Below, one piece after another: positions 1-64,000 of a stretch of 64,000 nt of DNA. The DNA is from Xestospongia bergquistia (lineage: Eukaryota > Porifera > Demospongiae > Haplosclerida > Petrosiidae): positions 4,774,001 to 4,838,000 of the forward strand of contig OZ014416.1 of the NCBI GenBank assembly GCA_963965975.1. The letters run 5' to 3'. The notes below the pieces were generated by a model. It had not been told where the DNA came from and did not search any database. It saw only the letters and a program-made list of their open reading frames with translations. The translations under genes and the position numbers were made by a program. The number at the start of each line of letters is the position of its first letter. The first letter of the stretch is position 1.

Positions 1-152
1 ACATTCCAATCAAGAGAAAAAAGCCATTTGCTCGTCTTCCTAACTTGTCTCATCTCAATACAGAGAAAAACTCACTTGTATCTATTGCTGTCTTATAAAA
101 AAATTAGTAAGAAAAAGATTATTTAAACTTATTTTGAACAAACTATATTTAG

Positions 153-988
153 ATCATTTTGGGATCATTTGGAACAATGCTCTATTTTGATGGCTTCTTT
201 GCATGAGGGTTTATCTCATGGTCATATTGATATAGAGGATGTAAAGCTTAAACTGAGAGTTTTATTCTCACAGCATCTAAGTCTTACTATAAGTATGACT
301 ATTGCACAATAACCTCACTCTCTCTCTCTTTCTTTCTTCTCATTTAGTAAGTTTTTGGAAGAAATAACAAGAGATTTAGATACAATATTGAAGATTCCAT
401 CCCTATTGCTATATTTAGTTGATGGTCTTGTACCATTAGTTACATCATTCTGTATTAAATTGTTTGCTCACAATAGCTCTACACTAACTAGTAAAGTCTA
501 TTCCCATTTACTAACACCTAAAGTACTGGCTGTCTTAAAATCAGTTGGAGATGTAGTAATTGTGAGGGTGACAAATGAAGTCTAAAACCATGTCACTATA
601 ACAATGTAGAATTTGATAAAAAAGCATACAGGTGTGCTATTGACAACAAGGAACAAACTTATCATTAGACTTTCTGCTTTCATAGCTTATAATTATACTT
701 TATAATACCTTCTGAAGATGATGTTGCTATAAAAGAGGTACTGAATGGAGTGAAAGTTAGGGAAGGAGGGAGCAGATTACAACTAAACAAAGCATGTCCA
801 TTTAAAATTGTGTCTAATTAGGCCATCTGCCATTTCTCACTTCAACTGTAGGCAAGAATGTTAGGTAAAAAATCCTTCACTAGTCCTGCTGTGAAGGAGT
901 ATGAAGAAAAACCAGAACAGGAAAGATTGATGAATTTGAAACATTTGTTTGCAATTACAAGACTACATATGAAGGAAAAGCATCAACA
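153..988 (+). pseudogene. Three candidate exons of an unrecognised + strand gene (possibly decayed)
   Basis: Three blocks have codon-like sequence and splice-like edges. Block 153-292 follows TATATTTAG and reads FWDHLEQCSILMASLHEG onward, with GTATGA after it. Block 348-585 follows a pyrimidine tract plus CATTTAG and reads KFLEEITRDLDTIL onward to a stop at 583-585. Block 852-988 follows CTGTAG and reads LGKKSFTSPAVKEYEEK onward, ending at GTAAGA. Joining the first two at the obvious sites puts a stop in frame, so the gene may be broken or the sites wrong. I do not recognise the family. Downstream lie two more small exons and a Death-domain relic in the same orientation, so this could be the body of one decayed gene. 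The window start cuts off anything upstream. Confidence 0.3.
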
Positions 989-1035
989 GTAAGAAAGGAC
1001 ATCAGTAAGTAAATGAGTGATTTTTGTAGATGAAA

Positions 1036-1096
1036 GTAGAGAGGGAGAGGGAAAGAGAGAAGAGAGATAGAGAGACGAGGTGGGAGGGAGAGAGTC
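1036..1096 (+). repeat. Polypurine tract
   Basis: About 60 bases of almost pure A/G (GAGAGGGAGAGGGAAAGAG and similar). A low-complexity tract between candidate exons; no function can be assigned. Confidence 0.7.
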
Positions 1097-1099
1097 TAA

Positions 1100-2213
1100 A
1101 ATGCAATAAGAGAAAGAAAAGTAGTTGTAGTAGTAGATGTTTTTGGACAATAGTTAAACAAGTCATTGAAATTACAATATTTTCTACTTATTTATAATGT
1201 AGTTAATAATAACAAAAATTATCATCTGGTACTAGTTTCAATGCACTAGTTAAATTGTTTACAGATTATGTAGTTCACACTGCTGATGAGTTAATATTAA
1301 TGTTTTTCATGAAGTACATTACTATGATAATTCTATAGGTAACTTACTTGTCATTTATCAAAAATTAATGGTCTACTCGAATTACTTGAGTATATTTATC
1401 CACTCATATGTCCTATTATTTGTCAATTCATTTACCCACTCACTTAGTTCATCAAACTAGTATCCATTCATTTGTCTGTCCATGTCTTTCTGTTTCCATC
1501 CATTCTGCAGCATTCTTTATCAGCAATCACATCAACCTTTCACTTTTAAAGAGAGTGCTAACCTTGACAATGTCTTACTGACTACACAACACGTTTTATC
1601 TGGTGTAGTTACAACATTATAATCCAGCAATGTTTGAAGAGTGAGTATTGTTAACTCCCACATATAATTAAACAACTATATTCTATTCAGACAGTATAAA
1701 AACAATCCAAGAAGCACTAGTTCAAAAAAATCACATGAGAAGGTGGATATGTCACCATTGACAGTTTTTATCATCCATTGTTTCATTCTTCCATCTCTTT
1801 ATCAGTCCATCCATCAATATTTCCAATAATCCATTAATCTATCTATTCATCCATCCATTTATTACTCATTAATATTCATCAGAAAATATAATAATCATTG
1901 ATGTTATTAATAGTATCCTGTTCATATACATATCACTTTCTATCATTATATCTTTTACAGGTCATGTTGTATTTGGTACATCCTAAAGATGTAATAGCTG
2001 TCCAAGTTTTAATTTCCTTTGAGTTCTACTTTATTTTGGATATGATTTTGTTAAGAATGAAATTGATAAAGACATTTAGAGAAATTTATTTTTATGAATT
2101 TTCTCATAAGTCAACTGACAAAACATTGCAACACTAAATTCTTTATAAGAATTAATGAACTATTAGAGAGTGTTATATCAAGTATTGGACAACATATATC
2201 AAGGTATGGATAA
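1100..2213. other. AT-rich stretch, no clear gene
   Basis: No convincing exon. 1780-1870 is rich in CCAT/CATCCAT-type simple sequence. A block after TTTTACAG at about 1961 stays open to 2137, but its hydrophobic, AT-driven composition does not look convincingly coding. Confidence 0.5.
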
Positions 2214-2300
2214 AATGTCTAGATAGATATATGGATTGATAGATAGATGGATGAATAGATAGATGAATGGATGGACAAATGGATAGATAGATGGAAACAG
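2214..2300 (+). repeat. Degenerate GATA/GATG tetranucleotide repeat
   Basis: Imperfect runs of GATA, GATG and GAAT units. Similar sequence occurs at 48480-48612. Confidence 0.75.
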
Positions 2301-2348
2301 TTGGACAAACAGATGTACTATGTATCAAATCTTTATTGAAATTTCCAG

Positions 2349-2546
2349 GAAGTCAGCAGCACATCCAGAGAGACACTTCCTCTTCCTTCTCCTCCTGCTT
2401 CACTTACTCAACTAATGATAGATGAGGTATACACATAATGTTAATTATAATTACAAAAATTACTATACACTTTAGTGATTAATGTTTATTGTTTTTTTGG
2501 TTTGTTTGTTTAGACTTTCTTCTCAGAGTCAGCACAACATGACCAG
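2349..2546 (+). CDS. Two small candidate exons, Ser/Pro-rich linker type
   Basis: 2349-2426 lies between TTTCCAG and GTATAC and reads EVSSTSRETLPLPSPPASL onward (26 codons, phase 0). 2514-2546 lies between GTTTAG and GTAAGAG and reads TFFSESAQHDQ (11 codons, phase 0). Both keep frame with each other. They resemble the short Ser/Thr-rich linker exons that precede the Death domain in the intact gene at 35-36 kb, and a Death-domain relic follows here too. They are probably linker exons of a decayed paralogue; no expression evidence can be seen. Confidence 0.35.
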
Positions 2547-2635
2547 GTAAGAGTGAGTGTAGACATTTATTTTATAGACACATATTATTGTTATTTGGTA
2601 TTTATCATATTTAATGACAAACACATTAGACATTT

Positions 2636-3755
2636 GATTGTCATAGCTACAATTATGTTCTGAAAAAATGGTCCCTTTACAACATCCAAAATGGTGTTTC
2701 AAATGACAGAAGTACCTTTACCTTGACCATTCGTGAATGGTCTTGTGAGTAATGTGATTAACTCTTGTTAGATTTGAGTAATTATATTGAGCCAAATATT
2801 GAAGGTCACTGTATCTAACTCGAGAGGGCCCTCTAAAGAAGAAATCTAAAGAAGAAATCAATAAGATTCCTAATACTCCTGAAAGTATGTATAGTAATGA
2901 CTGCATTACAATTATATGATAAAATCTTATATCTCTAACAACTAATTAATTCTACAACTAATGAACTACATGACTTGTCATTAGTTTATTATTAATAAGA
3001 ACAGTTACTACTTTACAGTATCTCATTATATATTATTCAATAGTAAATATCATTTATCGATTAAATTAACTGATCAATTTACTATTCTAGTTGTTTTATA
3101 GATGAAAGATTCAATTAACAAACTAGCTTTATTGCATGGACTTTGAAACTGACAAATTATATTTCATTGGACAGTATTATTTATTCTCTTATGATTTATC
3201 AAAGTCAACATAATGTTTAATATTATGATAACTATAATTAGGATCTAGTTTATAGGGAATAGTATGATGGATTCCTGACCAGCTGTGACACATTTCACAG
3301 TTATTTGGTGAAGTAGGTGTGTTAAATAGTTATGCCATTATGGTCGTAGACTTAGCTTCTTCTATTCTCTTAAAAACATTTTGATGCAATAGTACTGCTA
3401 GTAATGTGATTGATCTCATTGACAACCTCTTATAATGTACATAGTCCAGTGCTCATTCTACTTAGTCAAAATTTGATGGCAGTTTACATGATATTATTGT
3501 AATTGTTATTTCCTTGTTTCCTTTGATCATGTTAATTATGTTAGTCATTGGACTGATTCAGACTATATCTACAAAATATTTAAATCTTTTATTAATAAAT
3601 AAATTGACTTACAATGATGTGTCTTAAAATACATAAAATTTATATTATTGTTGTTTAATATTTGTTCCATTAATGAATGATAAGCTGTTTACAATAATTT
3701 ATAATTAGTTTAATAAATTTAGTGACAACTGTTTCTTTAACATATTCTGCTATTT
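2636..3755 (+). repeat. Segmental duplicate copy A (matches 61786-63850)
   Basis: The block starting ATTGTCATAGCTACA at 2639 is nearly the same as that at 61786, including the DD relic. The later part (2925-3720, ACTACATGACTTGTCATTAG onward) matches 62647-63850, except that copy C carries a LINE fragment. Copy A runs directly into satellite array 1. Confidence 0.75.
2790..2886 (+). pseudogene. Death-domain exon relic (3' part)
   Basis: The block containing CGAGAGGGCCCTCTAAAG matches, with indels, the end of the Death-domain exon better kept at 47597-47681 (the LEGPLKEKS stretch), and ends in a GTATGT donor-like site. A stop codon lies just before the conserved Leu-Glu, and a short repeated AAGAAGAAATC stretch breaks the frame. 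The same relic recurs at about 61936-62015. Not a functional exon. Confidence 0.5.
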
Positions 3756-5450
3756 CTAGGAGGAGACATCATGCCCATTTTAACAGTTGCCACGGCAACA
3801 TTCCTTAGCATAGAGTAGTCATAAAAATGACTATTAAAGACAAATTCTAACCTTAAGTTACCAACAATTTTTAACAGATTCTGGCATGTCTGGGAGAACA
3901 CACCACACCCATTTTTAAATTACCACTTTCTAAGAATCATAAAAATGCTATTACAGACAACTTTAAGCCTTACCTTATGAGCAAAAACTGTTTCTTTAAC
4001 ATATTTCGGCATTTCTAGGAAGGAGACACCACACTGATTTTTTAAATTGCCATGGCAACATTCCTATGAATAGAATAGTCATAAAAATGGCTATTACAGA
4101 CACCTTCTAACCTTAACGTATTCTGCTATTTCTGGGAGGAGACACCACACCTACTTTTATAATTGCCACGACAACATTCCTATGTATAGAATAGTTATAA
4201 AAATGACTATTACAGACAACTTTAAACCTTAAGTCACCAGCAATAACTTTTTTTCAACATATTCTGCTATTTCTGGGAGAAGACACCACACCCATTTTTT
4301 AAATTGCCATAGCAACATTCCTATGTATAGAGTAGTCATAAAATGGCTATTACAGACACCTTCTAACCTTAACATATTCTGCCATTTCTAAGAAGACACA
4401 CCACACCTACTTTAATAATTGCCACAACAACATTCCTATGTATAGAATAGTTATAAAAATGACCATTACAGACAACTTTATACCTTAAGTCACCACTCAC
4501 CAGCAATAACTGTTTCTTCAACATATTCTGCTAATTACTGGGAGGAGACACCACACCCCTTTTTAAAATTGCCATAGCAACATTCCTATGTATAGAATAG
4601 TCATTAAATGGCTATTACAGACACTTTGTAACCTTAACATATTCTGCCATTTCAGGGAGGAGACACCACACCTACTACAATAATTGCCACGACAATATTC
4701 CTATGTATAGAATAGCTATAAAAATGACTATTACAGGAAATTTTAAATCTTAAGTTACCAGCAAAAAGTGTTCCTTCAACATATTCTGCTATTTCTGGGA
4801 GGAGACACCACACCTACTTTTACAATTACAACGACAACATTCCTATGTATAGAATAGTTATAAAAATGACTATTATAGACAACTTTAAAATTTAAGTTAC
4901 CAGCAATAACTGTTTCTTCAACATATTCTTCTATTACTGGGAGGAGACACCACACCAATTTTTTTAAATTGCCATGGCAACATTCCTATGAATAGAGTAG
5001 TCATAAAATGGCTATTACAGACACCTTCTAACCTTAACGTATTCTGCTATTTCTGGGAGGAGACACCACACCTACTTTTACAATTGCAATGACAACATTC
5101 CTATGTATAGAATAGTTATAAAAATGACTATTACAGACAACATTAAATCTTAAGTTACCAGCAAAAGTCTTCCTTCAACATATTCTGATATTTCTGGGAG
5201 GAGACACCACAACTACTTTTATAATTGCCATGACAACATTCCTATGTATAGAATAGTTATAAAAATGACTATTACAGACAACTTTAAATCTTAAGTTACC
5301 AGCAAGTCTTCCTTCAACATATTCTGATATTTCTGGGAGGATACACCACACCCATTTGTTAAATTGCCATGGCAACATTCCTATGCATAGAATAATTATA
5401 AAAATGACTATTATGGATAATTTTAAATCTTAAGCTACCAGCAATAACTG
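3756..5450 (+). repeat. Satellite array 1, alternating long/short monomers
   Basis: About 13 tandem copies of a unit with AGGAGACACCACACC, ATTGCCATGGCAACATTCC, ATAGAATAGTTATAAAAATG and ACTATTACAGACAA. Distances between successive CCTTAA landmarks alternate between about 140-149 and 116-117 (4227, 4367, 4483, 4632, 4748), so part of the array has a dimeric higher-order unit. The short form lacks the AGTTACCAGCAATAACTG segment. Same orientation and family as the 53.6-59.5 kb array. Short open frames inside are by-products of the repeat. Confidence 0.9.
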
Positions 5451-5633
5451 TTTTCGCTCAATATTACGTTTTGAACTGAAAGTTTGAAATATCCATAATG
5501 ACAACTAGATGGACTTGGTCTGATTTACTTATGTCTGTATCGTAGAAGGGATCAGAAACATCATATGAAGATTATTGTCATTATTACATTTATGATGTTA
5601 GAGTAGACTGTGTTGATAGCTGATTAATGAAAA

Positions 5634-5797
5634 GGGGGAGACCTTAGTTGCTCAATCTGGTTAACTGCATGCTATCAGATAATCTGGTCATTTCTTTTAG
5701 TGAGGAGGTAGCCCCTAAATGAAGATGATTTGAGGGGTGGTTATTGGTGTAACTTGCCTATGATGACATCATAGGGTTAATAATGGTAGTGTGATAC
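5634..5797 (+). repeat. Left terminal inverted repeat of the foldback element
   Basis: Pairs with 11703-11863. Shared landmarks from outside in: GGGGGAG, AAATGA.GAT.AT, GGTGTAAC, TTGCCTATGATGACATCAT, AGGGTTAATAATGGTAGTG. The right copy has about 27 extra bases (TGATGATATCGTATGACATC region) inside the palindromic CCTATGATGACATCATAGG block. Confidence 0.7.
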
Positions 5798-5800
5798 AGT

Positions 5801-7165
5801 TGTTGTAGGCAATACTGGTATTATAGGTAATAATGGTATTATAGGTAATACAGGTATTGTAGGTAATACTGGTATTCTAGGTAATATAGGTATTGTAAGT
5901 AATACTGGTATTCTAGGCAATACAGGTATTGTAGGTAATATTGGTATTGTAGGTAATACTGGTATTCTAGGTAATACAGGTATTGTAGGTAATATTGGTC
6001 TTATAGGTAATAATGGTATTGTGGGTAATACTGGTATTCTAGGTAATACAGGTATTGTAGGTAATACTGGTATTATAGGTAATACAGGTATTGTAGGTAA
6101 TACAGGTATTCTAGGTAATACAGGTATTGTAGGTAATACAGGTATTGTAGGTAATATTGGTATTGTAGGTAATACTGGTATTATAGGTAATACAGGTATT
6201 GTAGGTAATACTGGTATTCTAGGTAATATTGGTATTGTAGGTAATACAGGTATTCTAGGTAATACAGGTATTCTAAGTAATATTGGTATTGTAGGTAATA
6301 CAGGTATTGTAGGTAATACAGGTATTGTAGGTAATATTGGTATTGTAGGTAATACAGGTATTCTAGGTAATACAGGTATTGTACTAATACAGGTATTATA
6401 GGTAATACAGGTAATGTAGGTAATACAGGTATTCTAGGTAATACAGGTATTGTAGGTAATACTGGTATTATAGGTAATACAGGTATTGTAGGTAATACAG
6501 GTATTCTAGGTAATACAGGTATTCTAGGTAATATTGGTATTGTAGGTAATACTGGTATTCTAGGTAATACTGGTATTGTGGGTAATACTGGTATTGTAGG
6601 TAATACTGGTATTCTAGGTAATATTGGTATTGTAGGTAATACTGGTATTATAGGTAATACAGGTATTGTAGGTAATACTGGTATTCTAGGTAATACAGGT
6701 ATTTAGGTAATACTGGTATTGTAGGTAATACTGGTATTCTAGGTAATATAAGTATTGTAGGTAATACTGGTATTCTAGGTAATATTGGTATTCTAGGTAA
6801 TACAGGTATTGTAGGTAATACTGGTATTCTAGGTAAGACTGGTATTTTAAGTAATACTGGTATTCTAGGTAATACAGGTATCGTAGGTAATACTGGTATT
6901 ATAGGTAATAATGGTATTGTAGGTGATACTGGTATTCTAGGTAATACAGGTATTGTAGGTAATACTGGTATTATAGGTAGTAATGGTATTGTAGGTAATA
7001 CTGGTATTCTAGGTAATACAGGTATTGTAGGTAATTCCGGTATTGTAGGTAATATTGGTATTGTAGGTAATACAGGTATTTGTAGGTAATACTGGTATTG
7101 TTTGTAATATTGGTATTGTGGGTAATACTGGTATTGTAGGTAATACTGGTATTGTACATAATGCT
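5801..7165 (+). repeat. 18-bp minisatellite, left arm
   Basis: About 75 tandem copies of GGTAATACTGGTATTGTA. Variation is concentrated at two sites: the base before TAGG (G, C or A) and T/A in AC[T/A]GG. Read inward from the terminus it encodes a hexapeptide repeat, [V/L/I]GNTGI. Indels (for example near 6383 and 6703) break the frame, so no single frame crosses the arm. Confidence 0.95.
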
Positions 7166-7332
7166 GGTATTGTAAGAAATACTTGTACTTTAGTTAATAG
7201 TGCTAATTGGTTATTTTATTATTGTTACGTTTGTATTGAAGTAGGAATGGCATATTTATTAGCAAGTAGCTTAATATAAGTGAAGGTTTATATTATGAAC
7301 AGTTGATAAAAGCAATTGCTTGACATATTCAG

Positions 7333-8829
7333 AGCCTACGAGAAGAGTATGCTGCTGAACTAATTGTCAAATTGGTGAAAGACTGCAGCTGCATTGGTAA
7401 ATAATTGACACAATCAGAAATTGATTCCCTCACTGCCTCAACCTCTGTTTCTTCCATTGCACAACCATTTCCATCTAATGACATTATTGCACGATGTTTC
7501 ATTATACACTTTCAACAAAATGAAGACATTTATTCAGCACATATGATCAATTTATCCATAAGAAAAAGCATCTGTTTAGACCACACATTTAAGATGGCAT
7601 CAAATATTGGATATTTACGACCTGATGGAAGGTGGGTCACCCAGTATGGCAGTGTGTTTATGGTGTTGAATGAAGAAGGTGAAGTTGTTACTTGGCAATT
7701 TACCAACTCAACCTCAATTGATGAAGTGCAATCGCTATTGTGTAGTCTAAAAGAAAGAACCAAAGTTTCAGAAGATAGCCATTTGACAATATACGTTGAC
7801 AACTGTTGTCTTATTTGATCCAAGCTGAAGTTAATATTTGGAAATGACACAATTGTGAAGTTAGACGTATTTCATGCAGTACAGCGTGTAACACGGGCTA
7901 TGTCAAAAAGGCATTTGCTGAAATTGAAGGAGATGGCAATTGCTGTTTTACACCTGTGGCTTTTGGTCTGATCACCATCGGTACAAACCCAACATGTGAA
8001 AACAAACAGTTTCTGCTATCATGTGGAATTGATCTATCAATGAATATGCAAGCCATAGCAACTCAACTTAGATATCTTGCTGTAGCTGAGTGACTGAGAA
8101 TTATTGTTACTATCAAGACTTCGTGCCTAGTGTGGACATTCAGCAAGAAGCTTCCAAGTTTCTAGCCTCTGGATTCTACTACGGGGACCTAGCAGACACA
8201 ATGATTTTGGCATTATCAAATGCTCTTCAAACTACCATAATAGTATTTTCATCCATTGAATGCCATCCAGTTTTCTGTATATCACCATGCACACAGACAA
8301 TTTCTATGCCAATTATGGTAGCATTTACACAGTATGGCTCTGGGCATTATGATGGGGTACTCATTAAGAGTAAAGGTGATCAGACTCCAAAGGTGCATCT
8401 GACATGTAGCTGTGGAAAAAATGACAAAGAAGACAAACCCCATTGCTAAGAAATAAAGTGTAAGTATACAACAGTCATCTGTTGTGCTTGCTTGAAAAGC
8501 AAGAGAGCCTGTTCTGAATATTGTCGTTGCAAGAACTGTGGTAACAAACTTGGAAAAAAGTAGTACGTGAAGTCCAACAATGCAAAAGGAGGAAGCATGA
8601 ATGGCAAATGTTTCGTCACCTCAGTAGTATTGAATTTGCAGATGGTAAGCAGGAAGATTTATCAGCAGGACCATTAACTATCATGGAGTTATTTGTTCAG
8701 GAAAATGTACTAGTTTACTGTGAGGAAGAAGCAATAGAACCTACTCCAGAAAACATGTCACTATTATATAGACAAATTTTAGCATCAACAATAGTGTCCA
8801 GTCCTGCATTACCTCTTAAGTCAGAAGAA
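7333..8829 (+). pseudogene. Decayed transposase with OTU protease and CXC-like Cys-rich domain
   Basis: Central gene of the foldback element. 7333-7910 reads as an RNase-H-like DDE transposase: DHTFKMASNIGY holds a candidate first Asp (MULE transposases have DGTFK), IYVDNCC a second, followed by KLDVFHAVQR and KRH. The third acidic region is missing: right after KRH the frame changes into an OTU cysteine protease (EGDGNCCF, Cys box, ~7925; GDLADTMILAL ~8190; GSGHYDGVL, His box, ~8340). A cysteine-rich stretch (8403-8560) with CACLKSKRACSEYCRCKNCGN resembles a tesmin/CXC domain. A C-terminal block (8608-8829) reads LTIMELFVQENVLVYCEEE. Lesions: stops at 7402, 7816 and 8446, a frame change near 7910 (probable internal deletion) and a 1-nt shift near 8088. 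Not functional here; superfamily not settled. Confidence 0.7.
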
Positions 8830-9100
8830 TGAAAAGGACATAAGTAAATTTCTTGTCATGCACCAAAAAAATCTAGCTACCTTCCAAAGGCTGTGCAGAA
8901 ATCAACTTGATTGGAACACAAGTAAAGAATTATAAAAAAACGTTAAGAAAAATCAATATGTATATATAGACCATTGCATTAATTTCAGTTCTAATGTAAT
9001 AAACATAATCAAACATTACGTAGTAGACAGTATTATTCTATTATTATTACTGCGAAGAGAGTATATAAAATACCAAATGTTGTTATCACTTATTCCCTTA

Positions 9101-11702
9101 CAAGTATTACCTACAATACCAGTATTACCTACATTACCAGTATTACCTACAATACCAGTATTACCTACAATACCTGTAATACCTAGAATACCAGTATTAC
9201 CTACAATACCAATATTACCTACAATACCTCTATTACCTAGAATACCAGTATTACCTACAATACCAGTATTACCTACAATACCTGTATTACCTAGAATACC
9301 AGTATTACCTACAATACCAGTATTACCTACAATACCAATAATACCAGTATTACCAACAATACCAGTATTACACACTATACCAGTACTAACCGCAATACCA
9401 GTATTACCTAGAATACCAGTATTACCAACAATACCTGTATAACTTTGAATACCAGTATTACCCACAATACCAGTATTACCTACAATACCTGTATTACATA
9501 CAATACTAGTATTACCTAGAATACCTGTATTACCCAGAATACCAGTATTATCCATAATACCAATATTATCTAGAATACCAGTATTACCTAGAATACCAGT
9601 ATTACCTACAATACCTGTATTACCAACAATACCAATATTACCTACAATACCGGTATTGCCTATAATACCAGTATTACCAGTATTACCTAGTATTATCCAC
9701 AATACCAGTATTATCTACAATACCAGTATTACTTACAATACCTGTATTACCTAGAATACCAGTATTACCCATAATACCAGTATTACCTATAATACCAGTA
9801 TTACCCACAATACCAGTATTACCTAGAATACCAGTATTACCTAGAATACCAGTATTACCTACAATACCTGTATTACCTAAAATACTAGTATTACCCACAA
9901 TACCTGTATTACCTAGAATACTAGTATTACCCACAATACCTGCATTACCTACAATACCAGTATTACCTAGAATACCTGTATTACCTACAATATCACTATT
10001 ACCCACAATACCAATATTACATACAATACCAGAATTACCTATAATACCAGTATTACCCACAATACCTAGAATACCTGTATTACCTACAATACCAATATTA
10101 CCCACAATACCAGTATTACCTACAATACCTGTATTACCTATAATACCAGTATTACCTACAATACCAGTATTACTTACAATACCTGTATTACCTAGAATAC
10201 CAGTATTACCTATATTACTAGTATTACATAGAATACCAGTATTACCTAGAATACCTGTATTACCTAGAATACCAGTATTACCTACAATACCAGTATTACT
10301 TACAATACCTGTATTACCTAGAATACCAGCTAAACCTATATTACTAGTAATACCTAGAATACCAGTATTACCTAGAATACCTGTATTACCTAGAATACCA
10401 TTATTACCTACAATACCTGTATTACCTAGAATACCATTATTACCTACAATACCAGTATTACCTACAATACCTGTATTACCTAGAATACCAGTATTACCTA
10501 GAATACCAGTATTACCTACTATACCTGTATTACCTACAATACCTCTATTACCTACAATACCAATATTACCTAGAATACTAGCATTACCCACAATACCCGT
10601 ATTACCTAGAATACCAGTATTACCTAGAATACCTGCATTACCAACAATACCAGTATTACCTACAATACCTGCATTACCTACAATACCTGTATTGCCTAGA
10701 ATACCAGTATTACCTACAATACCAGTATTACCTACATTACCAGTATTACCAGTATTACCTACAATACCTATATTACCCACAATACCAGTATTACCTACAA
10801 TACCTGTATTACCTACAATACCAATATTACCTACAATAACAGTATTACCTAGAATACCTGTATTACCAACAATACCAGTATTACCTACAATACCAGTATT
10901 ACTTACAATACCTGTATTACCTAGAATACCAGTATTACCTATATTACCAGTATTACCTAGAATACCTGTATTACCTAGAATACCTGTATTACCTAGAATA
11001 CCAGTATTACCTACAATACCAGTATTACCTACAATACCTGTATTACCTAGAATACCAGTATTACCTACAATACCAGTATTACCCACAATACCAGCATTAC
11101 CTATAATACCAGTATTACCCACAATACCTGTATTACCTAGAATACCTGTATTACCTACAATACCAATATTACCTATAATACCAGTATTACCTACGATACC
11201 ATTATTACCTATAATACCAGTATTACCTACAATACCTGTATTACCTAGGATACCAGTATTACCTAGAATACCTGTATTACCTATAATACCAATATTACCT
11301 ACAATACCAGTATTACCTAGAATACCAGTATTACCTACAATACCTGTATTACCTAGAATACCAATATTACCTAGAATACCAGTATTACCTAGAATACCTG
11401 CATTACCAACAATACCAGTATTACCTACAATACCTGTATTACTTACAATACCAGTATTACCTACAATACCTGTATTACCTACAATACCTGTATTACCTAG
11501 AATACCAGTATTACCTACAATACCAGTATTACCTACAATACCAGTATTACCTACAATACCTGTATTACCTAGAATACCAGTATTACCCACAATACCAGTA
11601 TTACCTACAATACCTGCATTACCTACAATACCTGTATTACCTAGAATACCAGTATTACCTAAAATACCAGTATTACTTGCAATGCCAGTATTATTTACAA
11701 TC
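9101..11702 (-). repeat. 18-bp minisatellite, right arm (inverted)
   Basis: About 145 copies of the same unit as the left arm in opposite orientation (+ strand reads AATACCAGTATTACCTAC). A 635-codon minus-strand stretch (9683-11590) stays open because the unit is a multiple of three with no stop codon in that frame; the + strand likewise stays open as LPTIPV repeats. The right arm is nearly twice as long as the left. I treat these open frames as repeat by-products. Confidence 0.95.
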
Positions 11703-11863
11703 CCATCACACTACCATTATTAACCCTATGATGTCATACGATATCATCAATGATGTCATCATAGGCAAAGTTACACCAAGAAGGACCCGAGGGGCTCATC
11801 ATAATCGTCATTTGACGCAATTATCATCACGTGGTAATAACTGCCAAATTAGGCGCTCCCCCC
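11703..11863 (-). repeat. Right terminal inverted repeat of the foldback element
   Basis: Inverted match to 5634-5797, most clearly ATCACACTACCATTATTAACCC at 11704 and ATGATGTCATCATAGGCAA at 11751, ending GGCGCTCCCCCC at 11863. Confidence 0.7.
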
Positions 11864-12510
11864 ACTGAGAAAAATAACCTGTACTAGCAGTGACTTAGTA
11901 ACAACTAACAACTAGGTAAGTATGTAAATTAGAAGTTAATAAGTAATATTGTATGTAGATAGTGTGAGTCATATGTCATACTGACGTTTGAAATGCTTCA
12001 GTCTCCCCTACATACTTATATGAGATACGATACTACTGATAAACATCTGATTACTGAGGAAATATACTCCTTTTTATAATTTAGTGTTATGTTGAGTTAA
12101 TTCTAGTATATAGTCAATGTTTACAACAGTTACAAAGACAGTATAAACCCATTTAGGTTATATTTTTGTTTTTCAAAGTCAGCACAAACTAAACCATCAA
12201 TGTTTGAAAGGATGATACTTCATGGTGATTATTTATTTTATTGTTCAAGTTATTATTGTACTTGATCTATTGAGATGATATTGAGCTATTGTTATGATCA
12301 TGTTGTATATGATTTTACACAACAATAAATGAAGAGCATACAATTTATTGTCTTTGTTATATAAAGTAATATATAAATATAATACATTTGTATATAAGTG
12401 ATATATGTACATTATAATATAACTGATATATGTACATTTATATATAACTGATATATGTACATTTATATATAACTGATATATGTACATTTATATATAATGT
12501 TTTATTATAG
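11864..12510. other. Upstream non-coding region of the ankyrin-ROC gene
   Basis: No exon seen. AT-rich, with a 25-bp tandem repeat close to the first coding exon. TTTATTATAG at 12501-12510 looks like a splice acceptor, which suggests a 5' UTR intron. No TATA box or initiator can be picked with confidence. Confidence 0.4.
12396..12495 (+). repeat. 25-bp tandem repeat
   Basis: Four head-to-tail copies (starts near 12396, 12421, 12446, 12471) of AACTGATATATGTACATTT plus TATATAT, immediately upstream of the first coding exon. Confidence 0.9.
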
Positions 12511-12561
12511 AACTAGATCAATCTAACAGTACCAATCAAGGGCTGCCAGCCCCTCCCGGCA

Positions 12562-12648
12562 ATGGGAGCTCAACTCTCAAAGAAAGAAGAAGTTCAACTC
12601 TCAAAGAAAGAACAAGTTCAAGTCTCAAAGAGAGAACAGTCCATAATT
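12562..12648 (+). CDS. Exon 1: N-terminus with SKKE repeats
   Basis: 29 codons starting MGAQLSKKEEVQLSKKEQ, a threefold repeat of VQLSKKEQ encoded by a 27-bp imperfect tandem repeat. Gly2 and Ser6 fit the N-myristoylation pattern MGxxxS/T, which could anchor the protein to membranes (inference). The other open frame through this exon would create TGA at the junction with exon 2, which supports this start. The donor is GTAAGT. Confidence 0.65.
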
Positions 12649-15600
12649 GTAAGTATATTATTAACTAATCTATTATACTACATGTGTTAGTGTACAATCA
12701 ATACATTACATGTTATATGATAAATATGATGATGTAGTAAGTGAGTACTCTAACTCTTATAGTAGACTAGTGTATGGTATTGTTAATATTAGTTGTAGTA
12801 TAGTCTAATTGTATCTGTTAGTTATATTATACATAATACTATTTACATGATGTTCTTTTTTATGTATTGACCTGTCCTATTGTTTTATTAGTCTCATATA
12901 ATACATGTAGTTGTGTATGATTTACTATTTTTAAATATAATGACTTGTTTTATTATTATATAGGACTATGAACTTTGGACTTCTGCTAGACGTGGTAATA
13001 TAGAAAAAGTGAAACAATTACTCCAAAAAGGAGCCAACTTCAAATCTCATCATCATTATGTAAGATCTTATAAGTATATTATTTAGTCTATTATTATTTA
13101 TATCTAATAACGTAAGTAATTAATTCAAATGTGTTTGCATTGTGTATACACAGATTGATTCATTTCATATATTATAATGTCTTTGTTCATTATATAGATT
13201 TCTACTGAACCTCCTACAACACCTCATACTATAGCTTATATCAAAGGTCATGACATAATAATAGATGTTCTTGAAAATGTAGGAGCTACTCCTGATTATG
13301 TAAGTGTATACCAGTATAGTATGTAGTTGATGTCAATATTTATAATTACTAGAATACTTGTTTGTTATATTGATATCATGTACATGTACATACTTGTATA
13401 CTACATGAAAATGTCTCCTAGTTATTATCAAGTCCTAATACACATATCAATACATATATTGTTTATGTCTAGTTTTCTCCATACTACCTTTCTTATTACT
13501 AGCTACTAACTATAGCATTAGTTTAAAGCATATTATGTCACACTAAGATACAGTATACAGTGTCAACAATTGCTGTCATATTACAGTTATAAAAGAAGTT
13601 GTCACAGATTATATAAACAATTGATGTCACAACAGTGACACCCACATACATTCCTCACAAGTGAAGTGTATATATTAAATTCCAATGCTACTATATAGCT
13701 TATTAGAGCAAAGAGTTAGCATTCTTTGTTACCTAATCTTAAACCTTGTTAGAAGCCTAAATTTATTCCATATCAATATCAGGAGCTGTTCATATAACAG
13801 ACACAATATTCATTTTAATAGAGAAATTATCATTCCATCTACATTTAGAATAATATGTAGTCATCTTTGAGATTTAGTACAAAGTATTCAGTAAAGCGGA
13901 TAGACTTGTGTCAAACATTTATACAATAATTATTAGAAGAATACATGTATATATAAAGAACTGGGAAATTAATTAGTGGTTTGTTGTACTAGTCACAATT
14001 ATATGTAATTAAACTCAACACTTGTATGTATTGTTGTATTTATTATGATGTATATTATCTGTATTTACTTGTTATGATTTATTAGAATGAAATTATGTTA
14101 GCAGCTGCACACTATGGACTAGTAGACATAGTGAAAGAAACTATTCAAATGAAGGCAAATGTAAATTATCAGAACAAAGATAGAGTAAGTTATTATCTTA
14201 TAATAATACATTATTATTTACTAGCAATAGATAGTTTTGTTGTCATTAATTTGATAATAACAAGTTTGTAGATAAGTTTTAGTTTGTTAATTGTTTAGTT
14301 TTATTTATTATTGAAGTTTTAGTTATAGCTATATATCTACAAAAAGTAAAAAAGAACATTTTCAAAAATAAAATAAACTTAGTGATGAGTAACATCATTC
14401 CAATACAGAGAATACAAACAAGACAGTAGGAATGACAATTGTATTTTCCCTACATAATATCACAGTCATAGAATACAACAATGCATCACTGATACTATTT
14501 AAGTAATTTAAATATAGTTGGTTAATATCCTAAATTGTTTGTGCCAACTGTGCTATTATGTAGAGATAATGTAATTGTCATCCTTACTAATCCTAGTCTT
14601 TGAAGGATGAAAGAGTTCTTGCTATGAACATTCTATCAGCTTTGTTGTTTCCATTACAAGGTTAACAAATGTTTCAGATGTTTCCTTGTTGTGTTGTACA
14701 TAGAAGTGTCGCAAAAATTTTCAACAAGGTTGTATGGAACACTTGGAGTGCCAATATAAACAGCAAGCTTTGTTGTGATGTCTTTGTACTTTTTACTTTC
14801 CTTTGGAAACAAAGAAGTCTGGAACATATTTGCTATAGTCATTTGCTTACACTTAGCCTTTGTTATGAAATTTGAGTTTTCTTTTGACACTTTAGGTCTT
14901 CTTTCTCTAAAACTCGTTTGTACTCCTCGTTGTGTTTCTTCTTTAAATATTGCTTTAGGTTTGTAGGATTTTTACCCTTGACCTTACACAATATTCCTTC
15001 ATCATTTTTTAAGCAACAAATACTTTCATTTTTTTCTTCACTAAATTCAAAAGTTTCCTATACAGGACTTGCTTTAGGCCTTCCAGATGCCATGTTACAT
15101 TACATGATCACATTGCCAATTAAAATGAATGGCAATGTACAAAAATGCAGCTGCAATCTATACACACCAAATGTACATGAGTGTAATTGTTCTACACAAA
15201 ACAATTACACTAATGTACAGTGTACATAGTATAATACAGTCTAAAGATCATGATAGTTCTGCATCACCAACATTCAAAGAAATGTGCTAAACAGTAAACA
15301 CTTCTAAGGTCTTAGAAAATGAGTTATTTTAGTTATTTTAATTAGTTCAGGGACGAAAATATTTTAGTTAGTTATAGTTAGTTATTGAAGAACTACAAAC
15401 AGTTGTGATTAGTTATAGTTAGTTAACTAAAACCAAAAAACTCCTAACTAAAAGTATTTTAGTTTTGGTTATAGTTAAATTAAAACAACACTAGTTCAAA
15501 GCCATTCACCTGGGTAACAGACACACAGACACACACTGACAGACTACAGTAACCCTCGCTTTGCACCCATGCACAGCGAGGTTAATGAAACTAATAATAA

Positions 15601-18571
15601 ATACTGTAAATGACTACTAGGATTCAGTTTTTGGATGGTCATTGTATATTGTAATAACCACAATGTAAAAAAGATGTATTTGTAGTAAACCTTAAAGCTG
15701 TCATTATTGTAGCAAATAACTTGTAATGTTGTTATGATATAAATACTGTCACTATGATGTAACTGATTGACTTTATACATTTATCTACTGTAGTATTAAA
15801 CAGTTATTAATAATTAATTTGTAGACACATTATTTACTGTTTATTCTTTCTATAGAATCATCAGACTGCTTTGCATTATGCTACAAGGGAAGGACACATT
15901 GAGATAGTCCAGTTATTATTAAGTGCTAAGGCAGACTCCAATATTTGTGACCAGGTTTGTATTATATAGAGAGATGGTTTATATTCCATGTACTTGTGTA
16001 TTGTGTTCACTCCATGTACATGTATGTAATACTACTAGTATGTATTATATCAGTACAGGATATTATAATAATATACATGTACATGTACATTGCTAAACAT
16101 GACTCAGACAACATAACCAACAATCTTACACAACTCTGCCCTGAGTGTTGAAAGTAAATGATCATTTTCAATGTATTTTATTTAAGCTCTGTACTTTTTT
16201 GAAGAGAGGTTTTAGATAGTGCCCACATTCTTAACCAGTAAATCCAATTTGGATATATATGGTGATAGCACCATCAGACCCCACCCTAACCCAAATCCCA
16301 AGTATGATGATTACAACATCAGCACTCCTTTTCAGTTCAAACCTAGTCACCCCCATGACACTTCATCCCCGATACACCTGGCTGTCCACTTCCTTCCATG
16401 CATTTTCTATTTTTCTTGAATCCTTGCAGCTTGGCATGAAAGTGAGCTGGTGAGTGAATTTGGGCATGTGTTAGACAAGAGTAATGTTATCTGGTAGCAG
16501 CTCTTACAGTTATTCAAACTATATTATAATAACCACACAATAAAAAATGTACTAGTAAAACTTAAAGCTATCATTATTGTAGCAAATAAGTTGTATTGTT
16601 ATCTGATAGCAGCGCTTATAGTTATTCAAACTATAATGATTAGATTTTGTCCGCCAATATCCCAGGTGTTGGATGTAAGACCCTTGATAGAATAATAGAG
16701 GGGTGGCGTAATGAATGTAGAGCTCGATGAGAAGCCAGATAATGGTGCTAGACCAATTGTGACAAAGTCAGGGTCAATAGTGGCCACAGGGTCACTCTAG
16801 ACTTGAAAGAGAGTCAGGTATGAGTCACAGGGGTATGTGCACCTATAAGGTAGTAAATTAAGCAAACAGAGAAAAGATACAAAAAATAAAGGAGTGTGGC
16901 AAGCAGCTTTCAACTATTGTACTGACTGACCAGAGGATTTGGTGGTGTTTGGAACTGTTGGTCCTTCAGTTCTGATACCACAATAGAGCAGATTGGTGCA
17001 CAACATAATATTCCTCTGCTCAGAGCTTCTCTGAGTTACAATAAATGTTCTGTTATGTAGATTTTCTGTCTCTTTGGAGTCTGTTTGTACCATCAAGTAT
17101 TTGAAAGTGAAAAGAGCCTCAAACTAGAATAAACAGTAGCAATTCAGGCTTGTAGGTTATATTGGCACACTAGCTAGACTGACCTTGATATATGTGAGAT
17201 TGAACTTTAAAGAAAGTGTTTGCTATTGTGTTTGCGAGTTTGCCTGGCTCCTTGAACTTGCTTGCTGTGGTACATCTATTATGTCAGTTTATTATAGTAT
17301 TATACCACATTCTACTAGATATTATATAATGTCCATCTAATAACATGACAGGTTTCTAGCAAGTCTAAAGATTTTAGTTTATATATGTGGGCGGGGTTTT
17401 ATTTTCTTGTTCACTGTCAAATTTTGTGTCTTGATGTGTTAGCTTGTTTAGAAGTCAGTTCTAATATCATATAGTAATATCATGTGACAAGATATAGCTA
17501 ATAATGAGAATATGTTATTACTACAGTTTGTTAATTGTTACAATGTAATACAATTGTTATGATAATGTGTACTGATGACTGGTTACATTGACTATATAGT
17601 TTACTGTCTAATAGTTTATGTTCTTTTGTAATTAAATAATTTTGTCTCTTATGTTTCTAGTATGGATGTATACCTGCACATCTTGCAGCAATGAATGGAC
17701 ATAATGACATAGTAAAGTTGTTAATCAAAGTGGGACAAGCTAATATCAACACTAAGGATATAGTAAGTCACAGTAATTGTATTACAAGACATATCATTGT
17801 ACCAAATTATGACCAATGAAGTAATTCAAATTACTTCATTTGAGTTTAATAAATCAATAACACATGATTTTGAAGTGTACTACTGATTCAATTAGAAACC
17901 TACACTCTATAAAAACTGTTATTTACCAGTTCATGATTCTTTTAATAAACATTTCAATGATAATGGCATTATGTAGTATTGCTTAATTCAATTAGCAAAT
18001 TAGCAATATTAGTACTCTCATTATATGACTTGTAGTGAGGCTATTATAATATATATATATATATATACAGTCAACTCCATCTATAACGAACTCTGATTAA
18101 GCGAATTTTGGGTTATAACGAACGCAGCTTCACGTCCGCGTTTTGGACGGTGCGATTTACAACGCTTACAATGCCCCTACTTCTGCTAAAACGAACGCTC
18201 TCCGCAAGCGCATTGGCGGATTTTGTCATAAATTAGTAGGCGCAGTTTTACTCAGGTAGCGAGCTGAATAATGGCAGCAGCTAGAAAGAGGCAGAGATCG
18301 AGCTATACGCTTGAATTTAAGTTAAAGCTTGAGGCAAACACAATTAACTGACTTCTTTAGTTAGCTATGTAATTACTTTTCCCTTGAAAACAGTTAAGTT
18401 TTGAGTTATTGAATTATTAATCATTTAAATGAATCTTTGTGATTAATAATGTACTTTTATACAATGAGAAAGGACATGAAATATGTTTTTAGGTGCATTT
18501 TGGTTATAAAGAACTTCTTTTACAAAGAACGTTTTGTCACGGATTTAGCAGTTTGTTATAACAGGAGTCAA

Positions 18572-18619
<48 letters not shown>

Positions 18620-21600
18620 ACAAAACAGGTTTCTCTCTGTTAGTCATGATACTATTAATCATAGCCATTTGTCTAACTAGTAGTGTAATACAATCATACC
18701 TGAGATCCTTACTTTTCTTGACCATTATACATTGTGTTAACCACAAAACATGTTATAAACACTTTATCAGAAACTGTTTATTGCAGTTACTATTCCAAAT
18801 TTCTCAGAAACAATGCCAAACATTTTTAAATGCTTAATTTATATTTATTCATCAATCACCATGGAAATTTTGAAAGAATTTCTTAACCCTTAGAAGACCA
18901 CTGTCACAAATTCACAAATTTGTGACACATGGAATGTTAATTTTAAAAATGTTCTTATATATCTTAAATTTTTTATAGAAAGCTTAACAAATTATTATTT
19001 AATAATTATTGCTATACAACAACAAGTGATTTCAATCTGGTTTTTGAAAATTGCTCAGATATTAAAACAGAAGGAAAGTGTTGTTACAATTATGACTGTA
19101 GTAGCAATGATTAACTGAATAATGAAGTCCTACAGATTGTGTTCAGATGAATGTTTTAATAAATGCCATTTTTGACTGTAACTCATAAATCATAGCCTTT
19201 CATGTATGATATATTCATAGAAAAACAAACATACCATAGTGGTTGATGGGTAAAGCATTTTGCTATTGAGAAAACAGAAATTGAAGCATACATACAATGA
19301 TTGTTTTCATCAACAAACTCCCAATTTTTCACCTGGATCTTGTGGTTTTTAAGTGCAATAAATTAAATAGGCATTGTCCTTTAAGATTTAGCCTAAATGT
19401 ACCCATTAAATCATATGATCATAAAAGAAAGCAACAGCACATAATATATTATAGCAACAGCACATATGTCATCATAGCAACAGTTACTAAGTAAAAGAAA
19501 GCATGTCACCATAACATGAATTGCTACAGCAATAGCCTGTATCTCACCATAGCAACTGTTATTATAACAACAACATATGCATAATGATAAAAGCTATTGT
19601 CTTGGTGACTATTGTCATTATACGACTATAGTATAACAATTAACAATGTCATAGTTACCATAGTAACATTGTTATACCAATTAGGTGTGTATCGTCATGA
19701 TAGCAATGATTTCCATGGTAACAGTTGTCATAACATCATTGCCATAGCAACAACATATAGATATATTACTATATTAATGTTACTTATAACACTATGACAA
19801 TTGAGCAAATTCTTGTTTTAAGATGAAAATTATAGCATTATGCTTTGATATGTTTGTCAAAATCTACAAGATATTTAATTAATGACCATTATTTAATTTT
19901 TATGCATAATTGGCAGGTTTTGCTAATAAATGATTTTCTAACAAAGGTATAAAATGTAGTCACTGTGACCATTTTATACATATTTTGGCACAAAACAATT
20001 TATTGCTATAGCTATTTCACATTTTGTGAAAACAATGTCAAAAACATACTATATCTTTAAATAATATGTATTCATCCTAGATATTATATAAATGAGCATG
20101 TAATGACAAGAAGTTTCTAGCAAGTCTAAATACTTTAGTTTATATATGTGGGTGGGGTTTTATTTTCTTGTTCACTGTCAAATTTTGTGTCTTGATGTGT
20201 TAGCTTGTTTAGAAGTCAGTTCTAATATCATATAGTAATATCATGTGACAAGATATAGCTAATAATGAGAATATATTATTACTACAGTTTGTTAATTGTT
20301 ATAATGTAATACAATTGTTATCATGATGTGTACTGATGACTAAAAGTCCATTCACGTTCACCTGCCAAAAGAAGTAGTTATGCAATAAAAATTATAAATA
20401 ATAAACCACTAATGAAAATATTTTTGGTTTACAAAAATGTACAAATTAACTGCGAACATCATGAACGCACGTGGAACTTCATGTTCGATGAGCAGAAACC
20501 AACCAAAGTTAGGTAAAAAACCAGCCAAAGGCAGAAGAATATCTTCACAATCTAAATACATTGTCAAGAATGTGAAAGCATTTTTTGAGAAGGAGAAGTT
20601 GAAGGGATCTTTTATTAAGAGACTGTTAGTTGTCAAAAGGACTACAGAAGCTACTGGTCTGTCATTAAGAACCATCAATCGAATTCATCAGGAGTACGTA
20701 CATAAGTCATGATGGTCAGTTTATGATGCCAGTTAAAAGATATGGTGTTTCACGAATAAGAATCAACCCCGATTTGTTTGACAGAGAAATAATTCGTAGA
20801 ATCATTCATAACGTTTACTGTAGAAAGGAATATCCTACTGTCTGTAGTGTTTTGGAGAAAATTAAGGAAGAGTTTGGTTTCCCAGGTGGCACATTTTGTT
20901 TATGGAGAGTTCTAAAAGAGATGGGATATTCATACAAAAAGAAAGACAATAAACAATTTTTATATGAACAACGAAGTATACTGGAACAAAGAGACACATA
21001 CCTACAACAAATAAGACAACTAAGACAACAGAATGTAAACATTGTTTACACAGATGAAACATGGGTCAATGCACATCACAATAATGATTATGTATGGATT
21101 GACAGGGAAAGGTGGATGGAAGGTTCCAAGTGGTAAAGGTGAAAAATTAATTGTATTACAAACCTATATATCACACTGATGAACTTGCTAATGAGTACGG
21201 ACATAACATTGTCTTTGACTTCCTTTTTGGAATTGTAAACTCAATCCAATTGAGTTGGCATAGGCTTCAGTAAAAGGTTACATAGCAAAACACAACACAC
21301 ACTACAACCTGACACATGTTCAACAGTTAGTACCAGAAGGATTTAAACACACGACAATAGATATGTGGTGAAGAAGAGAGTGATGATGAAGATAATGATG
21401 ATGATGAGTTGATTGATGATGCAGACAGACAACTTATTGACAGAGCTTTATGTGAACAATCTACAACAAGTGCAAGCACAAGTGACATTTGGACTGACTC
21501 CAGACAAGAATTAGACAGTGACTTCCTTAGCAGCTTTGACCCAATTTTCCTTTAACTGACTGATTGTCCTTATATTTAACATTTGAATAATATTATAGCT

Positions 21601-24600
21601 ATCATATAACGTATAAATTAGCCTTCAAAACTAGCTACTTACTGTAAAATCTTGTCTGCGATAAAACTACAATCCTAGCGCCATTTTGATCATTGACCAC
21701 ACCCAATATACGTATGAACAATTCCAGTGGTCAGTGGTAAGCTTATACTTCATTTATGGACAATACAGCTAACTTCAAAGTATACATCACAGGTGATTTT
21801 TGAAATTATCAGTAGATACGCAAGTTAAAAGGGATCAATATGGTACTTGAAATTTTGAAATCTGACTAGTAATAAGGAAGTTACAGTGAAAAAACCAAGT
21901 GCCAGGTGAACGCGAATGGACTTTAGTTACATTGACTATATACTTTACTGTCTAATAGTTTATGTTTTGTAATTAAATAACTTTGTCTTTTATGTTCATA
22001 GGAAGGATGTACACCTGCACACTATGCAGCAGAGAATGGACAAACTGACACAGTAAAAGTGTTAATTGAAATTGGACAAGCTGATATTTGCACTAAGGAT
22101 ATAGTAAGTCACAGTAATTGTATTACAAGACATATCATTGCACCAAATTATGACCAATGAAGTAAATGAAATTACTTCATTTGGTTAATGGTTAATAAAT
22201 CAGGTTAATAAATCAATAACACATGATTTTGAGGTGTATTACTGATTCAATTAGAAACCTACACTCTATAAAAACTGTTATTTACCAGTTCATGATTCTT
22301 TTAATAAACATTTCAATGATAATGGCATTATGTAGTATTGCTTAATTCAATTAGCAAATTAGCAATATTAGTACTCTCATTATATGACTTGTAGCGAGGC
22401 TATTATAATATATATATATATATAAACTAACAAAACAGATTTCTCCCTGTTAGTCATGATACTATTAATCATAGCCATTTGTCTAACTAGTAGTGTAATA
22501 CAATCATACCTGAGATCCTTACTTTTCTTGACCATTATACATTGTGTTAACCACAAAACATGTTATAAACACTTTATCAGAAACTGTTTATTGCAGTTAC
22601 TATTCCAAATTTCTCAGAAACAATGTCAAACATTTTTAAATACTTAATTTATATGTATTTATCAATCATCATGGAAATTTTGAAAGAATTTCTTAACCCT
22701 TAGAAGACCTCTATCACAAATTCACAAATTTGTGACACATGGAATGTTAATTTTAAAAATGTTTCTTATATACCTTAAATTATTTATAGAAAGCTTAACA
22801 AATTATTATTTAATAGTTATTGCTATAGAACAACAAGTGATTTCGACAACAAGTGCAAGCACAAGTGACATTTAGACTGACTCCAGACAAGAATTAGACA
22901 GGACTTCCTTAGCAGCTTTGAACCATTTTTCCTTTAACTGACTGATTGTCCTTATATTTAACATTTGAATAATATTATAGCTATCATATAACGTATAAAT
23001 TAGCCTTCAAAACTAGCTACTTACGGTAAAATCTTGTCAGCAATAAAACTTCAATCCTAGTGCCATTTTGATCCTTGACCACACCCAATATACGTATGAT
23101 CAATTCCAGTGGTCAGTGGTATGCTCATACTTCATTTATGGACAATACAGCTAACTTCAAAGTATACATCACAGGTGATTTTTGAAATAATCAGTAGATA
23201 CGCAAGTTAAAAGGGATCAATATGGTACTTGAAATTTTGAAATCTGACTAGTAATAAGGAAGTTACAGTGAAAAAACCAAGTACCAGGTGAACGCGAATG
23301 GACTTTAGTTACATTGACTATATAGTTTACTGTCTAATAGTTTATGTTTTGTAATTAAATAACTTTGTCTATTATGTTCGTAGAATGGATGTACACCTGC
23401 ACACTATGCAGTAATGAAGGGTCATACTGACACAGTAAAAGTGTTAATTGAAATTGGACAAGCTGATATTTGCACTAAGGATGATGTAAGTCACAGTAAT
23501 TGTATTACAAGACATATCATTGTACCAAATTATGACCAATGAAGTAAATGAAATTACTTCATTTGGTTAATGGTTAATAAATCAGGTTAATAAATCAATA
23601 AGACACATAATTTGAAGTGTATTACTGATTTAATAATAAACCTGTACTCTACAACAACTGTTCTTTACCAGTTCTTGATTCTTTTAATATAATTTTCCAA
23701 AACATTTCAATAATAATAATGTTTAGTATTGATTAACTTAAGACAATAAGGGAACATGCAAAAAATTGGACTTTCATTATGTGACTTGTAACAAGACTAG
23801 TCTATATAATAACACAAGAACTTATAAATAATGTTCAAGCTTTTTCTCTATTAGTCATAATACTATTAATCATAGCCATTTGTCTAACCAGTAGTGTAAT
23901 ACTATCATGTCTGAGTCCTTACTTTGCTTGACCATTATTGCACTTCAGTTAGTAACAAAAACATTTTATACAAATTTTGGTAGGAAAACGTTTATTACCA
24001 TAACTATTCCAAATTTCTTGAAAACAATCCAAAGAGCACATATGTCACCTTATCATCAGTTACTAAGCAACAATTACTAAGTCATCATAGCAACATTTAC
24101 TAAGAAAAAGATATAGAATTTAGTCATTGTAGCCCTTCTATATTCTATACACATTTTGAGAGAAAACTGTTTATTGCCATGGCTATTCCAAATTTAATGA
24201 AAACAATGTCAAAATATACTATATCTTTAATTAATATGTATTCATCAATTTTTATGAAAGATTTATAAATTTCAAAAGCAATTGTACCAATGAAATCACA
24301 AAATAGAAGGAGTCATATAATAAGCAACAGCATATAATTCACTATTGCAACAGTATGTAATGTCAACATAGTGACAATCACTATAGCAAGATCATTAATG
24401 TCACCATAGCAACTGTTACTATAGCAAATAATAGTCACAATGGTTGTTATTAATGTTTATCAAATCCCATAACCTGCTATAAAAACAACATAATGGCAAG
24501 CCCATTCTCACTATAGTGAGTAAATAGAGACTTATTTGTCAACCATAGTGAATGCATATCAAAGTCACAGTTTACTTCCAGTAAGAATTTTCAGCACTAT

Positions 24601-27600
24601 GTTCCCATTGTTCTTATTAGCAACAAAATATATATACTACAATATCATTGTACCAAATTATGACCAATGAATTAATTAAAATTACTTCATTTGAGGTTAA
24701 TAAATCAATAAGACACATGTTTTGATGTGTATTGCTGATTACTGAAACCTGCACTCTACAGCAACTGTTCTTTACCAGCTCATGATTATTTTAATATGTT
24801 TTTACCAAACATTTCAATAATAATAATACTAATGTGTATTATTGATGAATTTAATTAGCAAATGTACTAAAATTGTACCATTTTGCCTTATGTTAACAAC
24901 AAAAACATTTTATAATCATTTTAACAGAAACTGTTTATTGCCATAACTATTCCAAATTTCTTAGAAACAATGCCAAAAGTTTCTAGATGTTTAATTGTAT
25001 GTATTAATCAATCACCATGAAAATTTTGCAATAGTTTCTTCAACGAAATGTACCCATTAAATAATAAAGTCCAAGGAATCCTGTCATCATAGAAGAAAGC
25101 AACAGCACATAATTTATTATAGCAACAGCACATGTGTCATCATAGCAACAGTTACTAAACAAATGAAAGTTCGTCACCATAACATGAATTACTCAGTAAC
25201 AGCAGATATGTCGCCATAGCAACTGTTGCTATACCAATAACATATGAGTATAAACAACTATAGTATAACAAGAATAAACAATGTCATAGTTACCATAGCA
25301 ACATTGCTATAGCAATTAGGTATGCATCTATCATGATAGCAATGATCTCCATGGTAACAGTTGTCATAACATCATTACCATAGCAACAACATATAGATAT
25401 ATTACTATATTAATGTTACTTATAACACTGACAATTGAGCAAATTGTTGTTTTAAGATGAAAATTATAGCATTATGCTTTCATATGTTCACAAACTTTGT
25501 CAAAACTTGATTGTCCTTATGTTTAACATTTGAATAATATTATAGCTATCATATAACGTATAAATTAGCCTTCAAAACTAGCTACTTATGGTAAAATCTT
25601 GTCTGCGATAAAACTTCAATCCTAGCAACATTTTGGTCATTGACCACCCCCAATATACGTATGAACAATTCCAGTGGTCAGTGGTATGCTCATACTTCAT
25701 TTATGGACAATACAGCTAACTTCAAAGTATACATCACAGGTGATTTTTGAAATTATCAGTAGATACGCAAGTTAAAAGGGATCAATATGGTACTTGAAAT
25801 TTTGAAATCTGACTAGTAATAAGGAAGTTACAGCGAAAAAACCAAGTACCAGGTGAACGCGAATGGACTTTAGTTACATTGACTATATAGTTTACTGTCT
25901 AATAGTTTATGTTTTGTAATTAAATAACTTTGTCTATTATGTTCCTAGTATGAATGTACACCTGCACACTATGCAGTAATGAAGGGTCATACTGACACAG
26001 TAAAAGTGTTAATTGAAATTGGACAAGCTGATATTTGCACTAAGGATGATGTAAGTCACAGTAATTGTATTACAAGACATATCATTGTACCAAATTATGA
26101 CCAATGAAGTAAATGAAATTACTTCATTTGGTTAATGGTTAATAAATCAGGTTAATAAATCAATAAGACACATAATTTGAAGTGTATTACTGATTTAATA
26201 ATAAACCTGTACTCTACAACAACTGTTCTTTACCAGTTCTTGATTCTTTTAATATAATTTTCCAAAACATTTCAATAATAATAATGTTTAATATTGATTA
26301 ACTTAAGACAATAAGGGAACATGCAAAAAATTGGACTTTCATTATGTGACTTGTAACAAGACTAGTCTATATAATAACACAAGAACTTATAAATAATGTT
26401 CAAGCTTTTTCTCTATTAGTCATAATACTATTAATCATAGCCATTTGTCTAACCAGTAGTGTAATACTATCATGTCTGAGTCCTTACTTTGCTTGACCAT
26501 TATTGCACTTCAGTTAGTAACAAAAACATTTTATACAAATTTTGGTAGGAAAACGTTTATTACCATAACTATTCCAAATTTCTTGATAACTATCCAAAGA
26601 GCACATATGTCACCTTATCATCAGTTACTAAGCAACAATTACTAAGTCATCATAGCAACATTTACTAAGAAAAAGATATAGAATTTAGTCATTGTAGCCC
26701 TTCTATATTCTATACACATTTTGAGAGAAAACTGTTTATTGCCATGGCTATTCCAAATTTAATGAAAACAATGTCAAAATATACTATATCTTTAATTAAT
26801 ATGTATTCATCAATTTTTATGAAAGATTTATAAATTTCAAAAGCAATTGTACCAATGAAATCACAAAATAGAAGGAGTCATATAATAAGCAACAGCATAT
26901 AATTTACTATTGCAACAGTATGTAATGTCACCATAGTGACAATCACTATAGCAAGATCATTAATGTCACCATAACAACTGTTACTATAGCAAATAATAGT
27001 CACAATGGTTGTTATTAATGTTTATCAAATCTCATAACTTGCTATAAAAACAACATATGGCAAGCCCATTCTCACTATAGTGAGTAAATAAAGACTTATT
27101 TGTCAACCATAGTGAATGCATATCAAAGTCACAGTTTACTTCTAGTAAGAATTTTCAGCACTATGTTCCCATTGTTCTTATTAGCAACAAAATATATATA
27201 CTACAATATCATTGTACCAAATTATGACCAATGAATTAATTAAAATTACTTCATTTGATGTTAATAAATCAATAAGACACATGTTTTGATGTGTATTACT
27301 GATTACTGAAACCTGCACTCTACAGCAACTGTTCTTTACCAGCTCATGATTATTTTAATATGTTTTTACCAAACATTTCAATAATAATAATACTAATGTG
27401 TATTATTGATGAATTTAATTAGCAAATGTGCTAAAATTGTACCATTATACCTTATGTTAACAACAAAAACATTTTATAATCATTTTAGCAGAAACTGTTT
27501 ATTGCCATAACTATTCCAAATTTCTTAGAAACAATGCCAAAAGTTTCTAGATGTTTAATTGTATGTATTCATCAATCACCATGAACATTTTGCAAAAGTT

Positions 27601-30600
27601 TCTTCAACCAAATGTACCCATTAAATAATAAAGTCCAAGGAATCATGTCATCATAGAAGAAAGCAACAGCACATAATTTATTATAGCAAGAGCACATATG
27701 TCATCATAGCAACAGTTACTGAGCAAATGAAAGTTCGTCACCATAACATGAATTACTCAGTAACAGCAAATATGTTGCCATAGCAACTATTGCTATACCA
27801 ATAACATATGAGTATAAACGATTATAGTATAACAAGAATAAACAATGTCATTGTTACCATAGCAACATTGCTATAGCAATTAGGTATGCATCTATCATGA
27901 TAGCAATGATCTCCATGGTAACAGTTGTCATAACATCATTACCATAGCAACAACATATAGATATATTACTATATTAATGTTACTTATAACACTGACAATT
28001 GAGCAAATTGTTGTTTTAAGATGAAAATTATAGCATTATGCTTTGATATGTTTATAAACTTTGTCAAAAGTTATAAAATATTTAAATAATGACCATTATT
28101 TAATTTCTATTCATAATTGACAATTTTTGCCAAAAAATGATTTGCTATCAAAAGTTTAACATATAGTTACTGTGACCTTTTTATACATATTTTGGCACAA
28201 AACAATTTATTGCCATAATTATTCAAGTTTTGTTGAAAACAATGCTAAAACATACCATCTCTTTAATTCATAATTATATATTCATCAATCTCTATGAAAG
28301 ATTTATAAATTTCAAAAGCAATTGTATCACTGAAATCATCACAAAATATAAGGAGTCACACAATAAGCAATAGCATATAATTATATCTCTGGTATGTAAT
28401 GTCACCATAGCAACAATCACTATAGCAACAGCATTTATTTCACCATAGCAATGGTACTATAGTGTCACAGTGTTTGTTATTAATGACTATGAAATCTCAC
28501 ATAAAAATAACACAGTGGGAAGTTTATTCTAGCTATAGAGAGTAAAGAAAGCCTTTTTGTCAACCATAGTGAATACAAAAATACAAATAGAAATAGACAT
28601 GCACTGTTGGTACAAGCAAGTAACATATTAAAGTAAAGATTTTCAGCACTATGTTCTCAATGTTCTTATTAGCAATGAGATGTATGTATAACATTATTTA
28701 TTTTTCACATTACTATATTATAGTAATACAAATACAACATATTGGACACACAGTTGACTGTGAACCCACAAGCATTGTGAAGTGTTGTATAATATAAATA
28801 TATCACTGTTGATTGAGAGTATACTCATACAACAAAGTACATGTACATATAATGTTCCAAAGATATTCTTATATCATTTGTAAGTGTTGATCCCATAACC
28901 TGCTGTAAAAATAACACTGCCGTTACATACCACTGATGTCTATCTCCACTAGTCACTGCTATTTCAGATTTTACTGTTCCTAGAAAAGTGTTCTTTTCAA
29001 CTTCTCTGACTCTTTTGAGTCAATGACACTTCACCTCATAATGTCCCTATCTATATCACTTTTTCCTGAGCTGGACATATCAATCTGTTCTGACTAGAGG
29101 TGACTTTCCACACCTTGTACATCTATACTATTATAGTCCACTGATCCTTTTCTCTTGACTTTATTATGGAAATGAGTTCATGTCCCTCTTGATCTTTTTC
29201 TTGACTGGGCTATACAGCTTTATGAAAAGTTTTTGAATCTTTTTCATGAATAATTGTCTGTCATTTTTAACAGGTTTACTTTGTCTAACTTCAATAATAG
29301 CTGTCTATAACTTGAGTTCAGCATCTAACTGTTTTGCTCTGACAGTTTACAAATCAAAATTCTGACTAAAATCTGATCTCAAATCATCTCTTCTCTGAGA
29401 TCGCCATATGTACGATTTAGCATACATCTGTAACATATTAACATCACAGTTTAGTTTGCAATAAAAATTCTCAGCACTATACCTCTCATTGTTCATATTA
29501 GCAAGAAAATGTTAAGGATTCAGTAATGTCGCAATACTTGTATATACTAAAATATTTTTTCACAGTACTATGTATAGTAATATATATAAAAAATTGTTAT
29601 ATATATAGTTGACTGTTAACCCACAAGCAATGTGAACTGTTGTATAATATAAATATATCATTGTTGACTGTGAGCATATTCATACAAACAAGGTACATGT
29701 ACATATGATGTTCATAAGATATTCTTTTGTCATCTGTACCTTGTAAGGTTGTGATTATTGTCTATTACATAAGCAGCTTGTTTGCTAGGAGGATCAGGTT
29801 TCTTTTCTAGAAACTTTATTTAAGTAGTGTACATTTATATAATATAATATTATTAATGTCAACCATTTGTTGAAGTACCAAGTCATGGTTTGTTCATTAT
29901 TGCTAATATTTATAATAACATTGATAGTGTTTGTTTTGTTTATAAGATGATAATGATGAATAATAACAAACTATTACAATTAAAGTATGTTCACTTAGTT
30001 CACTATTACAAACATAGCATTGTGAAACAAAAATCATGACAATCACCAGATTCATTAATCATATAATGATGTTTAAATTAGTAACTGGCTGTACATTTGA
30101 CCTCTTTGTGTACCATCAAGTAATGTATTATAAAATTGTATGTGTAGTCATCAGTAGTAGATTGGGTAGCAGTTTATACCATTTCTTGAGTACTGTAATC
30201 ATGTTTGTCAATACAACATAATGTTGTACATTGTAATGTCTTACAAGTATTGTTGTTGTTACCATGGTGATAAATATAGGAGTTAAAAATTTGTGATAAT
30301 AAGTTTTGAAAGATTGTTCACCATTTGCTGCATATTTTACCATATATCTACTATAAGTATTTATATCAATAATTAATTCAATATTAATATTTGTTCTCTA
30401 TTATGAATTAATAATAATAATAATCTTAATATTACTGATAGCAATAATGAAATAAACTCTGTACCTTTGTTGCATACTTTGTAGTTCTTCATTGCCTACT
30501 GAGATGAAAAATCTCCAAAGATGTATCTGATATCTTTAATTATACAATTATTATATCATCAGTGCTTTAGATACATATTTAATTGAAAATATGGTTGTCT

Positions 30601-33600
30601 ATGTTTCATTTCAAAGTATAATAAGAAAATTGAGTAATCCTTAAAAATTGCCACTTCCATCATTTCTTCCTTGAATATATCTGATCAGATCTTTAATTTG
30701 GTTTCTTCACTTTGTTGGTTACTAGGAAGTAAACATATAAACATATGTTGATTTGTACTTTATACATATCAAAGTTATCACACTGTGGACTACTTTAGAT
30801 ATGAAAACCTATTCAAACTTCCTGGCTTACATCATTTGCTCTGTTGATTCTAAGGAGTCTATTAGCTTTCTTTCTCCAATATAAAAATTATATAAACATT
30901 TCTATTTTTTCATGTACTGTGACATTATTAAATCAGCTACATGATGAAGGACATTTTTATGATCAGAATTTCTGGCTTCAAAAACACCTGCATTGAGTTC
31001 ACCTGTTTGCTAGTCTTGTAAAGTTGTATGATGTCTGTAAAACAAATGCATACTTATTAATATAGTCTGTATTTGTTGTTAGAGATGGCACTGAAGACTA
31101 GGCATTGAATATTAATAATTGATGAACCCAACATAGTGGCATCCCTGTTAAAGTTCACAATATTAGAGCCATTCTTGTATTAAATATAATTTAGTCTATT
31201 GTAGAAGCTGCTGCTACAAAGAAGAGGATTGAAACATAATTGGAATGCTTTTTTGAATTGCCAAGATACACTTTTGCTACACATTTGTAGTTGGCAGGTG
31301 CTTCTTACAAGCAATGCAAACTTGAACCATTTTTACATATGAAAACTTCTTCATGTACTTAGTTTCAAGGTATTGTTCAATGTGAATTTAAGTGATAATA
31401 TGCTTTTCATCTTTGTTACCGTCTAATGTAAAAATATCTGTATGGTGTTAACATCAGCCATGACAATTCTAATGTTAACAAACTCTTCTGTAACTACTCA
31501 TATGTAAACTGGTGGATAGGTCCTTAGACTCTCTCTTACTATGTCTTCCCTAAATTTTTGGCTTTCCTTCCTTTATGCTTACCTCTTTTCAAAATAAATT
31601 TTACTTTGTTGTGTGAGACTTTGTATCTACCTATGCTAAGGCATAAAACAGTGCTCTATAAGATCAAAGAGTATATTTATGGTAACAAGTTTAAATCATT
31701 GTCAATACCTTATAGATACACTGAGGTGTAGTTGACTTTGTTAATACGATTCATAGTCTTAAATCCACAGATACTATGAGTGATCTTTTGATACAAATTT
31801 TGTATCTATATATCAACGTTATTATTGAACTTATACCTGTGGTAATTTTTATTCAGTTAACTGACACCTATTAATATATGTGTCAGTTCATGTTAATTAC
31901 CTCATGTTTGTGGCAATTTAAATGCCTTTCAAAACATAATGGCTAACCATTGATGACTTACATTAATGTTACTTACATCCTGCACAATTTTTTGGTCTTA
32001 ATGCTTGACTCTTACTATGCAGCTTGCTTTGCAAGTTATGATATTCAGTATTTTTTCATATTTTGGCCACCTAGTTTATAATGAATATTAATTTAAATCA
32101 CCATCCATTGAACTTTTCCATGCCTGTTAGTGCCACAACATTTTTATAACCTTAGAGGAAGTTATAGCAAACCCCAGAAAAAATTATTGTATAAAAAGTT
32201 GTCATTATTAAATGTTCTATAGAGGCTATTTCCAAGCTTTTCAAAGCACTACTTTTACTGTCAAAGTACTCAAAGTTAAAATAGATATTGCTGATGTAAA
32301 AGCATAATCATATTGGTATAAAATTAATCATTGCAAATGTTCTAGTTTTATAGTTATCATAGTTCAAACAAAAATTAATTATAAAAAAAGAAAACAACAC
32401 TGTGTCATATCTAAATAGATAATGCTGTTCACTACATGATTGTTGTTCTCAAAAACACAAAAGCAATTATGTAAATTGAGATTCACATTAATTGACATGT
32501 GACCCTAAACAATCCTAGATCTGTTCATATGTAGTATGTCAGGTAATTAAAACAAACTAGTCATGAAAGCATAACAATTCCTCTTATCAAAACAAATGAC
32601 AACACTAGCAGTCAATAGAAGTATGACTAATTAAAATAACAATATCTTTCAGTCATTATACTCTGTTTATAACTGTTATATTATTGTCAGTGATAAAGAA
32701 ATAGATAGAGCTAATTTGTGTTATTGATATTTTCAGTTTTAATATCTTAATATCTTTCTCATCATTTTGCCAAGAATCTTCTATCCATGAGATATTAATA
32801 ATGATATAATTATTAAATATAATATTATAACAAATTATTTTGCTCCATGTTCTCATCTAGACCTATGTGTTATGTGTTTACTTCTTTCTCTAGTTTGGCA
32901 ATACTCTATTGCATTCTGCCTGTTTATGTGGTAGTAAGGACACAATACAATACCTGCTAAATGATGTGAAGTTAAATCCACTGGCTGTAAACGATAATGA
33001 ACAAATACCATTAGAACTTATTTCACCAAATCTCAAAGACAGATTCCAATTACTAAAATTGTTTCAACCATTTCTTCAACATAATATAGAGTATCCAGTA
33101 GATTCATATGCCAAACTATTCCTTTGTGGAAAAACAAATGCTGGTAAAAGCTCTTTAGCTGCTGTTATATCTTATCGTGCAGATAAAGTTCCTGGAATTG
33201 ATCCAGAAAAGTGTATTGAAGGTGTTGTATTACAAACCACTGGAATTGACTACCACAACATTCGTAGTTGGGAAATAGGAAACGTTGTAATTTTTGATTT
33301 TGCTGGACATGCAGAATATTACAGTAGCCATGCTGCAGTATTGGAAACTCTTTTGTTGAGGTCACCAGCTGTCTTTGTAATTGTAACTAATCTTACTGAT
33401 GAGAAAGAGATAATAAAGAGGGACCTGTACTTCTGGTTTAATTTTATCGAGAATGTTAGCACTAATTTAATTAACCGCAGTCAAGTTATCATTGTTGGAA
33501 GCCATATTGATCTTTTACCACATGAAAATGATTACAAATCTTTTATTAATGAAATTGCAAGTAGTGCCATTCGTGATCAAAGATATATTCGTTTCCTGGC

Positions 33601-36600
33601 AATGGACTGTCATAGACCAGGAGGTAAAGGTGTTAATGAATTTATGACTAATCTAAAGAGGAGCTGTGAAGCTGTTATTGACAGACAAGATAAAATAAGC
33701 TACCATTGTCATTGTCTACATGCTTTCCTTCAACAGCTTCAACGTGTTGCTATTAGCTTAGATGACCTCTGTTCAAGAATTGAGAATATGAATGAGCCAT
33801 GTCTTTTGTCAGACCGATCAACTGTGTTGAAGTTCTTGACCATTCTTGGAGAAAAGGGTCTTGTCTTAGTTTTAGGAGATTGGTTAATTATTGATAAGAA
33901 AGCTCTGTTAACTGAAGTAAATGGTATTCTTTTTAATAAAAGCATTGATCGTGTATGTAAACCAGTTACCAGTAACACTGGTATCATGCCAGTGTCCACA
34001 TTAGCTAAATTATTTCCCAACCACAATACAAAAATGCTAATTCGCTTCTTAATAAGTCTACAATTCTGTCACCAAATCAATTCTCATTCTGTTAGTAACA
34101 TTACAAACAATATACCATCTGAAGAACCTCCTGTAACTGAAGATACCAAATACTTGTTTTTTCCTGCACTTATTAAGGATGAGAGGCCCTCACCAGTCTT
34201 CAATACAACAGATGGATTTGGTTGGTGTCTATGGTGTCCAGATCCACAACAATTTCTACCTATACGATTCCTTCATACACTACTTCGTCACTTGGCCTAT
34301 ACTCGTTGTCTTCCTCCTGACAACACTGGTATTACTGAAACCAATATTAAAGTCAAGGAACTGTATCGTGATTGTACTATGTGGAAAAATGGCATTTATT
34401 GGAAAGATGAAAATGATATCGAAATGGTGGTGGAGGTTACTGAACACAACAGATGTGTTACAATTCTAGTTTCTCACAGTAGTTCCTTGAAAAGTTATGA
34501 AATCCGTACATCTCTCATTAAAGAAGTACTTAGTCTTAAGAACAAGATATGCTCGTGTGAAGTGGAGCAGTTTGTTATTCCTCCTGGTAATGTCAATGAT
34601 GTTATTGAGAAGGAGCAGAGACACCGTATACTCTATTCCCTCAGAAAAGTAGCCCTTGGAGTTATTACCAAATGTCCTATTGGTGATGCAAACGAGAAAA
34701 CTGCTAAAAGAGTTGATGTCAGATCAATTGTGGGTGAGAAAGAACCTTACCTCTGCATTGCACCCATTGTCATTGAGGCACTCTTCACAGACTGCAACAA
34801 TGACATACTATTACCACATCATTATATCCGACACATAGAGGAAGCATGTAAGGAGATAATGCCCCTCTCATCTCATCGGACTCATCTGTCGGCGAGGAAA
34901 CGTCTTGATCAATTTAGCATTTTTACTGGCCGTAATCCTTTGGTAAGTTAACAATTTAATAATTTGTAATTGTTTGGAATTTGTACATAGACTACATCCT
35001 CTCGACCTATTAGAGAAGAAGAGATACAATGTCTGCCTGAAGATGATGTTTATGTTACAAAGAAAGGTAGGTTATCAAGCCTATTCTGCTTAAATTTATT
35101 TGTTAATGGTTATAGAATCTGGTACCACTAACTCTGATCAACAAATGCAATCATTGAGTACATATGATATATCAGGTATGTTTGTTTGTCAAATTCATTT
35201 TGTTGGTAAGTAATGATCCAATGTAATAAGGTGTTAATATTAGAGATATGTAGTATGTTTACTTTGGACACTACCTCAAGCTTATATACTATAATTATAA
35301 AGAATACTATACACTGGAATGTATTAACAGTTATTTTGACCTCTTATTTTGAAATTTATAAAAAGTTTAGTTTAGCTTTTTTACTTCAGTTACTAGCAAT
35401 AGTAAAAGATATTTGTGATTGTTTTATATTTCACTACTACTGCCTGTCCGAATTGTTACAACAGCCTGTTATTGTTTATTTAATACTATACTATGTTACA
35501 GATAATCAAGAGTCAAAGTTTGGTACGTCCACTGACAATTTTAGTCATTTTCCTAAATTACGTAAGTTAATAGATTCATTTCTCAACAATTGTTTTATTT
35601 AATTGTCCTGTTAGTTGCTCAGCCAAAAAGACCTGAAGTTTTAACTCAACTAGTATGTATTGATACTTTATGGCGTAATATTGGTAATGGTCTTGGAGTC
35701 AGTTTTAATATCCTTCAAGGTTTGGCTGAATCCAACCAGTCAAATCAAGCAAAACTCGACCAAGTTATTCAGAAGTGGCTGGACATGAATGGTAAAGATG
35801 ATGGTGCTCCTGTCACATGGATCACAATATTAGATATTCTAAAGGGACCACTTGTTGACAACAAAGCCCTAGCTATGAAGATATACCAGTCATTGAAAGA
35901 AGAAAGTTCAAAAGAACAGATAGCTCCAAGTAAATATACAATAGACTCATGATGTTGATACATAAGTATTTTAATCTTGATGCAGTTAATAGTTGTGACT
36001 GTGATAATATTGTTATTAGCATTAATCTGCTCCATAGATTCTGTCTGACTTAACATAATATTATTTTTGTCTCAGTTTTATGAGATGAACTAGAAGGTTA
36101 ATATATTTTTAGTGATTTTTATCGCTTTATCTCTTGCCAGTATATGTTTGTTCTGACTCATATAGCAATAAGGATTATGTGTATTGCTCACATATATGTT
36201 TTAGTGTACGTACTAATTATAGTTAAAGGCTATCCAACTATCAACTTGTGATATTCTACAAACTATTTGTGTATAACATGTGACATTTTATGAGGTTAAC
36301 TTTATATCCTATATAGACCCTGCTAAGGAATCAGTTACTACTAATACAACTGAAGGATATAATACTGACAAGTTACCTATGGAAAGTCAGGTATGATTTA
36401 TCTTCTTATGTTGTAAGTCATGTTAATTTTGGTTATTCATAAATTCAGTTCCTTAATGATATAGTAGACAATGATTACATCATCAATCTTTCCTATTGTC
36501 TATTTATCACACACTTACTCTACTCAACAGCAACAATCCTCACAAGAACTTTCAAATGAGCCCAAAGAAAAGACTGTCTCTAGTGATAGTACACATCAAG

Positions 36601-37290
36601 GTAATGTAAGAGAATAATAACCATTTCATATAATATTATATGTGATGACATCAACTAATCATTGTGTCACCTACACAGTCTATGTTGTTATAGTTGGCAT
36701 AGTGATGTTAAGTAGTTTACTTAGGTTAATATGTTGTATTACTTTTTGTTGAGATCAAAATTCATTTATTCTTTTTTGTATTTTCTAAATAAACTTTAAA
36801 TTTCCTTTTGTTGTTACACTGTGTAGGTACTCCTGAGCCATCAGAAGTATTTCGAGTATATTTTGCTGATATTTGTGATGCCATTGAACTTAAACCTCTG
36901 CCCATTGTTAACCGGGTCTATTCAGCTAACTTGATATCATCAAATTTTAGAGATGATGTACAAACTATGAGTGGTGATAATTATGACAAAGCAGACAAAG
37001 TAGTTAATGAACTACAACGACAGGTTAAGGAAAAAGGAATTGATTTTTCAATGGCTATCTGTGATTTCCTTCTGAGCCAGAACCATACATTAAAAGATAT
37101 TGGCATAAGAATGAAACATCAACTAGAAAGTAAGAGTTTATATTGTAAAAATCTAGTATGACTGACAGTTATTTTACAGTATATATACATATATATTTTA
37201 TATTGTAATTTCTTGTTTTAAATGATATTATATTCAAGCAACCTACTGTATGTCTTTCTTTTTACTGCAGGCATAACTCCACCTACTTAA
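12562..37290 (+). CDS. Ankyrin-ROC-COR-Death-CARD-like protein, 18 coding exons
   Basis: Exons: 12562-12648, 12964-13059, 13198-13299, 14086-14184, 15856-15954, 17661-17762, 22002-22103, 23384-23485, 25949-26050, 32894-34942, 34991-35066, 35116-35175, 35502-35561, 35615-35929, 36317-36390, 36531-36600, 36827-37129, 37271-37290. All joins use GT/AG and keep frame; total 3918 nt, 1305 aa plus stop. Order: short N-terminus with possible myristoylation signal (MGAQLS), about nine ankyrin repeats (30-330), ROC GTPase (about 370-560) with P-loop, DFAGH and GSHID, COR (about 570-860), an unassigned segment to 980, Death domain (about 1055-1135), second death-fold/CARD-like domain (about 1205-1295). 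ROC-COR proteins are GTP-binding signalling scaffolds; Death/CARD domains recruit partners in apoptosis or immunity. An intracellular signalling role is inferred. The ATG at 12562 is chosen because only its frame joins exon 2. The small exons could differ in detail. Confidence 0.8.
12964..15954 (+). CDS. Exons 2-5: ankyrin repeats 1-4
   Basis: Four phase-0 exons of 96, 102, 99 and 99 nt, each about one ankyrin repeat. Exon 2 reads LWTSARRGNIEKVKQLLQKG, exon 3 is divergent (PHTIAYIKGHDIIIDVLENV), exon 4 reads MLAAAHYGLVDIVKETI, exon 5 is canonical (TALHYATREGHIEIVQLLL). One repeat per exon, all phase 0-0, lets repeats be added by exon duplication without breaking the frame, as exons 6-9 show. 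Confidence 0.85.
13300..14085 (+). other. Intron 3
   Basis: AT-rich, no recognisable gene or element. Confidence 0.6.
14419..14602. mobile_element. MITE, copy 1 (~180 bp)
   Basis: Inverted termini of about 45 bp: CAAGACAGTAGGAATGACAA at the left and, on the other strand, AAAGACTAGGATTAGTAAGG at the right, with matching subterminal CCTACATAATA / TATTATGTAGAG. A second copy lies at 61344-61521. No coding capacity. In intron 4, beside a hAT fragment. Confidence 0.65.
14654..15093 (-). pseudogene. hAT-like transposase N-terminal fragment with BED finger
   Basis: On the minus strand from an ATG at 15093, MASGRPKASPV is followed by a TAG, then a BED-type zinc finger with Cys residues and the NLKQYLKKKHNEEY His segment. 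After a frame change comes ITTKLAVYIGTPSVPYNLVE, the start of the hAT transposase body, ending at a stop at 14654. Only the N-terminal part is present; the catalytic RNase-H region is absent. The TTAGTTATAGTTA-rich stretch at 15320-15480, starting CAGGGACGAAA at 15349, may be an end of the same element. Confidence 0.5.
15320..15490. repeat. TTAGTTATAGTTA-rich subterminal repeat
   Basis: Repeated TTAGTTATAGTTAGTTA words in both orientations, beginning with CAGGGACGAAA. Such ends are typical of hAT-type elements; possibly linked to the fragment just upstream. Confidence 0.4.
15955..17660 (+). other. Intron 5, includes a GC-richer patch
   Basis: No exon seen. 16200-16480 and 16640-16860 are noticeably GC-richer than the surroundings and may be old insertions; neither gives a recognisable protein. 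A local repeat is present: 15648-15735 resembles 16525-16610 (CTTAAAGCT.TCATTATTGTAGCAAATAA). 17320-17660 is the start of the ankyrin exon module. Confidence 0.5.
18068..18574 (+). mobile_element. pogo/Tigger-like element, internally deleted (507 bp)
   Basis: The left end CAGTCAACTCCATCTATAACGAACT and the right end read backwards, CAGTTGACTCCTGTTATAACAAACT, form a pogo/Tigger-type TIR, inserted in a (TA)n run. Inside, an ATG at 18271 begins MAAARKRQRSSYTLEFKLK, like the N-terminal CENP-B/psq helix-turn-helix of pogo transposases; the rest of the transposase is deleted. The duplicate of this intron at about 22410-22425 has the TA run without the element: an empty site. Confidence 0.75.
19430..19790 (+). 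repeat. CCATAGCAAC-rich stretch with X-box-like palindromes
   Basis: Dense repeats of CATAGCAACA and related words, including GTTACCATAGTAAC at 19653. Related stretches lie at 24045-24440, 25090-25400, 26590-27000, 27660-27960 and 28390-28480. Confidence 0.6.
20343..21923 (+). mobile_element. Tc1/mariner (IS630)-like element, 1.58 kb, TA target duplication
   Basis: Inverted ends AAGTCCATTCACGTTCACCTG (left) and, on the minus strand, AAGTCCATTCGCGTTCACCTG (right). The flanks read GATGAC-TA at the left and TA-GTTACATTG at the right; the uninterrupted sister sequence at ~17572 reads GATGACTGGTTACATTG. TA target duplication and TIRs fit the Tc1/mariner superfamily. Carries a broken transposase gene. 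Confidence 0.85.
20437..21555 (+). pseudogene. Broken Tc1/mariner-like transposase
   Basis: 20437-20712 encodes a helix-turn-helix N-terminal part (ATGLSLRTINRIHQEY) and stops. 20723-21136 continues in another frame (INPDLFDREIIRRIIHNVY), with the catalytic TDETWVNAHH block at about 21050. Another shift then leads to GGWKVPSGKGEKLIVLQ. An acidic C-terminal tail (EESDDEDNDDDELIDD, about 21373) ends in FLSSFDPIFL and a stop at 21555. The middle catalytic region between about 21180 and 21370 is degenerate or deleted. At least two frameshifts; dead copy. It sits in intron 6 of the ankyrin-ROC gene, same orientation. Confidence 0.8.
22842..23305 (+). mobile_element. Truncated Tc1-like 3' end, copy in M3
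   Basis: Matches 21465-21923: same C-terminal coding tail (with a small deletion), same right TIR GGTGAACGCGAATGGACTT, followed by TAGTTACATTG. The 5' part of the element is absent, which marks a duplication junction rather than a new insertion. Confidence 0.85.
22842..25513 (+). repeat. Ankyrin exon module M3 (exon 8)
   Basis: Starts with a truncated Tc1-like 3' end (about 22842-23305), then exon 8 (23384-23485, NGCTPAHYAVMKGHTDTVKV onward), then 2 kb of intron that is nearly identical to M4 at an offset of 2565 bp. Confidence 0.85.
25514..25870 (+). mobile_element. Truncated Tc1-like 3' end, copy in M4
   Basis: TTGATTGTCCTTATGTTTAAC onward matches 21561-21923 to the right TIR and flanking TAGTTACATTG. 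The junction with M3 intron sequence is at about 25513 (GTCAAAACT / TGATTG). Confidence 0.85.
25514..28080 (+). repeat. Ankyrin exon module M4 (exon 9)
   Basis: Begins with a shorter Tc1-like 3' end, then exon 9 (25949-26050, YECTPAHYAVMKGHTDTVKV onward), which differs from exon 8 by two bases. The intron after it parallels M3 almost base for base. The most recent duplication in the gene. Confidence 0.85.
28081..28929 (+). other. Intron 9, middle part
   Basis: AT-rich, related to M1 intron sequence at first (28081-28350 resembles 19850-20050), then unique. No exon seen. Confidence 0.5.
28930..29415 (-). pseudogene. Decayed retroelement-like gag/protease-region relic
   Basis: On the minus strand, from 29415 downward, broken frames give a basic, coiled segment (QLFMKKIQKLFIKL), then zinc-knuckle-like CTRCGK and GHYEVKCH, then VEKNTFLGTVKSEIAVTSG, which resembles the knuckle-to-protease junction of LTR retrotransposon polyproteins. 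Several stops and shifts; no LTR or reverse transcriptase was recognised nearby. Could also be another CCHC-finger protein relic. Confidence 0.4.
29416..32893 (+). other. Intron 9, 3' part
   Basis: 3.5 kb of AT-rich sequence with no recognisable exon or element. 29440-29720 repeats 28640-28860 (AGTTGACTGT.AACCCACAAGCA and ACAAAGTACATGTACATAT motifs). A minus-strand stretch near 31220-31370 reads KMVQVCIACKKHLP and could be a very old relic. The acceptor TTCTCTAG at 32886-32893 starts exon 10. Confidence 0.5.
32894..34942 (+). CDS. Exon 10: last ankyrin repeat, ROC GTPase and COR
   Basis: 2049 nt, phase 0 at both ends, residues 298-980. It begins with a final ankyrin repeat (NTLLHSACLCGSKDTIQYLL). 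The Ras-like ROC domain has P-loop GKTNAGKSS (about 376-384), switch II DFAGHAEYY (about 432) and a G4-like GSHIDLL (about 499) where Ras proteins have NKxD; the Asp is kept. Downstream, SLDDLCSRIENMN and FLTILGEKGLVLVLGDWLIID are typical of COR. A single large exon with no intron between ROC and COR suggests that the module was once copied or retroposed as a unit (inference). Donor GTAAGT. Confidence 0.9.
34991..35561 (+). CDS. Exons 11-13: short linker exons
   Basis: 34991-35066 (TTSSRPIREEEIQCLPEDD), 35116-35175 (SGTTNSDQQMQSLSTYD), 35502-35561 (NQESKFGTSTDNFSHFPKL). Phases 0-1, 1-1, 1-1. Ser/Thr/Asp/Glu-rich flexible linker between COR and the Death domain. Their small size makes exact usage less certain; equal phases would allow skipping of 12 or 13. 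Confidence 0.65.
35615..35929 (+). CDS. Exon 14: Death domain
   Basis: Residues about 1046-1150. The pattern is LWRNIGNGLGVSFNILQGL, then KLDQVIQKWLDMN, then VTWITILDILKG, then ALAMKIYQSL: the six-helix Death-domain signature with the conserved Trp of VTW. Splices at A|GTAAAT (35930). If unspliced, translation would end at 35952, so a shorter isoform is possible. Confidence 0.85.
36317..36600 (+). CDS. Exons 15-16: acidic Ser/Thr-rich linker
   Basis: 36317-36390 (PAKESVTTNTTEGYNTDKL) and 36531-36600 (QQSSQELSNEPKEKTVSSD). Phases fit exactly between exons 14 and 17. Low-complexity linker between the two death-fold domains. Confidence 0.65.
36827..37290 (+). CDS. Exons 17-18: second death-fold (CARD-like) domain and C-terminus
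   Basis: Exon 17 (36827-37129) reads VFRVYFADICDAIELKPLP, then NLISSNFRDDVQTMSGDNYD, then ADKVVNELQRQVKEKG, then FLLSQNHTLKDIGIRMKHQL: an all-helical fold of about 95 aa whose spacing resembles a CARD (helix, loop, DKA-type motif) more than a classical Death domain. Exon 18 (37271-37290) adds SITPPT and a TAA stop. Two different death-fold domains in tandem would let the protein bridge two sets of partners (inference). Confidence 0.65.
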
Positions 37291-38279
37291 TTAGTGTGCA
37301 GTCCCTCTCTCCCTTTACTTTTCACATTTGTTACTTTATATATTTCATTATTATAGTTAAGTTAGTTTATGTACACTTTAATTGTCTAGAATGTTTTACC
37401 ATTAGTTTTTGATTTTATAGTTGCTGTTTTTTATAAAATATATTTGCTAAATCTATAATGTCATTTATAATCTATTGAATGATTCTAGTTCCTGAGGTAA
37501 CAATGCTAACTCACTCATTCACTAAAATAATTATTCTGGAAATTGATTTACTAGCTCAAAGAACTGACCCTGGTATATTAACTCTATAGTTGTTTGTTCT
37601 TCATATATAACTCAACTAATAAATTATCAGATCAAAAGCTATTGCCATGCATGCAAGTAGTCAATGTAATTTAACAGCTAGGGAATATCTTAATAGAATA
37701 GATGTACATGTCATTCAACATTTGTGCAATTATATACTGCAAGGGAGAAAAAGAACATATTGTATGTGAATGAATTATGTGCTAATAAGCAATATCCTAA
37801 TACATTATTATCTGTTGATGTTCTGTATCTAACTGTATTTAGTCTATACAGAATACTGACAGTCATATTGTTTCATATGTGAGTACTAGTATGGTGAGAT
37901 ATGTGAAAATCACTCTAGTATGCAAGTAGGATACTTCTTTGTACACTCAACTATCCTATTAGTATGTACAATTGGATACTCCAAGTATTCAACTTTGCTC
38001 ACAAGTTTGGATATGAACTTAAATATCCAAACTATTGTATACCCCAAGTATGTAAACTAGCATACTCTGTGTATACTACCTTTGTATGCTTGTAACCCCT
38101 TTAGGATACTTAGATGTGCTAAATGTATTTTGAGATTACAACCATTTTTTATGAAAAAAATATGCATAGACAAATACAGTTAGGTATATTGTTATTAGAA
38201 TTTGCACTGTTTTGGTGACTTAATTCTTCACCACTTCAATCTAAAGATATGTCAAAACAAACATAATTTGAATTACTGG
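37291..38279. other. 3' region of the ankyrin-ROC gene, no gene seen
   Basis: AT-rich. An AATAAA-like word lies near 37617. 37850-38110 is dense in GTATAC/GGATACT/AGTATG words, and a similar stretch lies at 40820-40930; possibly two parts of a short repeat. Confidence 0.5.
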
Positions 38280-40022
38280 TCAAGCAAAAATCTTTTGTTC
38301 ACCTTGTTTAGCTATCCAATAACTATTAATAGTCCAGTCAGGGGCATTTACAGGTGGAAGAGATGTTGAGAGAGGTCCGTCCTTTCTTGTCTTACGTAAA
38401 ATTACATCATTTTTATTAAGTTTACTTTTACTGAATCTCTCATCAAGCATTTCTAGAAATCGTTGCAAGTCTATACAAAAATATAAAAATGATTATATTA
38501 TTAATTGTTTACCTTCGGATTTCCAAGGAAGTTTATGGACAATGATATTTACTGCATTTGTTGTATCATCACTTTCTTGTGACATGTAATCTATGGTAAT
38601 GTCACTCCAATATTTTAACTCAGACTTTAACAGATTATATTTCTGTTAAATGAATTAAATACAACATGTTTAATTGCTATGCATGACCATACCCTATGAA
38701 CCCTAGACCTATATTTTTTTCTTCTTAGCTGTTTGTTCTGTTATATCTTCAATATCACTGTTATCTTCTAACAAGAATTGTCTCCAAAGACTTTGATACT
38801 TCCTTTTAATAACTTCTATAAAATAATAATAGCTATACAAATTTGGAAAATAGCTAGTTGGAAGTACTAACTTTGAATTTCATTTACTGAATATGCACTT
38901 CCGTCCATCTGTTTTAGCAAGAAGTCAGTTACACGCTTATTATGACACGACACAGAACTAAAACAAAAGTTAAAAGTAAAAATAAACGACCGCATACCTT
39001 TCATCTAATTTGAATTTGTCTTGGTCATTGAGAACATTATATAAAGTAGATACATTTTTCTAAAATTGAAAAGAATAAATACATATGAGCTCAGCCAGTT
39101 TCCTCAATTAAAAACCAACTGTGAATAAATAACTAAAGAAAGTAAGATAGCTACAGCCATGTCTAAGGAGGATCAAGCTTGTAAGAAAAATAAATGGTTA
39201 AAATAAATTCCTACATCGTATTAATACCAGAAAACACCTATGAGTTAGAATAATACTAGGCTGAGGAATTACAGTAATCTATCTCACGACCTTAATTATA
39301 TGCACTATGTGTATACCCTGTAATACTTACAGAGAGATCACGAGCTATCCTATTTTTTCCTCTGTCCTGAGAACTAGAAGAGCTTTTCTCTTGAACTATT
39401 AATTAAACAGCTCCAAGTCTATCTTCAGTGTTTTCTATCTTTGTAGCTAATTTGTCTTGTTTTACCCTAAACAATTCTTGTTGTTTAATTAATTGCTGAA
39501 GTAAGGCTTGCTGCTGTTGTAACAATGCTACGACATCTGGAGAATGTAAGTTACTGTAAGCTCGTGAAAGGTGGGTTAGCGGTGTGGAGTTGTATAAGGG
39601 AGGAGAAATAATATTTCTCCTCCCTTATACAACTCCACACAGTTAATATTATTAACTGTGGGAGTAAATACACTATTCTCAGTGGTAGCTGTTGCTGCAA
39701 CATACTTATTTTCTTTCTGTTCACCTGAATCCAAATTAGTGTAGTCCTCGTTTTCAGTGCCATCCGAACATAATGATTCGTCACTAAATGTTTCTGAGGT
39801 CTTTTCTATTCTAGTGAATAGATCATCACCAGGTTCATAATATGTCTTTATAGACTTAGATTGTGGGTAGGTCTTCGTACTTGGTCTTCCTTAACTTGAT
39901 AGTTCGTTTGCCGAATTGGAACTGAAGAATTTTTTAGGGGTCAAAGCCGTTCTAAAAATGCCATCTTTCTTTTGCTTGAATCGACAGCAACTTTCTCCAT
40001 CTTTATAATGTTGAACCTCGTG
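38280..40022 (-). pseudogene. Unrecognised multi-exon minus-strand gene, broken
   Basis: Minus-strand exons with good splice signals: 40022-39331, 39059-38998 (NVSTLYNVLNDQDKFKLDE), 38957-38872 (KRVTDFLLKQMDGSAYSVN), 38815-38709 (VIKRKYQSLWRQFLLED), 38643-38516 (LLKSELKYWSDITIDY), 38463-38280 (ERFSKSKLNKNDVILRK, stop at 38280). The first block has a Cys/Lys-rich start (KDGESCCRFKQKKDG), an acidic middle and a Gln-rich coiled coil (VVALLQQQQALLQQLIKQQ). Lesions in it: a stop before GRPSTKTYPQ, a 1-nt frame shift at a 59-bp palindrome, and a stop after RLGAV. The fourth block also ends in a stop. The family is not recognised. A diverged gene with wrongly placed introns is the alternative. Confidence 0.5.
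39582..39660. repeat. Two adjacent near-perfect palindromes
   Basis: 39582-39640 is a 59-bp palindrome with two 29-bp perfect arms (GTGTGGAGTTGTATAAGGG..) and a 1-base centre. 39638-39660 (CACAGTTAAT-ATT-ATTAACTGTG) is a second. The first coincides with the frame break in the minus-strand pseudogene. Confidence 0.95.
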
Positions 40023-40096
40023 CTAATGTGGTCTAATCAACACTCCCACTAGAGAAGGTGTGAGATCTAATCAACACTTCAATTAGATTTTGCAAA

Positions 40097-40199
40097 ATGA
40101 AGTCGTCTCGTAGTGTCTTCTGTCCTCATTGTTCCCAAGTAATATCAAAAACTTTGTTCTTTCAGCATAAGAGACTTTACTACTTAAGAAATAGTGGAG
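40097..40199 (+). CDS. Candidate first exon with zinc-finger-like motif
   Basis: ATG at 40097 opens MKSSRSVFCPHCSQVISKT then LFFQHKRLYY, and the frame meets GTTGAGT at 40200 (possible donor) just before a stop. CPHC plus a later His resembles the short N-terminal finger of transposon-derived proteins in invertebrates. It points away from the minus-strand pseudogene. No clear second exon was found, though 41564-41684 is a candidate. Confidence 0.35.
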
Positions 40200-41462
40200 G
40201 TTGAGTGAGCATGCATTGCATATTTCTATAGTCTTGCTTGCCAGCCCCTCCCCTTTTGAGGTTGACGAAGGACAATCTACCATTAATTTTATTCTGCTTC
40301 TTGAATAATATTTAACTGTTTGTTCTTTTGACAAAGGAATTTCTTTCTAAAGGTATAATGAAAACCAATAGCTCTATATCAAATGAAATATTTTTAAAAA
40401 ATTATAATATTTTCAAATAGAGTTTGACCAAAATCAACTAAGAGCTTCTTTGATAACAACAACCAATACACAGCATACATTCATCTATATAGTGACAGCT
40501 AGGTCGTGTGACAAGTAACCATGTAGCAAGTTAACCTATAGCAACACAAGATACCTGTGATGATCAGTCATTGGCAACTCCCAAACATTTCCAAGTAGTT
40601 TGGAATAGATATTATTGATTTGAAAATTTTGAGAATATCAACAGCATTAAACATAGTCCTTTCTCAATACTAGACATATCATTTATAGGCTACCAAAATA
40701 CTAGCTTGAGTAGGGCAAAGTGCATAGATGAAAATAGTGACAGCAACATTCAAGTACACGGCCAGCTGGAAAGACAAAAGAGTAGAGCATGTTAGAGAAA
40801 GAAAGATATGTATATTCATAACTAACCAAATATGCTAAGCATATACTAACTTGTATACACAGTGTAGATACCACTTTAGGATAGTAACTGTATACAAATT
40901 TGGGTACTTTTGGATACTGACATGATTTTGGCTGTGTTTGATATATGAATGTTATGAAATGTATTCATTAATAGAGCTATAAAAACCATATGTCTTAATT
41001 AAATCAGGTAAACTAATAAATTACTATATACAACATAATATGGAAATCTGTAGCTATAATACATTGTTTATAACATGGAAACCTTATTATCTATAATTCA
41101 TCAGGTATGTACTATTGGAATATCAACTGATTCTCAATAAACATACATAAATTAGTAAGTAGGGATAACAATGACATAGAAAAGTATACTTAAAATATAA
41201 ATCTATATTGTTTCAAAATACTGCAGAGGATTTCTAATATAAATACAAGACAACAATGTACATATTATAATATTATACATGTTTATATAAATAGCTAGTG
41301 ACAAGTATTGGTAGAATATTTAAACTTGTAATATTTATTGTTCTCAACAAATAAATTAGACATTTACTAATTATTACAATATATAAATAAAGCACTCAAT
41401 AATATAAGGTAATAAATAGAATTCATACAATAATAATGATGAGATAAATAGGAACAGATATA

Positions 41463-41517
41463 TTTATATAACACACAAAAATAATTATAATATAATTATT
41501 TTTGTGTGTTATATAAA
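41463..41517. repeat. 55-bp perfect palindrome
   Basis: Two 27-bp arms (TTTATATAACACACAAAAAT onward) around a single A. Would form a long hairpin or cruciform. Confidence 0.95.
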
Positions 41518-41563
41518 TTATTTACTATGAATGTTACAAGTGATGCATTATTGTATTTTTAAG

Positions 41564-41684
41564 AGGTGGAAATGAAGAGCAGGATTTAATCTCAAGTGGT
41601 AGTAGTTCAAAGAGAACAGGTAGAGGGAAACTGTACTCTTTCCTTGAAGAAAAGATAGCCAAGATTCATATTTTCTTGAGACAA
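41564..41684 (+). CDS. Weak exon candidate
   Basis: Between TTTTTAAG and GTATGT, reading GGNEEQDLISSGSSSKRTG then KLYSFLEEKIAKIHIFL. Could be an exon downstream of 40097-40199, but nothing confirms it. Confidence 0.2.
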
Positions 41685-43300
41685 GTATGTATTTAGTTAT
41701 TTTGAATGTTGGTTTTCAGAAGTTGAGTGGAAATTAGTTATCAGATTGAATGATGGTAGGTGATGAAAATGGAGATGATAGAAGAGTATATCAGTGTACA
41801 CAATAAAATCATTAAGAGGGAGTGTTTAGTGATGTGATTAAAAATGGAATAAAAAGAAGTAATCCCAGAATTTAAATAACATAAATACACAAACAAACAT
41901 TATTTATGAAGACTGATCAGAGATACATAATCATATATTTCTCTCTTATTATATATTCATGTCCTTTATATACCACGATAGTAACCATCAGCAATATACA
42001 TAACAATAGTACCAAACCTTATAAAGTGAACAAGACATTGAAAATGAGAACCACATTGACATGACAACAATGACCTGTACATTCTATCAATACAATACTC
42101 AATAATAATGTGATTAATTATAACCTGATTTGCAATAAGAAATCACTTCTTGAAAAGCATTTGTGACCTGATTTGTGAAATGGGACCATTGTTAAAACAC
42201 ATCAAAAACAACTCTGATACATACAGTTGCTATATACACAACTACTCATTGTAACTGTATGTATTCAAAACTGTTTTTTGAGGTATTTAGTGATTATTTT
42301 TCACTAATAAGTCAATAATATTAAAATTAGGTCAAAATTACTCTGTACCAACTAAACCATCATATTTCATCCTGATTTGTAAATCTTAGTCTTGTCTTAA
42401 TTCATATTGACAGTATGGGTTAATATTAACAACTCTTTGGGTATAACAAAATCCATATAATAAAAATTAATAAAAGTAAAAATTTTTAGAGAGTAATAAC
42501 ATCAAGTCTGTCTATTCATAATAAAACATTAAATATATGTAACATGTACATGTACATCAGTTCAATGTTGCTTATGTACATGACACAAATAGGATATCAA
42601 TTTTTCTTCAATGACCACACCCTTCTCTTTCTCCTTTACAGAGAGACAAAATACTTCTTCATTAAGTTTATCTCTTTCAACAACAGTCACTTTCTCTTTC
42701 CTTTGTACTAGTGTATTAGTAGCAACTACAACCTATATAGAGGAGTATAGTGGTCATATTATTTGTATGTCAATATAAATATTATATAAAGACACATATA
42801 GTTAATTACAAATCATCACTGTATCATTCATACAAGGATAATGGAGCATTAAATATACATATATCACTTTATATAAAAAGAGAATAAACTGTATGTTCTT
42901 CATTTATTATTCCCATTGTAAATCTTATACAACGTGATAATGCATCTCTACAAAAACTTAAACATTAAAGCTAATAAAGAAACTATTTTTTCAGCAATAG
43001 AGAGTTAAAATGTTGGAACATTAAACACGGATGAAGTCTGAGTTTATTCAGCCTCAACTCTGCAACCTCTGTAACTGTTTGAAATGCTCTCTTGCTACCA
43101 GAAATAGTTACAAATATAATACGTATACAGAGGAATGTATACTTCTACATTCAAATGTCATAGGTAGATATAATCATGACTCAAAATGTAACAATGTATT
43201 ACTGTAAGGGTTTAACATGACACATGGCTCTTAATATCTACGTACAATACTACTAATTAACTTCATTACTTACCGAGTAGTTAACTGACGCAACGCTTCT

Positions 43301-45100
43301 TTCTTGATGGGAGAGCGCCTACACGTGATTTTAAGACGTCATTGACGACTTGGGTGTGGCTAAAAATAAGTTCATGGAACACCTCAGGCTCTTCATTCCA
43401 AAGGAAATATATTTAATCATGATTAGTCTGGCAGCAGACTTTTCAACTCCACTTTTACTTCGTGATGGGTTCAAATTTATAGTTAAAGACAGTAACATTG
43501 TCTCATCTTTTAAGATAATGTACACTGAAGATCTACACATATAATGACCAATACATGTATATTTCAAATTTTAAAACAGTTACATATATTTCTTCAATTG
43601 CCATGGAAAATACACATACAGGTTCAGTTGAGAAGGTGATCTAGATCTGTTTGTTGGTAATGAGTCCATCTGTGTCTTTAGATCATTGCTTGAATCCTTC
43701 TCGATGCATACTGCAATAAGAAATAAGAACTTTCTATATATAAGAATAATTTACAGAGATAGAATTTAATGTATCAGGTCATGTTATCACAATCATTAAT
43801 ATAAACTTCTTTAAGTTTCTATCATTGTCATAAGACCTCAGCAGGATGACACTGAGTGTAAAAGGTAGTGTATATATTCACTTTATACATTGTATTTCTC
43901 AATGTCTGACACAAATGACAGGACAGTTATCAGTCCATTCATATCAGATCACTTACTTGGCTTTTACTGTGTATGCAATAAGGAGTCCACCACTAGCCCA
44001 GTACAGCCATGGCTATTCTATTTCATCATATGGAATGTAACGAGAACACTATAATTTCTATTATGTAAGATGTAGTCTGAAATATAGCTTTACAGTAACA
44101 TTTATCTCAGTATCATGTATGGTTTAGTGACTATATAAATTATAATAGTGTAATTGTATGTTTGAATGTTAATAGGTTAGTTTGTAATATGAATTATGAA
44201 TTTTTGTAACATAAAAAGTGTAAATGATTTTTAAAGTAAATACAAATGATTTTACTAGTGTTAATAACAAAATAACTATTTATATCTTAAAAGTTATGTT
44301 TGATTTTGATATGTAAAAATAATAGATTTACTTAAGATTATATTGTGACCTACTTTACTTTAATTTTATATATTATAGGTAATGTTACAATACAAGGGAC
44401 TAAACTATATAATTTAGTAACTTTACTTATTTTCATTTCATGTAGATATCACTCATCTTAACAATACCAATAAGAGAAAATAAATCAATTTGGTAAGTTT
44501 GTGTTTGAGAGGTTAGACTTTTGAAAATAAATTGATAATCAAAAGACAGAGCTCATTACCTTTATTGGGTGTAGTAGTGCACGTGGAAACTGGCTGTTAC
44601 CCCAGTAAAGCAAACGGCAAAAGAGAGGAATGTTTTTATAGGAATGCTTCCGCAGGAATGGGGTATATTATATATTTATAGCAACTTTAAAAAAACAATG
44701 GATGGAATAACAATTAATAAACGTAATAGTAAATGATATCTATTATAGTATTTTAAATTGACTTTATTTTAATGCAACTTGAGCAGATCTGTGTAGTAGT
44801 TGGTGAATTTTCAATACTCACATACAATTATTGTATTCCAATGAAATAGACATATTTTATTCATGGTCTTTATATTAATGATACCAATTCTAGCATATAT
44901 AATATACCATTTAATGTACTTATCAATGAAACCATCTACATGCAGCGGTCATCACATTCTATTAGTATGTCACTCTGTGTTGTAGATAGTTAGCAATGAG
45001 AGTACCTTCATTCAAGACATTTAGTACTTACTATAGTTTTGTGTTGATGATAGCATGGTTCAAGTGTAATCCTCCTTACCTAAGGCTTTCTGTTCTTCAT
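43301..45100. other. No supported gene
   Basis: 43357-43543 stays open on both strands in GC-richer sequence (+ strand MEHLRLFIPKEIYLIM), but no splice or homology support is visible. The rest is AT-rich with nothing recognisable. Confidence 0.4.
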
Positions 45101-45179
45101 TTGTCATGTAATCCTTAATGTTAGCGATGTCAAAGTCAATTATCTCATTGAGTAAGTTGTCCATTTTCTTTTTCATTTG

Positions 45180-46560
45180 TACCAGTGTTAATGTTTCTGT
45201 CTGACATTATCTGCTCTATCTTTGGTACATAGCAGTATTACAGTATCTACAAAAGGAAGAAGGTATATATAATTAAGTACTCATTGAAATTAGCTGTATG
45301 CAGACTTATTTGTCATGTACAATCTTGTGTCACTATTTACTTCTTTCAATTTCTTTTTTAGTGTTCTTTGGTTTCATTAGTCTAACTGATTGTGCTTTGT
45401 CTCTGACAAGTGCTAAAGAATGATCGTTATGTTTTATTTACTGGTTATGTCTTGTGTCAGTGGAAGTACTGGTTTGTTTGCTCTAAATATTATTTTTTAG
45501 TCTATTGTGGTACCAAGCTTATCATTTGTAATGTCTGTTTATCAGGATATTTTTCTACCAGTCTTGTAATAGTCTGAATTTTGTTGATAATGTGTTGTCT
45601 CACTTCAGTAATGACCAAATCACCAAGATCTGACATTATTGCTTCAACTCATTGCACTTTAGTCTACAATTCTCTTGGCACACCTCATTCTCCACAGTCA
45701 CCCTGTATTTGTCATTACCATGTGGTGACGTCACATTCCATACTCCATTCTTAAATCATTCTACAGAATCTACTGTCCTGTCATTTCTAGTGAAATGTCT
45801 TTTGTATATGTCAATCAATATCTTTGTATTTTCCCCTTGGTTAGTTTTATAAATTGTTCAAATCCTTTGTCCCTTATCTTTTTCATTAGTTCTATCCTAC
45901 CATTCATGTAACACTAGATTAATATAACACTAGCTTCTTAGCAAATACATGATAACATTGTACCTTCATTTTCTGCAAATGTCATTGTCTTCAATTAATC
46001 TCTATTCTGTGTGTGCTGTTTAAATGTTTGTGTAGCCATGTCAGTCTCTGTGTTGTAAAGTGACAGTTAGGCTCCTGATAATGAAGAATTGCTAAGTTTT
46101 CATAATAAAGATGATTCTTGTGTTTGAAAGGGCCATTTCTACTTTGGTATATCTTTCCACAACAAAACTATTGGTATTTATTATCTACCTACATATATGG
46201 GGCTGCTAATATTTTTAACATTGTTGTTCCAATTTTAAACTTTTGTAATTGTGTCCTTTGTGTCCTGTGACTTTGAAACATTATTATTTGTTGCATTTCT
46301 ACTTACAGGATGAAATTTCTACCCCATTTTGCCCAGTCAAAGTTATTCCTGTTACCTGCACATATCTTTTGTTAATGAATTTCCTATCCATTACATAAGA
46401 GTAAGGACATAATATTATTTGTCTCACCTTATTGTTTTTTTAGCCCACGTTACATTGGTAAGAACAGACATAGCAGTCTGTGCAATGCATGATTCTTCTC
46501 TTGTCTGTTGAAGTCAATCACCCATTTAAACTACATATACACTAAATGTAAGGACTGTAG
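45180..46560 (-). pseudogene. Decayed minus-strand zinc-finger/Cys-rich gene, transposon type
   Basis: Near 46155-46005 (minus) the sequence reads YCGKIYQSRNGPFKHKNHL then HYQEPNCHFTTQRLTWLHKH, a pair of degenerate C2H2-like fingers. Near 45900-45660 it reads MKKIRDKGFEQFIKL, later WNVTSPHGNDKYRVTVEN then CQENCRLKCNELK, a layout like the region before SWIM zinc fingers in MULE-type transposase proteins. Frames are broken throughout and the SWIM CxC..CxH itself was not found. Family assignment tentative. Confidence 0.4.
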
Positions 46561-47293
46561 AGTTATATACCATCATTGTTCAATGAGCATATCTGTGGAT
46601 AGGTATAATCCACATGTCAAATTCTGAAAAATTGTCCACTCAGTGAGGCAATTGTAATAATGTTTTACCTTTTTATACTACTTTCAAACATATTGTCAAT
46701 CTCTCTGTTCTGTAAGACCTCCAAAAAAACTAATGTTAATATGTTGGCTCCCCATAAGGAGTTAATTTGAGCTCTTATGTTTTTATTTACACTTTCTTCT
46801 TAATACTATTGCATATCATGAGGATATAGCCATTGACTATTTGGAATGCTATTTAAATCTATTTAGTTATCTATTGCATTACAAAATTGTCATTGATCCA
46901 AAATTTACCTTTTGAACTTGACGTAGATGCTGAAGATCAGTCCCTTTGACACTAATTTGCTCTTTGTATATTTGTTGTTTATTCTTCTAAGAAATTGACA
47001 CAACTATTGAAGTAAGTGACTGCATTTGAAAACATTTCCACATATCTAAAAGCATGTTGTAGTATACTATGGTAAATGTAATAACAGCAGCAACCTCTCT
47101 ATGTAAGAATAGTGGATTCTGTTAGTTTTCACTTATTTGATAAACTTTTTAATTAATGTTTCACCTATATTGGTAACAGTGTGAAACAGTAATTTTCACA
47201 CTAAACTACACATAAACAGATATTATACATGTGTGTGTGTGTGATTAAGTATTATAAATACTTTCCCTTTATTGTTAATTTGTATGCTATAGT
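46561..47293. other. No gene seen
   Basis: AT-rich; a short (GT)n run near 47230. Confidence 0.5.
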
Positions 47294-47681
47294 TTCTGCC
47301 ACTGCAGTTGATTTACTATTACTTGAAGGTATGAATATATAATAGTATAGATAAAATATGTAATATTTATCATTTGTATACCCATCCTAGCTACTAAACC
47401 AGAAAAACACATATTGCTGATGTTACTTACTTCTTGTCAGTGTTAAGTGGCAGGAGATTGGTGATCTACTTGGAGACTTGGAGTAGATCACCAATCTACA
47501 TTATTGAAGGATTACATACTTCAAACTTATCTAACCATGTTAAGATGTCTAAGATACTACAGAGCTAGTTGGATAATGCACCCACTCCAGTGACATGGCA
47601 TAACATAATCAGTGTCTTAGAGGGACCTCTAAAGGAGAAATCAATAGCTATTAAGATTCGCAATACTCTTGCAAGTATGTA
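47294..47681 (+). pseudogene. Death-domain pseudogene
   Basis: A small exon (47294-47330, after GCTATAG, before GTATGA) and a Death-domain exon (about 47392-47681, ending before GTATGT). The DD exon reads VKWQEIGDLLGDLE, hits a stop, continues one base out of frame as IIEGLHTSNLSNHVKMSKI, has a TAG where LQS is expected to be followed by Trp, then continues as LDNAPTPVTWHNIISVLEG and KEKSIAIKIRN. At least two stops and one shift. Paralogous to exon 14 of the ankyrin-ROC gene. The frame break coincides with a 15-bp inverted repeat. Confidence 0.7.
47455..47497. repeat. 15-bp perfect inverted repeat in the DD pseudogene
   Basis: AGATTGGTGATCTAC at 47455 and its complement GTAGATCACCAATCT at 47483, 13-base loop. 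Confidence 0.95.
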
Positions 47682-47759
47682 TAAAATGGACTGTGTCACA
47701 AATATATATCATTTCATGAATAAATGTATCATTGAATTAAATGCATTGATTTAATGCCA

Positions 47760-50280
47760 TACAATTCACACCATATTGTTTTGTTTTTTAGATCATGACA
47801 GAAACCACTATAACAGTTATTCATAGCACTCACACAACATGTATAAGTGACTAGTAGAATGATCTGAGTCACATTTGTTGAATGCAGATAAATATAATGC
47901 ATGTATGCGAGTGTAATGATAATGATATATATATATTTCTTTAATTATTCTGTTGTTCTTTACTAGTTCATATTACATTAAATATACATTGACTTTTGTT
48001 TAGCACTTTGTTGACCATAAAATTATATATATATATTCACTGAACATGAAAGTGGTGACGCTACTATGTATCAAAGTAATGTATGTAAAAGTTATGTTTC
48101 AATGAATTTTATTTACATAAATATAATCAATTATAGCTTTAGTTTGAAGACTATTCAGTTTAGAATGACACTTCTTCATACTGTAGTTTTAAGGTGTAGA
48201 GTAATACTATCAGTTAAGACTATATCATCAATCATGTACATTACTATAGTATTTTATGATTATAATAACAGGTCAGTTGTTTAGAGATTGAGTGAAATCA
48301 TCTTTTGAGAGATAACATGTCCTACTCAGTAAATGCTGTTAAAATAAAGTTAGTACATTATAAAAACATACGTATATAATACTTGATTTAAATATATCTT
48401 ATGATGTCTTTATACTAGTATCTCTACTTATAACAAAGACTGGTGGTTTGTTTCATTAAGCTTTTAACTTATTGAAAATGGATAGATAGATGAATAAATT
48501 TGGTTGATGGATAGATGGATTGTTATAGATAGACAAATGTAGATTAATAAATGAATGAAAGACTGATTAAATGGATGGATAGACTAATAAATAGATTAAT
48601 GGATGGATGAACTAACTAACCATATATGTACACATGTCCATTCACACATACTATATAGACTGGTATATAATTCATTGATCCATTCATCCTCCATTATGAA
48701 TTGATACAATCATATCAGAGTATTGGTTGATGAGTTCATTTTTGTAATCATCATTATATCATATTTGTATTTGTAATAAGAGATAACTATACTAACAAAG
48801 TGAATGTATCTCTTAACTGACTAATCTTAATAAAGAGTTATGGGAAGTTCATATTGTAATTTCTTGATGTAATATCTATATATCTGTAGAAAACATGACA
48901 AGGTCAGTTTAGATGATGTTAGATATTTAATGACTTCACAACAATTTATATAGTACAGCTGTACGTGTACTAGCATTAGATTCAGAATATAGTTTAGTCT
49001 TAGTTAATAGCAATACTATACAGATTATTATGATATTGTAGTCCTTGCATGTCCATATATAGGACATCAATATGATACATTTTGTAGAGTAAGTTAAAGG
49101 ACCAAGTAACTTGATGGAAATTGTTACATTAGAAGGTGTTGTATTGTAGCTTAAACACCTAGATTACTATTATAAACCTTAATAACTACTGGATTGTTGG
49201 TCATATCAATCATGGTACTTAGACCAATATTCAGATATATTAACTATTTCTACATGTAAAGTAATAGTTTGTTATAACTTTATCTCTTCATGTTATTGGA
49301 TCTTTAGAATATACTATTTTTTCAATTGAATGGGTTTACTGAAAGTTCACTTTGATATCAGATATTTCTTCAGTGACTAATAGTGTAAATCGTTGCTTTA
49401 ATCTAATGTCCAATGTTCTATTGTTGTCACTCCTAGTATTATAAGTGGTTAGTTGTTTCTTAGTTTCTTACAAGTCATATACATGGTGGTGAGCATGCTA
49501 TTGTTTTTGTAATTGGCACGTTTGATGATTTATAAATATAGCTAGTATATCACTATAAAAATGGATTGATTAATTTAACCAGTCAATAATAATATATATT
49601 ATATATAATGCAGGATATAAGATGATGCAAACTAGTAAACATCACACTGCTGTTATTTCTAATATAAAATGTTTGAGAGTTCAGCACTGAGTTAATCATA
49701 ATAGCAATGAACACTGTGTTTAACATCTATTATGCAATATAACTTAAATCACAAAAAAATGAATTCACAATTGGACAAATAAAGAAAAGTCTGTTAGAAA
49801 CCAAACATTTTGACAACAATATTGATGTTTTTTTATTGTGGCTGAATTTCTTATAATAAGGATAAGAATATGTTTGTTTGTTATTTACTAAGATGAAGGA
49901 GGAAGCTACCAAGTTTCCTAAGTTTACCTTTCCCAGTCCTTTTATGATGGTTTGTATGAAGTTGAAAGTAGGAATGATCCAGCAAATAATTCATCAATGT
50001 TTTTATATGCCAAGATTTTAGATATTTTCTAGTCCAGAGGTCAGGGCAATAGTCCAACATTGTCACTTCTGATCAGTTGATATGTATTGAGTCTTAAATA
50101 CATGCTCTGACACAGCACTCTCATCAGTGTACCTTATAAACCCTTTTCTGACTTTGTTGACAGCTGTTTGATACTTACTAATTCATCAGTATATACTGTT
50201 GTTGAAACAACTATTAATCAGTTAAACAACCATCTATTTTAACATTGATATATAGTTGAGCTGACAATTGTATCAGTTTA
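47760..50280. other. AT-rich region without supported genes
   Basis: Contains a degenerate GATA/GATG repeat (48480-48612). No exon-like block with splice signals was recognised. Confidence 0.5.
48480..48612 (+). repeat. Degenerate GATA/GATG/AATA repeat
   Basis: Imperfect tetranucleotide runs such as GATAGATAGATGAATAAA and ATGGATGGATAG; like 2214-2300. Confidence 0.75.
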
Positions 50281-50345
50281 CAATGAACCCATTTTAGTGA
50301 CATTAGTGTCTTAGAGGACGCTCTGAAGAAGTCTCTGGCAGCTTA
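50281..50345 (+). pseudogene. Death-domain exon relic, 3' part
   Basis: CATTAGTGTCTTAGAGGACGCTCTGAAG corresponds to the ISVLEGPLKEKS stretch of the 47.6-kb exon. Stops lie on either side. Only recognisable by comparison. Confidence 0.45.
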
Positions 50346-50375
50346 TACTTTGTAAAACTACTTTAGGAAATATAT

Positions 50376-50378
<3 letters not shown>

Positions 50379-50429
<51 letters not shown>
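50379..50429. repeat. (AT)n microsatellite
   Basis: About 50 bases of near-pure AT dinucleotide repeat. Confidence 0.95.
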
Positions 50430-50434
<5 letters not shown>

Positions 50435-50629
50435 GTAATTTTCATAGATTAATGTCATGCATGTGAAAGATAATATTAAAAACAAATAAATATTGTCACT
50501 ATTACCTTAAAGATCTAACTTGGACTGTTAAAGTGTATACTTTAAATAGTATGCATTATAGCTAAATATTGTATCATGAAATGTATTGGTATTCTTGATA
50601 TGTTTGTCACTCAACTGAACTCAAAACCT

Positions 50630-51080
50630 ACTCAATTATGTTTCTTAATTCCAAACACATACACTAAGTACATGTAAGTCTATTGACTCACATAACAAAC
50701 TATTGATAGAATATAATCAAATCATTGTTATGTACACAACACATACTAGATAACATTATGTCATCTATTCCAATATTACTTATAGAAAACAGGTACATGG
50801 ATTATGCATCTATGATATACATGTGTAATTAGTAATTTAATAATTATGGCTACTTAATTTTTATGTGACAATCTCAACGACAGTAGACAGTTATATTATA
50901 TAGATGTCCCTATTAAGAGGAAGCAACAGATACTTTACCTTTGTTTATTACTGAAGTACAATAGAGACTAGAATGTAAGGATATAGATTACATATACATT
51001 GTTCATATAGAAGGTGACAATTACATAACTAATGAAACATTACACAAATTTTATATCCCTAGCAACAGATCAATTCTACA
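50630..51080 (+). repeat. Segmental duplicate copy B (matches 62230-62650)
   Basis: CCAAACACATACACTAAGTAC at 50652 and the following 400 bases closely match 62260-62650, after a shared DD relic. Confidence 0.8.
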
Positions 51081-51084
51081 ACAT

Positions 51085-52510
51085 TCTCCGCATTTATTAC
51101 TTGTCATCTGAAATAATGGTTTAAAATATAATAACTGGTAAGTGTGTATATTGTAATATAAATTCTATATGTATTGAATTCAATATTGTCATTTTGTTCA
51201 CTTAATTGCTTTTTGTTTCCACATTTATTGTGTTGCCATTACTGATCATGTAAATGTGTCTTTTACAGAGGTAAGTGTGATATAATTTAAGGAATATTCT
51301 TACCATATTGAATGTAATCTGTCATTACGTTCACTCTATTGTTTTCTTGTTTTCACGTTTATGGTACAATCATTACTTATTATTTCAATGTGTCCTTTAC
51401 AATATAACAAATGGGTAAGTGTGATATATTGTAATGTAAATTCTGCGTGTATCGAATGCAATATTGTCATTTTGTCCACTCTATTGCTTTTATTTCAACT
51501 TTTATGGTGTTATCATTATTTGCCATCTTAATGTGTCCTTTACAATATAATAGTCAGTAATTGTGATATATTGTAATGTAAATTCTGTGTCTATTGAATG
51601 CAATTTTGTCATTTTATATATTCACTATATTGTGTTTGGTACCTCATCTATAGTGCTGTCATTACTGTTATTGTGTCATTTACAATATAATAGTCTGTAA
51701 GTGTGATATATTGTAATACAATTTATATTGAACGCAATTTCGTCATTTTATTCACTCTATTGCTTTTGTTTCTGCATTTATGATGCTGTCATTACTTGTC
51801 ATCTAAAATAATGGTTTAAAATATAATAACCGGTAATTGTGTATATTGTAATTTAAATTCTGTGTTCAATATTGTCATTTTGAACACTCTATTTTTTGGT
51901 TTCCACATTTATGGTGCTGTTATTACTGATCATCAGAAAGTATCCTTTACAATATAATAGCAGGTAAGTGTGATATAATGTTATTCTATGTGAATTGAAT
52001 ACAATTTTGTGATTGAATGTAATTTGTCATTTTGTTCACTCTGTTGCTTTTTGTTTCCACATTTATTGTGTTGCCATTACTGATCATCTGAATGTGTCTT
52101 TTACAATATAATAGTCTGTAACTTAAGTGTGACATAATTTAATGTGTATTCTTATTGTATTGAATGTAATTTGTCATTCTGTTCACTCTATTGTTTTCTT
52201 GTTTCCACGTTTATGATACAATCATTACTGATCATCTCAATGTATCCTTTACAATGTAACACAATGGATAAGTGTGACATACTGTAATCTAAATTCTATG
52301 AGTATCGAATACAATTTTGTCATTTTATTAGCTATATTGTTTTTGCTTACCAAATTTATGGTCTTGTCATTACTGATTATCTAAATATGTATCCTTTACA
52401 ATATAATAGTCAGTAAGTGTGATATATTTTAATGTAAATTCTGAGTATATTGAATGTAATTTTGTCATTTTATTCACTCGCTTCCTTTTGTTTCCATGCT
52501 GTCATAAATG
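51085..52510 (+). repeat. ~140-bp tandem repeat, about 10 units
   Basis: Units share ATTACTGATCATCT, CCTTTACAATATAATAGTC, GTAAGTGTGATATATTGTAAT and GTCATTTTGTTCACTCTATTG. GTAAGTGTG landmarks fall every 129-155 bp (51139, 51272, 51415, 51555, 51697 and on). Each unit thus carries a splice-donor-like GTAAGT. Directly upstream of the 52.5-kb pseudogene exon. Confidence 0.85.
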
Positions 52511-52540
52511 TGGAAACAAGTCATATGTTCTGTTCTATAG

Positions 52541-53603
52541 ATAACTCCCCGGTAATAACTTCACGAGTCATTGATGAAATCAGGTCTTTATCACTCTCCT
52601 CCACTGATGATAATAAACCATCTTCTGTCAAAACAGTTACTGAATCTACTTCAGGGGTTTGTCCACAACCTACTAGTCAACTGCCTTTATCATCAAATGA
52701 ACAGTCTTCAATAAATAAATCAGTAAAAGTTCACTGCATACATTATGAGTATTTATACTATATTGATCTGATCACTATATATAGAGAAGTGTTGACTCAG
52801 TAGCTCCCCTGATAACAGGTACACATGTCAGGTGGCATATGAAAAATTTAATATGAATGAGTGGAAAATCCACTTTATGGCAGCTAAACATCTTAATACT
52901 CTATTTGAGGTAATTGACATTACAGCCATGTAGTATTAGAAAAGTTTACATTATTACAATAATTATATAAAAAAATCTCTCTCATCTAATACTGAGAGAG
53001 ATACTCAAGTTTACTTCACATTTCAACTTTGTCCTGGAGTGATTGAATTAGTCCTTAGTGAAGAACAACAGCAATCTTATCATGAATGGAATATTTATCC
53101 TCATTCAAATCCCACAGTGGTATGTATGATATAATATATGCAATTGTATTCCTATATGTCAGATCTATCAAACTGATGTGGACATATTTGGTGTTCAAAC
53201 TCCTGCAAGCGTGCCTTTTATATTGATCAAGTATCTGCAGATGATGGACCCTACACAGTCACTAGATTAAATTATCGTATACCATTAAGACCATTGTACC
53301 ATTGTATTAAAGTACTAATTAAACTAATATTGTCGTAATTATAGGTTGTTAGGTAATGCTCTCATATACTCTTTCAGTCTTCAACAACAGACAGTAATTC
53401 TGTATGGAAGTATCTCTGAGAAATGTGATCTACAAGTAGAGCTTAATATTGTGTTTGTAGCAGGTTATCAAAAACAATTAAAGCTGACAAATTCTTTTTT
53501 TTTTCAAAGACAAATTTTAAACTTATGTTATAATAAGCATAATATAGGAACTCTGTTATTGACTTGTAAACCACATGTTGATTGTATGATGTTCTATGAA
53601 TGA
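52541..53603 (+). pseudogene. Unrecognised + strand gene, frameshifted
   Basis: Exon-like blocks: 52541-52722 (DNSPVITSRVIDEIRSLSL onward, after TTCTATAG); 52801-52909 (RYTCQVAYEKFNMNEWKIH, ends FE|GTAATT); about 52957-53119 (TQVYFTFQLCPGVIELVL then EEQQQSYHEWNIYPHS, before GTATGT, no clean acceptor); 53163 onward (IYQTDVDIFGVQTPASV, then a 1-nt shift to FYIDQVSADDGPYTVTRL); 53345-53603 (ALIYSFSLQQQTVILYGSI). The alternating pattern suggests a beta-rich domain; I cannot name it, though ZU5/UPA-type domains that accompany Death domains would fit the setting. One frameshift and a missing acceptor argue for a pseudogene. Confidence 0.55.
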
Positions 53604-53639
53604 CTGAATATCTGATGTAGGACAATATTACTATATACA

Positions 53640-56600
53640 TGGATAGTTATTAAAATGTCTATTACGGACAACTTCAAGACTTAACTTATCAGGAATAAAT
53701 CTTTCTTCCTAATATTTAGGGGAAAGACATCACACCTACTTTTACAGTTGCCACAACAGCATTCCTATGTATACAATAGTTATAAACATGATTATTACAG
53801 ACAACTTTATGTTAGCAGGAACAACTCTTTCTTCAACATTTTCTAATATTCTGGGTAACACCCACATTTACAGTTGCTACGACAACACCCCTATGTATAG
53901 AATAGCCATAAAAATGACTATTATAGACAATTTTCAAACCTTAAGTTACCAGCAATAACTCTTTTTTCCTAATATTCAGGGTAAAAACACAATACCTAAT
54001 TTTACGGTTGCCACGACAATTAACAACCCTATGAATAGAATAGTTATAAAAATGACTATTACAGACAATTTCAAACCTTAAGTTACCGGCAATAACTCTC
54101 TCTTCCTAATATTCAGGGTAAACACATAGTACCTAATTTTACGGTTGCCATGACAACACTCCTATGCTTAGAATAGTTATAAAAATGACTATCATAGACA
54201 ATTTCAAACCTTAATTTACAAAGCAATAACTCTCTCTTCCTAATATTTAGGGTAAAGACACAATACCTAATTTTACAGTTGCCATGGCAACACCCCTACG
54301 AATAGAATAGTTATAAAAATGACTATTACAGAAACCTTAAGTTGCCAGTAATAACTCTCTCTTCCTAATATTCAGGGTAAAGACACAATACCTAATTTTA
54401 CAGTTGCCACGACAACACTCCTATGCATAGAATAGTTATAAAAATGACTATTACAGACAATTTCAAACCTTAACTTACCAGCAATAACTCTTTCTTCCTA
54501 ATATTCAGGATAAAGACACCACACCCAATTTTACTGTTCCCATTACAACACTCCTATGCATAGAATAGTTAGAAAAATGACTAGTACAGACAATTTCAAC
54601 CCTTAACTTACCAGCAATAACACTTTCTTCAGGGTAAAGACACCACACCCAATTTTATGGTTGCCATGACAACACTCCTATGCATAGAATAGTTATAAAA
54701 ATGACTATTACAGACAATTTTAAGCCTTAACTTACCAGCAATAACACTTTCTTCCTAATATTCAGGGTAAAGACACCACACCAAATTATACGGTTGCCAT
54801 GACAACAATCCTATGCGTAGAATAGTTATAAAAATGACTATTACAGATAATTTTGAACCTTAACTTACCAGCAATTACACTTTCTTCAAGGTAAAGACAC
54901 CACACCCAATTTTATGGTTGCCACGAAAACACTCATATGCATAGAATAGTTAGAAAAATGACTATTACAGACAATTTTAAGCCTTAACTTACTAGCAATA
55001 ACACTTTCTTCCTAATATTCAGGGTAAAGACACCACACCCAATTTTATGGTTGACATGACTACACTCCAATCCATAGAATAATTATAAAAATGACTATTA
55101 CAGAAAATATTAAACCTATAACTTACCAGCAATAACTATTTCTTCCAAATATTCAGGGTAAAGACACCACACCTAACTTTACAGTTGCCATGACAACAAT
55201 CCTATGCATAGAATAGTTATAAACATGACTATTATAGACTATTTCAAACCTTAACTTACCAGAAATAACTCTTTCTTCCTAATATTCAGGGTAAAGACAC
55301 CACACCTAACTTTACAGTTGCCATGACAACAATCCTATGCATAGAATAGTTGTAAACATGACTATTATAGACTATTTCAAACCTTAACTTACCAGCAATA
55401 ACACTTTCTTCCTAATATTCAGGATAAAGACACCACACCCAATTTTACGGTTGCCACGACAACACTCCTATGCATAGAATAGTTAGAAAAATGACTATTA
55501 CAGACAAGTTCAAACCTTAACTTACCAGCAATTACACTTTCTTCAAGGTAAAGACACCACACCCAATTTTATGGTTGCCACGAAAACACTCATATGCATA
55601 GAATAGTTAGAAAAATGACTATTACAGACAATTTTAAGCCTTAACTTACTAGCAATAACACTTTCTTCCTAATATTCAGGGTAAAGACACCACACCCAAT
55701 TTTATGGTTGACATGACTACACTCCTATCCATAGAATAATTATAAAAATGACTATTACAGAAAATATTAAACCTATAACTTACCAGCAATAACTATTTCT
55801 TCCAAATATTCAGGGTAAAGACACCACACCTAACTTTACAGTTGCCATGACAACAATCCTATGCATAGAATAGTTATAAACATGACTATTATAGACTATT
55901 TCAAACCTTAACTTACCACCAATAACTCTTTCTTCATAATATTCAGGGTAAAGACACTATACCCAATTTTACGGTTGCCATGACAACTATCCTAAAAATG
56001 ACTATTACAGACAATTTCAAACCTTAACTTACCAGCAATAACTCTCTTCCTAATATTCAGGGTAAAGACACCACACCCAATTTTATGGTTGCCACGACAA
56101 CACTCCTATGAATAGAATAGTTATAAAAATGACTATTACAGACAATTTCAAACCTTAACTTACCAGCAATAACTCTTTCTTCCTAATATTCAGGGTAAAG
56201 ACACCACACCTAATTTTACGGTTGCTATGACAACAATCCTATGCATAGAATAGTTATAAAAATGACTATTACAGACATTTCAAACCTTAACTTACCAGCA
56301 ATAACACTATCTTCCAAATGTTCAGGGTAAAGACATCACACCCAATTTAGGGTTGCCATAACAACACTCCTATGCATAGAATAGTTAGAATAATGACTAT
56401 TACAGACAATTTCAAACCTTAACTTACCAGAAATAACTCTTTCTTCCTAATATTCAGGATAAAGACACCACACCCAATTTTACGGTTCCCATGACAACAA
56501 TAGTATGCATAAAATAGTTATAAAAATGACTATTAAAGACAATTTTAAGCCTTAACTTACCAGCAATAACACTTTCTTCCTAATATTCAGGGTAAAGACA

Positions 56601-59515
56601 CCACACCCAATTTTATGGTTGCCATGACAACAATCCTATGCATAGAATAGTTAGAAAAATGACTAGTACAGACAATTTCAAACCTTAACTTACCAGCAAT
56701 AACACTTTCTTCAGGGTAAAGACACCACACCCAATTTTATGGTTGCCACGAAAACACTCCTATGCATAGAATAGTTCTAAAAATGACTATTAAAGACAAT
56801 TTTAAGCCTTAACTTACTAGCAATAACACTTTCTTCCTAATATTCAGGGTAAAGACACCACACCCAATTTTATGGTTGCCATGACAACACTCCTATCCAT
56901 AGAATAATTATAAAAATGACTATTACAAAAAAAATTAAACCTATAACTTACCAGCAATAACTCTTTCTTCTAAATATTCAGGGTAAAGACATCACACCTA
57001 ATTTTGTGGTTGCCATGACAACACTCCTATGAATAGAATAGTTATAAAAATGACTATTACAGACAATTTCAAACCTTAACTTACCAGCAAAAACTTTTTG
57101 TTCCTAACATTCAGGGTAAAGACACCACACCTAATTTTACGGTTGCCATGACAACAATCCTATGCATAGAATAGTTATAAAAATGACTATTACAGACATT
57201 TCAAACCTAAATTTACCAGCAATAACACTTTCTTCCAAATATTCAAGGTAAAGACATCACACCCAATTTACGGTTGCCATAACAACACTCCTATGCATAG
57301 AATAGTTTAAAAAATGACTATTACAGACAATTTAAAACCTAAACTTACCAGCAATAACACTTTCTTCCAAATATTCAGGGTAAAGACATCACACCCAATT
57401 TACGGTTGCCACGAAAACACTCCTATGCATAGAATAGTTATAAAAATGACTATTAAAGACAATTTTAAGCCTTAACTTACTAGCAATAACACTTTCTTCC
57501 TAATATTCAGGGTAAAGACACCACACCCAATGTTATGGTTACCATGACAACACTCCAATCCATAGAATAAATATAAAAATGACTATTACAAAAAATATTA
57601 AACCTATAACTTACAAGCAATAACTCTTTCTTCCAAATATTTAGGGTAAAGACATCACACCCAATTTTGTGGTTGCCACGACAACACTCCTATGAATTGA
57701 ATAGTTATAAAAATGACTATTACAGACAATTTTAAAACTTAACTTACCAGCAATAACTCTTTCTTCCTAATATTAAGGATAAAGACACCACACCTAACTT
57801 TACAGTTGCCATGACAACAATCCTATGCATAGAATAGTTATAAACATGACTATTATAGACAATTTCAAACCTTAACTTACCAGCAATAACACTTTCTTCT
57901 TAATATTCAGGGTAAAGACACCACACTCAATTTTATGGTTACTACAACAACACTCCTTTGCATAGAATAGTTATAAAAATGACTATTACAGACAATTTCA
58001 AACCTTAACTTACCAGCAATAACACTTTTTTCCTAATATTCAGGGTAAAGACACCATACCCAATTTTACGGTTGCCATGACAACAATCCTATGCATAGAA
58101 TAGTTATAAAAATGACTATTACAGATAATTTCAAACCTTAACCTACCAGCAATAACACTTTCTTCCTAATATTCAGGGTAAAGACACCACACCCAATTTT
58201 ATGGTTGACATGACCACACTCCTATCCATAGAATAATTATAAAAATGACTATTACAAAAAAAATTAAACCTATAACTTACCAGCAATAATTCTTTCTTCC
58301 AAATATTCAGGATAAAGACATCACACCCAATTTTGTGGTTGCCACAACAACACTCCTATGAATAGAATAGTTATGAAAATGACTATTACAAAAAATATTA
58401 AACCTATAACTTACCAGCAATAACTCTTTCTTCCAAATATTTACGGTAAAGACATCACACCCAATTTTGTGGTTGCCACAACAACACTCCTATGAATAGA
58501 ATAGTTATAAAAATGACTATTACAGACAATTTCAAACCTTAACTTACCAGCAATAACTCTTTCTTCCTAATATTTAGGATAAAGACACCATACCTAACTT
58601 TTTGGTTGGAATGACAACACTCCTATCCAAAGAATTGTTATAAAAATGACTATTACAGATAATTTCAAACCTTAACTTACCAGCAATAACACTTTCTTCG
58701 TAATATTCAGGGTAAAGACACCACACCCAATTTTATGGTTGCCATGACAACACTCCTATGCATAGAATAGTTATAAAAATGACTATTACAGACAATTTCA
58801 AACCTTAACTTACCAGCAATAACACTTTCTTCAGGGTAAAGACACCACACCCAATTTTACGATTGCCATGACAACAATCCTATGCATAGAATAGTTATAA
58901 AAATGACTATTATAGACAAATTTAAACCTATAACCTACCAGCAATATCTCTTTCTTCCAAATATTCAGGATAAAGACACCACATCCAATTTTACGGTTGC
59001 CATGACAACACTCCTATGCATAGAATAGTTATAAAAATGACTATTACAGACAATTTTAAAACTTAACTTACCAGCAATAACCCTTTCTTCCTAATATTCA
59101 GGGTAAAGACACCACACCCAATTTTATGGTTGCCATGACAACACTCCTATCCATTGAATAGTTATAAAAATGAATATTACAGACAATTTCAAACCTTAAC
59201 TTACCAGCAATAACTCTTTCTTCTTAATATTCAGGGTAAAGACACAACACCCAATTTTATGGTTGCCACAGAAACACTATTACAGACAATTTTAAACCTT
59301 AATTAACTAGTAATATCACTTTTTTCTTAATATTCAGGGTAAAGACACCACACCCAATTTTACGGTGGCTACGACAACACACCTATGCATAGAATAGTTA
59401 TAAAAATGACTATTACAGACAATTTCAAACCTTAACTTACCAATAATAACTTTTTCTTCCTAATATTCAGGGTAAAGTCACATACAATTTTATGGTGGCC
59501 ATGACAACACATCTA
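53640..59515 (+). repeat. Satellite array 2, ~133-bp monomer, about 44 copies
   Basis: Monomer: CTTACCAGCAATAACACTTT, CTTCCTAATATTCAGGGTAA, AGACACCACACCCAATTTTA, CGGTTGCCATGACAACACTC, CTATGCATAGAATAGTTATA, AAAATGACTATTACAGACAA, TTTCAAACCTTAA. Spacing is 133 bp in many places (54725 to 54858; 55251 to 55384); a shorter variant lacks CCTAATATT. A 657-bp block is duplicated inside (54871 and 55528 start identical runs). Same family and orientation as 3756-5450. No gene inside. Confidence 0.97.
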
Positions 59516-60009
59516 CAGGGTTTCATTTAGAAAAAATCAACAAGGGGGGGGGGCAAAATAATACTTAGAGAAAATTTAGGGGGGCGAAGGGACTGTGTGT
59601 GAAAGTGTGCCCTCTAGGGGTGTCTTGCAGCATACCCCTAGAAAATTTTTGAATTTTAGACACTCTGAGATCACTTCTGGCACATTTTCAGACCATTTGT
59701 GGATTTGAAATGACATAATGAAATGACCATATTTCTGGTGCTGATAAGACATTTAACACCTATAGACCTTGGTGCTGATAAGGCACTTAGGAGTAATTTA
59801 ACATTCATAGACTATTTGGTGTTCATTCTCCTTGTGTTTAGCCTAAGGTTATCTTATGCTGTATATTCCTTGTGTTGAGTTTCAGCTCTATATTCATTAC
59901 ATCCAATTACCCCTTTAAAAAAATGCTAACCTAATTTCCAAGGGAGGGTGAGACTCTGGCAAGGGGGGGGGCAAATGCCCCTCCCTCCCTCCCCCTAAAT
60001 GAAACCCTG
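59516..60009. mobile_element. 494-bp non-autonomous inverted-repeat element with G runs
   Basis: Starts CAGGGTTTCATTTAG and ends with the exact complement CTAAATGAAACCCTG; G-rich subterminal runs at both sides (59548, 59961). It interrupts satellite array 2, whose monomer resumes at 60068. The CAGGG termini suggest a hAT-type MITE, but no 8-bp target duplication was found. Confidence 0.7.
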
Positions 60010-60067
60010 AAATGGGACAATTGTACGTTTTGTTAGATGAAATGGGATTAGACGAAATGGCTATAAA

Positions 60068-60152
60068 CTGCCACTACACCCAATTTTACGGTTGCCACGA
60101 CAACACTCGAATAGTTATAAAAATGACTATTACACACAATTTCAAACCTTAA
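60068..60152 (+). repeat. Residual satellite monomer
   Basis: CACTACACCCAATTTTACGG to TTTCAAACCTTAACTTA matches the array 2 monomer, cut off by the inserted element. Confidence 0.85.
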
Positions 60153-60297
60153 CTTATAACATATTATAGACTTACTGTAGATTCTTATGAGAGTCATACT
60201 ATGCTACTATGATCCTTTTAGTAAAGAAGTAATTGTTTAAAAAGCTCTTAGAGCTATATAAATTTGTCAATTCAAGATGAGATGTATCTTATTATAT

Positions 60298-60322
60298 GCA
60301 TATATATATATATATATATATA
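60298..60322. repeat. (AT)n microsatellite
   Basis: Short pure AT dinucleotide run. Confidence 0.9.
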
Positions 60323-60352
60323 ACTACTTATAGAAACAAATATCATACTTAC

Positions 60353-60470
60353 ACAGTTTGGAATTACTTGATATTATCTTCTCATGAATGTGACCTGCTT
60401 CATTGCTAGCGCTTTCTTCAGGTGATGATGGTGGATTTGAAATATCACGAAATTCTAACGTCTTATGTCT
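60353..60470 (-). CDS. Candidate minus-strand exon
   Basis: Minus strand: after GGCAG the frame reads HKTLEFRDISNPPSSPEESA then NEAGHIHEKIISSNSKLC and meets a perfect GTAAGT donor at 60352. GC-richer than its surroundings. Short and unrecognised; a Ser/Glu-rich linker type. Confidence 0.3.
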
Positions 60471-60562
60471 GCCATATCACTCAAAAGAACATAATAATAA
60501 TAATAATAATGATAATTAAGTCCTGTTTAATTTTAAATGTGTGAATTGGCAATTGAACCTTT

Positions 60563-60813
60563 AGGCTTTGGTTGTGGCGTTCAAAAGAGAAACTGTGCTA
60601 TCACTATGACTATGAGAGCGAAAGACGAATACATCACTACGTGCAAACTGATAATGTTCGGCTTTCTCTACCGAGAAGAAGGAATAAGGTATCTTTGTTT
60701 TCCGTATCCAAAGCTATTGGTGATGCTAGTATGTTAGAAGAAACAGATCTTCAATTAGATCTCTACACTAATGGCGTTCTAAGTCAACAGTCCGATCACG
60801 GTCGCGTCCCCTG
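60563..60813 (+). CDS. Candidate + strand exon
   Basis: After ACCTTTAG the frame reads LWLWRSKEKLCYHYDYESER, then RLSLPRRRNKVSLFSVSKA, then MLEETDLQLDLYTNGVL, stop at 60811-60813. Noticeably GC-richer (CGAAAGACGAATACATC, GATCACGGTCGCGTCCCC) than neighbouring DNA, which favours coding. A second frame is also partly open (60537-60737). No family recognised; possibly a 3' terminal exon. Confidence 0.3.
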
Positions 60814-60814
60814 A

Positions 60815-61343
60815 CGACAAGACGCAATACTGAGTGAACTTGGTGTATACATAAGTTATTAAACCAGTGGAACTGATGTTGTAGTGACAATTACACAAAA
60901 GCAAGTTTTGTTATGAAGTTCAATCAACGAATATCTAGCACAACATTGCTTACCTTCTCAATTCAACTGTTACTTGTAACACTTTACAGTTCAATAAACT
61001 TATAGTGGCTACCCACAATATACAGTTTGCTTTATTATGAGATTAAGTAATTGAGGTAATTATAGTCAATTTCAATATTGGAAATACCATATATCCTAAC
61101 AGAAGATTTCAATTGAAATGATGACTAATCCTGACAGAATTCCTCAAATAGAATAATGATATATTATTACACAATACTATATTGAAATAATGACATATTC
61201 AATACAATACTTATACTGGAATATTGCTGATTCCTCATAAACTGTGAGAAATCTAGAAATATCCAGTACAAAGAAAGACATGTGGAACTATGAGATACTA
61301 TAATAAGGTGCCATTAGCAAAATACTTGTCTTTCAACACAGTG
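60815..61343. other. No gene seen
   Basis: AT-rich, repeated ATTGAAATAATGA-type words around 61080-61200. Confidence 0.5.
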
Positions 61344-61521
61344 CAAGATAGTAGAGATGACAATTGTATTATCTCTACATAATAACACAAGTGACACAAC
61401 AAGTAAGGATATACACTAACTATATATCTAAATCACTTAAAATAATATCAGTGATATATTATGGCATTCTTTGCCTGTGTTATTATGTAGGGATGATGTA
61501 CTTACTATCCCTACTATCTTG
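61344..61521. mobile_element. MITE, copy 2 (178 bp)
   Basis: Termini CAAGATAGTAGAGATGACAA and, inverted, CAAGATAGTAGGGATAGTAA; inner CTCTACATAATAACACA / TGTGTTATTATGTAGGG. Same family as 14419-14602. Confidence 0.75.
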
Positions 61522-61785
61522 GTTCCAATCTTTGTATTGGACTGATATTATCCATTCCTACTTCATTTTTGGAAAATGTTTTTATTTGCTTGTATATCTA
61601 TGAATATACACAGCCTGGATATCATTTAATTGTATAATCAGAAAACACTCAAAAGTCAAACATCTATAATTAGTACTAGTTAACACTATTATAATTTAAA
61701 TATTAATATATTTCTGTAAAAAATTCTATTAAATTAAAATATAATATAATATAAAAAATATGGAGCTTTCTGGTACTGATATATT

Positions 61786-63040
61786 GTCATAGCTACAGTT
61801 ATGTTCTGAACAAATGGTCCCTTTACAACATCCAAAATGGTGTTTCAAATGACAGAAGTACCTTTACCTTGACCACATTCATAAATGGTCTTGTGAGTAA
61901 TGTTGTTAGATTTGAGTAATTTGGTTGAGCCAAATATTGAAAGTCACTGTAACTCACTCGAGAGGACTCTCTAAAGGAGAAATGACTAAGATTCATTATA
62001 CTCTTGCAAGAATGTCTGTATTACAATTATATGTAATTTCATGAATAAATGTACCCTTGTATCAAAGCTGGTCGAATCCCAAAAAAACAAATGATGTCAC
62101 TATTATCTTAAAGATAGTATGGATTATAGGGAAAACTGTCTAATAAATTGTCTAATAAAATGTATTGACATTTTCAATATGTCACTCAACTGAACTCAAA
62201 ACTCATCACAATTTGTATATTATTTCTAGTTTTTAAACATTCAAATATATTTCTTAATTCCAAACACATACACTAAGTACATGTAAGTCTATTGACTCAC
62301 ATAACAAACTATTAATGGAATATAATCAAATCATTGTTATGTACACAACACATACTAGATAACATTATGTCATCTATTCCAATATTACTTATAGAACACA
62401 GGTACATAGATTATGTATACATGTGTAATTAGTAATTTAATGATTATGGCTACTTAACTTTTATATGACAATCTCAATGACCATAGACAGTTATATTATA
62501 TAGATGTCCCTATCAAGATGAAGCAACAGATACCCTATCTTTGTTTATTACTGAAATATAATAGAGACTAGAATGTAATGATATAGACTACATATACATT
62601 GTTCATATAAAAGGTGATAATTACCTAACTAATGAAACATTACACAAAATCTTATATTTCTAACAACTAATCAATTCTACAATTAATGAACTACATGACT
62701 TGTCATTAGTTTATTATTAATAAGAGCAGATGATGTGTACTACTTTACAGTATCATATTATATATTATTCAACAATAAAGATCATGTATTGATTAAATTA
62801 ACTGATTAATTTACTATTCTAGTTGTTTTATATATAGATGAAAGATTCAATTAACAAACGAACTTTATTGCATTAACTTTAAAATTGAGAAATTATATTT
62901 CATTGGACAGTATTATTTATTTTCCTATGTTTATTAAGATCAACATAATGTTTAATATTATGATAATTATAATTAGGACATAATTTATAGGGAATAGTAT
63001 GATGGATTCCTGACCAGCTGTGACACATACCACAAATATT
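61786..63040 (+). repeat. Segmental duplicate copy C
   Basis: 61786-61985 matches copy A (2639-2860), 62230-62650 matches copy B, and 62647-63040 matches copy A again (2925-3320), so C preserves the parent order that A and B each kept only in part. It includes a DD relic at about 61936-62015 (GACTCTCTAAAGGAGAAATG, ending CTTGCAAGAATG). Confidence 0.75.
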
Positions 63041-63480
63041 TAGTGAAATTCAGCATGCTTCTCCTCAAACTCTTCACAGTATTGCTTTGTTGTCATTCTT
63101 TAATTTTTCCTATTGTCCTTTGTCTGGGACCAACCAACATCTTCCATCAATTCTGAAATTCTCAAAAAAATCAGCACTTTGCTTAAAAGATGTGCTCTCG
63201 TAAATAGGACAGTGGTTACTTGTCTCTTTTCTCAGTTTTTAACCTTCCATCCCTCTCAATTAGTTGCTCTGTTTCTAAGTTATGTCTTCTCTTTAAAATT
63301 ATTAACAACCTCCTTTATTTTCCTTCTGATATTTCATCAACCAATCTTCTCCAAGTCATGCTTCTCGTCACTTTGATCCTCTCACCTTTATCATCCCTTT
63401 ATCTCACTCATCTGCTACACAAAACTAATTTGTCCCTTCTGTTCTCTCTCTGTGGAATGTCATGTCAATTATTTATGAGT
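63041..63480 (+). pseudogene. LINE reverse-transcriptase C-terminal fragment
   Basis: + strand, broken frames: VWDQPTSSINSEILKKIST, then FNLPSLSIS, then KLCLLFKIINNLLYFPSDI, then SLWNVMS. This series (VWDPP, PSL..RR, L..LFKI.NNL, WN.LP) is typical of the region after the polymerase domain in CR1/L2/Jockey-type non-LTR elements. No 5' part is present, as expected for a 5'-truncated LINE. It interrupts segmental copy C; copy A lacks it. Confidence 0.6.
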
Positions 63481-63689
63481 CAGATTAAAAAAATGACATC
63501 ATCATATAAAGGTAGTACAGACCTCATATTAAGTCAAATGTATATGTACAATTGTTCCATGTACTTCAGGAAACATAGTTTCAATATCAGTAAATTTACT
63601 ACATGAGTTCATTAATTACAAGCCTGGTTATTAAATTACTCCATACCTGTTCTATATGGTATTCTCATAATGAATCTTACCAACATTAC

Positions 63690-63850
63690 CTATGTACTCT
63701 TAACAGAAGGAATTTATCTTTTATTAATAAATAAAGTGACTTACAGTGATGTGTCTTATAGTTCATAAATGTTATATCAATATTGTTTGATATTTGTTCC
63801 ATTAAGTTGATTATAATAATTTATAATTAGTTCATTATATTTAGAGGAAT
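63690..63850 (+). repeat. Segmental duplicate C, continued after the LINE
   Basis: TTTTATTAATAAATAAAGTG ACTTACAGTGATGTGTC matches 3585-3625 and on to TTATAATTAGTT. 63481-63690 and 63851-64000 show nothing recognisable. Confidence 0.7.
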
Positions 63851-64000
63851 AGTATATGATCATTAATGGACATAATCTACTTCATATGACAGGATTAGTG
63901 GGTAATTTAGGTCCTCTTTCCTTTTGAAGCAATGAATGAAGACTTACTACAATATTATCATGGATCACAATCATTGGGAAAGTATTCTTGTAATAAAATT

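Follow-up and report, generated by a model that had tools for sequence, protein, structure and literature searches.

A broken foldback-type DNA transposon with inverted arms of 18-bp tandem repeats in the sponge Xestospongia bergquistia

Results and discussion

Features of the locus

The window analysed here is a stretch of 64,000 nucleotides from the genome of Xestospongia bergquistia (assembly GCA_963965975.1, contig OZ014416.1, positions 4,774,001 to 4,838,000). It carries a 6,054-bp copy of a foldback DNA transposon, inserted into a host repeat of about 200 bp. The features, numbered from the first base of the window, are as follows.

5634-5734, forward: host repeat, left part, outside the element; 97% identity with the L015 stretch, bases 1-98
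5735-11788, no strand assigned: foldback element, window copy, probably non-autonomous; ends set by comparison with the five other full copies, which are flanked by 8-bp target duplications
5735-5802, forward: left terminal inverted repeat (TIR), end type GGGTGG; core without one T
5803-7199, forward: left arm, 18-bp array (TRF: 77.7 units, 1.40 kb)
7200-9098, forward: central region with transposase gene remnant, matched in the other five copies; frames broken
7405-7818, forward: presumed catalytic domain remnant, DHTFK ... YVDNCC; Asp 1 and Asp 2 assigned by eye; ends at TGA
7919/7920, forward: internal deletion junction, about 818 bp gone; from the letters in the window copy and L031, from alignment coordinates in L032, L033 and L035
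7920-8395, forward: OTU-like cysteine protease domain remnant, EGDGNCCF ... SGHYDGV; a frameshift near 8090 divides it
8396-8563, forward: CXC-like cysteine-rich stretch with one internal stop; from PF03638 on L034 and a cysteine pattern seen by eye
9099-11705, reverse: right arm, 18-bp array in reverse orientation (TRF: 146.3 units, 2.61 kb)
11706-11788, reverse: right TIR, end type GGGTCC
11789-11863, forward: host repeat, right part, outside the element; from comparison with uninterrupted copies

The opposed arrays of one 18-bp unit around a central gene, described earlier in a sequence-only reading of this DNA, were recovered by TRF with a gene remnant between them, and the two arms of the window copy are up to 91% complementary over 593-base stretches. 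The sequence GGTGTAACTTTGCCTATGATG lies exactly at 11757-11777, its sole match at up to three mismatches (0 expected, 100 shuffles); the left TIR escapes this search because one T is missing there. The inner end sequence resembles the 18-bp unit, with 6 of 2,000 shuffles scoring equal or better, a modest likeness given that the top shuffle reached 33 against 26 for the real sequence. When a 36-mer of two units was searched with up to two mismatches, at least 742 genome matches were obtained, as compared with 0 for the reversed control; a script placed 690 of them within the six full copies described below and 33 in six additional loci that were retrieved. All repeat counts in the genome are lower bounds.

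The earlier reading had drawn the foldback structure from 5634 to 11863. The transposon is real but these limits are wrong: both positions fall in the host repeat carrying the insertion, and they were rejected as element termini because the extra flanks are host repeat that is present uninterrupted elsewhere. Four such uninterrupted places were found (L015, L018, L020 and L023), which are paralogues, that is, other copies of the repeat and not alleles of the window site. The three besides L015, which are C6 places as well, are 96-98% identical to L015 over 201 bases. The first 8 bases of the right host part (GAGGGGCT) replace CCC of the four uninterrupted copies. Of the genome matches to the right end of the element, 30 of 41 terminate at query base 98-100, corresponding to 11787-11789.

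Other copies in the assembly

Used as a genome query, the right end matched at least 41 places, three of which are the window's own ends. A further 25 lie in long stretches that were read and five in host repeats, four (L012, L016, L021 and L025) were viewed with 1.5-kb flanks only, and four (C6:2370541, C6:6098731, C6:1518758 and C6:1322254) were left unread. Partial ends L036, L037 and L041 were among the sequences read. A miniature element of 185 bp with related ends and the duplication CAATTGAA was also found.

Six full-length copies of 3.6-8.3 kb, the window copy included, were read in the assembly. In all six, one end is GGGTCC, the other is of the GGGTGG type, and the inverted 18-bp arrays follow immediately inward of these ends; the order end-array-gene-array-end of the window copy recurs at five further loci on five contigs. 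The genome search that the sequence-only reading had proposed thus returned the same arrangement at five other loci, all with perfect 8-bp target duplications (8 of 8 bases): GGACTGTG, GCTATTCA, TTATTACT, AGATTTAA and CAACAAAC. The duplication expected from that reading is missing at the window copy itself, which is flanked by GATTTGAG on the left and GAGGGGCT on the right; GAGGGGCT was absent from the related host repeats L051-L054, which were checked to account for this. The centre of the window copy is 97% identical to the other five over the matching parts (92% in one L034 piece), and the 1.1 kb of centre that is shared differs by 0.9-3.1% among copies. The family belongs to the foldback elements both by structure, with long inverted tandem-repeat arms around a centre in 6/6 full copies, and by mobility, with target duplications at independent sites in 5/6.

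The central gene

The transposase gene proposed for the centre is in place as a remnant, but it is broken by the deletion at 7919/7920, a TGA at 7816-7818 and frameshifts, and has no transposase profile match. To judge from these lesions the window gene is dead, and the window copy is broken and probably not mobile on its own. The deletion of about 818 bp is common to five of the six copies (window, L031, L032, L033 and L035). Only L034 keeps the middle of the gene, the DHTFK stretch with the first Asp motif being missing there; window positions 7609-7929 match L034 residues 5-111 at 96%. No intact gene was found among the six full copies read in the assembly.

An OTU domain is likely encoded by the gene of the element. 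PF02338 (OTU) matched the L034 open frame over positions 2-128 of 128 (E 5.7e-4 for the domain alone; 20.8 bits, curated cut-off 23.3), and the DGNC and HY motifs can be seen by eye in L034. Evidence for a CXC-like domain is weak, PF03638 (CXC/tesmin-like) scoring 9.4 bits on L034 (E 1.8, cut-off 23.5). No transposase profile in Pfam matched the L034 gene or the window remnant, and neither NCBIfam nor PHROGs matched the two L034 frames. Solved structures gave three matches to the L034 protein, the best at E 0.37. In pattern searches for its relatives outside this genome, viral contigs gave no match and other genome contigs four, none of them a relative. A DUF3919 match, obtained when the window remnant was translated past its stop (E 0.0088, under the cut-off), was taken for chance. 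The AlphaFold2 single-sequence model of the window remnant (mean pLDDT 36.9) was too poor for a fold search.

Superfamily placement and known systems

Foldback elements arose in several transposon superfamilies, and an 8-bp target duplication is also found in superfamilies other than MULE. The motif order in the window remnant, as seen by eye, is one that we take to be MULE-like. It is quite possible, if on balance somewhat doubtful, that the family sits within the MULE/Phantom branch as an ordinary element whose transposase has diverged, like Tm1 (Mutator/Foldback) of the root-knot nematodes (Meloidogyne). The 8-bp duplications lie within the 8-10 bp range of Tm1, which, in the excerpted account, also shares differing short terminal motifs outside a common inverted repeat, tandem-repeat arms of unequal copy number and miniature derivatives (PMC3169594). 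The same account gives Tm1 1-9 units of about 14 bp, compared with 28-195 units of 18 bp here, and a Phantom/MULE transposase with FLYWCH, whereas no MULE match but OTU and CXC-like stretches were found in our copies (PMC3169594). Against this placement, PF10551 (MULE) hit at least 113 genome places at E ≤0.001 (150 of 195 candidates scored), none of which lies within the six copies, and up to E 10 MULE was absent from the hmmscan matches of the L034 gene, although a diverged domain could escape detection. PF18758 (KDZ, Kyakuja-Dileera-Zisupton) gave no genome match, the control genomes being equally silent, and none in the L034 hmmscan. No integrase family, the trait of Ginger, was among the L034 Pfam matches up to E 10, a search that a diverged domain could likewise escape.

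The traits of the family are similar to known habits of Tm1, Tetris and Galileo. In the parts of the literature consulted, Galileo (P superfamily, Drosophila) has tandem repeats in long TIRs, arm-length differences within a copy, inner sequence taken up by the inverted repeat, copies that lack matching target duplications, and extra transposase binding sites shown in its repeats; it differs in its 7-bp duplications, its THAP/P-type transposase and, in the described subfamily, repeats of about 210 bp that number two or three (PMC3573991, PMC3688188). Tetris, a foldback element of Drosophila virilis, shares 8-10 bp duplications, tandem-repeat arms and a stretch common to unit and outer end, but its units are of about 220 bp, its transposase gene was not found according to the excerpted report, and its repeats are dispersed as satellite arrays, whereas of the 742 unit-pair matches in our genome 690 fall inside the six copies (PMC4079207).

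The pairing of a foldback element with an OTU/CXC-bearing transposase had been put forward as one not known to be described. OTU-bearing DNA transposases are known, Ginger1 having a C-terminal OTU domain, but its catalytic domain is of the Gypsy-integrase type, and the excerpted description gives TIRs of 44-270 bp and mentions no foldback arms (PMC2836005). A limited literature search of titles and abstract openings, with most subscription literature outside it, named no foldback element with an OTU transposase. The term 'OTU' in PMC6875170 stands for operational taxonomic unit and not for the protease domain.

Orientation of the centre

Relative to the gene, the GGGTCC end is on the 3' side in the window copy and L031 and on the 5' side in the other four copies. 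A 47-bp signature of the outer array, picked after inspecting the sequences, is present at 4/6 GGGTCC ends vs 0/6 other ends; it stands 3' of the gene in the window copy and L031, 5' in L032 and L035, and is missing from the GGGTCC ends of L033 and L034. The counterpart signature of the other end was found near exact (0-2 errors) in L032-L035 only, not in the window copy or L031. The placing of ends and signature shows that two copies have the centre inverted with respect to their ends. In L032, L033 and L035, the 5' inner border carries an inverted stretch of 92-95 bp from the 3' inner flank.

Arm length and exchange between arms

Arm length changes rapidly: across the six copies each arm has 28-195 units (0.5 to 3.5 kb). 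The earlier claim that the arms expand independently is supported by this range, set against a centre divergence of 0.9-3.1%, but is incomplete, as blocks shared between the two arms occur in 2/6 copies. All 66 arm pairs were compared by unit-order alignment, plain nucleotide alignment being register-degenerate and uninformative. Scores above 40 were obtained for 6/30 same-side pairs of different copies vs 0/30 opposite-side pairs (null maximum 22.2 in 30 shuffles of 22 random pairs each). Independent change of the arms as separate lineages is thus supported, except for the blocks in L035 and L033. The two arms of L035 scored 178 (46 of 53 aligned units matching), the top of the 66 pairs, and those of L033 scored 37 (10/10 units); the longest exact inter-arm runs were 470 bp and 204 bp, respectively (null maximum 125 bp in 20 shuffles over 66 pairs). 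The long arrays may contain assembly errors.

That these blocks go back to old common ancestry of the arms, and not to later copying, we judge improbable. The same common unit variants do occur in both arms, and in two opposite-side pairs from different copies the longest exact run likewise lies above the shuffle maximum (L032_5/L035_3, 165 bp; L032_3/L033_5, 143 bp); these runs fit the receipt of blocks by those arms, yet they blur the separation of lineages. The L035 pair, however, outscores the other 65 pairs with its 470-bp run, its block (units 30-82) sits between parts of the same arm (units 1-25 and 116-166) with counterparts in the 3' arms of other copies, and no opposite-side pair of different copies scored above 40, the range that the comparison of these pairs covered.

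Protein coding by the arrays is very unlikely. Translated, the unit gives GNTGIV, a Gly-X-Y repeat of collagen type whose frame stays open over as many as 755 codons, and most arms have long open frames, but such frames are expected without coding, since no consensus codon is one change from a stop, and 28/28 phase shifts in 12 arms are not multiples of three, which largely refutes a coding collagen-like minisatellite. A local inversion of a minisatellite without any mobile unit, for which the window copy's want of a target duplication might speak, is scarcely credible in view of the five further full copies, which lie on five contigs, have the same ends and are flanked by perfect 8-bp duplications, and of the host repeat uninterrupted elsewhere; nor is the structure, as the sequence-only reading had allowed, one found here alone within a larger inversion.

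Proposed mechanism

The element in the window is very probably a DNA transposon of the foldback type that moves by cut-and-paste, present there as a broken and probably non-autonomous copy; for it we infer the following enzyme and routes of arm change. A DDE-type transposase with OTU and CXC-like domains would cut at the GGGTCC/GGGTGG ends, presumably provided in trans by an intact copy that the assembly did not show. The 18-bp unit may stem from tandem duplication of the inner end sequence, and the array may multiply a putative transposase binding site. Change within an arm would occur by slippage or unequal exchange, and between the two arms of one element by conversion and crossing-over. 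More tentatively, and in our view rather unlikely, the family may represent a DDE superfamily missing from profile libraries, with a fusion of catalytic, OTU and CXC domains, whose arms would form a putative self-maintaining binding platform, amplified arm by arm and matched by inter-arm copying and crossing-over.

Conclusions

In this family, foldback anatomy goes together with a transposase that has a probable OTU domain and no superfamily assignment. It offers six snapshots in one genome, with arms readable unit by unit, so that sequence can separate the routes of arm change: duplication within an arm, copying between arms and turning of the centre.

Ends and insertion site of the element

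A foldback transposon with opposed arrays of an 18-bp unit had been proposed by the sequence-only reading, and a search of the genome assembly (146.46 Mb, 21 contigs; the window, with a GC content of 30.7%, is C6:4774001-4838000) bore this out, with six full copies found, five of them carrying perfect 8-bp target duplications. The arms of the window copy (W, 5735-11788) are complementary up to 91% across 593 bases, and its arrays, located by tandem-repeat search (TRF), are flanked by inverted ends.

5803-7199, left arm, 18-bp array, orientation opposite to the right arm
9099-11705, right arm, 18-bp array, orientation opposite to the left arm

The full copies are 6,054 (W), 7,112 (L031), 7,886 (L032), 3,621 (L033), 7,925 (L034) and 8,284 bp (L035) long, each with two different ends, one beginning GGGTCC and the other GGGTGG (GGGCGG in L035).

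The right end (11690-11863), used as query, matched 41 genome places including three that are the window's own ends; 30 of these matches stopped at query base 98-100 (11787-11789), four at base 93-94, and five lay wholly inside bases 108-174. At four of the latter (L015, L018, L020, L023) a host repeat continues without a break; searching with L015 gave matches of 96-98% over 201 bases at the other three, and of 78% at two more distant places. Thus 5634 and 11863, earlier taken as the element's outer ends, mark where the host repeat ends. The flanks of W are unlike (GATTTGAG left, GAGGGGCT right); in the host repeats of the four unbroken loci, CCC occupies the position of W's element plus GAGGGGCT, and no explanation of the unmatched flanks was found in four further related host-repeat stretches.

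Abundance, length and descent of the arms

A two-unit 36-mer, allowing at most 2 mismatches, gave at least 742 genome matches (352 + 390; reversed control, 0); under that rule, 690 were counted in the six full copies and a further 33 across six other loci that were fetched. The minisatellite is thus almost confined to this element family. A coding role of the arrays is unlikely, as all 28 phase shifts counted disrupt the reading frame.

Units per arm, 5'/3' of the gene, in the six full copies
W: 78/146
L031: 150/130
L032: 146/195
L033: 28/77
L034: 152/100
L035: 177/187

The arms make up 52-79% of element length. With 28-195 units per arm, against a divergence among copies of 0.9-3.1% across the 1.1 kb that they share on the 3' side of the centre, arm length evolves much faster than sequence.

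The arms were cut into units and unit order was compared over all 66 arm pairs. Between different copies, six of 30 same-side pairs scored above 40 and none of 30 opposite-side pairs did; the two arms thus mostly follow distinct lines of descent between copies. Within elements, the L035 pair scored highest of all (178; 46 matches in 53 aligned units) and the L033 pair 37, the other four (10.7-19.5) falling inside the shuffle range (maximum 22.2; 30 shuffles of 22 random pairs). The longest exact inter-arm runs were likewise in L035 (470 bp) and L033 (204 bp), shuffles reaching at most 125 bp (20 shuffles, all 66 pairs). Runs above the shuffles also occurred in opposite-side pairs of different copies, 165 bp between the L032 5' and L035 3' arms and 143 bp between the L032 3' and L033 5' arms; these pairs involve exactly those arms that apparently received blocks. 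In the L035 3' arm the shared block (units 30-82) is framed on both sides by units matching other copies' 3' arms, a pattern more suggestive of a patch than of whole ends being swapped. The proposal that the arms expand independently is supported by the variable unit counts, but it is incomplete, since blocks are shared between the two arms of L035 and of L033.

Exact self-repeats of at least 80 bp in 11 of 12 arms (longest 516 bp, offset 325; counted without a shuffle control) point to duplication inside single arms. In L032, L033 and L035, a 92-95-bp piece of the 3' inner flank is present inverted at the 5' inner border, which resembles Galileo, where recruitment of inner sequence into the arms is reported (PMC3573991).

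In W and L031 the GGGTCC end is found 3' of the gene, in L032-L035 5' of it. A 47-bp outer-array signature, picked after the sequences had been seen, is on four of six GGGTCC ends and travels with the end, not the gene; at the opposite end, the outer array is closely similar in L032-L035 only. The centre has thus been flipped relative to the arms, the outcome to be expected of crossing-over between inverted arms.

Related ends and other repeats

L048 holds, at 6316-6500, a miniature element of 185 bp whose ends are GGGTGG and GGGTCC and whose 8-bp duplication is CAATTGAA. In L040, related ends enclose 4.1 kb (5716-9860) containing one 54-unit arm, 123 bp of the family's centre and other sequence that is reverse transcriptase-like by eye; its flanks agree by eye at 7 of 8 bases if the left end is moved one base. 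Several places on C6 (L011, L012, L013, L016, L021, L025, L039 and L049, 101-2587) share one flank beside a foldback end and look like one insertion multiplied by duplication; in L049 the end passes directly into the 133-bp satellite that also occurs in the window.

In the window, tandem arrays at 3939-5444 (about 115-142 bp) and 53643-59501 (133 bp), for which TRF also gave 265-267-bp and longer periods, appear by eye to be one satellite family. Short tandem units of 13, 38 and 23 bp within 23572-28430 each return after 2.56 kb (23572/26137, 24339/26904, 25098/27662), which hints at tandem duplication of a larger segment. A 685-codon open frame at 32894-34951 has Roc GTPase and ankyrin matches slightly under cut-offs.

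The gene

L034 contains a 718-codon open frame and, upstream of it, one of 235 codons. About 818 bp (L034 centre about 1228-2045) is missing alike from W and four other copies; the junction was read directly in the sequence of W and L031, and from alignment coordinates in L032, L033 and L035. The DHTFK stretch, read by eye as the first Asp of the presumed catalytic domain, is kept in W and absent from L034. When the genome was searched with the L034 protein, all 22 candidates being scored, no additional copy holding the gene's middle part emerged; apart from the six copies, the one match was a decayed relative on C1 (31-33% identity, residues 442-672). Taken together, the loss in five copies, the absence of DHTFK from L034 and this search make it probable that none of the copies read is autonomous.

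The OTU profile matched L034 at E 0.011 (whole protein) and 5.7e-4 (domain alone), neither match reaching the curated cut-off, and the CXC profile weakly (E 1.8). No transposase profile from Pfam, NCBIfam or PHROGs matched the element gene; the window gene remnant gave DUF3919 in Pfam (E 0.0088, under cut-off) and no usable fold in structure prediction. Its putative catalytic (transposase) domain is proposed from motifs seen by eye. With 150 of 195 candidates scored, at least 113 genome places match the MULE transposase profile, some of them in open frames of up to 469 codons; since none of those listed falls in the six copies, we do not assign the family to MULE.

Relation to known elements

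The sequence of the inner end, TAGGGTTAATAATGGTAGTGT, is similar to the unit with a score of 26, equalled or bettered by 6 of 2,000 shuffles (best 33), a modest sign that the unit arose from it, as has been proposed for Tetris (PMC4079207). Comparable repeats bind the transposase in Galileo (PMC3688188), and by analogy the 18-bp units may do so here.

By anatomy this is a foldback element, nearest to Tm1, which also has different short motifs at its two ends. OTU is already known in a DNA transposase, Ginger1 (PMC2836005); among the described foldback elements compared, as far as the accounts consulted go, this family stands apart in how large and uniform its arms are and in a gene with a probable OTU domain.
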